A DNA stretch of 48,758 bases from NCBI GenBank assembly GCA_011524395.1, contig WTKN01000128.1, forward strand, positions 1-48,758, in the 5' to 3' direction. The stretch's first letter is position 1. The number at the start of each line of letters is the position of its first letter. The stretch is from Moorena sp. SS36440bin_2. GTDB taxonomy: Bacteria; Cyanobacteriota; Cyanobacteriia; Cyanobacteriales; Coleofasciculaceae. The position numbers and the translations under genes are program-made. The notes under the pieces are model-generated. The model searched no databases. It saw only the letters and a program-made list of their open reading frames with translations, and was not told where the DNA came from. Of this stretch, positions 1 to 48,758 are shown piece by piece.

Positions 1-58
1 CCTTAAGCTAATATGTATTTAAATTTCAGATTGCGACCCTTGTGCAAAAACCGGTCTA

Positions 59-95
59 CCATCTCCCCATCTCCCCATCTCCCCATCTCCCCATC
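59..95. repeat. Octamer tandem array (ccatctcc)
   Basis: About 4.6 perfect copies of the 8-mer ccatctcc lie between the contig start and the 3' end of the tpsB gene. The same octamer array recurs at 29979-30007. This is a typical cyanobacterial short tandem repeat; no coding potential is seen. Confidence 0.9.
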
Positions 96-130
96 AGCCC
101 CCATTAACAATTTAAATGGGTGAAAGCTAA

Positions 131-2161
131 CTAAAAGGGCTGGTAGTCTACGGTAAAGTAAATGCCATTGTCTTGCAGTGAGTCCCCCGGATTATCTACC
201 CCGATCAGGGGAATACCATAGTCGAGACGGAGATTAAATCCAGATCCGATCTGCCAACGTAAGCCTAATCCTACACCAGCAATGGTGGCAGGGTTGGGGT
301 CAAGTCCTTGATTATTCGAGGCTGTACCGATTTCAAAGAAAGGGGTTAATTGTAGTCTGGAGTCTGAGGTGAGGAGAATACGTGCCTCTACTCCCCCCAA
401 GATGGCATTATCAGCAATGATTTGATTTTGTCGATAGCCTCTGACGGTATCTCTACCACCTAGACTGAACTTTTCTAGGGATAGTAAGGAATGTGGGGTG
501 AGTTGAGTATTAATTCGGCTGATGAGCAGAATAGATGGTGATAATTGCTCGACCCACTGAAATTGTCCGACCCAGGTAAAGAAACGCCCATCAGGACTTG
601 AGTCACTAATGGTGGCATCAAAGGCATCAATTCCTAGACTAAACTGGGAGCGGGCGGCTAATACTCGTTCTGGACTGCGCTTGACCCAATCTTGAAACAG
701 CCGAATTACTGTGACCTTGGATGTACCATCTGCCGTCGCTCGAGAGAAGGACAAGGGAATGTCATCGAGTATGAAGGCTTGTCGGTGACGCAGGTCTAAG
801 CCTACGCCAACAGCGAATTCAGTCTCTGGCGATCGCAATAAGGGCTGACGGAAACTTAGGGAATAGTTCTGAGTTTCACCTCTAATGTTTAAATCCCGGA
901 AATTCTCGGAAACAAGGCGATTCTCGCTATTGCTGTAGCCCAAGCTCAGGGTTCCTTTACGAGCATTAATGGGGATGGTATACCGAATATCGTAGATGTC
1001 GAGTCCTTCGGTTATACCGTATTCCCCACGAATGCGATCGCCAAATCCGAATAGATTTTCATGAGCAGCAAATACACTGACTTGGGTTGAACCAATACTG
1101 GGAGAACGGTTGTTTTCTGTTTTGACACCGGTGTGAAAGGCTGGGGCTTCTTTGAGTGTCACCTGTAATATATTACGACCGGGAGTGCTCCCTGCGGTCA
1201 ATTCCACGTTCACTCGTTCGATTAAGGGGTCTAGCTGCAACAGTTGCAGTGCTTTAACTAGGCGTTGCTGATTTAAGGGTTTAGTAGTGGCAATTTCTAG
1301 GGGACCAAGTACATAGTCAGGTCGCAGACGGTTTAATCCATTCAGTTCAATTCGTTCTAGCTCACCTTCAACAACCTGTATTTGCACAGTGCCACTGTCC
1401 AGTGCTTGATTATTGAGTAAAAATGCACCAGAGGTAACGTAACCGTTGTTAATATAGAGTTGAGTAATTTTAGAGCGCAGTTCAATTAAATCTTCAAAGG
1501 TGACTTCTTGGTTTTCAATCTCTTCAATTAATGCTGTAATCTGTTCTTGTAAAACGGTGTTACCGAGCACTTCTACAGTTTTGACTAGGAAACGCTCACC
1601 GGATGAAGCGATCAGATCAACTCCGGTAGCATCGGTTTGATATAAAGATTTATAGGGCTTACGAAGTTTAGTTGGTTTTGCCCCCCTAACCCCCCAGCGA
1701 GGGATTGCTCGCTGGGGGGTAATGATTTCAAAGTCCCCCAGAATTGGGGGATTTAGGGGGCTTTGCGTAAGTCTTGATTTATATCGAAAATCTTGACAAA
1801 TACGCCAAAACTCTTTATTGCTATCTCCCTCTCCCTGTGTTTCTATTAATTCTGAACCGATGTTTTCAACGGGACATTTAACCTGAGGTGGCGGTCTAGT
1901 AGAGGTAGCTTCAGCAGTAGATTCTAGTAGCGATGACCCAGATGCGGAAGTAATCGGAAGCGGTGAATTAGATGAATTAGGAATCGTAGATTGAGCCATC
2001 CCATTGAGAGCTGAGATCACTAAGATAGAAACACCAAAACTAGACACACCAAAACCTGCCTTTCCCTTCAGGGCGATCGCTTTTGGTGGTGGCTGCCACA
2101 TACCATAGGGTGGCCGTAGCGCAATCGCCATCCATCTCCAAATTAGATAAACACCCATCAA
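131..2161 (-). CDS. TpsB two-partner secretion translocator (ShlB/FhaC/HecB family)
   Basis: Predicted outer-membrane Omp85/TpsB transporter that would export the TpsA proteins encoded just upstream. A hydrophobic leader spans residues ~37-58, after an unusual N-terminal stretch. A POTRA-like region (~190-340, with FLVKTVEVLGNTVL and IQVVEGELERIELNG) precedes a C-terminal beta-barrel. The barrel carries LFGFGDRIRGEYG, FSLGGRDTVRGYRQ (the VRGY/F-type motif of TpsB proteins) and a terminal FTVDYQPF ending in an aromatic residue. It lies 25 bp after tpsA copy 1 on the same strand, so the operon order is tpsA-tpsA-tpsB. Two oddities: a 43-residue insertion (127-169) caused by an in-frame MITE, and a palindromic repeat encoding part of the N-terminus (residues ~11-30). 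The true start may be an internal codon near residue 39 (a GTG). Confidence 0.9.
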   Translation of the reverse strand: MMGVYLIWRWMAIALRPPYGMWQPPPKAIALKGKAGFGVSSFGVSILVISALNGMAQSTIPNSSNSPLPITSASGSSLLESTAEATSTRPPPQVKCPVENIGSELIETQGEGDSNKEFWRICQDFRYKSRLTQSPLNPPILGDFEIITPQRAIPRWGVRGAKPTKLRKPYKSLYQTDATGVDLIASSGERFLVKTVEVLGNTVLQEQITALIEEIENQEVTFEDLIELRSKITQLYINNGYVTSGAFLLNNQALDSGTVQIQVVEGELERIELNGLNRLRPDYVLGPLEIATTKPLNQQRLVKALQLLQLDPLIERVNVELTAGSTPGRNILQVTLKEAPAFHTGVKTENNRSPSIGSTQVSVFAAHENLFGFGDRIRGEYGITEGLDIYDIRYTIPINARKGTLSLGYSNSENRLVSENFRDLNIRGETQNYSLSFRQPLLRSPETEFAVGVGLDLRHRQAFILDDIPLSFSRATADGTSKVTVIRLFQDWVKRSPERVLAARSQFSLGIDAFDATISDSSPDGRFFTWVGQFQWVEQLSPSILLISRINTQLTPHSLLSLEKFSLGGRDTVRGYRQNQIIADNAILGGVEARILLTSDSRLQLTPFFEIGTASNNQGLDPNPATIAGVGLGLRWQIGSGFNLRLDYGIPLIGVDNPGDSLQDNGIYFTVDYQPF
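1655..1775. mobile_element. MITE-like element inserted in frame in tpsB
   Basis: The 121-bp insert is flanked by the 8-bp direct repeat gatttata (1647-1654 and 1776-1783). It has short imperfect inverted ends (cttacg at 1658-1663, cgtaag at 1766-1771) and inner G/C-rich inverted repeats (gccccccta at the left against tttaggggg at the right). A 12-bp stem (1690-1701 with 1708-1719, loop GGATTG) and a 7-bp stem (1734-1740 with 1745-1751) sit inside. Element plus duplication is 129 bp, exactly 43 codons, so the reading frame survives. The duplicated bases encode Tyr-Lys-Ser on both sides (residues 127-129 and 170-172). The core hairpin recurs at 14637-14662. Confidence 0.8.
2072..2129. repeat. 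Palindromic repeat in the leader of tpsB
   Basis: A 58-bp segment is bounded by ggcgatcgc and gcaatcgcc, near-perfect inverted ends, and contains ccgtagcg. It resembles the intergenic palindromic repeats at 8333-8362, 28478-28600 and 30145-30200. It encodes residues ~11-30 of TpsB, ahead of the hydrophobic leader. Confidence 0.6.
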
Positions 2162-2186
2162 AGTTTCACATTAGCTAGTGCAGGAA

Positions 2187-5087
2187 TTATTCTACACACT
2201 CGCGACTCAAAACTAGCCGTCCATCTGGGAGTCGATATACCTTTTGAGGTTCTACAATCGGATCACCGATTTGCCAAGGGCGATCCGGTTGGGTGCTGGG
2301 ACTAGACCTACCATCAGTGGGTATGGTGCGCACGGTGCCAGTGGCAAAGGGTGAAATCTTACCACTTCCTGGAGCAGTGGGTTTTCCACCGCTGCCAGTA
2401 ATGATGAAGCTACCTGGTTGCTCTCGACTGCGCAAAATGCAGCTATTGGACAGCAAAGTAGTGGTGTCAATCTGATTAAATGGTAAGAAGGTCAGGCTGT
2501 TTTCGATCAGGCTGGCGTCGATAGTGGTGCCAACCCGTCCTCCATCGAAAACCAGTAACTCTTGTGTATTAATATTCAATGAACCCCCCTTTCTGCTTGA
2601 GTCTTTGAAAGGTTCGGCAAATATACCGCTGCGAAACTTACCATCGGCGGATTTACCAATGACTTGCACCAGTTCCGAGGCATTGATGGTCAAAATTCCC
2701 CCATCTCCTTCTGCAAAGGTAATGGCGTCAACCTGTGCTCCATTCTTAAGCAGTAAACTTTGTGTATTAATCTTCAAGGAACCTGCATCTCCGGTTGAGT
2801 CTGGATTAGCTAGGGCGAATATAAAGCTGGGAAAGTTACCATCGGCCGAGACACCCATGACTTGCACCGATTCTTTGGCATTGATGGTCAAAGAACCTGC
2901 ATCTCCTTTTGCCAAGGTCTGGGCAGCAACCACTGCTCCATCCTCCACCAGTAAACGTTGTGTATTAATCATCAAGTTACCCCCATCTCCGGTTGAGTCT
3001 CGATCAACTTCGGTAGTTATCAGGCTGTTAAACCTATCCTCGCCGGAGACGCCAATACCAATGACTTTCACCGATTCTTTGGCATTGATGGTCAAAGAAC
3101 CTGGATCTCCTTTTCCAAAGGTACTGGCGCTAACCTGTCCTCCATCCTTCACCAATAACTGTTCTGTATTAATTTTCAAGTTACCCCCATCTCCGGTTGA
3201 GTCTGGATCAACTCGGGTAGTTATCAGGCTGAAAAACGTATTCTCGCCGGAGACACCAATGACTTTCACCGATTCTGATGCATTGATGGTCACATTACCT
3301 GCATCTCCTTTTCCCAAGGTACGGGTACCAACCACTCCTCCATCCTCAACCAGTAACTTTTGTGTCTTAATGCTTACCGAACCCGCATCTCCTTCTCCCA
3401 AGGTACGGGTGCCAACCACTGCTAGATCTCTGACAGTAACTGACTCAGCCTCAATGGTAATTTCACCCCCATTACCTGAACCAGAAGTACCACTTGTGAC
3501 GAGAAAGCGATCGCTCAACAAAATCTCCTGGTTTGCCAGCAGCTTGATTTGACCCCCATCCCCAGGACCCGAAGTATCAGCTAAAATGAAGCTCTCATTA
3601 TCAATATTAGTACCAGTGAGGATGATATCAACACCCGAGTCAATAGTATTAGTACCCTTGAGCATGATATTAACACCAGAGTCAATAATCACATCCCCGG
3701 CATTTCCGACTTTACTCCTGGTATCAATTGTGGTGACCTCAATTGAACCAGTCACAGCAGAATTGGATTCGTATTGGTTGGTGAGGAACACCTGACCATT
3801 GGGCGGCTGAATAATGACCTCGCCAATCTTTATATTGGCTGTGGTTGGAGGCTCCGAAAAATCCAGTTGCTCAGGCATGGTATTGCCAGTAATGCCGCTC
3901 GGGTTACCGATCTCTGTGGTGCCAGCCCTAATATCTAGGGTGGGGCGACTGCTACCATCTATTGATATGGTGGTGCCATTGGATAGGGTGACGGTTTCCT
4001 GAATATTATTGTTGGGATCAGAACCTGTAATCTTGACATTATCAACCGTTACCGAACCACCGGCGAAAATGTCTAGGGAAGCACCGTCATAACTGTTAAA
4101 ACTGACATCCCCTGCTGAGCGAATAATCGACCCACGGGGACTTGACAAATTCCCTAAACTTCCATCCATTTCCTCAATGGAAAAATTTCCTCCACTCCAA
4201 TAGTGGGTATCCCCTTCAATCGGGTTACCAGAACGCAACACCATATCCCCTAGTGAAAACAACCCACTATCGGGATCACTCAAAGCTAATATATCTATGG
4301 TTTGGTTACCCTCAAGCAATAGTTTCCCTCCAGCTGCTGCCACAAAAGGTAGCCCGACACTATCCCGCACTTTCAGGGTTTCCATAGCCGATAGGGTCAA
4401 ATTCCCCCCAGCGGATAGCCGACCCTGTAAATCTAGGTTCAATCCGGAAAGGGTTAAATCTTTCCCCACTGCCAAGGTGCCAGTATTGATAATATTCCCT
4501 GACACAGAAGCAACCTGATTAAAAAACAATGCTCCGGGATTAATGGTTAGTAAACGGCTAGTTTCGGGTTCAGTCGCACTAAAATACCCATCTTCTCCCC
4601 ATGCGATCGCATTCGCCGTACTTCCTACAAAGGAACCCTCCACATCCAAGCTGGCGTTTGAGCCAAATATAATCCCATTGGGATTGAGCAAAAACAGGTT
4701 GGCTGCTCCATCTACTCCCAAGGTTCCTTGAATATCGCTGGGATTCATTCCGGTCACCCGCGACAGGATATTCTCAATGCCAGCTGGATTAGCTAAATAC
4801 ACCCGCAACCCTTCTGAGACATTGAATTGATCAAAACTGTGGAATAGGTTTACTCCCCGTTGAACTCCCCCTTCAATTAATTCTGCTGGCAATCCTTTTA
4901 CAGAAGCCTCAGGAATTACCACTGAACCATTCGCTCCTAAAGTATCATCTGGTACGATATTGCTCTGAGCATGAGCTTGATTACTAGTAGATGGAATTAA
5001 GAGTGACAGTGTTAATGAACTTGTCATTGCTACTGTACTTACCAATCCCAATTGCGAGCACCGACTCTGCCTAGTTTGCGTGATCAA
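2187..5087 (-). CDS. TpsA exoprotein, copy 1 (filamentous haemagglutinin N-terminal domain)
   Basis: Large secreted protein (966 aa) predicted to cross the outer membrane through the adjacent TpsB. The signal peptide is residues 1-40 (hydrophobic core 13-31, cleavage after AHA). The TPS/haemagglutinin-activity domain is ~42-165, with the hallmark NPNGIIFG at 135-142. A right-handed beta-helix follows, with ~57-60-residue repeats in the second half (units containing TINAKESVKVIG and INTQRLLVEDG). A conserved C-terminal part contains NSCILRSREQPGSF and ends SRECVE. It is a tandem paralogue of the next gene: the 5' ~490 bp and 3' ~420 bp are essentially identical, while the repeat core has diverged. 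A single base change (2189, CAA to TAA) removes the last four residues found in copy 2. Cargo function (adhesin or other) cannot be told from sequence. Confidence 0.92.
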   Translation of the reverse strand: MITQTRQSRCSQLGLVSTVAMTSSLTLSLLIPSTSNQAHAQSNIVPDDTLGANGSVVIPEASVKGLPAELIEGGVQRGVNLFHSFDQFNVSEGLRVYLANPAGIENILSRVTGMNPSDIQGTLGVDGAANLFLLNPNGIIFGSNASLDVEGSFVGSTANAIAWGEDGYFSATEPETSRLLTINPGALFFNQVASVSGNIINTGTLAVGKDLTLSGLNLDLQGRLSAGGNLTLSAMETLKVRDSVGLPFVAAAGGKLLLEGNQTIDILALSDPDSGLFSLGDMVLRSGNPIEGDTHYWSGGNFSIEEMDGSLGNLSSPRGSIIRSAGDVSFNSYDGASLDIFAGGSVTVDNVKITGSDPNNNIQETVTLSNGTTISIDGSSRPTLDIRAGTTEIGNPSGITGNTMPEQLDFSEPPTTANIKIGEVIIQPPNGQVFLTNQYESNSAVTGSIEVTTIDTRSKVGNAGDVIIDSGVNIMLKGTNTIDSGVDIILTGTNIDNESFILADTSGPGDGGQIKLLANQEILLSDRFLVTSGTSGSGNGGEITIEAESVTVRDLAVVGTRTLGEGDAGSVSIKTQKLLVEDGGVVGTRTLGKGDAGNVTINASESVKVIGVSGENTFFSLITTRVDPDSTGDGGNLKINTEQLLVKDGGQVSASTFGKGDPGSLTINAKESVKVIGIGVSGEDRFNSLITTEVDRDSTGDGGNLMINTQRLLVEDGAVVAAQTLAKGDAGSLTINAKESVQVMGVSADGNFPSFIFALANPDSTGDAGSLKINTQSLLLKNGAQVDAITFAEGDGGILTINASELVQVIGKSADGKFRSGIFAEPFKDSSRKGGSLNINTQELLVFDGGRVGTTIDASLIENSLTFLPFNQIDTTTLLSNSCILRSREQPGSFIITGSGGKPTAPGSGKISPFATGTVRTIPTDGRSSPSTQPDRPWQIGDPIVEPQKVYRLPDGRLVLSRECVE

Positions 5088-5343
5088 AGCACCGATTCCT
5101 TAACAAGTAAGTAATAATTTTGTGGCTCTAATTATTATCTCTTAAACTGGTTACCAATCTTATTGGAAGTTACTTTTGTTTGTAAAACTTAATTGACAAA
5201 ATCGGCAAACCTAATGGCAATTATCTGCAAAATTTCTTGCATAAAACTGCAATATAGCCTTTTAATTTTAGGTGTAAAACATTGATGGATTGTCAAGGTT
5301 AATAGGTAACTTCGACATAACCATTAATATAGAAAAACCTAAG

Positions 5344-8244
5344 CTAGTGCAGGAATTGTTCTACACACTCGCGACTCAAAACTAGCCGTCCATCTGGGAG
5401 TCGATATACCTTTTGAGGTTCTACAATCGGATCACCGATTTGCCAAGGGCGATCCGGTTGGGTGCTGGGACTAGACCTACCATCAGTGGGTATGGTGCGC
5501 ACGGTGCCAGTGGCAAAGGGTGAAATCTTACCACTTCCTGGAGCAGTGGGTTTTCCACCGCTGCCAGTAATGATGAAGCTACCTGGTTGCTCTCGACTGC
5601 GCAAAATGCAGCTATTGGACAGCAAAGTAGTGGTGTCAATCTGATTAAATGGTAAGAAGGTCAGGCTGTTTTCGATCAGGCTGGCGTCGATAGTGGTGCC
5701 AACCCGTCCTCCATCGAAAACCAGTAACTCTTGTGTATTAATATTCAATGAACCCCCCTTTCTGGTTGAGTCTTTGAAAGCTTGGGCAAATATACCGCTG
5801 GGAAACTTACCATCGGGGGATTTACCACGGACTTGCACCGGTTCTTTGGCCGAGATCGTCACATTACCTGCATTGCCTTCTGCAAAGGTAATGGCGTTAA
5901 CCCGTCCTCCATCGAAAACCAGTAACTGTTGTGTATTAATATTCAAGTCACCTGCATCTCCTGTTGAGCCTTCCAAAGCTTGGGCTAATATACCGCTGGA
6001 AAACTTACCATTGGCGGAGACACCAATGACTTCCACCGATTCTTTGGCCGAGATGCTCAAATTTCCGGCATTTCCTTTTCCAAAGGTACTGACGCTAACC
6101 TGTCCTCCATCCTTAACCAGTAACTGTTGTGTATTAATCGACAAGTCTCCCGCATCTCCTGTTGAGTTTTCATCAGCTCGGGTACTTATGAGGCTGGGAA
6201 ACGTATCATCGCCGGAGACACCAACACCAATCACTTGCACCGATTCTGAGCCATTGATGCTCACATCACCTGCATCTCCTTTTCCAAGGGTATTTGCAGT
6301 AATCTGTCCTGCATTTTGAAGCAGTAACCGTTGTGCATTAATCTTCAAGTTACCCCCATTCCCTGTTGAGTCTTCCAGGGTACCAGTAGCAATTCGTACA
6401 CCATCTTTCACCAGCAACTCGGATGTGGTAATCGACAAGTCTCCCGCATCTCCTGTTGAGTTTTGATCAGCTCGGGTACTTATGATGCTGGGAAACGTAT
6501 CATCGCCGAAGACACCAATACCAATGACTTGCACCGATTCTGAGCCATTGATAGTCACATCACCTGCATCTCCTTCTGAGAAGGTACGAGCAGCAACCAC
6601 TGCTCCATCCCTGACAATAACCGACTCAGCCTCAATGGTAATTTCACCGCCATTACCTGAACCAGATGTATCACTGGTAGTATCACTGGTGACGCTAAAG
6701 CGATCGCTTAACAAAATTTCCTGGTTTGCCACCAGCTTGATTTGACCCCCCTGGCCAGGACCAAAAGTATTAGCGACAATCCAGCCCTGATTATCTCTCA
6801 AGCTATTAGTACCCATGAGCATGATATCTTTACCGGAGTCAATAATCACATCCCCGGCATTTCCGACGTTACTCCTGGTATCAATTGTCCTGACCTCAAT
6901 TGAACCAGTCACAGCGGAATTGGGTTGGTATTGGTTGGTGAGGAACACCTGACCATTGGGCTGATTGATCCTTACCTCGCCAATCTTTATAGTTGCGGTG
7001 GTTGGAGGCTCCGAAAACTCCAGTTGCTCAGGGGTGGGATTGCCAGTAATGCCAATTGGGTTACCGATAGCTGTGGTGCCAGCCCTAATATCTAGGGTCG
7101 GGCGAGTACTACCATCTATTGATATGGTGGTGCCATTGGATAGGGTGACGGTTTCCTGGATGTTATTTGTGGGATCAGAACCTGTAATCTTGACATTATC
7201 AACCGTTACCGAACCACCGGCGAAAATGTCTAGGGAAGCACCGTCATAACTGTTAAAACTGACATCCCCAGCTGAGCGAATAATCGGGTCACGGGGACTT
7301 GACAAATTCCCTAAACTTCCATCTATTTCCTCAATCGAAAAATTCCCTCCACTCCAATAGTTGGCATCCCCTTTGATCGGGTTACTGGAACGCAACACCA
7401 TATCCCCAAGTGAAAACAACCCACTATCCGGATGATTTAAAGCCAATATATCTATGGTTTGGTTACCCTCAAGCAATAGTTTCCCCCCAGCTGCTGCCAC
7501 AAAAGGTAGGGCTATACTATCCCGGATCTTCAGGGTTTCCATGGCTGATAGGGTCAAATTCCCCCCAGCTGATAGCCGACCCTGTAAATCTAGATTCAAT
7601 GCCGACAGGGTTAAATCCTTGCCCACTGCCAAGGTGCCAGTATTGATAATCTTCCCTGAGACAGAAGCAACCTGATTAAAAAACAATGCTCCGGGATTAA
7701 TGGTTAGTAAACGGCTAGTTTCGGGTTCAGTCGCACTAAAATACCCATCTTCTCCCCATGCGATCGCATTCGCCGTACTTCCTACAAAGGAACCCTCCAC
7801 ATCCAAGCTGGCGTTTGAGCCAAATATAATCCCATTGGGATTGAGCAAAAACAGGTTGGCTGCTCCATCTACTCCCAAGGTTCCTTGAATATCGCTGGGA
7901 TTCATTCCGGTCACCCGCGACAGGATATTCTCAATGCCAGCTGGATTAGCTAAATACACCCGCAACCCTTCTGAGACATTGAATTGATCAAAACTGTGGA
8001 ATAGGTTTACTCCCCGTTGAACTCCCCCTTCAATTAATTCTGCTGGCAATCCTTTTACAGAAGCCTCAGGAATTACCACTGAACCATTCGCTCCTAAAGT
8101 ATCATCTGGTACGATATTGCTCTGAGCATGAGCTTGATTACTAGTAGATGGGATTAATAATGACAGTGTTAATGAACTTGTCATTGCTACTGTACTTACC
8201 AATCCCAATTGCCAACACCGATTCGGCCTAGTTTGTCTGATCAA
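5344..8244 (-). CDS. TpsA exoprotein, copy 2 (filamentous haemagglutinin N-terminal domain)
   Basis: Paralogue of the 2187-5087 gene with the same architecture: signal peptide ending AHA at residue 40, TPS domain with NPNGIIFG at 135-142, beta-helical body with ~57-residue repeats, and a C-terminal block ending SRECVEQFLH. It is also 966 aa. It is first in the TPS operon, 256 bp upstream of copy 1. About 55 bp of upstream sequence (8245-8299) is shared with the region upstream of copy 1 (5088-5142), so the duplicated unit includes the leader region and possibly a promoter. Differences concentrate in the repeat core, where the order and sequence of units differ. This is consistent with repeat shuffling between flanks held identical by gene conversion. 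Confidence 0.92.
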   Translation of the reverse strand: MIRQTRPNRCWQLGLVSTVAMTSSLTLSLLIPSTSNQAHAQSNIVPDDTLGANGSVVIPEASVKGLPAELIEGGVQRGVNLFHSFDQFNVSEGLRVYLANPAGIENILSRVTGMNPSDIQGTLGVDGAANLFLLNPNGIIFGSNASLDVEGSFVGSTANAIAWGEDGYFSATEPETSRLLTINPGALFFNQVASVSGKIINTGTLAVGKDLTLSALNLDLQGRLSAGGNLTLSAMETLKIRDSIALPFVAAAGGKLLLEGNQTIDILALNHPDSGLFSLGDMVLRSSNPIKGDANYWSGGNFSIEEIDGSLGNLSSPRDPIIRSAGDVSFNSYDGASLDIFAGGSVTVDNVKITGSDPTNNIQETVTLSNGTTISIDGSTRPTLDIRAGTTAIGNPIGITGNPTPEQLEFSEPPTTATIKIGEVRINQPNGQVFLTNQYQPNSAVTGSIEVRTIDTRSNVGNAGDVIIDSGKDIMLMGTNSLRDNQGWIVANTFGPGQGGQIKLVANQEILLSDRFSVTSDTTSDTSGSGNGGEITIEAESVIVRDGAVVAARTFSEGDAGDVTINGSESVQVIGIGVFGDDTFPSIISTRADQNSTGDAGDLSITTSELLVKDGVRIATGTLEDSTGNGGNLKINAQRLLLQNAGQITANTLGKGDAGDVSINGSESVQVIGVGVSGDDTFPSLISTRADENSTGDAGDLSINTQQLLVKDGGQVSVSTFGKGNAGNLSISAKESVEVIGVSANGKFSSGILAQALEGSTGDAGDLNINTQQLLVFDGGRVNAITFAEGNAGNVTISAKEPVQVRGKSPDGKFPSGIFAQAFKDSTRKGGSLNINTQELLVFDGGRVGTTIDASLIENSLTFLPFNQIDTTTLLSNSCILRSREQPGSFIITGSGGKPTAPGSGKISPFATGTVRTIPTDGRSSPSTQPDRPWQIGDPIVEPQKVYRLPDGRLVLSRECVEQFLH

Positions 8245-8299
8245 AGCACCGATTCCTTAACAAGTAAGTAATAATTTTGTGGGTGTAATTATTATCTCT

Positions 8300-8334
8300 C
8301 AGCCGTCAGCTGTCAGCCGTCAGCCGTCAGCCGT
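8300..8334. repeat. Heptamer tandem array (cagccgt)
   Basis: Five copies of cagccgt (one reads cagctgt) in the divergent region between the TPS operon and the CHAT gene. They are followed by the palindromic-repeat core ggccacgctacgcgaac at 8346-8362. Confidence 0.9.
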
Positions 8335-8421
8335 TGGCCAAAGGCCACGCTACGCGAACAGTAGTCAGCGCTCAGCCCTTGACCAATAGCCACTCAAGCA
8401 GCGTGGGCGTAGCGCATTAGC

Positions 8422-8498
8422 CGATTCCCGATTCCCGACTCCCTACTCCCGATTCCCGATTCCCGACTCCCGACTCCCTACTCCCGACTCCCTACTCC
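8422..8498. repeat. Heptamer tandem array, eleven units, before the CHAT gene
   Basis: Eleven 7-bp units of three variants, A cgattcc, B cgactcc and C ctactcc, in the order A A B C A A B B C B C. The array ends at ctttgctat, 37 bp before the CHAT gene start. The array at 40162-40210 ends with the same ctttgctat flank. Confidence 0.95.
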
Positions 8499-8535
8499 CT
8501 TTGCTATCATTTAAATCTGCAACTGGAATTCTCCC

Positions 8536-11202
8536 ATGAGCCGCCAATCCAGTGTCCGTATTGTTCTAGGACTTCTTTTTCTCTCCAGCCTCACCATTAG
8601 CCTGTGGCTCGGTGATTTTCCCGCTACCACCTGGCAACTGCAACGGGGAAACCCAGCTACAGCTCAATCCCCTGATGCTAGCCAACTTGTCCAACAAGGG
8701 GTGGAACACTACCAACTGGGAGATTTTACTAGCGCTATAGAGTATTGGCAAACTGCCCTAACTACTTATCAACAAACCAACAACCGCCCTAACCAAACGA
8801 TTGTCCTAGAAAACCTAGCGAGAGCTTATCAGCAAATTGGTCAAATCGACCAAGCCATTAACTACTGGGAAAAAGTTATCACTAATTATCAGCAACTGGG
8901 GGATTTACAACAGGTAGGGCGGATGCTTACTGAACTGGCTCAAGCTTATAGTAAATTGGGGCAAAATCAAAAAGCGATCGCATTATTATGTGGTACCATT
9001 AATTATGATAATCCCCAAGATAACCCCTGTGTTCCAGAAAGTGCTTTACAACTGGCTCACATCCATCAAGACCAACTTGGAGTTGCTGCGGCTCTCGGGA
9101 GTTTGGGGGATGCTTATCGCCTCAGGGGCAAGTACAATCTAGCGATTAACTATCTCGAAGAGAGCTTAACTATTGCCCAAGACATTGACCACCTTCCCTA
9201 TCAATCCTCAGCCCTGAATAGTCTAGGCAATGCCTACAGTAGCAAAGCTCAGCTCAGCTATCGTCGGGCAAATTCTGCTGAAAAAATCGGCTACAACAAA
9301 AAGGCTTCGGAACTCGAAGCAAAAGCTAAAAATAACGATAGGGAAGCACTAAAGTATTTTCAGAAAAGCCTCGACCTTGCTATTATTCAAAACGACCAAT
9401 CTGGTCAAATCCGGGCAAGGCTTAATGAGATTCCCCTGTACTACCGCCTTAGTAAATCTAGCGATAGTGTTATGAAATGGCAAAAAGAATGGCAAAAAGC
9501 CTACTCCCTCTTGGAAAGTCTACCAGATTCCCAGGATAAGGTTTATGCTGCCATTGAGTTAGCTAACCTATTGCAACCCATTGCTCCGGCTCATGAAACT
9601 AGTCCCTGGATACGATGCTATCAGCCCAAACTAGAACCCCAGGCTACTGCACTCCTGGCCCAAGCCGTTTCAATAGCGCAACGGATTAATGACCACCGCT
9701 CCCAATCCTTTGCCCTAGGGGAACTGGGTCATATCTATGAGTGTCGTGGCGAGTATACCAAAGCCCTAGAGTTAAGCCAACAAGCTAGATTAGCAGCTGA
9801 GCAAAACTTGCTCGCACAGGATAGTCTGTACTTGTGGGAGTGGCAAACCGCACGGATTTTTAAGGAGCAGGGGAAACTAGAGGACGCAATTGGAGCCTAT
9901 GAAAACGCGATCGCTACTCTCGAAACAATCCGTAGCGATATCCTAACTGCCAGTCGAGATGTCCAATTTGATTTTCTTGACACCGTTAACCCCATTTACC
10001 GACAGTTAGTGGCATTGAGGTTAGAGGGAGATCAAACTTTACTAAAATCAGCTTCACCCGATGTACGTACTGAAAATATTAACACTGTCCTGAAAACCAT
10101 TGATGCTCTCAAACTAGCAGAATTACAAGATTATTTTGGTAACGACTGTGTTTTACCAGCCCTGAATCCAGCCAGAGTTGACCTAGTCAGTACTCGCACA
10201 GCAGTGATTAGCACCATTATCCTGAAAGACCGAACTGCAGTAATTTTAAGTCTGCCCAATGGTGAAAAGCAATTGGAATGGATTGATAGTAATCGCGAAA
10301 GTATAAGACAAGAAATTAATCAATTTCGTAAAGAACTAGAAAGCTTTTTTCAGCCTTACAATTCCCAACAGGCACAAAAAATTTATAATTGGTTGATTCG
10401 TCCTTTTGCCAATCAATTAGAACAAGCTCAAATAGAAACCTTGGTCTTCATCAATGATGGCATCCTACGCACTGTGCCCATGGCAGCCCTCCACGACGGG
10501 GAAAAATTTTTAATTGAACGCTATGCGATCGCAACCACTCCCACCCTCACCCTGACTGAGCCTAAAGCATTAACAGCTGGAAGTTGGCGAGCACTGGTGT
10601 TGGGCTTAACCAAAGAAGCTATTGTCGATGGTCGTACATTTGACGCCTTGAGCAATGTATCCACAGAAGTTAAGGCAGTGACACAGACCATACCAGAGAG
10701 CAAACAGCTACTCGATGAGGAATTTACCCGCGATCGCTTACAAGAAGAATTAGGCACAACGGTTTACCCGATTATTCACATAGCTACTCACGGTGAGTTC
10801 GGAACTGAACCGGAGGATACTTTCCTAGTCACCGGGGAAAATGATCAACTCACCATTGATGAATTAGATCGGGTAATTCGCAGTGTAACTAGTACTACTG
10901 AGCCAGTAGAGTTACTCTCCCTGACTGCCTGTCGAACCGCCACTGGTGATGACCGAGCAGCATTAGGTTTAGCAGGTGTAGCTGTTCAAGCAGGAGCCAG
11001 AAGTGCCTTAGCCTCGCTTTGGTTCATTAATGATCAAACCACTGCCCAAATTGCCGCCCAATTTTACCAGGGTTTGCGACAATCAAACTTAAACAAAGCC
11101 CAAGCCCTTCGTGCTGCTCAAATCGCTTTACTGGAAGCAGGAGGACAATATGCTCGCCCCGCCTATTGGGCACCTTATCTAGTAATTGGAAATTGGTTTT
11201 AA
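8536..11202 (+). CDS. Secreted TPR-CHAT domain protein (caspase-like)
   Basis: The 888-aa protein has an N-terminal signal/hydrophobic segment (~8-30, possible cleavage after ATA near residue 43). TPR repeats span ~45-470 (units such as ALGSLGDAYRLRGKYNLAINYLEESL). A C-terminal CHAT domain (~600-888) belongs to the caspase-like clan. The expected His-Cys dyad is visible: His752 in HIATHGEFG and Cys799 in LSLTACRTATGDD, followed by the family-typical GARSALASLWFINDQ. It is transcribed divergently from the two-partner secretion operon, with a 291-bp repeat-rich spacer. Proteolytic activity follows from the family. A role in processing or monitoring TpsA is inference from the neighbourhood. Confidence 0.9.
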   Translation: MSRQSSVRIVLGLLFLSSLTISLWLGDFPATTWQLQRGNPATAQSPDASQLVQQGVEHYQLGDFTSAIEYWQTALTTYQQTNNRPNQTIVLENLARAYQQIGQIDQAINYWEKVITNYQQLGDLQQVGRMLTELAQAYSKLGQNQKAIALLCGTINYDNPQDNPCVPESALQLAHIHQDQLGVAAALGSLGDAYRLRGKYNLAINYLEESLTIAQDIDHLPYQSSALNSLGNAYSSKAQLSYRRANSAEKIGYNKKASELEAKAKNNDREALKYFQKSLDLAIIQNDQSGQIRARLNEIPLYYRLSKSSDSVMKWQKEWQKAYSLLESLPDSQDKVYAAIELANLLQPIAPAHETSPWIRCYQPKLEPQATALLAQAVSIAQRINDHRSQSFALGELGHIYECRGEYTKALELSQQARLAAEQNLLAQDSLYLWEWQTARIFKEQGKLEDAIGAYENAIATLETIRSDILTASRDVQFDFLDTVNPIYRQLVALRLEGDQTLLKSASPDVRTENINTVLKTIDALKLAELQDYFGNDCVLPALNPARVDLVSTRTAVISTIILKDRTAVILSLPNGEKQLEWIDSNRESIRQEINQFRKELESFFQPYNSQQAQKIYNWLIRPFANQLEQAQIETLVFINDGILRTVPMAALHDGEKFLIERYAIATTPTLTLTEPKALTAGSWRALVLGLTKEAIVDGRTFDALSNVSTEVKAVTQTIPESKQLLDEEFTRDRLQEELGTTVYPIIHIATHGEFGTEPEDTFLVTGENDQLTIDELDRVIRSVTSTTEPVELLSLTACRTATGDDRAALGLAGVAVQAGARSALASLWFINDQTTAQIAAQFYQGLRQSNLNKAQALRAAQIALLEAGGQYARPAYWAPYLVIGNWF

Positions 11203-11548
11203 TCTTAGGTGTGCAACCTCAGGGGGTGACAAGCGCTCTTTAAAATCTTACAGGGGTGTTTGTTAATGGGGTTAGGTTTTAGGTAAAATTGCCCTTGCGG
11301 GTGGATTGATTAAAACTATCATTGACGTTGTATGGTGAAAATTGCTTCAATTGCTGGGAAATACAAATGACACCGATGCGCTCATTTAACCCAACACCAT
11401 TAACCATTAACCCAACACCTATATAGGTAGGTTTGAGCTTTGTTGTCACCCCGTGAGGTGTCCGCACCCCGCTCTTGCCTATACGGGGCTTCCAAACATC
11501 GAACGATTTTTTGTGAGTTGAGTTAGACAAACTGCTATATACTAACCA
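11203..11548. other. Intergenic region with no supported gene
   Basis: The 346-bp gap between the CHAT gene and the actin-like gene holds short direct repeats (aacccaacacc, attaacc) and a G/C-rich patch near 11455-11490. A minus-strand 83-codon frame shows no recognisable family or ribosome-binding site and is not accepted as a gene. Confidence 0.6.
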
Positions 11549-12601
11549 ATGACTGCTAAACAGCTTGCTACCATCGTGAACAAAGTTCCTATTCTCAGCA
11601 TTGACTTAGGTCGCACCTCTACTAAAGCTTGTATCAGCCGTTACCCCGATGGTGTAGTGCTAATTCCTGCCAACGTTGCCCATCTCAGCGTTGAGCAAGT
11701 GCGTCGGGGTGGGTTTGAAACTCGGTTGGGTGACCCTCTATTAGATATTTGGCTGGAGTATCAAGGCAAAGGATACGCCATTGGACAACTAGCTGCTGAC
11801 TTCGGAGCTAACTTGGGTGTTGGTCAATCGAAAGTAGAAGATGCCTTGATAAAAGTTTTTGCCTGCATAGGACATTTCGAGCTTCAAGGTGACTTGGCAA
11901 TTATCATGGGATTGCCCTACCATTCCCAAGAGCAGTTTGAGCGTGAAAAAGACGAATTAATTGGTATTCTGGCTTCTCCTCATGTCATGTACTACAGAGG
12001 GGAAGAAGTCTCGATTACGATTAAAAAAGTTTGGGTGATACCAGAGGGCTATGGTAGTTTGATCTGGGTTGAAGTTCAGGAGAACAATCCATCCGATGGT
12101 GGATTGCATGACCGTTCCGTGGCTGTTGTGGATATTGGCCACCAAACCACTGACTTTATCATGGCAGATTCATTCCGATTTGCTAGAGGAGCATCTCAGA
12201 GTGAAGCATTTGCCATGAATGAGTTTTATGATCAATTAGCTGCCCAAATTCAGGGAGCTGACAGTCAATCGTTACTCTTAATCAAAGCCGTTAATCGTCC
12301 AGAGGGAGAGCGCTTTTATCGTCCTAAGGGTGCTGCTCAGCCTACAGACCTGGACGAAATTATACCGAGTTTGCGCAAAAGTTTTGCCCGTGAACTGTCT
12401 GATCGCTTGCTGGCTTGGCTACCAGAACGCACCACAGACGTAGTTGTGACCGGTGGTGGTGGACAATTCTTCTGGAATGATCTTCAACTTATCTTTCAAG
12501 AAGCAAGACTAAAGGGTTACTTAGCTCAACCCTCTCGAAAAGCGAATGCTTTGGGACAATACATTTATGGAGAGGTGCAGAAGCAGTCAGCATCTCGATA
12601 A
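11549..12601 (+). CDS. ParM/StbA-family actin-like ATPase
   Basis: Actin/Hsp70-fold ATPase of the ParM/StbA type (350 aa), a family that forms filaments to segregate plasmids. Visible motifs are phosphate-1 LSIDLGRTSTKACI (~17-30), phosphate-2 VAVVDIGHQTTDFI (~190-203) and the adenosine motif VVVTGGGGQFFW (~298-309). Its downstream partner begins 53 bp later, the usual ParM-ParR order. The window shows no plasmid replication gene and is otherwise chromosomal. It may therefore be a chromosomal homologue with a structural or segregation role, or the mark of a past plasmid integration. No centromere-like iteron array was seen immediately upstream. Confidence 0.85.
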   Translation: MTAKQLATIVNKVPILSIDLGRTSTKACISRYPDGVVLIPANVAHLSVEQVRRGGFETRLGDPLLDIWLEYQGKGYAIGQLAADFGANLGVGQSKVEDALIKVFACIGHFELQGDLAIIMGLPYHSQEQFEREKDELIGILASPHVMYYRGEEVSITIKKVWVIPEGYGSLIWVEVQENNPSDGGLHDRSVAVVDIGHQTTDFIMADSFRFARGASQSEAFAMNEFYDQLAAQIQGADSQSLLLIKAVNRPEGERFYRPKGAAQPTDLDEIIPSLRKSFARELSDRLLAWLPERTTDVVVTGGGGQFFWNDLQLIFQEARLKGYLAQPSRKANALGQYIYGEVQKQSASR

Positions 12602-12654
12602 ATTGTAGATAAATTGTATTGTAATTATCCACTAGGATTATAGGCATAATTCCC

Positions 12655-13380
12655 ATGGCACCTATAGCAAAAAAAGTAAATAAAACAGTAGCATTTACCG
12701 CTAACCGGGAGGATCAAGCCCTACTAAAGGCAGTAGAGAAAGAACTAGCTAAGGGTCAGTATCCTAGCTTTAGCATGTTGTGCAAACAAGCTATCCAAGA
12801 GTTTCTGTTAAAACCAGAATCCTCTGAGGAAAAAGCATCCTCCCAGGAAACAACCAAGGAAACAACAGAAGAAACAACAGGTGTTGGAAATATTGAAGAC
12901 AAGCTCACCCAACTCCAGCAGCAATTAACTGAAGTGGTACAGACGTTATCGGTTCAGAGTCCTAGCCAACTGAATAGTCAGCTAAGTGATTTGACTCAAC
13001 GAATTGAGGCAATAGACTCTAATACAACTCAACAATTGACCCAGTTACAACAGCAGCTTGGGAAATTAGAGCAAGTTCTATCTACTGAAGAATCCTCTGA
13101 TCAACTTGATGATCAATTAACAGCCTTAATCCAACAGGTCAAGCAAGTGGATGACCGTTCTCATCAACAACTCGAACACTTAAAACAGCAAGTTGCTGGT
13201 GTAGAAACGGTGCTGTCGAATTTTAGTACAACTGATGTGTCTAGCTTAAAGGAACAGGGATCCACAGCAAAATCGACTAGAGAGTCAGATGCTACGGCTC
13301 AAGTAGGATGGGAAAAAGACGCTGATCAATCTGATGATCCATTACTAAGTCGCTTAGGCTCTTTATTAGAAGATTTTTAG
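12655..13380 (+). CDS. Probable ParR-like adaptor: RHH-like N-terminus plus coiled-coil repeats
   Basis: Not recognised by name. Residues ~8-52 fit a ribbon-helix-helix fold: a basic strand (KKVNKTVAFTA), helix A (DQALLKAVEKELAKG), then a turn and helix B (SFSMLCKQAIQEFL). A Thr/Glu-rich linker follows. Three related coiled-coil units each contain a QLxxLxQQLxxVxxxLS pattern (for example TQLQQQLTEVVQTLS and TQLQQQLGKLEQVLS). An acidic tail and a conserved-looking C-terminal peptide DPLLSRLGSLLEDF end the protein (241 aa). Its position after the actin-like gene and its DNA-binding-like head make it a good candidate for the adaptor that links DNA to filaments. The stop codon abuts a TTG that opens the ddl frame, so translational coupling is possible. 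Confidence 0.75.
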   Translation: MAPIAKKVNKTVAFTANREDQALLKAVEKELAKGQYPSFSMLCKQAIQEFLLKPESSEEKASSQETTKETTEETTGVGNIEDKLTQLQQQLTEVVQTLSVQSPSQLNSQLSDLTQRIEAIDSNTTQQLTQLQQQLGKLEQVLSTEESSDQLDDQLTALIQQVKQVDDRSHQQLEHLKQQVAGVETVLSNFSTTDVSSLKEQGSTAKSTRESDATAQVGWEKDADQSDDPLLSRLGSLLEDF

Positions 13381-13395
13381 TTGACTGTAGATTTT

Positions 13396-14442
13396 ATGAC
13401 AAAACGCAGAGTTGGACTGCTGTTTGGTGGTGTCTCAGGAGAACACGAGGTTTCGATTAGTTCTGCAAGAGCGATCGCAAACGCTCTGGGTGCTGATGAA
13501 AATGCCTCTAAGTACGAAGTGGTGCCAGTGTACATTCAAAAAAATGGCATCTGGACAGCGGTCGAAACTGTCGCACAGGTTTTAGACTCGGGAACCCCCC
13601 TGGAATCTGCTCCTAGCGGTAATGTCTGGCAATTTCCTGCCGTTGTCAGTGAGGTAGATGTCTGGTTTCCCATCCTCCATGGACCAAATGGGGAAGATGG
13701 CACAGTTCAGGGATTACTAACTCTGATGGGAGTCCCCTTTGTGGGTAGTGGTGTTCTGGGTTCTGCTGTAGGCATGGACAAGCTGGCAATGAAGACAGTA
13801 TATGCCCAAGCTGGATTACCCCAAGTCAACTACATGGAAGTTTTGCGATCGCAAGTTTGGTCCGATCCCTGTGTATTTACCAAACTCTGTGACCAAATTG
13901 AGGAAACCTTAACCTATCCCTGCTTTGTCAAACCAGCTAATTTAGGCTCATCGGTCGGGATTGCCAAAGTGCGATCGCGTTCTGAATTAGAAGCCGCCTT
14001 AGATAATGCTGCTAAATACGACCGTAGGTTGATTGTAGAAGAAGGGGTAGTAGGGCGAGAAGTAGAGTGTGCTGTACTCGGGAACGATCATCCCAAAGCC
14101 TCAGTAGTTGGTGAAATTACCTATGACAGTGATTTCTATGACTACGAAACCAAATACACTCAGGGTCAAGCCGACTTGTTAATCCCCGCTCCCTTGCCCA
14201 GTGACGTCACTACCCAGATTCAGGAAATGGCAATCCAGGCGTTTACTGCCGTTGATGGGGCTGGTTTAGCACGGGTAGACTTCTTTTATGTCGAAGCCAC
14301 TAAGGAAATCTTCATCAACGAGATCAACACCTTACCAGGTTTTACTGCAACCAGTATGTATCCCCAACTGTGGGCAGCTACAGGTGTTCCGTTTCCAGAA
14401 TTAGTGGATCAGTTAATTCAACTAGCAATAGAACGGGCTTGA
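13396..14442 (+). CDS. ddl: D-alanine--D-alanine ligase
   Basis: Cytoplasmic ATP-grasp ligase making D-Ala-D-Ala for peptidoglycan. The N-terminus [19 protein letters not shown] and the motifs [36 protein letters not shown] and [19 protein letters not shown] are diagnostic. The ATG at 13396 gives the usual MTKRR start (348 aa). An in-frame TTG at 13381, directly after the previous stop, would add five residues. The gene follows the ParM-like pair without a gap and may be cotranscribed with it. Confidence 0.95.
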
Positions 14443-14483
14443 ATCTAAGTCCTAAAGGAATATCATCCTTAAGAGCAATTCCT

Positions 14484-14549
14484 CTCCCGTTATACCCGTA
14501 GGGTTAGCGGGAGACGGGGCGCCTATTGTGCGGACGCAGGTTCCGCACA
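14484..14549. other. Two consecutive hairpins downstream of ddl
   Basis: The stem ctcccg (14484-14489) pairs with cgggag (14508-14513). Then tgtgcgga (14527-14534) pairs perfectly with tccgcaca (14542-14549) over a 7-nt loop. They could terminate ddl transcription or be the left end of the IS200/IS605 relic. No T-tract follows, so a transposon-end origin is at least as likely. Confidence 0.45.
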
Positions 14550-14636
14550 CAGCCCGGAGACGAAACCTTAAAATAAGGCAGCCTTAATCATAAAGTTTTA
14601 ACCCTTTTACCCATAGCCGACCAACCATAAAGGCTG

Positions 14637-14662
14637 CCCCAGCGAGGGATTGCTCGCTGGGG
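14637..14662. repeat. Hairpin shared with the tpsB MITE
   Basis: ccccagcgag and ctcgctgggg form a 10-bp perfect stem around the loop ggattg. Stem and loop match the central hairpin at 1690-1719 inside tpsB, so this is a second, shorter copy of the same palindromic family in intergenic DNA. Confidence 0.8.
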
Positions 14663-14879
14663 TAACTTCTGACCCTCAGGAATTGCGTCTTCCGAGGACA
14701 AATGTGTTATAATAAAAATGGTCAATGACCCACCCGAGACAATGGATTCAGACAGCCTAACGAGCGAAGTCCAGTAATCTGGCGGCGCAGCAAAATTGGT
14801 AGACCGGGAAAAGATGACGGGGCAATGGAAGGCCAACCCTTGAATCAAAAGTAAATCAATACTTTTAAAAACTCGACAC

Positions 14880-14963
14880 ATGAGAACCGCAGGGCTTGCG
14901 GGGATAGTCTGTGGAGCGAGCGTAAGACCAGAAAGCCCCTTGAGGGTGGAGGCTGTTGCGTGA
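14880..14963 (+). pseudogene. 3' remnant of an IS200/IS605-type tnpB
   Basis: The frame ending at the TGA 14961-14963 translates to RTAGLAGIVCGASVRPESPL followed by RVEAVA. This matches, from memory, the C-terminal tail of cyanobacterial TnpB proteins (IS891/IS1136/IS1341 type). Nothing upstream of 14880 resembles the catalytic part, so only the last ~27 codons survive. The intact right-end hairpin follows. A database comparison would be needed to prove it. Confidence 0.65.
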
Positions 14964-15040
14964 GAAGCAGAAAACCTAAATTGCGAGGTTTAGGAATCCC
15001 CCGCTATAATCGCCAGATTTAGCGGCGGGAGGATGTCAAA
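14880..15040 (+). mobile_element. IS200/IS605-type right end with possible omega-RNA scaffold relic
   Basis: After the tnpB tail comes a structured right end: the stem aacctaaa/tttaggaa region (14972-14996), then a bulged hairpin cccgct/agcggcggg (14999-15030) running into ggaggatgtcaa. In this IS group the 3' end of tnpB and the right end encode the TnpB guide (omega) RNA. This stretch may therefore be an orphan omega-RNA scaffold. The left boundary is uncertain (14484 or later). No tnpA is visible. Confidence 0.55.
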
Positions 15041-15087
15041 GGAAAGGTTATGCCCAAGATTGAGCTGAGTAATTTGAGGAGATAAAC

Positions 15088-15537
15088 TTGGAACGGACAT
15101 TTCTGATGGTTAAGCCGGATGGTGTACAACGGAATCTTGTTGGTCAAATCATCCAGCGTTTTGAGACAAAAGGTTTCACCTTAGTTGGCCTGAAGCTGAT
15201 GAGCGTCAGCCGTGAACTTGCCGAACAGCATTACGCTGTTCACAAAGACAGACCTTTCTTTGGTGGACTAATCGAATTCATCATCTCTGGTCCTGTGGTA
15301 GCAATGGTCTGGGAAGGAAATGGAGTAGTGGCTTCCGCAAGAAAGATGATTGGTGCTACCAAACCTCTGGAGGCTGAACCAGGAACCATTCGGGGCGATT
15401 ATGGGTTAGACACAGGTCGCAATCTTATCCATGGCTCAGATGCCATTGAGACAGCGAATAACGAAATTAGTCTTTGGTTTAAGGACGAAGAGCTAGTTAG
15501 CTGGGAACCAACCATAACCCCTTGGCTTTACGAGTAA
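15088..15537 (+). CDS. ndk: Nucleoside diphosphate kinase
   Basis: Transfers the gamma phosphate from ATP to NDPs through a phospho-histidine. The full-length 149-aa protein starts [19 protein letters not shown] and carries the active-site signature [12 protein letters not shown] with catalytic His115. Length and motifs fit a hexameric bacterial NDK. The start is TTG at 15088, preceded by gaggaga (15076-15082) at good spacing; no ATG gives the conserved N-terminus. Confidence 0.97.
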
Positions 15538-15563
15538 TAGTAACATCAACCTTTAAACGGAAA

Positions 15564-15601
15564 ATCCCAACGCTCTACCCATGTTTGGTGAGTGTTGGGA
15601 T
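15564..15601. terminator. Likely shared terminator between convergent ndk and terC genes
   Basis: The 12-nt arms atcccaacgctc (15564-15575) and gagtgttgggat (15590-15601) pair at 11 positions. The hairpin lies 27 bp after ndk and 61 bp beyond the 3' end of the convergent TerC gene. A run of A (15561-15564) gives a U-tract for the minus strand. Confidence 0.7.
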
Positions 15602-15661
15602 CATTGATAGGGAGATGGCGGAATTCTTCCCGACTCTTGTTAAAAGCAGTTACCGACTAGC

Positions 15662-16408
15662 TTATTTTGCCGTTTGCTGTTTCCCCAAAGCCGGTTGCCC
15701 TTCATTTTCTACAGGAATTGGCTCAAGGTCTGGGGTGTTAGACTTTTCAGAAAATCCCCAAATGAACACTAAGGCAATAGCAGCAATCATTAACCATTCC
15801 GGTGGCACTAATTCCGGTTTAATCGCTCTGACCAACAGCCGCAATCCCACAAAACCCACGGTGATGTAGCCAGCATCCTCGAGATAGACATACTCTTTCA
15901 ACCAACGAATAAATAAGCCTGCCATGAAGCGCAGGGCAATTACCCCAATGCTTCCACCAGCAATAACCAGCCAGGTCTGGTCAGAAATTGCGATCGCTGT
16001 GGTGACACTATCCAAGGAAAAAGCTAAATCCGTTACAGCAATTATGGGAATTGCCTGCCATAGAGACGTGAACTTCGGGCCATGATGGTGATCTTCTTCA
16101 TCTTGATCAGATCTGAAATACTCAAAGACTAACCACAGCAAATAGGCTGCTCCCAATAACTCAAACTGCCAAAACTGCACTACCCAAGTGGCTGTCAGAA
16201 TCAAAGTGATTCGTAGCACATAGGCAACTGCTAAGCCCAAGTTAAGAGCATGGCGTTGAAGTTGTTTGGTTTCTAAGCCTTGGGAGATCGCTGCTAATGC
16301 GATCGCATTATCTGCAGACAGTAAAGCTTCTAGTGCCACCAGAATCAACAAAACCACAGGAGCCTCAAGCCCAACATTAAACGATGAGTTAAGAATTTGG
16401 TCTAGCAT
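15662..16408 (-). CDS. TerC-family integral membrane protein
   Basis: The 248-aa protein has about seven membrane segments. The paired acidic signatures of TerC proteins are present: ALLSADNAIALA (~28-39) in an early helix and DLAFSLDSVTTAIA (~125-138) in a later one. A His/Asp-rich loop (DQDEEDHHHG, ~100-109) lies between them. TerC relatives act in metal (often manganese) homeostasis and, in phototrophs, thylakoid biogenesis. The substrate here is not determined. Transcribed alone, convergent with ndk. Confidence 0.9.
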   Translation of the reverse strand: MLDQILNSSFNVGLEAPVVLLILVALEALLSADNAIALAAISQGLETKQLQRHALNLGLAVAYVLRITLILTATWVVQFWQFELLGAAYLLWLVFEYFRSDQDEEDHHHGPKFTSLWQAIPIIAVTDLAFSLDSVTTAIAISDQTWLVIAGGSIGVIALRFMAGLFIRWLKEYVYLEDAGYITVGFVGLRLLVRAIKPELVPPEWLMIAAIALVFIWGFSEKSNTPDLEPIPVENEGQPALGKQQTAK

Positions 16409-16797
16409 TAAAAATTATTAAGGTCTTAAAGGGTTAACTTAATATATGTAATATACGTAATCGCCTAAATTGGTAAAACTTTGATATTTAACTTAAATAA
16501 TCTTAACATTTAATCAGAATTTCAGTGCGGTGGGACAAGGCGGGTGGGACAAGGCGCGAGGTAACAACGCCCACACCGAACCTGCAGCAAGATAAAGGTA
16601 ATAGCTGTGATTGCAATTTGAGATCAACCCAAGCTACAAGGATTCTATTATCTGGATTTGATAAGTTATCGTGATAGAATTCCAGAACTAGCCCAATTCG
16701 TTGGCTGTGGTGCGACCCGTGGCAAATTTGATTTGCCGTTGGTCTTGCGCACCGTTAACGGTATAGAATATCGCTCAAATAAAGGAGATTGTATACG
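16409..16797. other. Intergenic region upstream of psaM
   Basis: Between the divergent TerC gene and psaM. It holds a perfect 14-bp tandem duplication ggtgggacaaggcg (16529-16542, 16543-16556), the 14-mer cgcccacaccgaac (16568-16581, repeated at 25581-25594), and a small hairpin ggcaaat/atttgcc (16721-16737) that would lie in the psaM leader. A 67-codon frame here overlaps psaM out of frame and is rejected. Confidence 0.6.
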
Positions 16798-16893
16798 ATG
16801 CCTATTTCAGATGCCCAAGTTATCGGAGCTCTATTGCTGGCTTTGCTTCCAGGATTTCTAGCATTCCGCCTGTCTACTGAACTTTACAAATAA
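16798..16893 (+). CDS. psaM: Photosystem I subunit XII
   Basis: A 31-aa single-helix thylakoid protein that helps trimerise photosystem I. The product begins MPISDAQVIGALLLALLPGF and ends LAFRLSTELYK. The PGFLAFRLSTELYK tail is almost identical to known cyanobacterial PsaM. A strong ribosome-binding site, aaaggag (16781-16787), lies 10 bp before the ATG. It is monocistronic in this window. It fixes the organism as a photosynthetic cyanobacterium. Confidence 0.96.
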   Translation: MPISDAQVIGALLLALLPGFLAFRLSTELYK

Positions 16894-17565
16894 TCCATCT
16901 GTTGCTCAAAGCCTTGCTCCTAAGCGGCCTGGATCTAGAGCGGACAAAGGATCAACAAAATCGTTTGATTGACCCCAGCCATAATCTAGAATTTGGGTGG
17001 GGTTAGCTAAACTAGTTAAAGAATAGCGCAGCCTAATTAAAGCTAGTGAAATCCATGGAGAGATGGAAAAGAGGGGGAGAACCTTGCTAGCTAAGTCTTT
17101 GATGAATAAGTCTTGGATGAAAAAGAGGGGTTGACCCTCGGAGTTAATTTATTAATAGTATTAATTTATCGCTCACCACGAAAAAATAACGCAAATAAGC
17201 GCTTTTTGAAGGGTTTCCGTGAGCAAAAGTTTCCTAGAATCGCTGCATACCCCAGTCTAACTGGGAACATTACTATATATTTTTATGTATTATGACGAAT
17301 AATTCTATAAGCACGTGCTGAGGAATTATTGTCTTGACTGGAAGGTCCTTTCCCTTGGATTGGAGTCAACACCAGGAAATTTATGTGATCAAACTCACAT
17401 TATGCTAGGCTCTTAGTCTGTTTGGGGACTTGATTGTTCCATAAAGACTATATCTTTAGCTAAATTATCTGGCTAAATAAAAGGTGCATACTCAAAACTC
17501 TATCCTAATCAACCCAATAATAAACCCAAGGGCGCTGATGTACCAGCGTGGCATCGTAAACGGAA
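16894..17565. other. Long intergenic region with no recognised gene
   Basis: 672 bp between psaM and the small membrane-protein gene. It contains A/T-rich stretches around 17145-17180 and 17265-17300 and a purine-rich gagatggaaaagaggggg (17060-17077) similar to 34787-34804. No RNA gene or ORF with family support was seen. Confidence 0.6.
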
Positions 17566-17943
17566 ATGAACGCAATCCAACCCTCTGACTCAACTCGGGT
17601 ACCATCAAAACCTCGCCGAAGAGTTCCTCGAATCAAGCACCGTCCGCAGGGACAGTCTTACGGTGCAGTTGCTGGTGAAACTACTGCTAAGTTACTTGTT
17701 AACCTAGTTCTCTGTGCCGCTGCCATTACCGCACTAATGGAACTATTACCTTATCATCTCTCACAGCAAGGCAAGTTGCGAGAAGTCAAACGAGAGGTGA
17801 AGCGAACTGAGACACGAGTGAATAACTTGCGCCGTGAATTCAGTCGCTCTTTTGACCCCAGGCAAGCCCAGAAAGTAATGCGAGAGCAAAGCTTACGACG
17901 TGATCCGAATCAGCTTCAGGTCGTCTGGCAAGATCCAGACTGA
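17566..17943 (+). CDS. Small conserved-type membrane protein with coiled coil
   Basis: A 125-aa protein I do not recognise by name. It has a basic, Pro/Arg-rich cytoplasmic N-terminus (~1-40), one membrane helix (~46-66, LVNLVLCAAAITALMELL) and a charged coiled coil (~70-100, KLREVKREVKRTETRVNNLRR). A short tail ends VVWQDPD. The topology is like small bitopic division or scaffold proteins, but no sequence motif supports a specific role. Start ATG at 17566. Confidence 0.75.
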   Translation: MNAIQPSDSTRVPSKPRRRVPRIKHRPQGQSYGAVAGETTAKLLVNLVLCAAAITALMELLPYHLSQQGKLREVKREVKRTETRVNNLRREFSRSFDPRQAQKVMREQSLRRDPNQLQVVWQDPD

Positions 17944-18105
17944 GGGGATGGAAATTAGTTATACTTCCGGTGGTCATAAACTCAGCTAAAGGTAATCGGT
18001 CGAGCTTGCTCTGTGCGTTCGCGCCCCGCGTGACCTACGGTCAATCCCTTAGCGTCTCCTAGGTCGAATCGCTGTTTGGGACGCAATAGCTAACCACTAA
18101 CTCCT

Positions 18106-18810
18106 TCAAGCTCTCAGTGGCTTAAGCAAATCATTGATCCAATTTTTCACTTTCTTGCGCAAGCAATCAGAAGAACCAGACTTTTGCAGCCACTTCAGAG
18201 CCTTTTGATAGTCGCTGATGGCACAGTTCCAGTCACCCCTGAGATGGTAAGTACGCCCTCTCTGAGCATAGACATGATCTTCCAGGCATCCCAGCATTAG
18301 AGCCATGTCAAGGTTTTCTAGGGCTAAATCGTACAATCCTAATTCCCGGAAGGTGATCGCTTGGTTAATCCAGGTGCGGATATTTCCCGGATTGAGATCA
18401 ATAGCTTGCTCGTAGTCGGTGAGGGCTTCAGCCAGTTGCCCAACTGATGCATAATAATTAGCGCGATTGTTGTAAGCACTGTCCAATCTGGGATCAATTC
18501 GCAGTGCCTGATTGTAATCAAATAGGGCTTTGTAGGCCTGACCACTTTGGAAATACAGCAATCCCCGATTGTTGTAGTCTGATGCATTGGTGGGATTGAG
18601 ATTAATCAACTGGGTTAACAATGCGATCGCACTGCTGTAATCCCCTTGTTTCACTTTCGAGTTTGCTAAAGTGCGCAGGCTTTTCACAGAGTGTATGTGG
18701 CTTTTTCTAGGCACTAGGTTCACTGGTGCTAAATGCCTGTGGTTTTTGCGGGACATTGGGAACCACTGTCGATTTTGGTTTTGCCGATTTAAAAAAGTAG
18801 GAGCATTCAT
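18106..18810 (-). CDS. TPR-repeat protein
   Basis: 234 aa. A basic N-terminus (~1-45) with no clear signal peptide is followed by about five tetratricopeptide units from ~45 to 215. Visible units include ASDYNNRGLLYFQSGQAYKA, DSAYNNRANYYASVGQLAEA and NIRTWINQAITFRELGLYDL. A protein-interaction role is expected; the partner is unknown. Standalone on the minus strand. Confidence 0.88.
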   Translation of the reverse strand: MNAPTFLNRQNQNRQWFPMSRKNHRHLAPVNLVPRKSHIHSVKSLRTLANSKVKQGDYSSAIALLTQLINLNPTNASDYNNRGLLYFQSGQAYKALFDYNQALRIDPRLDSAYNNRANYYASVGQLAEALTDYEQAIDLNPGNIRTWINQAITFRELGLYDLALENLDMALMLGCLEDHVYAQRGRTYHLRGDWNCAISDYQKALKWLQKSGSSDCLRKKVKNWINDLLKPLRA

Positions 18811-19201
18811 ATTTGCCTCAACCTCATTTGCAGCCTATCTAGATTCAACCTTACGGCTAACAGCACCCAGCTGGTTGGTCTTAATGTGTCACTTATTCAT
18901 GCGTCTTCGGTGTACCCAAGAAAACCATCCAGATTGTCCCTGCAACTTGGGACTCTTCTTTGAAGACTACAGCAGTAATATGACAGTTTCCTGAAAGACG
19001 AATTAATTTTGTTGGGATTCTTTGATAGAGGGGCTGGGAGTGGACACTATTGGGACGATGCACAATTCCTGACGGGGTTTTGGGTTTGGGGTTTGGGGTA
19101 GTGGTATCATTACTCAAGTGCAGCTATAGCACAAAGCGGATAGATGTGTTCAAAATAGTATAGTTACTATTCCACCGCATCCACTCTCAGGAGGAAATCC
19201 T
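18811..19201. other. Divergent intergenic region
   Basis: 391 bp between the TPR gene and the following coiled-coil gene. It should contain both promoters, but no convincing -35/-10 pair was identified. ORFs of 74 and 107 codons here lack family support. Confidence 0.5.
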
Positions 19202-20158
19202 GTGTCATCCCTTCCACCTTCAATTCCACCTGTGTCTTCGCCCCCAACCAACCAATGGCTGCGAATAGTAGGAATGTGGCTAGCAGTTGCTGTCATTGGT
19301 GCAGGGCTAGGTTGGTCATATCAAGAATGGCAAAGTTATCAAAATCTAGTATTACGCTTAGAAGAGATTCAGAAGCACCGATCAGAACGGGAATATGAAG
19401 AATGCATCAATAAAGCTAGGACTATTCCTGAAAAGTCGCCTATATATCAACAGACTCAGGTAATTTTCAATGAGTGCGCCGAGAAACTATTTGGCAAAGC
19501 TAAGATACTAGCTGCAGCGAACCAATTTAAAGACGCAATTATCGAGGCCAATAACCTAACCCCAGATAGTGCTCCTTACCAAGAGGCACAAAAGTTAATT
19601 AATCAGTGGTCATTGAGCCTATTTCAGAAAGCTACCAAGCTGTATCAGGAGCAAGGGAAGCTCAATGAAGCCATTGCTCTAACTCAGGTCATTCCTGAAA
19701 CTAATCTAATTCGTCAAAAATTACCCGAGACCATTGCCCAATGGAAACAAGAGTGGGCTGTGAATGCATCGATTCGCACACAAGCACTTCAAGCCCTGGA
19801 GGCAGGTCAATGGCAACAGGCTAAGCAAAACGCTAGGAGGGTGACCACTGGCTATTGGAAAAAGCAACTTGAACCAATTATAGACAGGGCAGATGCGAAA
19901 ATTTCTACCATAGAAGCTCAGCAAGAGCAAACACGAGTCAGACGACAAGCCCAACAAGAGCAAACACGAGTCAGACGACAAGCCCAGCAAGAGCAAACAC
20001 GCATAGCCAGAGAAAAAGCACAACAAAAAGCTCAGGAGCAGGATCAACGTAGACAGCAATGCATTAAGCTGGTAACGAAATACACTGAAGAGAATGAGTG
20101 GGCTCTCAAAGAATACGAAAGGTTAAGATGTGATGATTTTCCCCATGAGCTCTTTTAA
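19202..20158 (+). CDS. Membrane-anchored helical-repeat protein
   Basis: 318 aa. A short Pro-rich N-terminus is followed by one membrane helix (~15-40, IVGMWLAVAVIGAGLGWSY). Then come TPR-like helical repeats with an IPxxSPxYQxAQ pattern (IPEKSPIYQQTQ, LTPDSAPYQEAQ), as seen beside cyanobacterial kinases and signalling proteins. A Gln/Arg-rich coiled coil follows, containing an 11-residue tandem repeat (QQEQTRVRRQA). The start is GTG at 19202, chosen because aggagg (19189-19194) lies just upstream. Function unknown. Confidence 0.8.
   Translation: MSSLPPSIPPVSSPPTNQWLRIVGMWLAVAVIGAGLGWSYQEWQSYQNLVLRLEEIQKHRSEREYEECINKARTIPEKSPIYQQTQVIFNECAEKLFGKAKILAAANQFKDAIIEANNLTPDSAPYQEAQKLINQWSLSLFQKATKLYQEQGKLNEAIALTQVIPETNLIRQKLPETIAQWKQEWAVNASIRTQALQALEAGQWQQAKQNARRVTTGYWKKQLEPIIDRADAKISTIEAQQEQTRVRRQAQQEQTRVRRQAQQEQTRIAREKAQQKAQEQDQRRQQCIKLVTKYTEENEWALKEYERLRCDDFPHELF
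19922..20001 (+). repeat. 33-bp tandem repeat inside the coiled-coil gene
   Basis: Two full units (19922-19954, 19955-19987) and a 14-bp partial unit (19988-20001) starting caagagcaaacacgagtcag. Each unit encodes 11 residues, so copy-number change keeps the frame. Confidence 0.9.
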
Positions 20159-20280
20159 TCAAGCCATCGGGTTGTTCAACTCCAAGAGACACTGGTTCTT
20201 TCCCACGGGCTTGATTACCCATGATCCCACGATACGCTTAGGCACGCTTACTAAGGGCATTAAATATCAGAAGTTAACCC

Positions 20281-20336
20281 AACATCTAACACCTAATACC
20301 TAACACCTGACACCTAATAACTAACACCTAACACCT
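20281..20336. repeat. Heptamer tandem array (aacacct)
   Basis: Eight 7-bp units (aacacct with variants aacatct, aatacct, gacacct, aataact) in the gap before the antiporter gene. Confidence 0.92.
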
Positions 20337-20454
20337 AGCCGTCAAAACTCAATTGACAGAGTAATAGCTTAGTTTGAGCCCCTGACTAGACCTTAGAGGC
20401 TCAAGGATTGCCATAATTTTTGTAAAGTATAATGAATGATTTATTTGCAACTAC

Positions 20455-21876
20455 ATGGCTGATATAACTGGCTGGGTGAATCTCCTCACCCCCTTACCAT
20501 TGCTACCCCCTGAACACCCTCTCCCATTCCTATTAGCAACAGCAACTGAAGCCACTGCTAATGAAGCAGAAAACGGTTCACTGGTTCTTGCAGGAGTGCT
20601 ATTGAGTTTAGTGGTGATCTACTTCGCCAGTAAACTCGGAGGCGAAATTTGTGCTCGGATTAACTTACCACCGGTATTAGGGGAATTGGTCGGTGGTGTA
20701 GTTGTCGGGGTTTCTGCCCTAAATCTGCTAGTTTTCCCAGAAGGGGGCAGTGCGGCTAGCAATTCTTTAATGATGAGCTTTCTCCAAACTACCGCTGGTC
20801 TAACCCCAGAAGCTACCAACTCAGTATTTGAGTCTACTAGCGAGGTGATTTCCGTCTTAGCGGAACTCGGCGTGATCATCCTGTTATTTGAAATTGGACT
20901 AGAGTCTGACCTCAAAGAACTGATCCGTGTTGGTCCGCAGGCTGCTGTGGTAGCTGTAGTTGGGGTGGTTGTTCCCTTTGCTGCTGGTACTGCTGGTTTA
21001 GCTTACCTATTTAATATTTCTGCTGTCCCTGCTATTTTTGCTGGTGCTGCCCTAACTGCCACTAGTATCGGGATTACCGCTAAAGTCCTAGCAGAAATTG
21101 GACAGCTCAGTTCTAAAGAAGGGCAAATTATCATTGGTGCTGCCGTACTTGATGATGTCCTAGGAATTATCGTCCTGGCTGTGGTGGCTAGTCTGGCAAA
21201 AACTGGAGAAGTCGTGATCACTAATGTGATCTATTTGATTATTAGTGCTGGTGTCTTCCTAGTTGGAGCAATTCTAATCGGTCGCTTCCTCGGTCCGTAT
21301 TTCGTTGCCTTGGTCAAGGAAATGAAAACCCGAGGTCAGGTATTACTGACAGCACTCATTTTTGCCTTTGTCTTGTCCTATATTGCCACAGCTATCCAAT
21401 TAGAAGCCATTTTAGGAGCCTTTGCTGCTGGGCTAGTCTTGGCAGAGACGGATAAGCGTCGAGAATTGGAAGAACAGGTCCTACCAGTGGCAGATATACT
21501 TGTGCCCATCTTCTTTGTTACAGTGGGAGCCAAAACTGATTTGAGTGTGCTTAACCCAGCAGTTCCCAGTAATCGCGAGGGTTTGATCTTGGCAACTTTC
21601 CTGATTGTGGTAGCAATTCTTGGTAAGGTGATCACAGGATTGACAGTCTTTGGTCAATCAGGAATTAACCGTCTGGCTATTGGGGTTGGCATGATTCCCA
21701 GAGGTGAAGTGGGGCTAGTCTTTGCTGGTGTTGGTTCAGCAAGTGGTGCTCTATCAGAAGCCACTGAAGCAGCGATTATCATGATGGTTATCTTAACGAC
21801 TTTTGTCGCTCCGCCTTTGTTGCGGTTGGTCTTTCAAGAGCCATCTGAGCCGGTGGAAACAGCTGGAGAGTCTTGA
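20455..21876 (+). CDS. CPA2-family cation:proton antiporter (NapA/NhaS3-like)
   Basis: 473-aa membrane protein with 12-13 predicted helices. The family's paired-aspartate signature is in VLDDVLGIIVLAVV (Asp233-Asp234), with the Na+/H+ exchanger motifs LPPVLGELVGGVVVG, LILLFEIGLESDLKEL-like (~139-155) and IPRGEVGLVFAGVG. Length and the N-terminal extension resemble the cyanobacterial NhaS3 group, so Na+(K+)/H+ exchange in the plasma or thylakoid membrane is likely. The ion is not proven. Standalone, followed by a palindrome. Confidence 0.9.
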   Translation: MADITGWVNLLTPLPLLPPEHPLPFLLATATEATANEAENGSLVLAGVLLSLVVIYFASKLGGEICARINLPPVLGELVGGVVVGVSALNLLVFPEGGSAASNSLMMSFLQTTAGLTPEATNSVFESTSEVISVLAELGVIILLFEIGLESDLKELIRVGPQAAVVAVVGVVVPFAAGTAGLAYLFNISAVPAIFAGAALTATSIGITAKVLAEIGQLSSKEGQIIIGAAVLDDVLGIIVLAVVASLAKTGEVVITNVIYLIISAGVFLVGAILIGRFLGPYFVALVKEMKTRGQVLLTALIFAFVLSYIATAIQLEAILGAFAAGLVLAETDKRRELEEQVLPVADILVPIFFVTVGAKTDLSVLNPAVPSNREGLILATFLIVVAILGKVITGLTVFGQSGINRLAIGVGMIPRGEVGLVFAGVGSASGALSEATEAAIIMMVILTTFVAPPLLRLVFQEPSEPVETAGES

Positions 21877-21929
21877 GACTTGTTGCGAAGCTATCTGAGC
21901 TTGGTGATTAAAGACAATTATTATTGATG

Positions 21930-21950
21930 CAGGATTCTTGAAGAATCCTG
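21930..21950. terminator. Palindrome after the antiporter gene
   Basis: caggattctt (21930-21939) and aagaatcctg (21941-21950) are perfect 10-bp arms with a single base between them, followed by ttcaattt. It lies 54 bp after the antiporter stop and is probably a terminator. The tiny spacer means the RNA hairpin would open its top pairs. Confidence 0.6.
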
Positions 21951-22334
21951 TTCAATTTAGTTGATTGTGTATGCTTTAAGATTTCGATATTGCTAAATGT
22001 GTTAACTAAAACCAAATTTTCGATTCAGAGAAACCCGTGTATACTGAAACTCTTGAAACTTAACCAAGCTACTCTACGTCCGAGTCTGTTAATGGTTTTA
22101 ATAAGATTAATCTTATTAGTCAAACAGACTAGAAAGTGGTTGACTGGGCTATTAATTAGGGGTATTCATCGTGAGCGGTTAGGGATTAGCGGTGAACTAT
22201 AGCCTAATCTAGGCTGCTGCGTGCGGTCTAATCGTTAACCGCGCTTCAGCTCGTATAACCAATTGCTATAACCAATTCCTATAACCAATTGCTATAACCA
22301 ATTACCTAAGATACATGATACAGGAGTAAAAATT
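21951..22334. other. Gap before the amidase gene
   Basis: The rest of the gap holds a weak 70-codon frame (21990-22202) with no family resemblance. A 13-bp tandem array then ends 30 bp before the amidase GTG start. Confidence 0.5.
22253..22304. repeat. 13-bp tandem array (ctataaccaattg)
   Basis: Four contiguous 13-bp units (gtataaccaattg, ctataaccaattc, ctataaccaattg, ctataaccaatta). They lie immediately upstream of the amidase gene, where they would fall in the promoter or leader. Confidence 0.92.
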
Positions 22335-24290
22335 GTGAGGTTTCGCTGGCTACTGCTACTCTCCAGCTCTTTGACATTTTCTCTATTTTCATTGGCGGCT
22401 CAAGCCCGTGAACTACTATTTTGGCAATATGATCGCAATCAGAATCGCCTGGAATTTACCACTGATGTGGGTGTACAACCCACAGCCCAACTCATTTCTA
22501 ATCCTACCCGGTTAGTGATTGATTTACCGGGAATTAACGTCGGAGGTCCATCAACAAATCAGCGTCTAAGTGGGGCGATTCGAGAAGTGCGAGTGGGTCA
22601 ATTTGAGAGACAAACCACTCGGATTGTGGTTGAATTGGCTCCTGGTTACACTATAGACCCCCAGCAGGTAAAATTTCGGGGTATTAGCCCCAATCAGTGG
22701 ACTGTACAATTACCTCAGCCCTATCGAGGGTCACTGCCGGTTCTGCCTAACCCAGCACCGCCATCCCTACCACCGGCTCAGCCACCAACCCGCACTCAAT
22801 CCCCTCCACCACGGCCAAATATTCCGAGATCCAATCCAACTATTCCGAGATCCAATCCAACTATTCCGAGATCCAATCCGGGGAATCGCCGCCAAGGCTT
22901 TGAGATCAATAGAAATGGATTTTTTGTCAGTACCGATGGTGGGAAACCTATCATTCAAATTGAACGAAGTCGCAATAACCGCCGCATTAACATCGACCTG
23001 GAAGGGGTTACCATTGCCGAGAGTCTGTTAGCAGAGGATTTGGAGGTAAATCGCTATGGGGTTAGCAAAATTGAGTTTGAAAAGAAAAAAGATTCCCCAC
23101 CGATTGTCCGCATGACCCTGAATGTGGATAGTGACAGCCCTGATTGGCTGGCATCCTTCAGTCAAAGATTGGGAGGGGTGTTGATTTTTCCTAGAGGGAT
23201 CCCAGCTCAACGCTTAGATAATGGACCAACATCCAAAGTTCCCACGAAACCGATTCAATCTCGTGGCTCGGCTAATACCGGTAAGTTAGCCACCATTGGA
23301 TCAGTGGAACTGTCTAGCAATCAGACTCAACTGTTGATTAAGGCTAACCAACGGGTCAGAGCCACTAGCAAATGGGATCCTCGTTCAAAGGCTTACCAAA
23401 TTACTATACCGAATGCCAAACTAGCTGAGAAGTTCAGTGGCCCTCAACTTAATACCACTAGTCCCGTATCAGAAGTGATGGTGCGGCAGGAGGACAAAAA
23501 CACGGTGCTGATTTTGGTACAGCCATCAAACGGTACCCGGATTGGTAGCCTCAATCAGCTCAATGATCAGCTGTTGGCTCTGCAACTGAGACCATTGATA
23601 TCACGCAGGCCAACCAGGATACCACCCCGCTCGATTTCTGTGCCACCGCCTCACTCGATTCCTGTGCCACCGCCTAACCGGACTCGCCCACCAATTCCCA
23701 GACGTCGGGTTCCCAAAGAGCGCCTGGTAGTGGTCATTGATGCCGGACACGGTGGCAAAGACCCTGGTGCTATTGGGCTTGGGGGTATACAAGAAAAAGA
23801 TGTTAATTTGTCGATTTCCCGACAGGTGGAAGCGCTGTTGGAAAAACAGGGGATCCAGGTTGTCATGACTCGCTCAGATGACCGATTCATCAGTCTGGAT
23901 GGACGAGTTCAAGTGGCAGAACGGACGGATGCTGATTTATTTGTAAGCATCCACGCCAATGCTATCGGGGGTAAGCGACCGGATGTCAATGGATTAGAGA
24001 CTTACTACTACTCTACTGGTCGGAGTCTTGCCCAAACCATCCACTACACTATCTTGCGGAGCGTGGATATTAGTGACCGACGTACCCGACGGGCGAGGTT
24101 TTATGTGCTCAGGAAAACTTCCATGCCAGCAGTTTTGGTAGAAGTTGGTTTTCTAACTGGCGATGAAGACTCAGCTAAACTAAAAACTGCCGCCTATCGC
24201 AGCCAGATGGCTAGAGCGATCGCTCGTGGCATCCTCCTATACATTCGGCAGAATCGGTTATATTCGGCAGAATCGATTGACCTAAGTTGA
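22335..24290 (+). CDS. AMIN-domain N-acetylmuramoyl-L-alanine amidase (AmiC type)
   Basis: Periplasmic peptidoglycan hydrolase (651 aa). It has a signal peptide (~1-24, ending AQA), a first AMIN domain (~28-125) and a Pro-rich linker. A second AMIN-like region (~190-285) and a third (~325-415) follow, then another Pro-rich linker and the Amidase_3 catalytic domain (~464-645). Zinc and catalytic residues are present: His472 (DAGHGG), Glu487 (QEKDVNL), His540 (SIHANA) and Glu603 (VLVEVGFLTG). The start is GTG at 22335 with caggag (22321-22326). It is 125 bp upstream of murI; an amidase-murI pair also occurs in other cyanobacteria. AMIN domains usually target septal or envelope sites, here fitting cell separation or septal junction pores. 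Confidence 0.93.
   Translation: MRFRWLLLLSSSLTFSLFSLAAQARELLFWQYDRNQNRLEFTTDVGVQPTAQLISNPTRLVIDLPGINVGGPSTNQRLSGAIREVRVGQFERQTTRIVVELAPGYTIDPQQVKFRGISPNQWTVQLPQPYRGSLPVLPNPAPPSLPPAQPPTRTQSPPPRPNIPRSNPTIPRSNPTIPRSNPGNRRQGFEINRNGFFVSTDGGKPIIQIERSRNNRRINIDLEGVTIAESLLAEDLEVNRYGVSKIEFEKKKDSPPIVRMTLNVDSDSPDWLASFSQRLGGVLIFPRGIPAQRLDNGPTSKVPTKPIQSRGSANTGKLATIGSVELSSNQTQLLIKANQRVRATSKWDPRSKAYQITIPNAKLAEKFSGPQLNTTSPVSEVMVRQEDKNTVLILVQPSNGTRIGSLNQLNDQLLALQLRPLISRRPTRIPPRSISVPPPHSIPVPPPNRTRPPIPRRRVPKERLVVVIDAGHGGKDPGAIGLGGIQEKDVNLSISRQVEALLEKQGIQVVMTRSDDRFISLDGRVQVAERTDADLFVSIHANAIGGKRPDVNGLETYYYSTGRSLAQTIHYTILRSVDISDRRTRRARFYVLRKTSMPAVLVEVGFLTGDEDSAKLKTAAYRSQMARAIARGILLYIRQNRLYSAESIDLS
22821..22880 (+). 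repeat. 21-bp in-frame repeat in the amidase linker
   Basis: Nearly three units starting attccgagatccaatccaac (22821, 22842, 22863) encode IPRSNPT repeats in the first Pro-rich linker. Confidence 0.9.
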
Positions 24291-24415
24291 GTTCTAATAT
24301 TGTGTCAATTCTTAATTCATAATTGCTAACCTATAATCTAACGATTTTCTTGTTTTGAGCGAACTCAAGTAATCTGTTTATTGCCCCTGGGTGGGTAGGT
24401 GCCAATTATTAACCA

Positions 24416-25333
24416 ATGATCAATAACCCAATTTTGATCTCTCGAACTCAACCCCAGAGTCGTCCCATCGGGATTTTCGACAGTGGTGTGGGGGGTCTGA
24501 CTGTTCTGAGGGAACTATACAAACAACTACCATCCGAATCAATTATTTACTTTGCGGACACAGCACGGCTACCCTACGGTACCAGGTCTGCGGACGAAAT
24601 CGTGCAGTTCGGCTTCGAGATTCTCAGCTGGATGGTGCAACAGGAGGTCAAAATGGTGGTGATGGCCTGCAATACCAGTTCGGCTCTGGCATTGGAAACT
24701 CTGCGTAGTGAGTTTGACATCCCAATGCTGGGGCTGATTCTACCAGGTGCCCGTGGGGCGCTCCACCAAGGTCGTCGGATTGGGGTGATTGCTACACCAG
24801 CTACGGCTGCGAGCAATGCTTATCGAAATGCTATTTTAGAGGTTGAACCAACTGCTCAGGTGTGGGAAGTGGGTTGTCCAGAGTTTGTGCCATTAGTGGA
24901 GCAAAATCGCTTGTACGAACCCTACACTACAGAGGTAGCACGGCAATACCTGGAACCTTTGCTAGCAGCCCAAATCGATACCCTAGTTTATGGCTGTACT
25001 CATTATCCCCATCTAGAACCGATCCTACGGGAAATATTACCCCCAGACGTTAAATTGGTAGACCCAGCAAAATACGTTGTTGCTGCTGCTGCTCAAGAAC
25101 TCGATTTAATTGGAGGGCGGAATACTGGGGAAGCAAGACCAACTCGCTTTGGGGTCAGTGGTTGTCCTCAACAGTTTGCCCAACAGTCCCTACAATGGCT
25201 GGGTTACACTCCAACAGTTGAAAAAATACACCTACCACAGGTGTCAATCCCTACGATACCTTTAGGTGCCACCCATGATGGCGAGCAATCCCTTGCCATC
25301 ACGGAAAGCGCACCTTTAGAATCCGTAGATTGA
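24416..25333 (+). CDS. murI: Glutamate racemase
   Basis: Cofactor-independent racemase supplying D-glutamate for peptidoglycan. The 305-aa protein has IGIFDSGVGGLTVLREL, YFADTARLPYG, the first catalytic Cys85 in VVMACNTSSALA and the second, Cys194, in VYGCTHYPHL. It lies downstream of the amidase on the same strand, a cell-wall pair. The C-terminal ~25 residues look variable. Start ATG at 24416; the first ~14 residues are less conserved-looking. Confidence 0.96.
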   Translation: MINNPILISRTQPQSRPIGIFDSGVGGLTVLRELYKQLPSESIIYFADTARLPYGTRSADEIVQFGFEILSWMVQQEVKMVVMACNTSSALALETLRSEFDIPMLGLILPGARGALHQGRRIGVIATPATAASNAYRNAILEVEPTAQVWEVGCPEFVPLVEQNRLYEPYTTEVARQYLEPLLAAQIDTLVYGCTHYPHLEPILREILPPDVKLVDPAKYVVAAAAQELDLIGGRNTGEARPTRFGVSGCPQQFAQQSLQWLGYTPTVEKIHLPQVSIPTIPLGATHDGEQSLAITESAPLESVD

Positions 25334-25400
25334 AAAATAATAGACCGATTTTTTTACCAAAAATTGCTTGTGGAGGCAATTGTTAACCCATCCCACTTTC

Positions 25401-25439
25401 CTTAGGTGAAGTCCCCTGCTCCCAACGACTTCACCTAAG
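25401..25439. terminator. Hairpin after murI
   Basis: The perfect 13-bp arms cttaggtgaagtc (25401-25413) and gacttcacctaag (25427-25439) enclose a 13-nt loop, 67 bp after the murI stop. No strong U-tract follows, but the position and stem favour a terminator. Confidence 0.7.
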
Positions 25440-25961
25440 TTAGTTATTGTCAAGATGAATTTTTCGCAATTTTTTCGGTCAAATTAACCCCTTTAACTCA
25501 CCCTAGATCTAAATCAAGCTAAATCAAGGTTTGGCTAGGCTTGTCATATCATCTTCGGATCATTACCCTTAATAATCTGTCGCCCACACCGAACGCGCAC
25601 CAAGAGACGGGAAAGGGGAATTACTAGTTTTGTAAATTTTTATTTCAAACTTATCACAATTAACGTAAAAGCGAAAATTCACGCTGAAGACTAATTTAGT
25701 AACTCAAAAACCTAGTGCTTAAGTAAGCATTCAGCTATCAGCTTAGTCAAGAAACAGAGTCAACTCATGGGATTTTTTTACCTGGGATACTATTGTATCT
25801 TAAAATCTGGTTTGTCGCTTCTTTTGACCGATGCCAAATTACAAATTTATAATTTACCCTTAACCTTTACCGATTAATTTTTTAAAAATCCGGAATATAA
25901 TAATTAGTCAAGCATATTTTATCCCCAATAACGTTAGGTTTATTTTATAAGTCATATAACT
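25440..25961. other. A/T-rich intergenic region before the lysozyme gene
   Basis: Contains the 14-mer cgcccacaccgaac (25581-25594) shared with 16568-16581, and A/T-rich DNA that probably includes the lysozyme promoter. No ORF or RNA gene was recognised. Confidence 0.55.
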
Positions 25962-26756
25962 ATGTCAGCTTTAACTATTAAAGACACCAACATTAATAGT
26001 CTTTCTGTGGAAGAACGCTATGCACTTGACATTCTAGTCAACCTGCCAATGGCTCAGGTTAGTAAACTTCAAGAATTAATGGAATTGGATGTAGAAGACG
26101 TTCTTAGCACAATAATTATACAAAATTTTATTGAACTGTGTCAAGAATGCGGCTTGGACTTGTCTGAGGCAGGAGTTAATAAGTTTAAAGATGCGAACAA
26201 ACTGGGTAATACTGGAGCTGTCAAAGGAATTATTGGTCCTCAAACGGCTCAGTTTTACTTTGATGCTATCATCAAGAAAGTAACACCAGAGTTGCCACCA
26301 GGTACCGATAGAAACATTAACCAAGCTGGTTTAGATCTGGTTAAAGAGTTTGAAGGACTCCATAAAAGGTGCCCCGATGGCAGAGTAGAAGCTTATATCG
26401 ATCCGGTCGGAATTCCTACTATTGGATGGGGTCATACCGGTGGTGTTCGCATCGGAGATATCATCACTGTTGAGCAAGCTGAGAAATTGCTCAGACAAGA
26501 TTTAGAAAGTTCTGAATCTACGGTGAGTAATCTTGTCAAAGTATCACTGACTGATAATCAATTCTCTGCTCTAGTTAGCTTTGTGTTCAATATAGGACCA
26601 ACAGCGTTTAGGCGCTCGACATTATTACGTAAGTTGAATCAGGGTGATGATCAAGGGGCTGCCAATGAGTTTCTTCGTTGGAACAAGGGTGGTGGTCGAG
26701 TCCTATTAGGTTTGAGCAAACGCAGAGAAGCGGAGCGTAAATTGTTTCTGACCTAA
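25962..26756 (+). CDS. GH24 (T4/lambdoid-type) lysozyme with extra N-terminal domain
   Basis: Muramidase-type enzyme, 264 aa. The C-terminal GH24 domain (~120-264) has the catalytic triad: Glu131 (EFEGL), Asp147 (AYIDPVG) and Thr153 (PTIGWGHT). It also has the conserved LTDNQFSALVSFVFNIGPTA and SKRREAERKLFL. The N-terminal ~105 residues form an unrecognised helical region containing NTGAVKGIIGPQTAQFY, which recalls peptidoglycan-binding repeats. No signal peptide or holin is visible and no other phage gene is nearby. It may be a domesticated phage enzyme, a bacteriocin-like toxin or a cell-wall enzyme. Confidence 0.88.
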   Translation: MSALTIKDTNINSLSVEERYALDILVNLPMAQVSKLQELMELDVEDVLSTIIIQNFIELCQECGLDLSEAGVNKFKDANKLGNTGAVKGIIGPQTAQFYFDAIIKKVTPELPPGTDRNINQAGLDLVKEFEGLHKRCPDGRVEAYIDPVGIPTIGWGHTGGVRIGDIITVEQAEKLLRQDLESSESTVSNLVKVSLTDNQFSALVSFVFNIGPTAFRRSTLLRKLNQGDDQGAANEFLRWNKGGGRVLLGLSKRREAERKLFLT

Positions 26757-26781
26757 GTCAAAGTTAAGGTTGAAAGTTGAA

Positions 26782-26822
26782 CGCGCACGCGTGGCCGTTC
26801 GCGCAGCGTGGCCTACGGCCTT
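26782..26822. repeat. Palindromic repeat with the cgcgcagcgtggcctacggcc core
   Basis: The segment gcgcacgcgtggccgttcgc followed by gcagcgtggcctacggcc belongs to the GGCCACGCTACGC family found at several gaps here. Confidence 0.75.
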
Positions 26823-26844
26823 AAGGGCAAGGTTGCAGGTTACA

Positions 26845-26944
26845 GGTTGAAAGGTTGAAAGGTTGAAAGGTTGAAAGGTTGAAAGGTTGAAAGGTTGAAA
26901 GGTTGAAAGGTTGCAGGTTGAAAGGTTGAAAGGTTGAAAGGTTG
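26845..26944. repeat. Octamer tandem array (ggttgaaa)
   Basis: Eight copies of ggttgaaa, one ggttgca, three more copies and a partial unit fill 100 bp between the lysozyme and dehydrogenase genes. Confidence 0.95.
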
Positions 26945-27089
26945 TCATCCAAGGCTACACCTAATACCATTAGCCTAATACCTAACCCCTAACCCCTGTA
27001 AGTTTGGGAAAATGTATAATAAGAAACCTATCCCCCAGTAAGGTCATTACTCACCTTACCAAACCAATATGTTTATTTGGGCTACAGCC

Positions 27090-28241
27090 ATGACCAAACA
27101 AGCACCTACCTCCTTGCTTTCCTTAAATGTGGCACCGACTCAAGTAGTGCGTTGTTCGTTGGAAGATTCAGGAAATGCGATCGCACGGTTGGGAAATCGT
27201 CCTTTGATTGTAGGAGGCCAGCATACTCTGGCTACCCTAGCCTCATCACTGGAATCGGTTTTGGAACAGCATCAACTCAGTTATGAATGCGCATCCTACA
27301 GTCCTGATTGCAGTGAGAAGTCTTTAGGTAAACTCTCAGAAGCCGTTACTGCTCATCAATCTGACTTAATTATTGGGATTGGCGGTGGTAAGGCGTTGGA
27401 TACTGCTAAAATCCTAGGGCACCAGTGCCAGTTACCTGTAGTTACTGTACCCACCTCTGCTGCTACCTGTGCTGCTTGGACTGCTCTATCCAATATCTAT
27501 TCTGACCAGGGGGCTTTCCTGTATGATGTTGGACTTGACCGTTGCCCAGATTTATTGGTACTCGATTACAGCTTGATTCAGACAGCGCCCCAACGTACCC
27601 TAGTTGCCGGGATTGGTGATGCCTTAGCGAAGTGGTACGAAGCTTCAGTTAGTAGTGGTAGCGCTACAGATACTCTAATTATTGCGGCTGTCCAACAGGC
27701 AAGGGTATTGCGAGATATTTTGTTCCAAAAGTCGGTTGATGCTCTAACCCAACCTGGTAGTGAAGTTTGGCGGGAAGTTGTCGATGCAACAGTTTTACTG
27801 GCTGGTGTGATTGGGGGCTTGGGTGGAGCTCGATGTCGTACTGTTGCTGCCCATGCTATACATAATGGTTTAACTCATATCCCAGCAGCTCACGATTCTT
27901 TACATGGTGAAAAGGTGGCTTATGGCATTTTGGTGCAGCTGCGTTTAGAAGAAATGCTTCAGGGGAACCAACTAGCTGCATCAGCACGGCAACAGTTGCT
28001 GAAGTTTTATGGAGAGCTTGGTTTGCCCCAAACCCTCCAAGACCTGGGATTAGGGTCGATTACCTTGGCTCAGTTACAGAAAGCAGCTGAGATTGCCTGT
28101 GGGGAAAATTCTGATATTCATCGGCTTCCGTTTAAGGTGCTTCCAGAACAGCTGATGGCAGCAATGGTTTCTACTAGGGTACTAGTTGAGGGGCATCGTC
28201 AGCAGCAGTTAAGTTTGACAACCTCAACGGTTGAAGGTTGA
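27090..28241 (+). CDS. Iron-containing alcohol dehydrogenase-family protein (GldA-like)
   Basis: NAD(P)-dependent metal alcohol or glycerol dehydrogenase fold, 383 aa from the ATG at 27090 (an upstream in-frame ATG at 27069 would add seven residues). Nucleotide-binding GIGGGKALDTAK and PTSAATCAAWTALSNIYSD are followed by metal-ligand regions with Asp (GIGDALAKWYEA) and His (AAHAIHNGL, HDSLHGEKVAYG). Substrate unknown. The class is widespread in cyanobacteria. The possible -10 tataat (27015-27020) lies 49 bp before the longer start. Confidence 0.88.
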   Translation: MTKQAPTSLLSLNVAPTQVVRCSLEDSGNAIARLGNRPLIVGGQHTLATLASSLESVLEQHQLSYECASYSPDCSEKSLGKLSEAVTAHQSDLIIGIGGGKALDTAKILGHQCQLPVVTVPTSAATCAAWTALSNIYSDQGAFLYDVGLDRCPDLLVLDYSLIQTAPQRTLVAGIGDALAKWYEASVSSGSATDTLIIAAVQQARVLRDILFQKSVDALTQPGSEVWREVVDATVLLAGVIGGLGGARCRTVAAHAIHNGLTHIPAAHDSLHGEKVAYGILVQLRLEEMLQGNQLAASARQQLLKFYGELGLPQTLQDLGLGSITLAQLQKAAEIACGENSDIHRLPFKVLPEQLMAAMVSTRVLVEGHRQQQLSLTTSTVEG

Positions 28242-28301
28242 AGGTTATTAGGTTAAAGGTTGTTCGCCTTTGGCGATTCGGTTTAGGGTAGGTTGTCTGT
28301 C

Positions 28302-28344
28302 AGAATGCAGAATGAAGAATTCCAAATTCTTCATTCTGCATTCT
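28302..28344. terminator. Perfect 20-bp hairpin after the dehydrogenase gene
   Basis: The arm 28302-28321 (agaatgcagaatgaagaatt) pairs perfectly with 28325-28344 around the 3-nt loop cca, followed by ttatttaa. It is 60 bp after the stop and is a strong terminator-like hairpin. The right arm consists of heptamers (aaattct, tcattct, gcattct) of the type seen at 47499-47547. Confidence 0.75.
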
Positions 28345-28469
28345 TTATTTAAAAATGTTGCAGGTTGAAGGTTGCCGGTTGCAGATTTTGAGCTCAAACC
28401 TGATAACCTTTAATATTACTAGCATTTTCCCATACTCTGGCTCTCAACTCGTTCGCGATCGCTGAAAGC

Positions 28470-28605
28470 GGGGCTGAGGCCTTTGGCCACGCTACGCGAA
28501 CGCCCATCGCCTTTGGCGTGGCCTACGGCCAATCGCATAAGCGCGGAAGCTGAGGCCAAAGGCCTCCGCTTCGCGAACGCTTCATCGCGTGGCCTTTTGG
28601 CCAAA
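28470..28605. repeat. Cluster of palindromic repeats (ggccacgctacgcgaac family)
   Basis: Several overlapping inverted copies: ggcctttggccacgctacgc, tcgcctttggcgtggcctac and gaggccaaaggcctccgctt, followed by gcgaac. They pack into ~135 bp just before the aminotransferase gene. A HIP1-like gcgatcgc lies at 28455-28462. A 63-codon minus-strand frame here is only the repeat. Confidence 0.85.
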
Positions 28606-28659
28606 GTCAAAAATTCTAGATCTTGACCTTCAACCGGCTAACTTCCAAACCTGACACTG

Positions 28660-29880
28660 ATGATGGTAGATTTGATTACCCCAGCACAACGACTAAGCTC
28701 ACTCCCTCCCTATGTATTTGCTCGTTTAGATGAATTAAAAGCAAGAGCCCGTGAGCAAGGGCTGGATTTGATTGACTTGGGGATGGGTAATCCTGATGGT
28801 TCAGCACCCCAGCCGGTGATTGAAGCAGCGATCGCAGCCTTAAAAAATCCCGCTAACCACGGTTATCCTCCGTTTGAGGGGACTGCTAGTTTCCGTCGGG
28901 CAATTACGAATTGGTATCACCGCCGCTATGATGTGGAGCTAGACCCAGACAGTGAAGCTTTACCTCTGTTAGGGTCTAAGGAAGGACTAGCTCACCTAGC
29001 CTTGGCCTATGTGAATCCCGGAGATTTGATTTTAGTACCTTCTCCTGCTTATCCAGTCCACTTCCGGGGTCCGTTGATTGCTGGGGGGGAAATTCACAGC
29101 TTGGTGTTGAAACCGGAAAATGATTGGCTGATTGATTTAGGGGCGATTCCGGATCAGGTTGCCCAACGAGCTAAGATACTCTATTTTAACTATCCCAGTA
29201 ATCCAACCACCGCTACCGCCCCAAGGGAGTTTTTTGAAGAAATAGTTGCGTTTGCCCGTCGGTACTCAATTCTGCTGGTACATGACTTATGTTATGCCGA
29301 ATTAGCATTTGATGGCTATCAGCCTACTAGTTTGCTGGAAATTCCTGGCGCTAAAGATATTGGTGTCGAATTCCATACCCTATCGAAAACTTATAATATG
29401 GCTGGCTGGCGCGTTGGCTTTGTAGTGGGGAATAGCCGCATTATTCAAGGGTTGCGTACTTTAAAAACTAATCTAGACTATGGCATCTTTGCTGCCTTAC
29501 AAAGCGCTGCTGAAGCGGCCTTGCAACTGTCAGATGTTTACCTTCAAGATGTCCAAAACCGTTACCGCCGCCGCCGAGATTTCATGATTGAGGGTTTGGC
29601 CGAGTTGGGTTGGCAGATTCCTAAATCCAAGGCAACCATGTATCTGTGGGTTCCTTGCCCAATTGGGGTAGGTTCAACGGATTTTGCCCTGGATGTTTTG
29701 CAGCAAACTGGAGTAGTCCTCACCCCAGGAAATGCTTTTGGTATCGGTGGTGAAGGGTATGTGCGGATTAGTTTGATTGCGGAATGCGATCGCTTGGGTG
29801 AAGCCCTCAATCGGTTGAAACAAGCTAATATCAGCTACCAAGCCGAAACAATGGTAAAGGTGGAAGGTTCGAGGTTGTAG
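28660..29880 (+). CDS. Class I/II PLP-dependent aminotransferase (DapL/AlaC-like)
   Basis: Fold-type I aminotransferase, 406 aa. It has DLGMGNPDGSAPQPV, HGYPPFEGTASFRRAI, YPSNPTTATA and HDLCYAELAFDGY. The Schiff-base Lys243 is in HTLSKTYNMAGWRVGF, and the conserved Arg is in YVRISLI. It resembles the aspartate/LL-diaminopimelate/alanine aminotransferase subgroup common in cyanobacteria; the amino donor cannot be fixed from sequence. The C-terminal EGSRL reads directly into a repeat tract (29862 onward), so the tail may be repeat-derived. Confidence 0.88.
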   Translation: MMVDLITPAQRLSSLPPYVFARLDELKARAREQGLDLIDLGMGNPDGSAPQPVIEAAIAALKNPANHGYPPFEGTASFRRAITNWYHRRYDVELDPDSEALPLLGSKEGLAHLALAYVNPGDLILVPSPAYPVHFRGPLIAGGEIHSLVLKPENDWLIDLGAIPDQVAQRAKILYFNYPSNPTTATAPREFFEEIVAFARRYSILLVHDLCYAELAFDGYQPTSLLEIPGAKDIGVEFHTLSKTYNMAGWRVGFVVGNSRIIQGLRTLKTNLDYGIFAALQSAAEAALQLSDVYLQDVQNRYRRRRDFMIEGLAELGWQIPKSKATMYLWVPCPIGVGSTDFALDVLQQTGVVLTPGNAFGIGGEGYVRISLIAECDRLGEALNRLKQANISYQAETMVKVEGSRL

Positions 29881-29930
29881 GTTGTAGGTGGAAGGTTCGA
29901 GGTTGTAGGTTGTAGGTAGTTGCAGGTAAG
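29862..29930. repeat. Degenerate ggttgtag/gtggaaggttcg tandem tract
   Basis: The segment ggtggaaggttcgaggttgt is repeated (29860-29879 and 29887-29906), followed by further aggttgtagg copies. The first copy encodes the last residues and stop of the aminotransferase. Confidence 0.8.
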
Positions 29931-29978
29931 TCAACTCAACAACTGTTGGGGGAATTATATCAAATCTGCTGACTCTTC

Positions 29979-30007
29979 CCATCTCCCCATCTCCCCATCT
30001 CCCCATC
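29979..30007. repeat. Octamer tandem array (ccatctcc)
   Basis: 3.6 copies of the same octamer seen at 59-95, in the gap between the aminotransferase and the CpeT-like gene. Confidence 0.9.
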
Positions 30008-30102
30008 AATGTTTACAATATTACTTTACACTCCTGCCAATCTTGGTCACCCCTTCAGGTAATATACTTGAACACAACTTTTGATAAAGAGTCTGCTGGG
30101 GT

Positions 30103-30831
30103 GTGAACGTAATCGTGAAGAACAATAGCCTTCGGACAGGGGTAGCGATTGGCCTTTGGCCACGCTACGCGATCGCCTTTGGCGCGGCTTCGCCAATCGC
30201 CTTTTTGTGGATGGCAACAAGTACCGGTAATGCTGTTGCTGAATTAGTCATGATTGAGCAACAGGTTAAAGAGGTTGTGTCTCATCTAGTTGGGGTAATG
30301 GATACCTCGGCGCAAGCCAGAGCTAACCCAGATTCTCCTGATGTCCGCATGACCACCTGTACTGTCAACCTAGAGAGTGTTGATGCTGGACTCAACCCTG
30401 CTACATCAGTATTTCTGTATCAGGAACAAGCGCTTTCCCAACGCCTTAACTCTCCTTACCGACAGCGATTTTTGCGTATAGCTGTCAGTGACAATGGCCA
30501 GAGTGTAGAATCTAGGGGGTTTAAGCCTCAAAACCCAAAAACCCTGATTGGTTTGTGCAATCAACCTGATGGAGAGCGAGTGATACCCTCAAATGACTTA
30601 GGTAAAGCGGTGTGCAGTGTATTTTTGAAGCCAGTCGGTGATAACTACATCGGCCAGACACCAGAGGATGGTTGTCCAACTAAATACAGAGGAGCAGTCA
30701 AAATCACCAATACCATTATACTCCACAAAAAAGGTATGGACACCTTAGATCGGGGTTTTGATGCTGCTGGCAATTTGCTATGGGGCGCGAAAGATTTACC
30801 CTACCAGTTTCGTTGGGTTGAACCGCAGTAG
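30103..30831 (+). CDS. CpcT/CpeT-family phycobilin lyase-like protein with N-terminal leader
   Basis: 242 aa. The body matches the CpcT/CpeT chromophore lyase pattern: YRQRFLRIAVSDNGQSVESR, then VCSVFLKPVGDNYIGQTPED, GAVKITNTIILHKKGMDTL, and DRGFDAAGNLLWGAKDLPYQF. These proteins bind bilins and attach them to phycobiliproteins or act as chaperones. Unlike typical cytoplasmic members, it has a hydrophobic leader (~13-50), part of which is encoded by a palindromic repeat (30145-30200). The start is GTG at 30103; a GTG at 30115 is possible. Family assignment is from remembered motifs. No phycobiliprotein genes lie nearby, so the target is unknown. Confidence 0.75.
   Translation: MNVIVKNNSLRTGVAIGLWPRYAIAFGAASPIAFLWMATSTGNAVAELVMIEQQVKEVVSHLVGVMDTSAQARANPDSPDVRMTTCTVNLESVDAGLNPATSVFLYQEQALSQRLNSPYRQRFLRIAVSDNGQSVESRGFKPQNPKTLIGLCNQPDGERVIPSNDLGKAVCSVFLKPVGDNYIGQTPEDGCPTKYRGAVKITNTIILHKKGMDTLDRGFDAAGNLLWGAKDLPYQFRWVEPQ
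30145..30200. repeat. Palindromic repeat within the leader of the CpeT-like gene
   Basis: A 56-bp element bounded by gcgattggc (30145-30153) and gccaatcgc (30192-30200), with an internal ggccacgctacgcgatcgcc that includes a HIP1 octamer (30169-30176). It encodes about 18 residues (AIGLWPRYAIAFGAASPIA region) in frame. Confidence 0.8.
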
Positions 30832-31558
30832 AGCCTGTTGGTCAATTGCCTGATATCAAATTCGGTGGAATCACCATACTTCCTGGTGACCAGAGCAGGG
30901 GGAGCAAGGCAGCACTCAGCTTAAGCGCTACTTGAGGTGCGTGCGCGTTCAGCACTCAGCTATCAGCCATTAGCCATTAGCCTTGGCCATTAGCGAATGG
31001 CCACGCTACGGGAACAGTTTATGGGCTACACCCACGCTACTAGATCGGTGGTTTTGAATAAAATAAGCACCGATCTAGTAGCGTGAGCCAAAAGCTGACG
31101 GCTGTTCGCGTAGCGTGGCCTTTGGCCAACGGCTGACTGCTGAATGCTTACGGGGCGAGACAGAGCCGAATTTCACCATTGGTTCTTTTGGACAAATGAT
31201 TTAGGATATCTATCGTTTATAAAAATTCATCAAAACTATAACGTTAGGTTTACCTAAATTTTATCAAACAATCTATTAACGCAATTCAAAATTATTCCAC
31301 CAGTGTAGCACCAAAAAGTTATGCCACACTGGCAACCTTGTGAGCATTTAATAAGCCACTATACTAAGCAGTTCATCTCATTTAACTATCAGCAAAAACT
31401 CCCAAGCAATTAGTAAAGATTTAGTAAACACTTAGTAAATATTCAGTAAAGCAATGAAATTGATATTTCTAGTTATCTAGATATCGTTAAATTAATTAAA
31501 TCAATAAATAACTAAAAAATATGTCTTTAGTTGTGTTTCTTTTGATTTTTTATTTAGC
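30832..31558. other. Repeat-rich gap upstream of the polysaccharide cluster
   Basis: The first 350 bp hold cag/tcagc-type repeats and copies of ggccacgctacg (30999-31010) and gttcgcgtagcgtggccttt (31104-31123). From ~31180 it becomes A/T-rich and probably contains the promoter of the cluster. No ORF with family support was seen. Confidence 0.6.
31033..31085. repeat. Perfect 18-bp inverted repeat
   Basis: cacgctactagatcggtg (31033-31050) is perfectly repeated in inverse at 31068-31085 around a 17-nt A/T-rich loop, inside the palindromic-repeat tract. Confidence 0.92.
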
Positions 31559-31674
31559 TATACTAATCCCAAATCCGTTTGTCAAAACCCCTTTATACAA
31601 ATCGACCAAATCTTTGTATGCCAAGAATCTCTGGCTATGGGGATAAGGGGGGTATGGAAACAGGATTTGGTATA
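31559..31674. mobile_element. Possible MITE upstream of the capD-EAL gene
   Basis: A ~116-bp segment with imperfect inverted ends: tatac(taatcc)caaatccg at the left, and aggatttggtata at the right reading inward as tataccaaatcct. Both are followed by gttt and a C-rich run. It carries no ORF and lies ~165 bp before the dehydratase-EAL start. Confidence 0.5.
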
Positions 31675-31838
31675 ACCACCGATTTCTAAAGTTAAGATAA
31701 CTTACGCACCCAAACGTGTAAAACATCGGTACGGTAATTATATGTCCCCCTTTTTATGTTTACCGTTACTTGTTATATGAACCGAAGCTTAATAGCTAAT
31801 TACTGTGTAATTTTTTATAATCAACTGAATAATAAAAC

Positions 31839-34664
31839 ATGACGAATAACTTATTAAATTGGTTACTAGGTCTGAGAAATCGCCACTTCTTACTCATTGA
31901 TTTGATTATTTTCACGAGTACGCCAGTATTAGCTCTAGTCCTATTCTTAAACAATCATTTAGATATCAACCTCTATCAATCTGGACTGATACTGGCAACC
32001 ATTCTGTTCCTAGTCGTTAAACTAACTGTATTTTCTACCTTCGGTCTCTACAAGCGTTGCTGGTCTTATGCCAGTATTGATGAACTAGAGCAGATAGCCG
32101 CACTTACTGCTGCTGCTATAGTCATTCAAACGTTATTGTTTCACTGGTCGAATGGTTTAACCAATTTATCCTTGAATAGCCTGCCTAATTCCTTGCCCTT
32201 ACTTGACGGTATACTGAGCTTGTTATTTGTCGGTAGTCTTCGCTTCAGTGTTCGTGCAGTCGAAAGAGTCAGCCAAAAGCATAGGAAGTTTCATCGCCGG
32301 GACAATGTACTGATTGTTGGTGCTGGTAGTGCAGGGGTTGCTCTAGCCCAGGATATGCAAAAGAATCCTTCCCTGGGTTTTAATCCTGTCGCTTTTATTG
32401 ACGATGACCGTAAAAAGCTCAATTTAAGAATTAGGCGACTACCTATAGTTGGTAATCGTGATGCGATTCCTGATGTTGTTCGCTCTCTACGTATTCGCAA
32501 AATTATTATCGCCATGCCTACAGCACCTGGGCGAGTTATTCGGGAAGTTTTAGATATTTGTAAATCCACAGGACTACCAACTACTACTTTACCTGGTATG
32601 AATGAAATCCTCAATAATCCTATCCGTGTTGGTAGTGTTCGAGATGTCAAGATTGAAGACTTGCTGCGTCGCGAACCTATACAAACTGATGTTCAGCGTG
32701 TGGCTAAGTTTCTGAAAGGAAAAATAGTTTTAGTGACAGGAGCAGGAGGCTCTATTGGCAGTGAACTTTGTCGCCAAATTTTTAAGTGTCAACCTTCAGA
32801 AATGGTACTTTTGGGACATGGAGAAAACTCTGTGTTCCATATCCAACAAGAACTAAACAAAGTTTTAGAACTACTTGAATACGATCGGTTAGAAAATGAA
32901 ATACTTCCCAATATTAATACTATTATTGCTGATATTCGATTGACAGGTCGGTTAGAGTACATTTTTGACCAATTCAGACCAGATATTGTTTTCCACGCTG
33001 CGGCTCACAAACATGTGCCAATGATGGAATTAAATCCTCCAGAAGCGATCACAAACAATGTGCTGGGAACCAAAAATTTGCTGGATCTCTCATTGCGATA
33101 TGGTGTAGAACACTTTGTGATGATTTCAACGGATAAAGCAGTTAATCCCACCAATGTTATGGGCTGCAGCAAGCGAGTGGCGGAAATGCTTGTGCTACAA
33201 GCGGCTCAAAGGAGTGGTAGGCATTTTTCTGTGGTTCGTTTTGGCAATGTTCTCGGTAGCCGAGGTAGTGTTGTTCCTACCTTTAAGCGTCAAATTGCTG
33301 CTGGGGGTCCGGTGACTGTTACCCACCCTGATATCTGTCGCTATTTCATGACGATTCCAGAAGCAGTTCAATTGGTTTTGCAAGCCTCAGTGATTGGTCA
33401 GGGTGGTGAAGTGTTTATGCTCAATATGGGTCAACCGGTCAAAATTGTTGACTTAGCCAAAGAACTGATTCGCCTGTCCGGGTATGAAGTTGGTAAGGAC
33501 ATTGACATTGTCTTTAGCGGACTGCGACCAGGAGAAAAGTTATTTGAGGAACTGCTAATTCCTGGAGAAGAATATGAACCAACCCTACACGACAAATTGC
33601 TAGTAGTTAAAAATGCTAGTCACATGGTTTCCCAAAATCTTGACTATGCCGTAGAGGCACTCCGGAAAGCTGCCGCTCAAAATTATACCAATCTAATTCT
33701 ATTCTTGCTGGAGCAACTGGTACCAGGATACACCGCTAAATACAAAAAAACTACTCCAATCCTAAATGTACCTTCGGATATTTCTAAGATTATCAGGAAT
33801 GATGAAACTATTAAAGTATTGGACAAGTGTTATTACCAAGCCAACGGCAAATTTACCCACACCAAAAAAATTGGGTTTTGGGAAATGGAAGATTATTTGC
33901 AAAAGGCTCTAAAAAATCAGGATTTGCAGCTTTACTACCAGCCGATTATGCTCCTAGAAAACGAGCATATAAATAGTTTTGAAGCATTGTTGCGCTGGCA
34001 ACATCCTAACTTAGGATTGATTTATCCAGAAGAGTTTATGCCAGTAGCCAAAGCAACTAGCTTGATTGTTCCCATGGGTTGGTGGGTAATCAAAGAAGTT
34101 TGCAATCAACTACAGTCTTGGCAACAACTGTTTCCTACTCAAACACCGATAACCATTAGTGTTAATCTGTGTCGCCAACAGTTATTGCAACCTGATTTAG
34201 TTCAGCAGATTGACCATATTATCAATAATAATAACTTGGATCCTTATCGTTTTAAGCTAGAAATACCTGAGAGTTTTATTCGTAAAAATCCTGAGAAAGC
34301 CATGGTAGTGCTTGCTAAACTTAGAGCCATTGGGGTTCAGTTAGAATTGGATAATTTTGGTATGGATAATTCATCGGATATCAATTATATCCATGAAGTA
34401 TCTAACTCTATCTATCGAGAGTTTAATGGCTTAAAATTTGATCGCTCTCTAGTCAGTAAAATCAATACCGATAACAGAAATTTAGAACCCGTTCAAACCG
34501 TGGCTAAACTAGCCAATGATCTTGGTATTGATCTAATTGCCACCGGGGTAGAAACATCAAGGCAAATTGATCAACTAAAAATCCTCAACTGTAAATATGG
34601 ACAGGGCTACTTTTTCTCCAAACCCCTAGACGTTGAAGCGGCTATAACTTTGATTGGAGTTTAG
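31839..34664 (+). CDS. CapD/FlaA1-type nucleotide-sugar 4,6-dehydratase fused to a degenerate EAL domain
   Basis: 941 aa. Four membrane helices (~15-135) precede a Rossmann-like domain (VLIVGAGSAGVALAQDM from ~157). The SDR dehydratase domain (~295-600) has LVTGAGGSIGSELC and STDKAVNP (Lys433), with Met441-x3-Lys445 (MGCSK) in place of YxxxK, as in FlaA1/WbpM/PglF. After a ~60-residue linker, an EAL domain covers ~690-935. Intact features are Glu715-Ala-Leu (FEALLRW), ISVNLC, LEIPES, Lys866 (LKFDRSLV) and GQGYFFSKPL. Two signature sites differ: DNFG (Asn839) for DDFG, and ATGVET (Thr902) for AEGVET. The latter position is the proposed general base in RocR. Phosphodiesterase activity is therefore doubtful; c-di-GMP binding remains possible. 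The gene opens the polysaccharide cluster. Confidence 0.92.
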   Translation: MTNNLLNWLLGLRNRHFLLIDLIIFTSTPVLALVLFLNNHLDINLYQSGLILATILFLVVKLTVFSTFGLYKRCWSYASIDELEQIAALTAAAIVIQTLLFHWSNGLTNLSLNSLPNSLPLLDGILSLLFVGSLRFSVRAVERVSQKHRKFHRRDNVLIVGAGSAGVALAQDMQKNPSLGFNPVAFIDDDRKKLNLRIRRLPIVGNRDAIPDVVRSLRIRKIIIAMPTAPGRVIREVLDICKSTGLPTTTLPGMNEILNNPIRVGSVRDVKIEDLLRREPIQTDVQRVAKFLKGKIVLVTGAGGSIGSELCRQIFKCQPSEMVLLGHGENSVFHIQQELNKVLELLEYDRLENEILPNINTIIADIRLTGRLEYIFDQFRPDIVFHAAAHKHVPMMELNPPEAITNNVLGTKNLLDLSLRYGVEHFVMISTDKAVNPTNVMGCSKRVAEMLVLQAAQRSGRHFSVVRFGNVLGSRGSVVPTFKRQIAAGGPVTVTHPDICRYFMTIPEAVQLVLQASVIGQGGEVFMLNMGQPVKIVDLAKELIRLSGYEVGKDIDIVFSGLRPGEKLFEELLIPGEEYEPTLHDKLLVVKNASHMVSQNLDYAVEALRKAAAQNYTNLILFLLEQLVPGYTAKYKKTTPILNVPSDISKIIRNDETIKVLDKCYYQANGKFTHTKKIGFWEMEDYLQKALKNQDLQLYYQPIMLLENEHINSFEALLRWQHPNLGLIYPEEFMPVAKATSLIVPMGWWVIKEVCNQLQSWQQLFPTQTPITISVNLCRQQLLQPDLVQQIDHIINNNNLDPYRFKLEIPESFIRKNPEKAMVVLAKLRAIGVQLELDNFGMDNSSDINYIHEVSNSIYREFNGLKFDRSLVSKINTDNRNLEPVQTVAKLANDLGIDLIATGVETSRQIDQLKILNCKYGQGYFFSKPLDVEAAITLIGV

Positions 34665-34674
34665 CTAAACCTCA

Positions 34675-34704
34675 GCCATCAGCCTTTTGCCAACGGCTGA
34701 TGGC
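34675..34704. terminator. Hairpin after the capD-EAL gene
   Basis: gccatcagcc (34675-34684) and ggctgatggc (34695-34704) form a perfect 10-bp stem with a 10-nt loop, 11 bp after the stop. It may attenuate transcription into the rest of the cluster. It is also built of the cag/gcc repeat seen in other gaps. Confidence 0.5.
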
Positions 34705-34889
34705 ACCTGAATTAGCACCATTTGTAGAGTATATGCTGTTGGCCTAGCACTATTTGTAGCGCATATGCTTACAGCTAAACTAAGGGGAGAGTGGAAAGAG
34801 GGGGAGCAGGGGTGAGAATTTTGGTGTGTAGCTCATCCAATTTAAAACCGCGATAAACATTCATAATCAATCAGTATAATAAAGCTATT

Positions 34890-36284
34890 ATGGTGATTAG
34901 CAAGATAGCAAAATACAGCAAGTTAGTCTTTGTAATAGGGATATTCACCACTGTTGCTTGTAATACTATGACAACAGCTCAAACCTCTAAGGTTACCACG
35001 GTTTATCAAGGTAGTGATGAACACTTTTCCAATCCAGAACGAGGCTTTTTTATGCCTTTTACTCCTCTGGACAATACATCAAATAATCCCTTACAGCTGT
35101 CTGAGCTACAAGAGGTTAGGAATAACCAAATGACCTTATTACGTAAGGTTTACCTAATTTCGGAATTTAGAAATAAACCGTTATCAGAGTCTTTTCTACA
35201 AACCCTATCCCAGGATTTGAATACGGCTCGACAAGCTGGGGTTAAATTAATCTTACGCTTTTCCTATAATTGGGTAGGAGGTGGTGAAGATTCATCCCGC
35301 GATCGCATACTCTCCCATCTGGATGATCTGCAACCGATATTAGCATCAAACTACGATGTTATCGCCTACATGGAAGCAGGTTTTATTGGTTACTGGGGAG
35401 AATGGCATAGTTCTTACTATGGTTTGGATAGCAACAATGAAGATAGAAAAGCTATTTTGTTTAAACTCCTGTCGGTGCTACCTAGTGAACGGATGATTGC
35501 TCTACGATACCCCAATCATAAAATGGCAATTTTTGATCAGGAAAATCCTCTTACCCCTGATCAAGCGTTTAATGGTACTAACCGAGCAAGAACTGGAGCT
35601 ACTAATGATTGTTTCCTAGCCAGTATTGATGATTGGGGAACTTACAGCCATACGGATCGGGGAATAATAGAACAAGAAAAGACATTTTTAAATCTGGATA
35701 ATCGGTATGTGGTACAGGGGGGAGAAACCTGCAATTCTAGTTCTTTTGACGATTGTCCCAATGCCTTAAATGAACTAGAACGAATGCGCTGGAGTGCATT
35801 AAACTACAAACCGGGTGATGCCACTGAGATCATTGAAGACTGGGAAACTCAAGGGTGTTTAGAGGAAATTAAACGTCGTTTGGGCTATCGCTTTCGTCTA
35901 GTCAAGTCAGTTACTCCTACTAGGGTAAAACCCGCTAGTACATTCTCAATACAATTGGAAATTATCAATGAAGGATGGGCTAGTCCTTACAATCCTCGGC
36001 CACTGGAAATTATTCTCCGTCACCGTGTCACTCGTCGCGAATACCATTTACCTATAGACCAGGATCCTCGGATGTGGATGCCTGGTAGTACTCAGGTTAT
36101 TAATGCTGTCACTCGTACTCCAGACACAATCGAAACTGGAACCTATGATGTTTTCTTAAATCTACCTGATCCAGCTCCTCAATTATATAATCGTCCAGAT
36201 TATTCCATCAGACTTGCTAATCAAAATCTCTGGGAAGCCTCGACAGGCTACAATTCCCTATTGACTAGCCTTGTTGTTAATTAA
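34890..36284 (+). CDS. DUF4832/DUF4874-type predicted glycoside hydrolase-like exported protein
   Basis: 464 aa. The N-terminal hydrophobic segment (~10-28, LVFVIGIFTTVAC) ends in a possible lipobox Cys, so it is exported or a lipoprotein. A TIM-barrel-like domain carries NPERGFFMPFTP, VKLILRFSYNWVGGGEDSSR and MEAGFIGYWGEWHSS, the hallmark of DUF4874/DUF4832 pairs. A C-terminal beta-sandwich (~330-460) follows. Acidic residues in GEWHSS and in the barrel could be catalytic, but the activity is not established. Within the polysaccharide cluster it may trim or modify the exported glycan (inference). Confidence 0.82.
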   Translation: MVISKIAKYSKLVFVIGIFTTVACNTMTTAQTSKVTTVYQGSDEHFSNPERGFFMPFTPLDNTSNNPLQLSELQEVRNNQMTLLRKVYLISEFRNKPLSESFLQTLSQDLNTARQAGVKLILRFSYNWVGGGEDSSRDRILSHLDDLQPILASNYDVIAYMEAGFIGYWGEWHSSYYGLDSNNEDRKAILFKLLSVLPSERMIALRYPNHKMAIFDQENPLTPDQAFNGTNRARTGATNDCFLASIDDWGTYSHTDRGIIEQEKTFLNLDNRYVVQGGETCNSSSFDDCPNALNELERMRWSALNYKPGDATEIIEDWETQGCLEEIKRRLGYRFRLVKSVTPTRVKPASTFSIQLEIINEGWASPYNPRPLEIILRHRVTRREYHLPIDQDPRMWMPGSTQVINAVTRTPDTIETGTYDVFLNLPDPAPQLYNRPDYSIRLANQNLWEASTGYNSLLTSLVVN

Positions 36285-36377
36285 ACTGTAAGCATATGGT
36301 GATAGCTGATAGGTGAGAGCTGAGATATGTTGGCGTAGCCTGGGCGTAGCGCATATGCTTAAATACCGATAGAGACT

Positions 36378-37760
36378 ATGAAAGTTTGGTCAGGGCAGAG
36401 CTTGCTTATCTACTGTAAAAAGCTAGTCAATGGCTCCACGAATAGCAAAATTTTTCGCGCAATTGTAACTGTTGGTTTATTAACTGCTTTTGTAAAAGTT
36501 GGTTCTATTATTAAAGAATTAGTAGTTGCCTGGAGGTTTGGTACTGGGGATGAATTAGATGCATTTTTTATCGCTTTATTGGTGGTTTTTTTGATCAAAA
36601 ATGTAATCGCTGAATCCCTTGATACTGCCTTTATTCCTACCTATATCCGTGTACGAGAGCAGGAAGGAATGGCAGCCGCTCAAAAACTGTTTTCTGGAGT
36701 AATGATCTGGGCATTAGTACTGCTTAGCTTCACTACTATAGTAATGGTAGCTACTGCTCTGGTTTATTTACCATTGATTGCCTCTGGGTTTAACCCCGAA
36801 AAGTTAGAGCTTACCTTTCATCTACTTTGTTTAATGGCACCCGTAGTTGTCCTTACTGGGATTGCCATCATTTGGAGTGCTGTTTTGAATGCTGGGGAAC
36901 GTTTTGCTCTAGCAGCTCTATGTCCAATGATGATTCCGGTGATTAGCATCCTATTGATATTAGGATTTAAGTCTTTAGGAATCTTTGCCTTAGTTGCTGG
37001 ATTAATTAGTGGTACAGTTCTAGAGCTGATAATTCTGGGAATAGCACTGCATCATCAAGGTATTTCATTACTGCCAAGATGGTATGGATTTAATGAGCCT
37101 ATGCGCCAGGTAGCGAGTCAGTATCTGCCAATGATTGCTGGAGCATTATTAATCTGTAGTGCTGCTCCAATTGATCAAGCCATGGCAGCTATGTTGTCTC
37201 CTGGTAGTGTGTCTATACTTAACTACGCCAATGGTTTAATTGCTTCTCCCATTAACCTAATGAGTATTGCCATCAGCACTGCGGTAATTCCCTATTTTTC
37301 TAAGATGGTTTCTCGTCAGGATTGGCACGAAATCCGTGGCACCCTTAGGTATTATCTGCGGCTGATATTTATGATTACCGTACCCCTAAGCATAATTCTA
37401 ATTGTTTTTTCTGATCCGATAGTAAAACTAGTTTTTGAACGAGGTTCATTTACCTCTGATGCTACTGAATTAGTTGCGCAAACTCAAGCCCTTTATACCT
37501 TACAAATTCCTTTTTATATTGCTAATATTCTAGTGGTTAGGCTGGTGTCAGCTATGAGACTAAACTATATCCTGATGTGGGTATCTGGATTTGATTTAGC
37601 CATTAATATCATCTTGAATATTCTCTTTATGCAATGGCTGGGAATTAAAGGCATTGCGTTATCCACTAGCTGCGTGTATATCTTTTGTTTTTCCTTTATG
37701 CTCTTATTTACCCAAAACCAAATCAAAAAGAAAAACCCTGGAAAACCATTATGCGATTAA
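36378..37760 (+). CDS. MurJ/MviN-like polysaccharide flippase (Wzx role)
   Basis: MOP-superfamily flippase, 460 aa, with about 13-14 membrane segments. MurJ-like features are the N-terminal FVKVGSIIKELVVAWRFGTGDELDAFF region, APIDQAMAAMLSPGSVSILN and the amphipathic RGTLRYYLRLIFM region. It would flip the undecaprenyl-linked repeat unit across the plasma membrane. It overlaps the next gene by 10 bp (37751-37760), so the two are coupled. Confidence 0.9.
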   Translation: MKVWSGQSLLIYCKKLVNGSTNSKIFRAIVTVGLLTAFVKVGSIIKELVVAWRFGTGDELDAFFIALLVVFLIKNVIAESLDTAFIPTYIRVREQEGMAAAQKLFSGVMIWALVLLSFTTIVMVATALVYLPLIASGFNPEKLELTFHLLCLMAPVVVLTGIAIIWSAVLNAGERFALAALCPMMIPVISILLILGFKSLGIFALVAGLISGTVLELIILGIALHHQGISLLPRWYGFNEPMRQVASQYLPMIAGALLICSAAPIDQAMAAMLSPGSVSILNYANGLIASPINLMSIAISTAVIPYFSKMVSRQDWHEIRGTLRYYLRLIFMITVPLSIILIVFSDPIVKLVFERGSFTSDATELVAQTQALYTLQIPFYIANILVVRLVSAMRLNYILMWVSGFDLAINIILNILFMQWLGIKGIALSTSCVYIFCFSFMLLFTQNQIKKKNPGKPLCD

Positions 37761-38878
37761 CACTAGTGACCTCATCTCTCTCCTGTGGGGGTGCTGAGCG
37801 AGCGGTAGCTTTGCTAGCAAAAGGATTCTTTAACAAGGGTTATCAAGTTGATGTGGTAACAATTGATGACAGCTATCTTGACTTTTATAAATTACCTGAT
37901 GGGGTTAATCGAGTAGCCCTTAATATCGCCAAAAACTCACCAACTTTTATTCATGGAATTTGGAATAACCTCTATCGTTTGTGGGTCTTGAGGCGAACCA
38001 TTAAATCCCTCCACCCTGATGTCGTCATTTCTTTCTTAGATCAAATCAATATCTTGACCCTGTTAGCCCTTGTTAAGACTAACTATCCCGTTCTGGTAAG
38101 TGAACAGAATGATCCTCGGAAAAGTTCTAGTGGCAAAGTGTGGGATAGATTGCGACATATCACCTATTCCTTTGCGGATAAAGTGGTGAGCGTAGGGGAT
38201 GGAGTGAATCAGTATTTTGACTGGCTCCCCCAAACTAAACGAGCAGTAATTTACAACCCATTGGCTAGTATAAATTCCAGACCTAGTATGGATAAATTCC
38301 TGGAAAGTAAAGGAGCTGATCTAACTAAAAAATGGATAGTTGCTATCGGAAGGCTTACCCATCAGAAAGGGTTTGATATTTTATTATCTGCTTTCAAAAA
38401 ACATGCTGAACGCCATCCAAACTGGCAACTTATAATTTTAGGAGAAGGGGAGCTTCGTCCAGAGCTTGAAAATCTCAGATATCAATTAGATTTAACTAAT
38501 CAGGTCATCTTCCCTGGGGTTGTTCGTAATCCCTTTTCAGTCTTAAAACGGTCAGAATTATTTGTATTGTCTTCCCGCTTTGAAGGGTTACCAGGGGTTT
38601 TAGTCGAAGCACTCGCTTGTGGACTCCCCGTTGTTTCAACAGATTGTCCTAGTGGTCCACGAGAAGTTATTCGTGATGGTGTAAATGGGATTTTGGTGCC
38701 CAGTGAAAATAGGTTAGCCTTAGCTACAGCAATGGAGCGTTTAATATCCAATGAGGAAGAGCGTAAACGTCTAGCATCTTATGCTCCAAAAATTACAGAA
38801 CAATTTGGTTTAGGAACAATAATAGAACGCTGGGAAACTTTATTTAGTAACGTGATCAATCAGCAGTCAGCTTTATGA
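37751..38878 (+). CDS. GT4-family glycosyltransferase 1
   Basis: Retaining GT-B transferase, 375 aa. The N-terminal acceptor domain starts MRLTLVTSSLSCGGAERAVA. The C-terminal nucleotide-sugar domain carries VAIGRLTHQKGFDILLSAF, FEGLPGVLVEALACGLPVVS (the E-x7-E pattern) and TDCPSGPREVI. The ATG at 37751 is preferred to longer frames because it gives the canonical N-terminus and overlaps the flippase stop by 10 bp. Confidence 0.93.
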   Translation: MRLTLVTSSLSCGGAERAVALLAKGFFNKGYQVDVVTIDDSYLDFYKLPDGVNRVALNIAKNSPTFIHGIWNNLYRLWVLRRTIKSLHPDVVISFLDQINILTLLALVKTNYPVLVSEQNDPRKSSSGKVWDRLRHITYSFADKVVSVGDGVNQYFDWLPQTKRAVIYNPLASINSRPSMDKFLESKGADLTKKWIVAIGRLTHQKGFDILLSAFKKHAERHPNWQLIILGEGELRPELENLRYQLDLTNQVIFPGVVRNPFSVLKRSELFVLSSRFEGLPGVLVEALACGLPVVSTDCPSGPREVIRDGVNGILVPSENRLALATAMERLISNEEERKRLASYAPKITEQFGLGTIIERWETLFSNVINQQSAL

Positions 38879-38927
38879 ATCACTGACAGCAGATGTAACA
38901 GGGATTAATTGAAAACTGCTATAAAGT

Positions 38928-40037
38928 ATGATCTATAAAAGAATGATGGATACAAAGCATATCGCTTTTTTTCTACCTGCTCTCTATGACGGTGGCGCAG
39001 AACGGGTAACGGTTAACCTGCTCAAAGGGATGTTGGAACAAGATGTTCAGTTGGATCTAGTTCTTGCCAGTGCTGATGGACCTTATCTAAGCCAAGTGCC
39101 TAAGGAGGTGCGTCTGGTTAACTTGGCAGCCGGACGAGTTGTGAAAGCAATTCAACCCTTGTCACGTTACTTACAACAAAAAAGACCTTGTGCTCTAGTG
39201 TCTCATCTGGCTCATGCTAACGTCATTGCTGTAGCAGCGAGGGAGTTAGCTCGTACCAAGACTCGATTAGTGTTGGTGGAACACAACACTTTGTCAGCGT
39301 CTAAGTCTCAGTTAATGCGAGCTAAATTGGTACCACCACTGATGAAATGGTTTTACCCTCGTGCTGATGAAATTGTCGGAGTTTCTAATGCAGTAGCACG
39401 GGATTTGGAGTGCCAACTTGGTTTTGACCAAGGCAAAGTCAGAGAAATTTACAATCCAGTGGTTAATCATCAGCTAATTGCCAAATCAAAAATGCCTGTG
39501 AGCCATTCTTGGTTTCAAAAAGACGCTCCTCCTGTCTTTTTGGCTGTTGGTAGATTATCACCTCAGAAAGATTTCCTGACTCTAATTCAAGGGTTTGCAC
39601 GTTTAAGAAAAAAAATGATTGCTCGTCTGGTGATTTTAGGTGAAGGGGAATCCCGAGGCGAATTAGAGGCAACGATTAACAGGCTAGGAATTGCAGCGGA
39701 TGTTTCTATGCCAGGTTTTGTGGAGAATCCTTATGCATATATGAGTAAGGCGAATGCATTAGTTTTGTCTTCTCGCTGGGAAGGGTTACCAACTGTGTTA
39801 ATTGAAGCAATGGCATGTGGTTGCCAAGTAATTGCTACAGATTGTCCTAGTGGTCCAGCGGAAATTTTATCAGCAGGACAATATGGCATTTTAGTACCAG
39901 TCGGAGATTCAGCCGCTTTATCATTAGCTATGTTACAAGTACTTAGATATCAATTAACTCAGGATAAATTAATGGAGCGGGCAAGGTACTTTTCTACTGA
40001 GCGAGCAGTTTCTGAGTATTTGGCTATCTTGAACTAA
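38928..40037 (+). CDS. GT4-family glycosyltransferase 2
   Basis: 369 aa, GT-B fold. It has IAFFLPALYDGGAERVTVNL, VAVGRLSPQKDFLTLIQGFA, WEGLPTVLIEAMACGCQVIA and TDCPSGPAEIL. It is closely related to the preceding GT4; both share DCPSGPxE, a signature also common in GalNAc/Glc-transferring enzymes. In-frame ATGs at 38943 or 38946 may be the real start. Confidence 0.92.
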   Translation: MIYKRMMDTKHIAFFLPALYDGGAERVTVNLLKGMLEQDVQLDLVLASADGPYLSQVPKEVRLVNLAAGRVVKAIQPLSRYLQQKRPCALVSHLAHANVIAVAARELARTKTRLVLVEHNTLSASKSQLMRAKLVPPLMKWFYPRADEIVGVSNAVARDLECQLGFDQGKVREIYNPVVNHQLIAKSKMPVSHSWFQKDAPPVFLAVGRLSPQKDFLTLIQGFARLRKKMIARLVILGEGESRGELEATINRLGIAADVSMPGFVENPYAYMSKANALVLSSRWEGLPTVLIEAMACGCQVIATDCPSGPAEILSAGQYGILVPVGDSAALSLAMLQVLRYQLTQDKLMERARYFSTERAVSEYLAILN

Positions 40038-40161
40038 AGTCGTTAGTTAATTCAAAATAAAAAAATAAAAATTAATTTAATTGATCATAAATAGTTTATT
40101 TTGCTATAAAAATAAAAAATAATTTGTGATAAATTTTGATTCTAATTTTCCTACTTCCTCC

Positions 40162-40210
40162 CTAATCCCTACTCCCTACTCCCTACTCCCTACTCCCTGT
40201 TCCCTATTCC
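40162..40210. repeat. Heptamer tandem array before the polymerase gene
   Basis: Seven units (ctaatcc, four ctactcc, ctgttcc, ctattcc) followed by ctttgctat, the same flank that ends the array at 8422-8498. It sits 23 bp upstream of the polymerase start. Confidence 0.95.
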
Positions 40211-40233
40211 CTTTGCTATAGAAATAATTGACT

Positions 40234-41574
40234 ATGTTAGCCACAGCTTACTTGGGACTAATATTATTGATGTTCCTTACAGAAATAAAACGAAAAAAAA
40301 CAGGTAAGTTGGATTTCCTGACCTTGGCTAACTTGATTTTCTTTCTTGTCTATGCTTTTCCAGGATTTGTCTTATCAGCTAACCTAGAGAATGCTAGGCA
40401 TGAGTTGAACTGGGGAAATACCTTATACACTGACAACCCACAAACAGTTATTGCTATATTTGTGGGATACCTTCTGATTGTTATTGGTTTCTATTCTAAG
40501 TCAGCTGAAAAATTCGGGAAAACGATTACTATCAAGAGCTATAGTGACAAGGTTGTGATTGTCTTTGCTATTTTTCTGCTGCTATTCTCTTGTCTATCTA
40601 TTCAAATCTATGGCTCTCAGTATGGTGGCGTTATGGTAGCCCTTGCTAAAAGCCACTTGATTCGCTCAACCACGGTTGAAAGTGGCAACCTGGTTTTTTT
40701 TAAGAATTTTATGTTCTTTTCATTCTTTGCTTCTTATTTATTGGCAGCCCTGGTATTTTTTAGCAATATAAAAAAAGGTAAATTCATTCTATTTAGTTTA
40801 TTTTTGCTATCTGTAGTCGCTTCCTGGATTTCAGCAACCTTAACAGCTGGGCGTATTCCTTTTGTCAGATACATTATCGGATTTTATTTAGTTTATGTCC
40901 TAAAAACTGGAAAATTTTCCTTTACTTTCACCCTTACTTTTGTCTCTAGTGCTGCTTTGTTTTTGATTCACGGCAAAACCCTGTTTTTTAGCTTAAGCGC
41001 TTTGCCAGATGGCTATGTTGCTGTAGTGGAACGCTTTAGACAATCTCTGGACAGTGGTTCCAATGAAAGCTTTAGCATTATCGAACTAGTAGAGAACTTT
41101 GTGTTTCCAGTTCATTCCCTAGATGCAGCTTTTAATAATCATTATCCAATGCGGCTATTTCTGGATATCTACTATGGGGTGCTTTCGTTAATACCGGAGC
41201 GTCTTACTAATATGGAGTTTCCAGAAACCCTATCCTTTGAGAATACAGCAAATATCATAGGCTCCAATGAGTTTGCTATCCCACCAGGTATACTGGCCTT
41301 TGGTATCTATAGTATGTCTTGGGTGGGACTAATTATCATATCGTTGAGTTTTGGTTGGATTGGTCGTTATCTACAAACTATTTTTAATAATCAGCTACAT
41401 ACAATCTACTGGATGCCATTTGTTTATATTTTAACAGCTGTAACCTGGATAGATTTTATTACTTTTGGTGACCCAGAGGCTTACCTAATTGCTAATTTTT
41501 GGTTTTTTGCGGCTATGGGTCTATTACTATTTTTCGTTAGCAAGGTTTATTGGAAAAAAAACTATAGATTATGA
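40234..41574 (+). CDS. Wzy-like polysaccharide repeat-unit polymerase
   Basis: 446 aa, about ten to twelve membrane helices with a large central extracytoplasmic loop (~255-320). This is the general look of O-antigen/EPS polymerases, which rarely keep sequence motifs. Context decides: it lies between GT4 genes in a cluster with a flippase. The ATG at 40234 is chosen over TTG 40228. Its stop overlaps the next start (ATGA at 41571-41574). Confidence 0.8.
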   Translation: MLATAYLGLILLMFLTEIKRKKTGKLDFLTLANLIFFLVYAFPGFVLSANLENARHELNWGNTLYTDNPQTVIAIFVGYLLIVIGFYSKSAEKFGKTITIKSYSDKVVIVFAIFLLLFSCLSIQIYGSQYGGVMVALAKSHLIRSTTVESGNLVFFKNFMFFSFFASYLLAALVFFSNIKKGKFILFSLFLLSVVASWISATLTAGRIPFVRYIIGFYLVYVLKTGKFSFTFTLTFVSSAALFLIHGKTLFFSLSALPDGYVAVVERFRQSLDSGSNESFSIIELVENFVFPVHSLDAAFNNHYPMRLFLDIYYGVLSLIPERLTNMEFPETLSFENTANIIGSNEFAIPPGILAFGIYSMSWVGLIIISLSFGWIGRYLQTIFNNQLHTIYWMPFVYILTAVTWIDFITFGDPEAYLIANFWFFAAMGLLLFFVSKVYWKKNYRL

Positions 41575-42704
41575 AAATACTATACCTTACTACTGGAGTC
41601 TCCATAGGAGGTGCGGAGTTGATGTTATATCATCTCCTATCCAAGATAAACCGAAGCCGCTTTACTCCAGTGGTACTGTCTCTAATGGGGCGTGATACGG
41701 TAGGCGATCGCATTCAATCTTTGGGTATACCTGTTGCTCATATTGGTCTTGAACCAGGAAAGGTTCCAAGCCTTCAAGCATTGTCTAAGTTAATTAATAC
41801 GGTGAATACTCTCAAGCCTGACCTAATTCAGGGATGGATGTATCACGGAAATATAGCTGCCAAATTAGCTAGTAGTTTTTATACCCATAAAATTCCACTC
41901 TTGTGGAGCATTCATCATTCAGTTTCTTCCTTGTCATCTGAGAAGAAAATGACAGCATCACTGATTAGAAGTGGTGCTATGATTTCTAAATTTATCCATG
42001 GAATTTGCTTTGTATCTAGTCAAAGTAAATTACAGCATGAAGCGTTGGGATATTCTTCGGAAAACAGCTGTGTAATTCCTAATGGATTTGACACGTCTTT
42101 ATTTAAACCATCCCTGGAAGCTAGAGCAGCTTTTCGTTCTGAGTTAGGGTTGTCTGAGCAATCGGTTTTAATCGGATTGATTGGTCGTTATCATCCCATG
42201 AAGGATCACCCTAATTTTATCCGGGCTGCTTCATTGTTAGTCAAAGAATTTCCTGATGTACATTTTATTATGGTTGGCACAGAAGTTGACCAAAATAATA
42301 ATTTTTTATCTTCCTTGATTCAGGACTTAGGACTATCGAATCATATCCACTTACTAGGAGAACGCAGTGATATTCCTCGCCTTACTGCTGCTCTAGATAT
42401 TAATACTCTGGCTTCTGCCTATGGGGAAGCCTTTCCTTTAGTTATTGGAGAGGCTATGTCTAGTTGTGTTCCTTGTGTGGTAACAGATGTGGGTGATTCA
42501 GCCTGGATTGTTGGTAAGACGGGACGAGTGGTACCCCCAAGAAACTCAGAAGCATTGGCTAGGGCTTGGAAAGAGCTAATTTTGATGGGTAATGAAGGTA
42601 GGAAACTGTTAGGACAAGCAGCAAGATATAGAATCCTTCATTCCTTTTCTATAAACTCAGTTGTCGCTAAATATGAAAGTTTATATGAACTAATTTTAGC
42701 TTAA
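41571..42704 (+). CDS. GT4-family glycosyltransferase 3
   Basis: 377 aa, GT-B. The N-terminus MKILYLTTGVSIGGAELMLY, VIPNGFDTSLFKP, LIGRYHPMKDHPNFIRAASL and YGEAFPLVIGEAMSSCVPCV (E-x7-E) support the family. The 4-bp ATGA overlap with the polymerase shows translational coupling. Confidence 0.93.
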   Translation: MKILYLTTGVSIGGAELMLYHLLSKINRSRFTPVVLSLMGRDTVGDRIQSLGIPVAHIGLEPGKVPSLQALSKLINTVNTLKPDLIQGWMYHGNIAAKLASSFYTHKIPLLWSIHHSVSSLSSEKKMTASLIRSGAMISKFIHGICFVSSQSKLQHEALGYSSENSCVIPNGFDTSLFKPSLEARAAFRSELGLSEQSVLIGLIGRYHPMKDHPNFIRAASLLVKEFPDVHFIMVGTEVDQNNNFLSSLIQDLGLSNHIHLLGERSDIPRLTAALDINTLASAYGEAFPLVIGEAMSSCVPCVVTDVGDSAWIVGKTGRVVPPRNSEALARAWKELILMGNEGRKLLGQAARYRILHSFSINSVVAKYESLYELILA

Positions 42705-42802
42705 AACTAGTGCTGATTGCGTAAGTCATTAATCCTGATAGCTAATTAGGGAGATTTTAATTATTGTAAACCAAGATAACTAGTATTGATTAATAAATAA
42801 TC

Positions 42803-44002
42803 ATGAATAAACTTTTAATAATAACTACTGTTCCGGATACACTCCGTGGCTTCCTGCTTCCCTTGGCTCACCACTTCCGGTTTGAAGGCTGGCAAGTCGA
42901 TGCTATGGCTCAGGGAGTTTCGGCTTGTGAGGAATGCTTGGCAGCTTTTGACCAGGTTTGGGATTTGCAGTGGTCACGCAATCCCTTTGATCCACATAAT
43001 CTACTGTTGGCTCCGCGAACTATCCAAGAAGTAATTGCTCAAAAGAACTATGATATTGTTCATGTACATACTCCAGTAGCGGCTTTTATTACTCGTTATG
43101 CTCTAAGGAGTTTAATAAGGCAGGGAAAACCCAGGATAATTTACACGGCTCATGGCTTTCACTTCTATCGTGGGGGGCAACCTTTAAAAAATGCGTTGTT
43201 TCTGACATTGGAAAAATTGGCTGGACATTGGACTGACTACTTAGTAGTAATTAATCATGAGGATAAAGAGGCAGCTCAGCACTATAATCTTGTGCCACCA
43301 CAACAGATTCGCTATATGCCAGGAATCGGTGTTGATTTGGAATACTACAATTTTGATTCGACTCCTGTAGCTGAGGTAATGGGGGTGTACGATGAGCTGG
43401 GAATAGCACCGGAAAATCCACTATTTTTGTCAGTTGCTGAGTTGATCCCTCGCAAGCATCATCAAGATATTTTAAGGGCATTTGCCTGTTTAGAGCGATC
43501 TGATGTCCACTTGGCATTGGCAGGAGATGGAGATGAAGAGTGGACTCAACAAATGCAAGACTTAGCATCAGCTCTAGGCATTAAAAATCAGGTACATTTC
43601 CTTGGTTTCCGCCGGGATATTCCGACTTTGATACAAGCCTCCATCGCAACACTATTGGTTTCAGAACAAGAAGGACTTCCTAGAAGTGTGATGGAGTCCT
43701 TGTGCCTGGAAACACCAGTGATTGGGACTAATATCCGTGGCACTAGGGATTTGCTGGCAGGAGACTGTGGTCTTTTGGTTGAGGTGGGGGATATCAAGGG
43801 AATCGCTCAGGCCATGACCTGGGTATTAGACCATCCTGAAGACGCATTAGCTATGGGCAAACGTGGACGGGAGCACATGAGTACTTATGATTTACAAAAC
43901 ATTCTGGAACTCCATGAGGCTTTGTATAGTGAAGCAATAAGCGATCGCATTTTGACACCTTTAGGCACTGGACTTTGGCCTGTTTACAATGACTCTATCT
44001 AA
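42803..44002 (+). CDS. GT4-family glycosyltransferase 4
   Basis: 399 aa, GT-B. It has VHVHTPVAAFITRYA, IIYTAHGFHFYRGG, SVAELIPRKHHQDILRAFA, EQEGLPRSVMESLCLETPVI and the TNIRGTRDLL motif. The HGFHFYxGG pattern recalls the PglA/WcaC-like group that often adds the second sugar after a PglC-type initiator (encoded 349 bp downstream). Confidence 0.93.
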   Translation: MNKLLIITTVPDTLRGFLLPLAHHFRFEGWQVDAMAQGVSACEECLAAFDQVWDLQWSRNPFDPHNLLLAPRTIQEVIAQKNYDIVHVHTPVAAFITRYALRSLIRQGKPRIIYTAHGFHFYRGGQPLKNALFLTLEKLAGHWTDYLVVINHEDKEAAQHYNLVPPQQIRYMPGIGVDLEYYNFDSTPVAEVMGVYDELGIAPENPLFLSVAELIPRKHHQDILRAFACLERSDVHLALAGDGDEEWTQQMQDLASALGIKNQVHFLGFRRDIPTLIQASIATLLVSEQEGLPRSVMESLCLETPVIGTNIRGTRDLLAGDCGLLVEVGDIKGIAQAMTWVLDHPEDALAMGKRGREHMSTYDLQNILELHEALYSEAISDRILTPLGTGLWPVYNDSI

Positions 44003-44030
44003 ACAGATGGGCTTAATTCAAGCAGTTTTT

Positions 44031-44079
44031 GTTTAAAGTTTAAGGTTTAAAGTTTAAGGTTTAAGGTTTAAGGTTTAAT
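44031..44079. repeat. Heptamer tandem array (gtttaag)
   Basis: Seven units alternating gtttaaa and gtttaag (last gtttaat), starting 28 bp after the GT4 stop. Confidence 0.95.
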
Positions 44080-44210
44080 GTTGACTAACTGCCGATCTTT
44101 GGGGGGATAATACCAATTCTCGCTGATTACGGTTACACATCAATTTCATTTCCCGATATTCTGATCTCCCGATATCCCCATCTCCAAGTGAATATCTTTG
44201 ATATTAAATC

Positions 44211-44236
44211 ATCCCACGTTATACAAGTCGTGGGAT
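44211..44236 (+). terminator. Hairpin with T-run
   Basis: atcccacg (44211-44218) pairs with cgtgggat (44229-44236) and is followed by ttttaa. It lies between GT4 gene 4 and the initiating transferase. Intrinsic terminator or attenuator. Confidence 0.65.
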
Positions 44237-44351
44237 TTTAAGTATGTGCATGATTAGTCATTAATCACTAGTAATAGCCATTGTGGCAACACATCCCAGT
44301 TCAAACATTATATTTTTTATTTAATAAGAGAAAAACGATAACCTTTGAACT

Positions 44352-44990
44352 ATGAGTAACAAAATTACTAGCAATAACTTACAACCAATAATTAAAGACA
44401 TTGCCGACAGATTTGTTGCTGCAACTGCTCTGATTGTTTTATCGCCTATTATCCTAATTATTGCGATCGCCATCTACTTCCGTATGGCAAGGCCAATTGT
44501 TTTCACCCAACTAAGACCGGGGAAAGATGGTCGTATTTTCAAGTTCTATAAATTTCGCACCATGACCGATGATTGCGACTGCAATGGTAATCTACTTCCG
44601 GATGAAGAACGCCTCACCGCAATTGGTGAATTTCTACGGGAAACCAGTTTAGATGAACTTCCTCAACTTTGGAATGTTCTGAAAGGGGATATGAGTTTTG
44701 TCGGACCTCGTCCTTTACTGGTGGAGTATTTAGATCGCTACAATTGTGAACAAGCACGCCGCCATGAGGTTAAACCTGGTATTACGGGTTGGGCACAAGT
44801 TAATGGTCGCAATACCATTAGTTGGGAAAATAAATTCAAATGTGATGTTTGGTACGTTGATAACTGGAATCTGTGGCTTGATTTTAAAATCCTATTCCTA
44901 ACCTTTATTAAAGTGACCAAGCGCGAAGGTATTGTTAACCCAACCCACTCTACATTAAGTGAGTTTCAGGGGAGCTCTCCCTCTTGTTAA
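44352..44990 (+). CDS. Initiating phosphoglycosyl transferase (PglC-type sugar transferase)
   Basis: Monotopic membrane enzyme that transfers phospho-sugar from UDP-sugar to undecaprenyl phosphate. The short 212-aa form has one reentrant N-terminal helix (~18-40) and the catalytic core FKFYKFRTMTDD, the essential Asp101-Glu102 pair in TSLDELPQLWNVLKGDMSFV, GPRPLLVEYL and RHEVKPGITGWAQVNGRN. It would start assembly of the repeat unit made in this cluster. PglC relatives use UDP-diacetamido-bacillosamine or related sugars. Confidence 0.94.
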   Translation: MSNKITSNNLQPIIKDIADRFVAATALIVLSPIILIIAIAIYFRMARPIVFTQLRPGKDGRIFKFYKFRTMTDDCDCNGNLLPDEERLTAIGEFLRETSLDELPQLWNVLKGDMSFVGPRPLLVEYLDRYNCEQARRHEVKPGITGWAQVNGRNTISWENKFKCDVWYVDNWNLWLDFKILFLTFIKVTKREGIVNPTHSTLSEFQGSSPSC

Positions 44991-45123
44991 TACCAATTAA
45001 ATTTATTCCTGCTACAAGATAATAATCACGTAATGGGCTGATTAATATGTAGCCATAGTGTTTGAAGTGTGAATAACGTCTTGAAATAGTAGCCAATTAA
45101 TTATTAGTTTATTAGATAACAGT

Positions 45124-46194
45124 ATGGATAGTAAAATCATTAATTTTTTAAGCCCGTTATGGGTAGAAACCCTAAAGCAATTACCTCATGATATCTATCA
45201 TATAGCCGACTATTTTAGTCTAGAATCTAGACGAAATCAAGGGATACCGGAAGCAATTGTAATAGCCGATGGGGATAAAATTTTATTCGTTCCTTATTTA
45301 CTGCGCAAATGTGATGACATTTGCAATCAAGACTCAGGGGATTTATTTGATGTAGTCTCTCCCTATGGTTATCCAGGAATTTTATTAAGTGAGGCAGCCG
45401 CTAGCACACCAGGGTTTCCTGATGCAGCAATGGCTGAATTAAAACGTGTGTTATCTGTCAAGGGAGTATGCTCAGCCTTCTTGCGACTTCATCCCATACT
45501 TAATCATAACATCAATGAATTATTTAACCCTAACCCGTTTACCTTCAATGGCGAGACAGTCTCCATTGATTTAACACTCCCTGAGTCTGAAATATGGAGT
45601 CATACCCGCAAAGATCATCGCAATAAGATTAATAAGTGTAAGCGTGCTGGGATGACAGCCAGAATGGTTCCATTTAAAGACTACATTCAGGAATTTATTG
45701 AAGTCTATCAAGAGACTATGGATCGGGTAGGTGCTGCAGGGTTTTATTATTTTAACTATGATTACTTTGTGGGACTTTTAGAGATACTAGGAGAGCAACT
45801 TCACCTCTGTATCGTTGAACTGGATAATCAAATCATATCCGCTGGTATTTACACAGAATGCTGTGGCATCGTTCAAGCTGTCCTGGGTGGAACTAAAACC
45901 CAGTTTTACAAACAATCTCCAAGTGTTTTAGAAACAGATTTTGTCCGACTCTGGGCTAAAGAACGGGGCAATGAATTTTTGCACCTTGGCGGTGGTGTAG
46001 GAGGCGCAAAAGATAGTCTCTACAATTTCAAAGCGGGTTTCTCCAAGCAAAGACACACCTTCCTGACACTACGTTTAATTACTGATCAAGAAAAGTATGG
46101 TTATCTCGTTGATTTACGAGCTAAAGCATTAAACACTGACCCAGAAAAACTCCTCAAATCCAAATTCTTCCCCGCCTATCGTTGTAGTCATTAG
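45124..46194 (+). CDS. FemAB/GNAT-like acyl- or aminoacyl-transferase
   Basis: 356 aa, predicted double GNAT fold of the FemA/FemB/BioF2-like type. It has WSHTRKDHRNKINKCKRAGM (the RKxxRxxIxKAxK-like motif), YQETMDRVGAAGFYYF, LEILGEQLHLCIVELDNQII and NEFLHLGGGVGGAKDSLYNF followed by KAGFSK. FemAB proteins add amino acids or acyl groups to amino groups on cell-wall precursors or glycans. Beside genes for an amino sugar it may decorate the polysaccharide (inference). No signal peptide. Confidence 0.82.
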   Translation: MDSKIINFLSPLWVETLKQLPHDIYHIADYFSLESRRNQGIPEAIVIADGDKILFVPYLLRKCDDICNQDSGDLFDVVSPYGYPGILLSEAAASTPGFPDAAMAELKRVLSVKGVCSAFLRLHPILNHNINELFNPNPFTFNGETVSIDLTLPESEIWSHTRKDHRNKINKCKRAGMTARMVPFKDYIQEFIEVYQETMDRVGAAGFYYFNYDYFVGLLEILGEQLHLCIVELDNQIISAGIYTECCGIVQAVLGGTKTQFYKQSPSVLETDFVRLWAKERGNEFLHLGGGVGGAKDSLYNFKAGFSKQRHTFLTLRLITDQEKYGYLVDLRAKALNTDPEKLLKSKFFPAYRCSH

Positions 46195-46242
46195 TACAGC
46201 GGTTTGCCCTTCAGTTAGGTACAAAGTTCTGTCTGGGTTTTT

Positions 46243-46274
46243 AGGGAGCAGGGAGCAGGGAGCAGGGAGCAGGG
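46243..46274. repeat. Heptamer tandem array (agggagc)
   Basis: 4.6 units of agggagc. It forms the left arm of a large inverted repeat with 46458-46499. Confidence 0.95.
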
Positions 46275-46457
46275 CAGAGGGAAGTCGGAAGTGGGAAAAC
46301 AATCCTATGTACCTGATAGTTTTGCAAATCGCCGTAATTTTTTCAGTGTTAATTATGACTTTTTAATTGTTAGTTGAAAATTTAATTTTTTATCTATTTT
46401 TTTATAGTTTAATTAGGTACATATATTTTTTATACTCTTACCTCTTATGACTTTACT

Positions 46458-46499
46458 GCTCCCTGCTCCCTGCTCCCTGCTCCCTGCTCCCTGCTCCCT
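46458..46499. repeat. Heptamer tandem array (gctccct), inverse of 46243-46274
   Basis: Six units of gctccct, the reverse complement of agggagc. A ~183-bp A/T-rich spacer separates the arms. Both arms are flanked by t/a runs and ggtac-containing sequence (46218-46222 and gtacc at 46508-46512). Confidence 0.95.
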
Positions 46500-46562
46500 A
46501 AAAAAATGTACCTCACCTAATTAAAAACGGCTATACATGCTTTTTACTTTTTGCTTTTTGAT

Positions 46563-47306
46563 ATGACTACACTATACGTAATTGAGAAACACGACCAACT
46601 CTTGTCTATCTGGCGTCGCCAAAATGCCACTAACCTACGGGTGGTTCATTTAGATTTTCACTGTGATATGCGGGGTCTGTTGATCGACCGTCGGGCGCAA
46701 CGAGCCTACCCTATTGATGATATACGCAAGGGTGTAGACGTCGGGAATTTTTTAACTCATGCTATCCTTGAGGGTCGCGTGCAGCAGGTGCGCTGGGTTC
46801 ACGATTTACCAGGGGGTCGGCAGTATGATGTAGGCACCGTTAAGTATGAGAGTGATTGGAGTGTGCAACTGACCCGGTGGCGTTTGGCACAGCAAGGACA
46901 AGTGGGTATCCCCTTAACTTACGAGGTCATGACTTTCCCAGAGTGGTCTGGTCTAGAAGCTGGTGAATTCCTCGATATTGACTGGGATGTGTTCGCCTGC
47001 AAAGACTATCCCGCTGAAACCGTCGAAGCTAGGATAGAAGCATTTTTTGAACGCAACTTTACCTGTGTACCAGAGCAAATTTCCGTTTGCTATTCTCCCA
47101 GATTTTCCCATCAGACTCAACCTCAATTTGAACGAACTATCCAGCGTCTAGCTGGAATGTTCCAAGCCAAAATTGAGCGACTACCTGCACCCCCACCACC
47201 CCCACCAAAAACTTACAAAAAACTTCTTCCTCCTATATTTTACGACACCCTTCGTACAGGTTACTACCAAAGTCAACTCTGGTTGCGTCACCAAGGTATT
47301 TACTAA
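46563..47306 (+). CDS. Conserved-type protein of unknown function, arginase-fold-like motifs
   Basis: 247 aa from the ATG at 46563 (TTG 46551 is the longer option). I do not recognise it securely. VVHLDFHCDMRG (~28-39) and EFLDIDWDVFACKDY (~136-150) recall the DxHxD and DxD metal sites of the arginase/deacetylase fold and UPF0489-like proteins. A poly-Pro stretch (PAPPPPPP) precedes a basic tail (~205-247). No signal peptide. It lies between the FemAB-like and DegT genes in the polysaccharide cluster; deacetylase activity would fit but is only a guess. Confidence 0.7.
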   Translation: MTTLYVIEKHDQLLSIWRRQNATNLRVVHLDFHCDMRGLLIDRRAQRAYPIDDIRKGVDVGNFLTHAILEGRVQQVRWVHDLPGGRQYDVGTVKYESDWSVQLTRWRLAQQGQVGIPLTYEVMTFPEWSGLEAGEFLDIDWDVFACKDYPAETVEARIEAFFERNFTCVPEQISVCYSPRFSHQTQPQFERTIQRLAGMFQAKIERLPAPPPPPPKTYKKLLPPIFYDTLRTGYYQSQLWLRHQGIY

Positions 47307-47342
47307 TAGAGAAGTTCTCAATTGGTGAGGTACTTTTGTTCT

Positions 47343-47370
47343 AGGTTTTAGGTTTTAGGTTTTAGGTTTT
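47343..47370. repeat. Heptamer tandem array (aggtttt)
   Basis: Four perfect units of aggtttt followed by degenerate agggaac, aggtaat, aggtaac and agggaac heptamers to ~47398. Confidence 0.92.
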
Positions 47371-47498
47371 AGGGAACAGGTAATAGGTAACAGGGAACAT
47401 CGGAAAACCTTAAACCTACCCTTCACTGAACGCCAAAGGCGAACAACCTTTAATATTTAAATTTTTTTTATCCTTAAACCTTTCCCCTTAAACATTAT

Positions 47499-47547
47499 AA
47501 ATTCTAAATTCTAAATTCTAAATTCTAAATTCTAAATTCTGCATTCT
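47499..47547. repeat. Heptamer tandem array (aaattct) before the DegT gene
   Basis: Six units of aaattct and one gcattct, ending 17 bp before the aminotransferase ATG. The array would sit in the leader or promoter. Confidence 0.95.
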
Positions 47548-47564
47548 ACATTCATCATTGTCTT

Positions 47565-48707
47565 ATGAATAAACCAATTCTTTTGTCTACACCCCACATG
47601 GGTGATCAGGAACTGGAGTTTGTTAAAGAAGCCTTTGAAACAAATTGGATTGCGCCAGTGGGTCCCCATGTGGATGCTTTTGAGCAAGAATTTTGCCAAG
47701 TTGTGGGTACTCGCCATGGGGCTGCTGTTAGTTCTGGCACAGCAGCCTTGCATCTAGCGCTACGGCTAGTTGGGGTTAAATCAGGGGATGAAGTCTTTTG
47801 CTCTACCCTTACCTTTATCGCTACTGCTAGCGCAATTACTTATTTGGGAGCCAAGCCAGTGTTCATCGACTGCGATCGCACTAGCTGGAATATGGATCCC
47901 GACTTACTGCGGCAAGCTCTAGATTGGCGGGCTCGACTGGGTAAATTACCTAAAGCCTTGGTTTTGGTCCATCTGTATGGTCAAAGTGCTGATATTGATC
48001 CGATTTTAGAAGTTTGCGATCGCTACGAGATTCCCGTGATTGAAGACGCTGCTGAAGCCTTAGGTGCCACCTACAAAGGTCGCTCTCCGGGAACCTTTGG
48101 GGAAATTGGTATTTACTCCTTCAATGGCAATAAAATTATTACTACCTCTGGTGGCGGCATGTTGGTTTCAAACCATCCTGATTTTGTCAGCAAAGCTCGT
48201 TTTCTGGCAACCCAAGCCCGTGACCCAGCCCCCCATTACCAGCACTCACACATTGGCTACAACTATCGCCTCAGCAATATTTTAGCTGGAGTTGGTCGTG
48301 GTCAATTGCGGGTTTTGAATCAAAGAGTAGCAGCGAGACGGCGTAACTTCGAGATTTACCAGGAAGCCTTGGCAGAGCTGCCAGGAATAGAATTTATGCC
48401 AGAAGCCCCCTATGGACGAGCCACGCGCTGGTTAACTTGCCTGACCATTAACCCTGATGCCTTTGGAGCAGATCGAGAGCAGGTTCGCCTGGCTTTGGCT
48501 GCAAAGCACATTGAAACCCGTCCTGTCTGGAAACCATTACACTTACAGCCTGTATTTGCTGAGTGTCACTCTATTGGTGGTGCGATCGCAGAAGATTTAT
48601 TTGAGCATGGTCTTTGCCTACCTTCTGGCTCCAATCTTACCACTGAAGACCTAGAGCGGGTGATTGAAGGGATTAAGGCAACCTCTCGTTGTCTAGTACA
48701 CAAGTAA
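47565..48707 (+). CDS. DegT/DnrJ/EryC1/StrS-family sugar aminotransferase
   Basis: PLP-dependent 4-amino-sugar transaminase, 380 aa. It has the family N-terminus ILLSTPHMGDQELEFVKEAF, AVSSGTAALHLALRLVG, STLTFIATASAITYLGA, VLVHLYGQSADID, VIEDAAEALGATYKG and the catalytic Lys190 in YSFNGNKIITTSGGGM. GYNYRLSNILAGVGRGQL follows. It is of PglE/WecE type and would aminate the 4-keto-sugar made by the CapD-type dehydratase at the start of the cluster. An acetyltransferase expected to complete the sugar may lie beyond the contig end. Confidence 0.94.
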   Translation: MNKPILLSTPHMGDQELEFVKEAFETNWIAPVGPHVDAFEQEFCQVVGTRHGAAVSSGTAALHLALRLVGVKSGDEVFCSTLTFIATASAITYLGAKPVFIDCDRTSWNMDPDLLRQALDWRARLGKLPKALVLVHLYGQSADIDPILEVCDRYEIPVIEDAAEALGATYKGRSPGTFGEIGIYSFNGNKIITTSGGGMLVSNHPDFVSKARFLATQARDPAPHYQHSHIGYNYRLSNILAGVGRGQLRVLNQRVAARRRNFEIYQEALAELPGIEFMPEAPYGRATRWLTCLTINPDAFGADREQVRLALAAKHIETRPVWKPLHLQPVFAECHSIGGAIAEDLFEHGLCLPSGSNLTTEDLERVIEGIKATSRCLVHK

Positions 48708-48742
48708 TATCAAGTCTGGTTGAATACCCATAATTAATGGAG

Positions 48743-48758
48743 CTGTCTCTTATACACA
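48743..48758. other. Tn5/Nextera adapter sequence at contig end
   Basis: The last 16 bases, ctgtctcttatacaca, equal the first 16 of the 19-nt Tn5 mosaic end used in Nextera libraries (ctgtctcttatacacatct). This is residual adapter, not genomic sequence. Confidence 0.93.

Follow-up and report, generated by a model that had tools for sequence, protein, structure and literature searches.

Does an enzyme of nucleotide-sugar supply carry its own receptor for c-di-GMP? The question is raised by one gene of Moorena sp. SS36440bin_2, which lies in the window, the whole 48,758-nucleotide stretch of contig WTKN01000128.1 that was analysed here. Known control of surface polysaccharides by c-di-GMP is exerted mostly at polymerisation, export or gene expression.

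The gene is a 941-codon frame on the forward strand (31839-34664) with no internal stop in the ORF reading of the window. Pfam places three families on the one protein, CoA_binding_3 at residues 127-245, Polysacc_synt_2 at 297-591 (391.6 bits) and EAL at 687-929 (195.8 bits; cut-off 31.3 bits), bearing out the sequence-only reading that a membrane 4,6-dehydratase and, at its C-terminal end, an EAL domain are encoded in one frame. Pfam gave no GGDEF match in the protein, which has no GGDEF-EAL tandem of the LapD or FimX kind. The gene is divided as follows.

31839..34664, + strand: fusion gene, membrane 4,6-dehydratase with C-terminal EAL, 941 aa (open frame, shared by two other Moorena genomes)
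31884..32258, + strand: predicted membrane anchor in the hydrophobic N-terminal region, residues 16-140 (hydropathy maxima at 26, 59 and 92-95; the structure model has helices here, at low confidence)
32217..32573, + strand: CoA_binding_3, Rossmann-like, residues 127-245 (Pfam PF13727, 55.2 bits)
32727..33611, + strand: dehydratase domain Polysacc_synt_2, residues 297-591 (Pfam PF02719, 391.6 bits; PglF 5bju, E 9.7e-90)
33129..33161, + strand: dehydratase catalytic stretch TDKAVNPTNVM, with T431, D432, K433 and M441 (alignment with TDK...M of PglF)
33612..33887, + strand: variable linker, residues 592-683, joining the dehydratase to the EAL (alignment; dN/dS of 601-683 above that of the EAL in five of six Moorena pairs)
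33897..34625, + strand: EAL domain, residues 687-929 (Pfam PF00563, 195.8 bits; model pLDDT; Foldseek to the MorA EAL, TM 0.91)

Judged by fold, sequence and the TDK...M residues, the N-terminal part is a nucleotide-sugar 4,6-dehydratase of the PglF/CapD type. It has the same dehydratase domain (5bju, E 9.7e-90) and the same TDK...M as PglF/WlaL, the membrane UDP-GlcNAc 4,6-dehydratase of Campylobacter, and the long-chain WbpM/CapD group. PglF is membrane-anchored and is not known to carry an EAL domain; relative to it, the fusion has about 260 residues of EAL and linker added at the C-terminus. The stretch STDK[A/S]V.PT..MG..KR is kept in 46/46 fusions, as STDKSV in one, and variants of PglF at T395, D396/K397 and M405 are named in the titles of its structures. 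A structure model of the whole protein reached a mean pLDDT of 62.7. The EAL half (blocks at 67-93, with block 921-930 at 59) can be used, as can parts of the Rossmann domains; in the dehydratase half the model is poor, so that the interface between the domains cannot be read from it.

A search for the domain architecture across cyanobacteria, which the sequence-only reading had called for, found the fusion recurring in many other genomes. We read 48 such fusions, from Moorena, Pseudanabaena and further genomes that belong to the same order or the same class. The whole protein is present as one open frame, 94-95% identical, in two further Moorena genomes, of which one is M. bouillonii PNG, and a copy that ends at the contig end is found in another Moorena assembly (L008); of the four genomes of the genus searched, one (G003) had no copy. 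Full-length fusions in Pseudanabaena are about 50% identical. When 388 genomes of the order were surveyed, at least 42 fusion frames were recovered (two with a truncated EAL, one without the protein start); a draw of 388 genomes of the class gave at least eight (one cut by a contig end), and a draw of 386 genomes of the phylum at least three; the draws overlap, and the counts are lower bounds because two candidates were scored per genome under strict E-value limits. Frames were chosen by a dehydratase motif that missed four unfused loci (L063, L069, L071 and L125) and lost none of the 42 fusion frames of the order survey; a looser motif still gave no frame at L151 and L164. At 46/46 loci the reading frame runs from the dehydratase into the EAL without a break, even where EAL identity falls to 29%. 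That the fusion is unique to the window genome was rejected on the count of at least 42 frames among the 388 genomes of the order. A frameshift or assembly artefact was likewise rejected, and we give practically no credence to a sequencing error or chance read-through: the frame layout is identical in independent assemblies and in distant species, and no point in favour was found.

What the EAL domain could do was judged from its residues, read against a control set of 31 other, presumably active EAL domains, which include near-copies from related Moorena genomes. Repeats or contig-cut copies (L007, L065 and L008) were removed before the residue counts and before the fusion-status and EAL trees. 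Two fusions with a truncated EAL (L111 and L112) were left out of the loop-spacing counts, the kept-residue counts and the EAL tree, and a partial control (L006) out of the loop-spacing and kept-residue counts, leaving 30 controls.

33981..33995, + strand: EALLR, in which the first-metal ligand E715 and the ligand contact R719 are kept; each in 44/46 fusions, the other two being without this half of the domain
34164..34166, + strand: N776, first-metal ligand, kept; 46/46 fusions
34260..34262, + strand: E808, first-metal ligand, kept; 44/46 fusions
34350..34355, + strand: D838 (first metal, kept; 46/46) and N839 (second-metal Asp, lost; Asp in 0/46 fusions against 31/31 controls)
34362..34433, + strand: loop and helix following DDFG, enlarged and remodelled, the counterpart of the LapD switch loop (D838-K866 spacing)
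34434..34436, + strand: K866, ligand contact, kept; 42/46 fusions
34542..34544, + strand: T902, replacing the AEGVET Glu (second-metal site or proposed base); Glu in 0/46 fusions, two being without the region, against 28/31 controls
34602..34604, + strand: Q922 of YGQGY, kept; 44/46 fusions

EAL715-717, N776, LEIPES, K866, D838-N839-F-G and T902 all read as had been described earlier. In the window copy the LKxD Asp (D868) is the only second-metal residue left, the second DDFG Asp and the AEG Glu being gone; K866 and D868 are altered in a few members of the family, D868 being kept in 40/46. The second DDFG Asp and the AEGVET Glu are absent in 48/48 fusions (the 46 and two further), which do not count as 48 independent tests, since both catalytic residues may have been lost in a single ancestral event and some rows are near-copies. 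The Thr of DDFGTG is also absent in 44/44 complete fusion EALs. All four first-metal ligands (E, N, E and D) are present in the same 44, at a median pairwise identity of 45%, as are Q701, R719, E905 and Q922, and K866 is present in 41/44; the ligand-contact role of these five residues was taken in part from the literature. The spacing from D838 to K866 is 25-28 in 44/44 complete fusion EALs against 21 in 30/30 controls, placing four to seven extra residues after DDFG in every complete member.

Published passages on these sites were retrieved by term search (PMC3032553, PMC7063779, PMC6717892, PMC5301497, PMC3527489, PMC10519070, PMC8846402 and PMC13075795), and a description of such a fusion was not found among the matches listed. 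According to one of these papers, PA3825 holds its first metal by Glu39, Asn98, Asp130 and Asp160, and its second by Asp161 and Asp183 (Mg) or by Asp160 and Glu217 (Ca). A table of the same paper gives EAL structures with c-di-GMP that contain the first metal only (MorA and YkuI) or no metal (FimX and LapD), and binding of c-di-GMP therefore does not need the second metal site. The residue pattern thus lends good support to the view that hydrolysis has been lost, and the EAL part likely binds c-di-GMP.

Comparison with characterised proteins sharpens this pattern. The EAL phosphodiesterases MorA, TBD1265 and CC3396 (PdeA) rank among the nearest folds (best chains with a target-length TM of 0.89-0.91) and are close in sequence; where TBD1265 and CC3396 align, they show both DDFG Asp residues and the AEG Glu, whereas in the fusions the second Asp and the Glu are both missing. 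Like LapD, the fusion is a membrane protein with a predicted catalytically dead EAL, in which the loop following DDFG does not match the active-enzyme consensus; this loop reports the ligand state in LapD and takes part in dimerisation in active enzymes. The LapD motif is KVL, with the metal-binding Glu changed, and LapD has HAMP and GGDEF domains in the passages retrieved; the fusion, in contrast, keeps the first-metal Glu, lacks a GGDEF domain and has a metabolic enzyme as its partner. FimX is a non-hydrolytic EAL that reads c-di-GMP, as is predicted for the fusion, and the first Glu, the Arg and the Lys are kept in both. Four of ten essential residues are kept in FimX, according to the same sources, whereas the fusions keep the full first-metal set and have the second-metal site and the adjoining loop remodelled. 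Read from sequence, then, the fusion is carried by many cyanobacteria and its EAL pattern differs from those of both LapD and FimX. The earlier suggestion of a ligand-binding rather than hydrolysing EAL, as in those two proteins, holds in so far as the hydrolytic residues are lost and the likely pocket is kept in the 48 fusions read; the likeness is one of role, not of residues.

The surroundings of the gene bear on the pathway that such a receptor would serve. Downstream in the window lie the following genes.

34890..36284, + strand: DUF4832/DUF4874 protein, the next gene (Pfam; family in 7/24 neighbourhoods)
36378..37760, + strand: MurJ-like flippase, Wzx role (Pfam MurJ; family in 13/24 neighbourhoods)
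37685..40037, + strand: two GT4 glycosyltransferases (Pfam)
40228..41574, + strand: 448-aa protein, Wzy candidate (no Pfam match; family in 5/24 neighbourhoods, window included)
41571..44002, + strand: two more GT4 glycosyltransferases (Pfam)
44352..44990, + strand: short Bac_transf sugar-phosphate transferase, 212 aa (Pfam), which we take to be PglC-like in size
47565..48707, + strand: DegT/DnrJ aminotransferase (Pfam), presumably a PglE-like candidate

Across the 24 neighbourhoods compared, the GT4 family occurs in 18, the MurJ-like flippase in 13 and a Wzc-like autokinase in nine. The Wzy_C family occurs in seven of the 24 and is absent from the window, where the flippase and four GT4 proteins are present and the polymerase candidate has no family match. 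The fusion had been placed at the head of a Wzx/Wzy cluster; the Wzx and glycosyltransferase parts of that description stand, and the Wzy part does not go beyond this candidate. With a dehydratase, a DegT aminotransferase and a PglC-sized transferase, the sugar made is probably of the bacillosamine type. No second strong Polysacc_synt_2 protein was found in the genome (395 bits for the window copy, 71 for the next). The genome has eight GGDEF matches, and the window gave no Rfam match at the gathering score for a c-di-GMP riboswitch or other known RNA.

The EAL domains of the fusions form one clade against the 31 other EAL domains (branch support 100/99), consistent with a single origin of the domain. 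In six Moorena pairs the EAL dN/dS is 0.17-0.45, always below one, and that of the N-terminal part (residues 1-266) is 0.16-0.44, so that this part and the EAL keep pace with each other; the dehydratase domain is slower than both the EAL and the linker. L008 entered only these pairs, to residue 883, and one alignment. Related dehydratases without an EAL exist, two of which head the same kind of cluster, and in L111 and L112 the EAL is reduced to its middle part. On a long time scale the EAL part is therefore dispensable, which counts against the receptor reading. A history of one gain and few clean losses was rejected, as it took five changes with 75 rows and nine with 89 rows on a quick, poorly resolved tree (repeats L122 and L123 were left out of both and repeat L163 out of the larger). 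Relics of the domain were sought at 45 loci with 44 fusion EALs as queries, several loci being repeats of one genome and L157 offering just 268 bases downstream; matches were found only at L162 and L118. Both had been labelled as dehydratases standing alone: L162 is an EAL fusion cut by the contig end, its match having internal stops, and L118, from a draft genome, is followed immediately by a complete EAL that lies in a different frame. At the other unfused orthologues, a clean loss leaves the same picture as never having had the domain.

These data bear unequally on what the EAL domain might be for. We favour, with moderate confidence, a membrane-anchored UDP-sugar 4,6-dehydratase of the PglF type whose EAL, once a phosphodiesterase, now serves as a c-di-GMP receptor regulating the first sugar-precursor enzyme of a Wzx-type cluster. 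Dead EAL domains can also act by protein contact alone, and the domain might be an assembly scaffold independent of c-di-GMP that ties the dehydratase to the flippase, the transferases or the Wzc-like autokinase. Remodelling of the EAL-pairing loop region in 44/44 complete members would suit such a role, as would the truncated forms that retain just the middle of the domain; however, a scaffold gives no evident reason for metal and ligand residues to be kept throughout those members at 45% median identity, and we consider it rather unlikely.

Less probable again is that the domain is the leftover of an old fusion heading for loss and without a present role. Its absence from several related lineages, its truncation in two, its separation by frame in one draft genome and a dN/dS above that of the dehydratase domain all point this way, but dN/dS stays below one in all six Moorena pairs, the frame runs open into the EAL at every one of the 46 loci, and specific positions are fixed while hydrolytic ones are replaced. 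We find it harder still to credit that the EAL cleaves c-di-GMP slowly or by another arrangement, as a trigger enzyme tied to dehydratase flux: the first-metal site and, in most members, K866 and D868 are kept, but the two missing acidic residues and the missing Thr of DDFGTG speak against turnover, and RocR mutants at equivalent residues are reported to be inactive.

In the receptor reading, c-di-GMP, perhaps with one metal, would be bound without cleavage, and binding would alter the remodelled loop or the pairing of EAL domains. This could in turn change dehydratase activity, oligomer state or the recruitment of partners, and the EAL would thereby control the dehydratase, the first nucleotide-sugar precursor being made at high c-di-GMP, as the cell turns sessile. 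BcsA and Alg44 (PilZ) and PelD (GGDEF-like) offer the likeness of a c-di-GMP receptor within a polysaccharide machine. Those receptors act on polymerisation or export; the putative receptor here is an EAL and is seated on a sugar-precursor enzyme, which, if true, would place the signal at substrate supply, ahead of the steps at which the best-known receptors act. Slightly short of an even chance, in our estimate, is the wider proposal of a receptor class without a description among the papers listed, in which a single loss of the second-metal site, early in cyanobacteria, befell an EAL already fused to a nucleotide-sugar dehydratase, and in which c-di-GMP acts on the committed precursor step.

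The hosts are cyanobacteria that form mats and filaments, and little is understood of their sheaths and biofilms. In the fusion, binding, hydrolysis and enzyme activity are all measurable on a single protein, and the natural series of intact, truncated and absent EALs on related dehydratases makes the role of the domain testable by comparison. Public annotation conceals the architecture: the copy of Pseudanabaena ABRG5-3 is annotated just as 'polysaccharide biosynthesis protein'.

The gene at 31839-34664 (plus strand) is open throughout its 941 codons. This confirms the single continuous dehydratase-EAL frame proposed in the sequence-only reading, with no stop in frame, and the frameshift or stop between the domains that this reading had raised against itself is absent from the window. 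Three Pfam domains were identified in the protein:

Residues 127-245, plus strand: CoA_binding_3 domain
Residues 297-591, plus strand: Polysacc_synt_2 domain (391.6 bits)
Residues 687-929, plus strand: EAL domain (195.8 bits)

The closest solved structure to the middle part is PglF, the Campylobacter membrane UDP-GlcNAc 4,6-dehydratase (5bju, E 9.7e-90), and the alignment runs through the stretch STDKAVNPTNVMG. T431, D432, K433 and M441 of the fusion have the same spacing as T395, D396/K397 and M405 of PglF, which according to structure titles are altered in PglF variants. Hydropathy maxima at residues 26, 59 and 92-95 agree with a predicted membrane anchor for the dehydratase, and the fusion is the sole strong Polysacc_synt_2 protein of the window genome (395 bits; next 71). 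An AlphaFold model of the fusion had a mean pLDDT of 62.7. The ten-residue blocks of the EAL part scored 67-93, except residues 921-930 at 59, and Foldseek placed this part close to the EAL domains of MorA, PdeA and TBD1265 (TM 0.89-0.91 by target length, best chains); the dehydratase half was matched to PglF, its model being poor.

The fusion is real and not rare. Among four genomes of the genus searched, the whole protein is 94-95% identical in two and no copy was found in one (G003). The EAL part of M. bouillonii PNG is 92% identical to the window copy, which, with the whole-protein matches, places the window genome near Moorena. Moorena sp. SIO3H5 has the same fusion cut by a contig end, three Pseudanabaena genomes carry it, and so does a Pseudanabaena plasmid, whose copy is annotated only as ‘polysaccharide biosynthesis protein’. 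When 388 genomes of the order were searched with a profile of seven fusions, matches extended to the profile end in 35, one of them without its start; a further 7 had long frames with a C-terminus that we read as EAL or truncated EAL. Draws from the phylum and the class, which share genomes and give lower bounds, contained the fusion in 3/386 and 8/388 genomes. Forty-six fusions, including four Pseudanabaena copies, were aligned; 2 more were read afterwards, one cut by a contig end. The copy on Pseudanabaena ABRG5-3 plasmid ABRG53f, typed non-mobilizable, adjoins a divergent tyrosine autokinase and a large PKS/NRPS cluster; its plasmid location makes horizontal spread conceivable.

We compared the 46 fusion EALs with 31 control EALs, taken from the window genome, from relatives and from other bacteria, mostly with canonical motifs and at most presumed to be active. 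None of the 46 fusions has the second Asp of DDFG (N 28, H 11, K 3, Q 2 and R 2 instead), which all 31 controls have. The Glu of AEGVET is likewise found in 0/46 (T 35, V 3, A 3, L 1, S 1 and I 1, with the region missing in 2) against 28/31 controls, the other three having Lys. The fusions keep the first Asp of DDFG and Asn776 (each 46/46), Glu715, Glu808, Arg719, Glu905 and Gln922 (each 44/46), Lys866 (42/46) and Asp868 (40/46). The losses of the second Asp and of the Glu first read from the window copy (DNFG, ATGVET) hold across the aligned set, and the EAL Glu, Asn and Lys866 noted there as retained are kept in 44, 46 and 42 of the 46. Three EALs in genomes of the window's genus (L006, L039, L042) form a separate group with DDFG/DDLG intact in which Lys replaces the Glu of AEG (GKAIET or AKAIET), possibly another inactive family.

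Bellini et al. 2017 (PMC5301497) describe the metal sites of PA3825: Glu39, Asn98, Asp130 and Asp160 coordinate the first metal, while the ligands of the second are Asp161 and Asp183 when it is Mg, and Asp160 and Glu217 when it is Ca. We matched window residues to PA3825 numbers through motif order and alignments to other EALs, PA3825 itself lying outside the alignment. With these ligand roles, the fusions retain the first-metal site and lack two of the three residues that belong to the second site alone. The same source tabulates c-di-GMP-bound EAL structures that contain just the first metal, and gives FimX and LapD as bound to c-di-GMP without any metal, so the second site is not required for binding.

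Judged from the alignment, the change in the EAL is selective. Among 44 positions near-invariant in the controls (at least 28 of 30, partial L006 left out), 18 remain in 42 or more of the 44 complete fusion EALs, whose pairwise identity has a median of 45% and a minimum of 29%. Each of the four first-metal ligands is kept in 44/44, and the control residue is gone in 44/44 at positions 810 (T of ITE), 839, 842 (T of DDFGTG), 871 and 902. The gap between D838 and K866 is 25-28 residues in 44/44 versus 21 in 30/30 controls, the extra 4-7 residues sitting in the loop and helix after DDFG in each of these fusions. PMC3032553 describes this region as a ‘switch loop’ in LapD that responds to ligand state, and as contributing to dimerisation and catalysis in active EAL enzymes. 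Since a single branch (100/99) separates the fusion EALs from all controls, one origin is likely. The catalytic losses may date from it, so the fusion rows are not independent tests of loss; they offer good evidence of long retention of the remaining positions.

We consider it probable, with some reserve, that the EAL part is a non-hydrolysing receptor: it would receive c-di-GMP, perhaps with one metal, without cleaving it, and the enlarged loop would pass control to the dehydratase or its assembly. The predicted loss of hydrolysis is well supported by the sequences, and a residual phosphodiesterase is very improbable; c-di-GMP binding is likely, and the direction and mechanism of control are inferred. 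Two fusions of about 800 residues (L111 and L112, in genomes G483 and G404) are natural truncated forms with only the middle of the EAL, lacking EALLR, AEG and YGQGY. They are a point in favour of a ligand-free scaffold, which we think unlikely, or a leftover, which is less likely still. For six pairs among four Moorena assemblies (EAL to residue 883 where the contig-cut L008 was in the pair), Nei-Gojobori dN/dS of the EAL part ranged over 0.17-0.45. The linker had 0.32-0.82 and residues 1-266 had 0.16-0.44; the dehydratase domain was lowest, at 0.02-0.09. By this estimate the EAL is under purifying selection, with constraint about equal to that on the N-terminal part and looser than on the catalytic domain.

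On a dehydratase tree of 75 rows, 5 changes of the fusion label are enough; the 89-row tree, which has a poorly resolved backbone, needs 9. Orthologues without an EAL make up one large group (family f6) as well as several smaller or separate ones, and a gene cluster of the same kind is headed by at least two such orthologues (L144, L145). No EAL relic was found in the unfused loci searched, apart from a cut fusion (L162) and L118 (G534 contig 16), whose frame stops just past the dehydratase while a complete EAL part goes on in another frame, a draft-sequence error or a recent break. From the unfused orthologues, the lack of relics and two truncated fusions we conclude that the domain is old and that the dehydratase itself can do without it; it has likely been lost repeatedly, with transfer the alternative. 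Such dispensability suits a regulatory role and speaks against an indispensable one.

LapD and FimX are already known degenerate EAL receptors. Receptors for c-di-GMP that belong to polysaccharide machines are known too, and a 2023 review (PMC10519070) lists BcsA, Alg44 and PelD. By title and first lines, no open-literature paper among the matches listed treats an EAL fused to a nucleotide-sugar dehydratase. Term searches returned no ‘epimerase’ from the searchable text of that review, and neither ‘epimerase’ nor ‘dehydratase’ from that of a c-di-GMP sensory protein census (PMC8846402).

Downstream of the fusion the window encodes a DUF4832 protein, a MurJ-like flippase, four GT4 glycosyltransferases and a 448-residue protein to which Pfam assigns no family. 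The other downstream products are a short Bac_transf transferase, a FemAB-like protein, a UPF0489 protein and a DegT aminotransferase. With the Pgl pathway, which we take as template, the dehydratase, aminotransferase and PglC-sized transferase suggest a bacillosamine-type first sugar. Across 24 neighbourhoods (the window, 20 fetched regions, 2 with unfused orthologues, and 3 Pseudanabaena loci; several cut by contig ends), a GT4 family occurs in 18 and the MurJ-like flippase in 13; 9 have a Wzc-like autokinase with Wzz, GNVR and P-loop parts, and 7 have the DUF4832 family. A GH123 glycoside-hydrolase-domain family (L134 16451-18043 and relatives) recurs in 5/24. The window genome has 8 GGDEF matches. 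Short repeats are visible by eye in the roughly 1 kb intergenic region upstream of the fusion gene (30832-31838), where Rfam gave no match. Elsewhere, a two-partner secretion set on the minus strand (131-8244) comprises a ShlB/FhaC-type transporter of 676 residues and two adjacent TPS-domain exoproteins of 966 residues each, probably a tandem duplicate, and 8536-11202 encodes an 888-residue protein with TPR repeats and a CHAT (caspase-like) domain.
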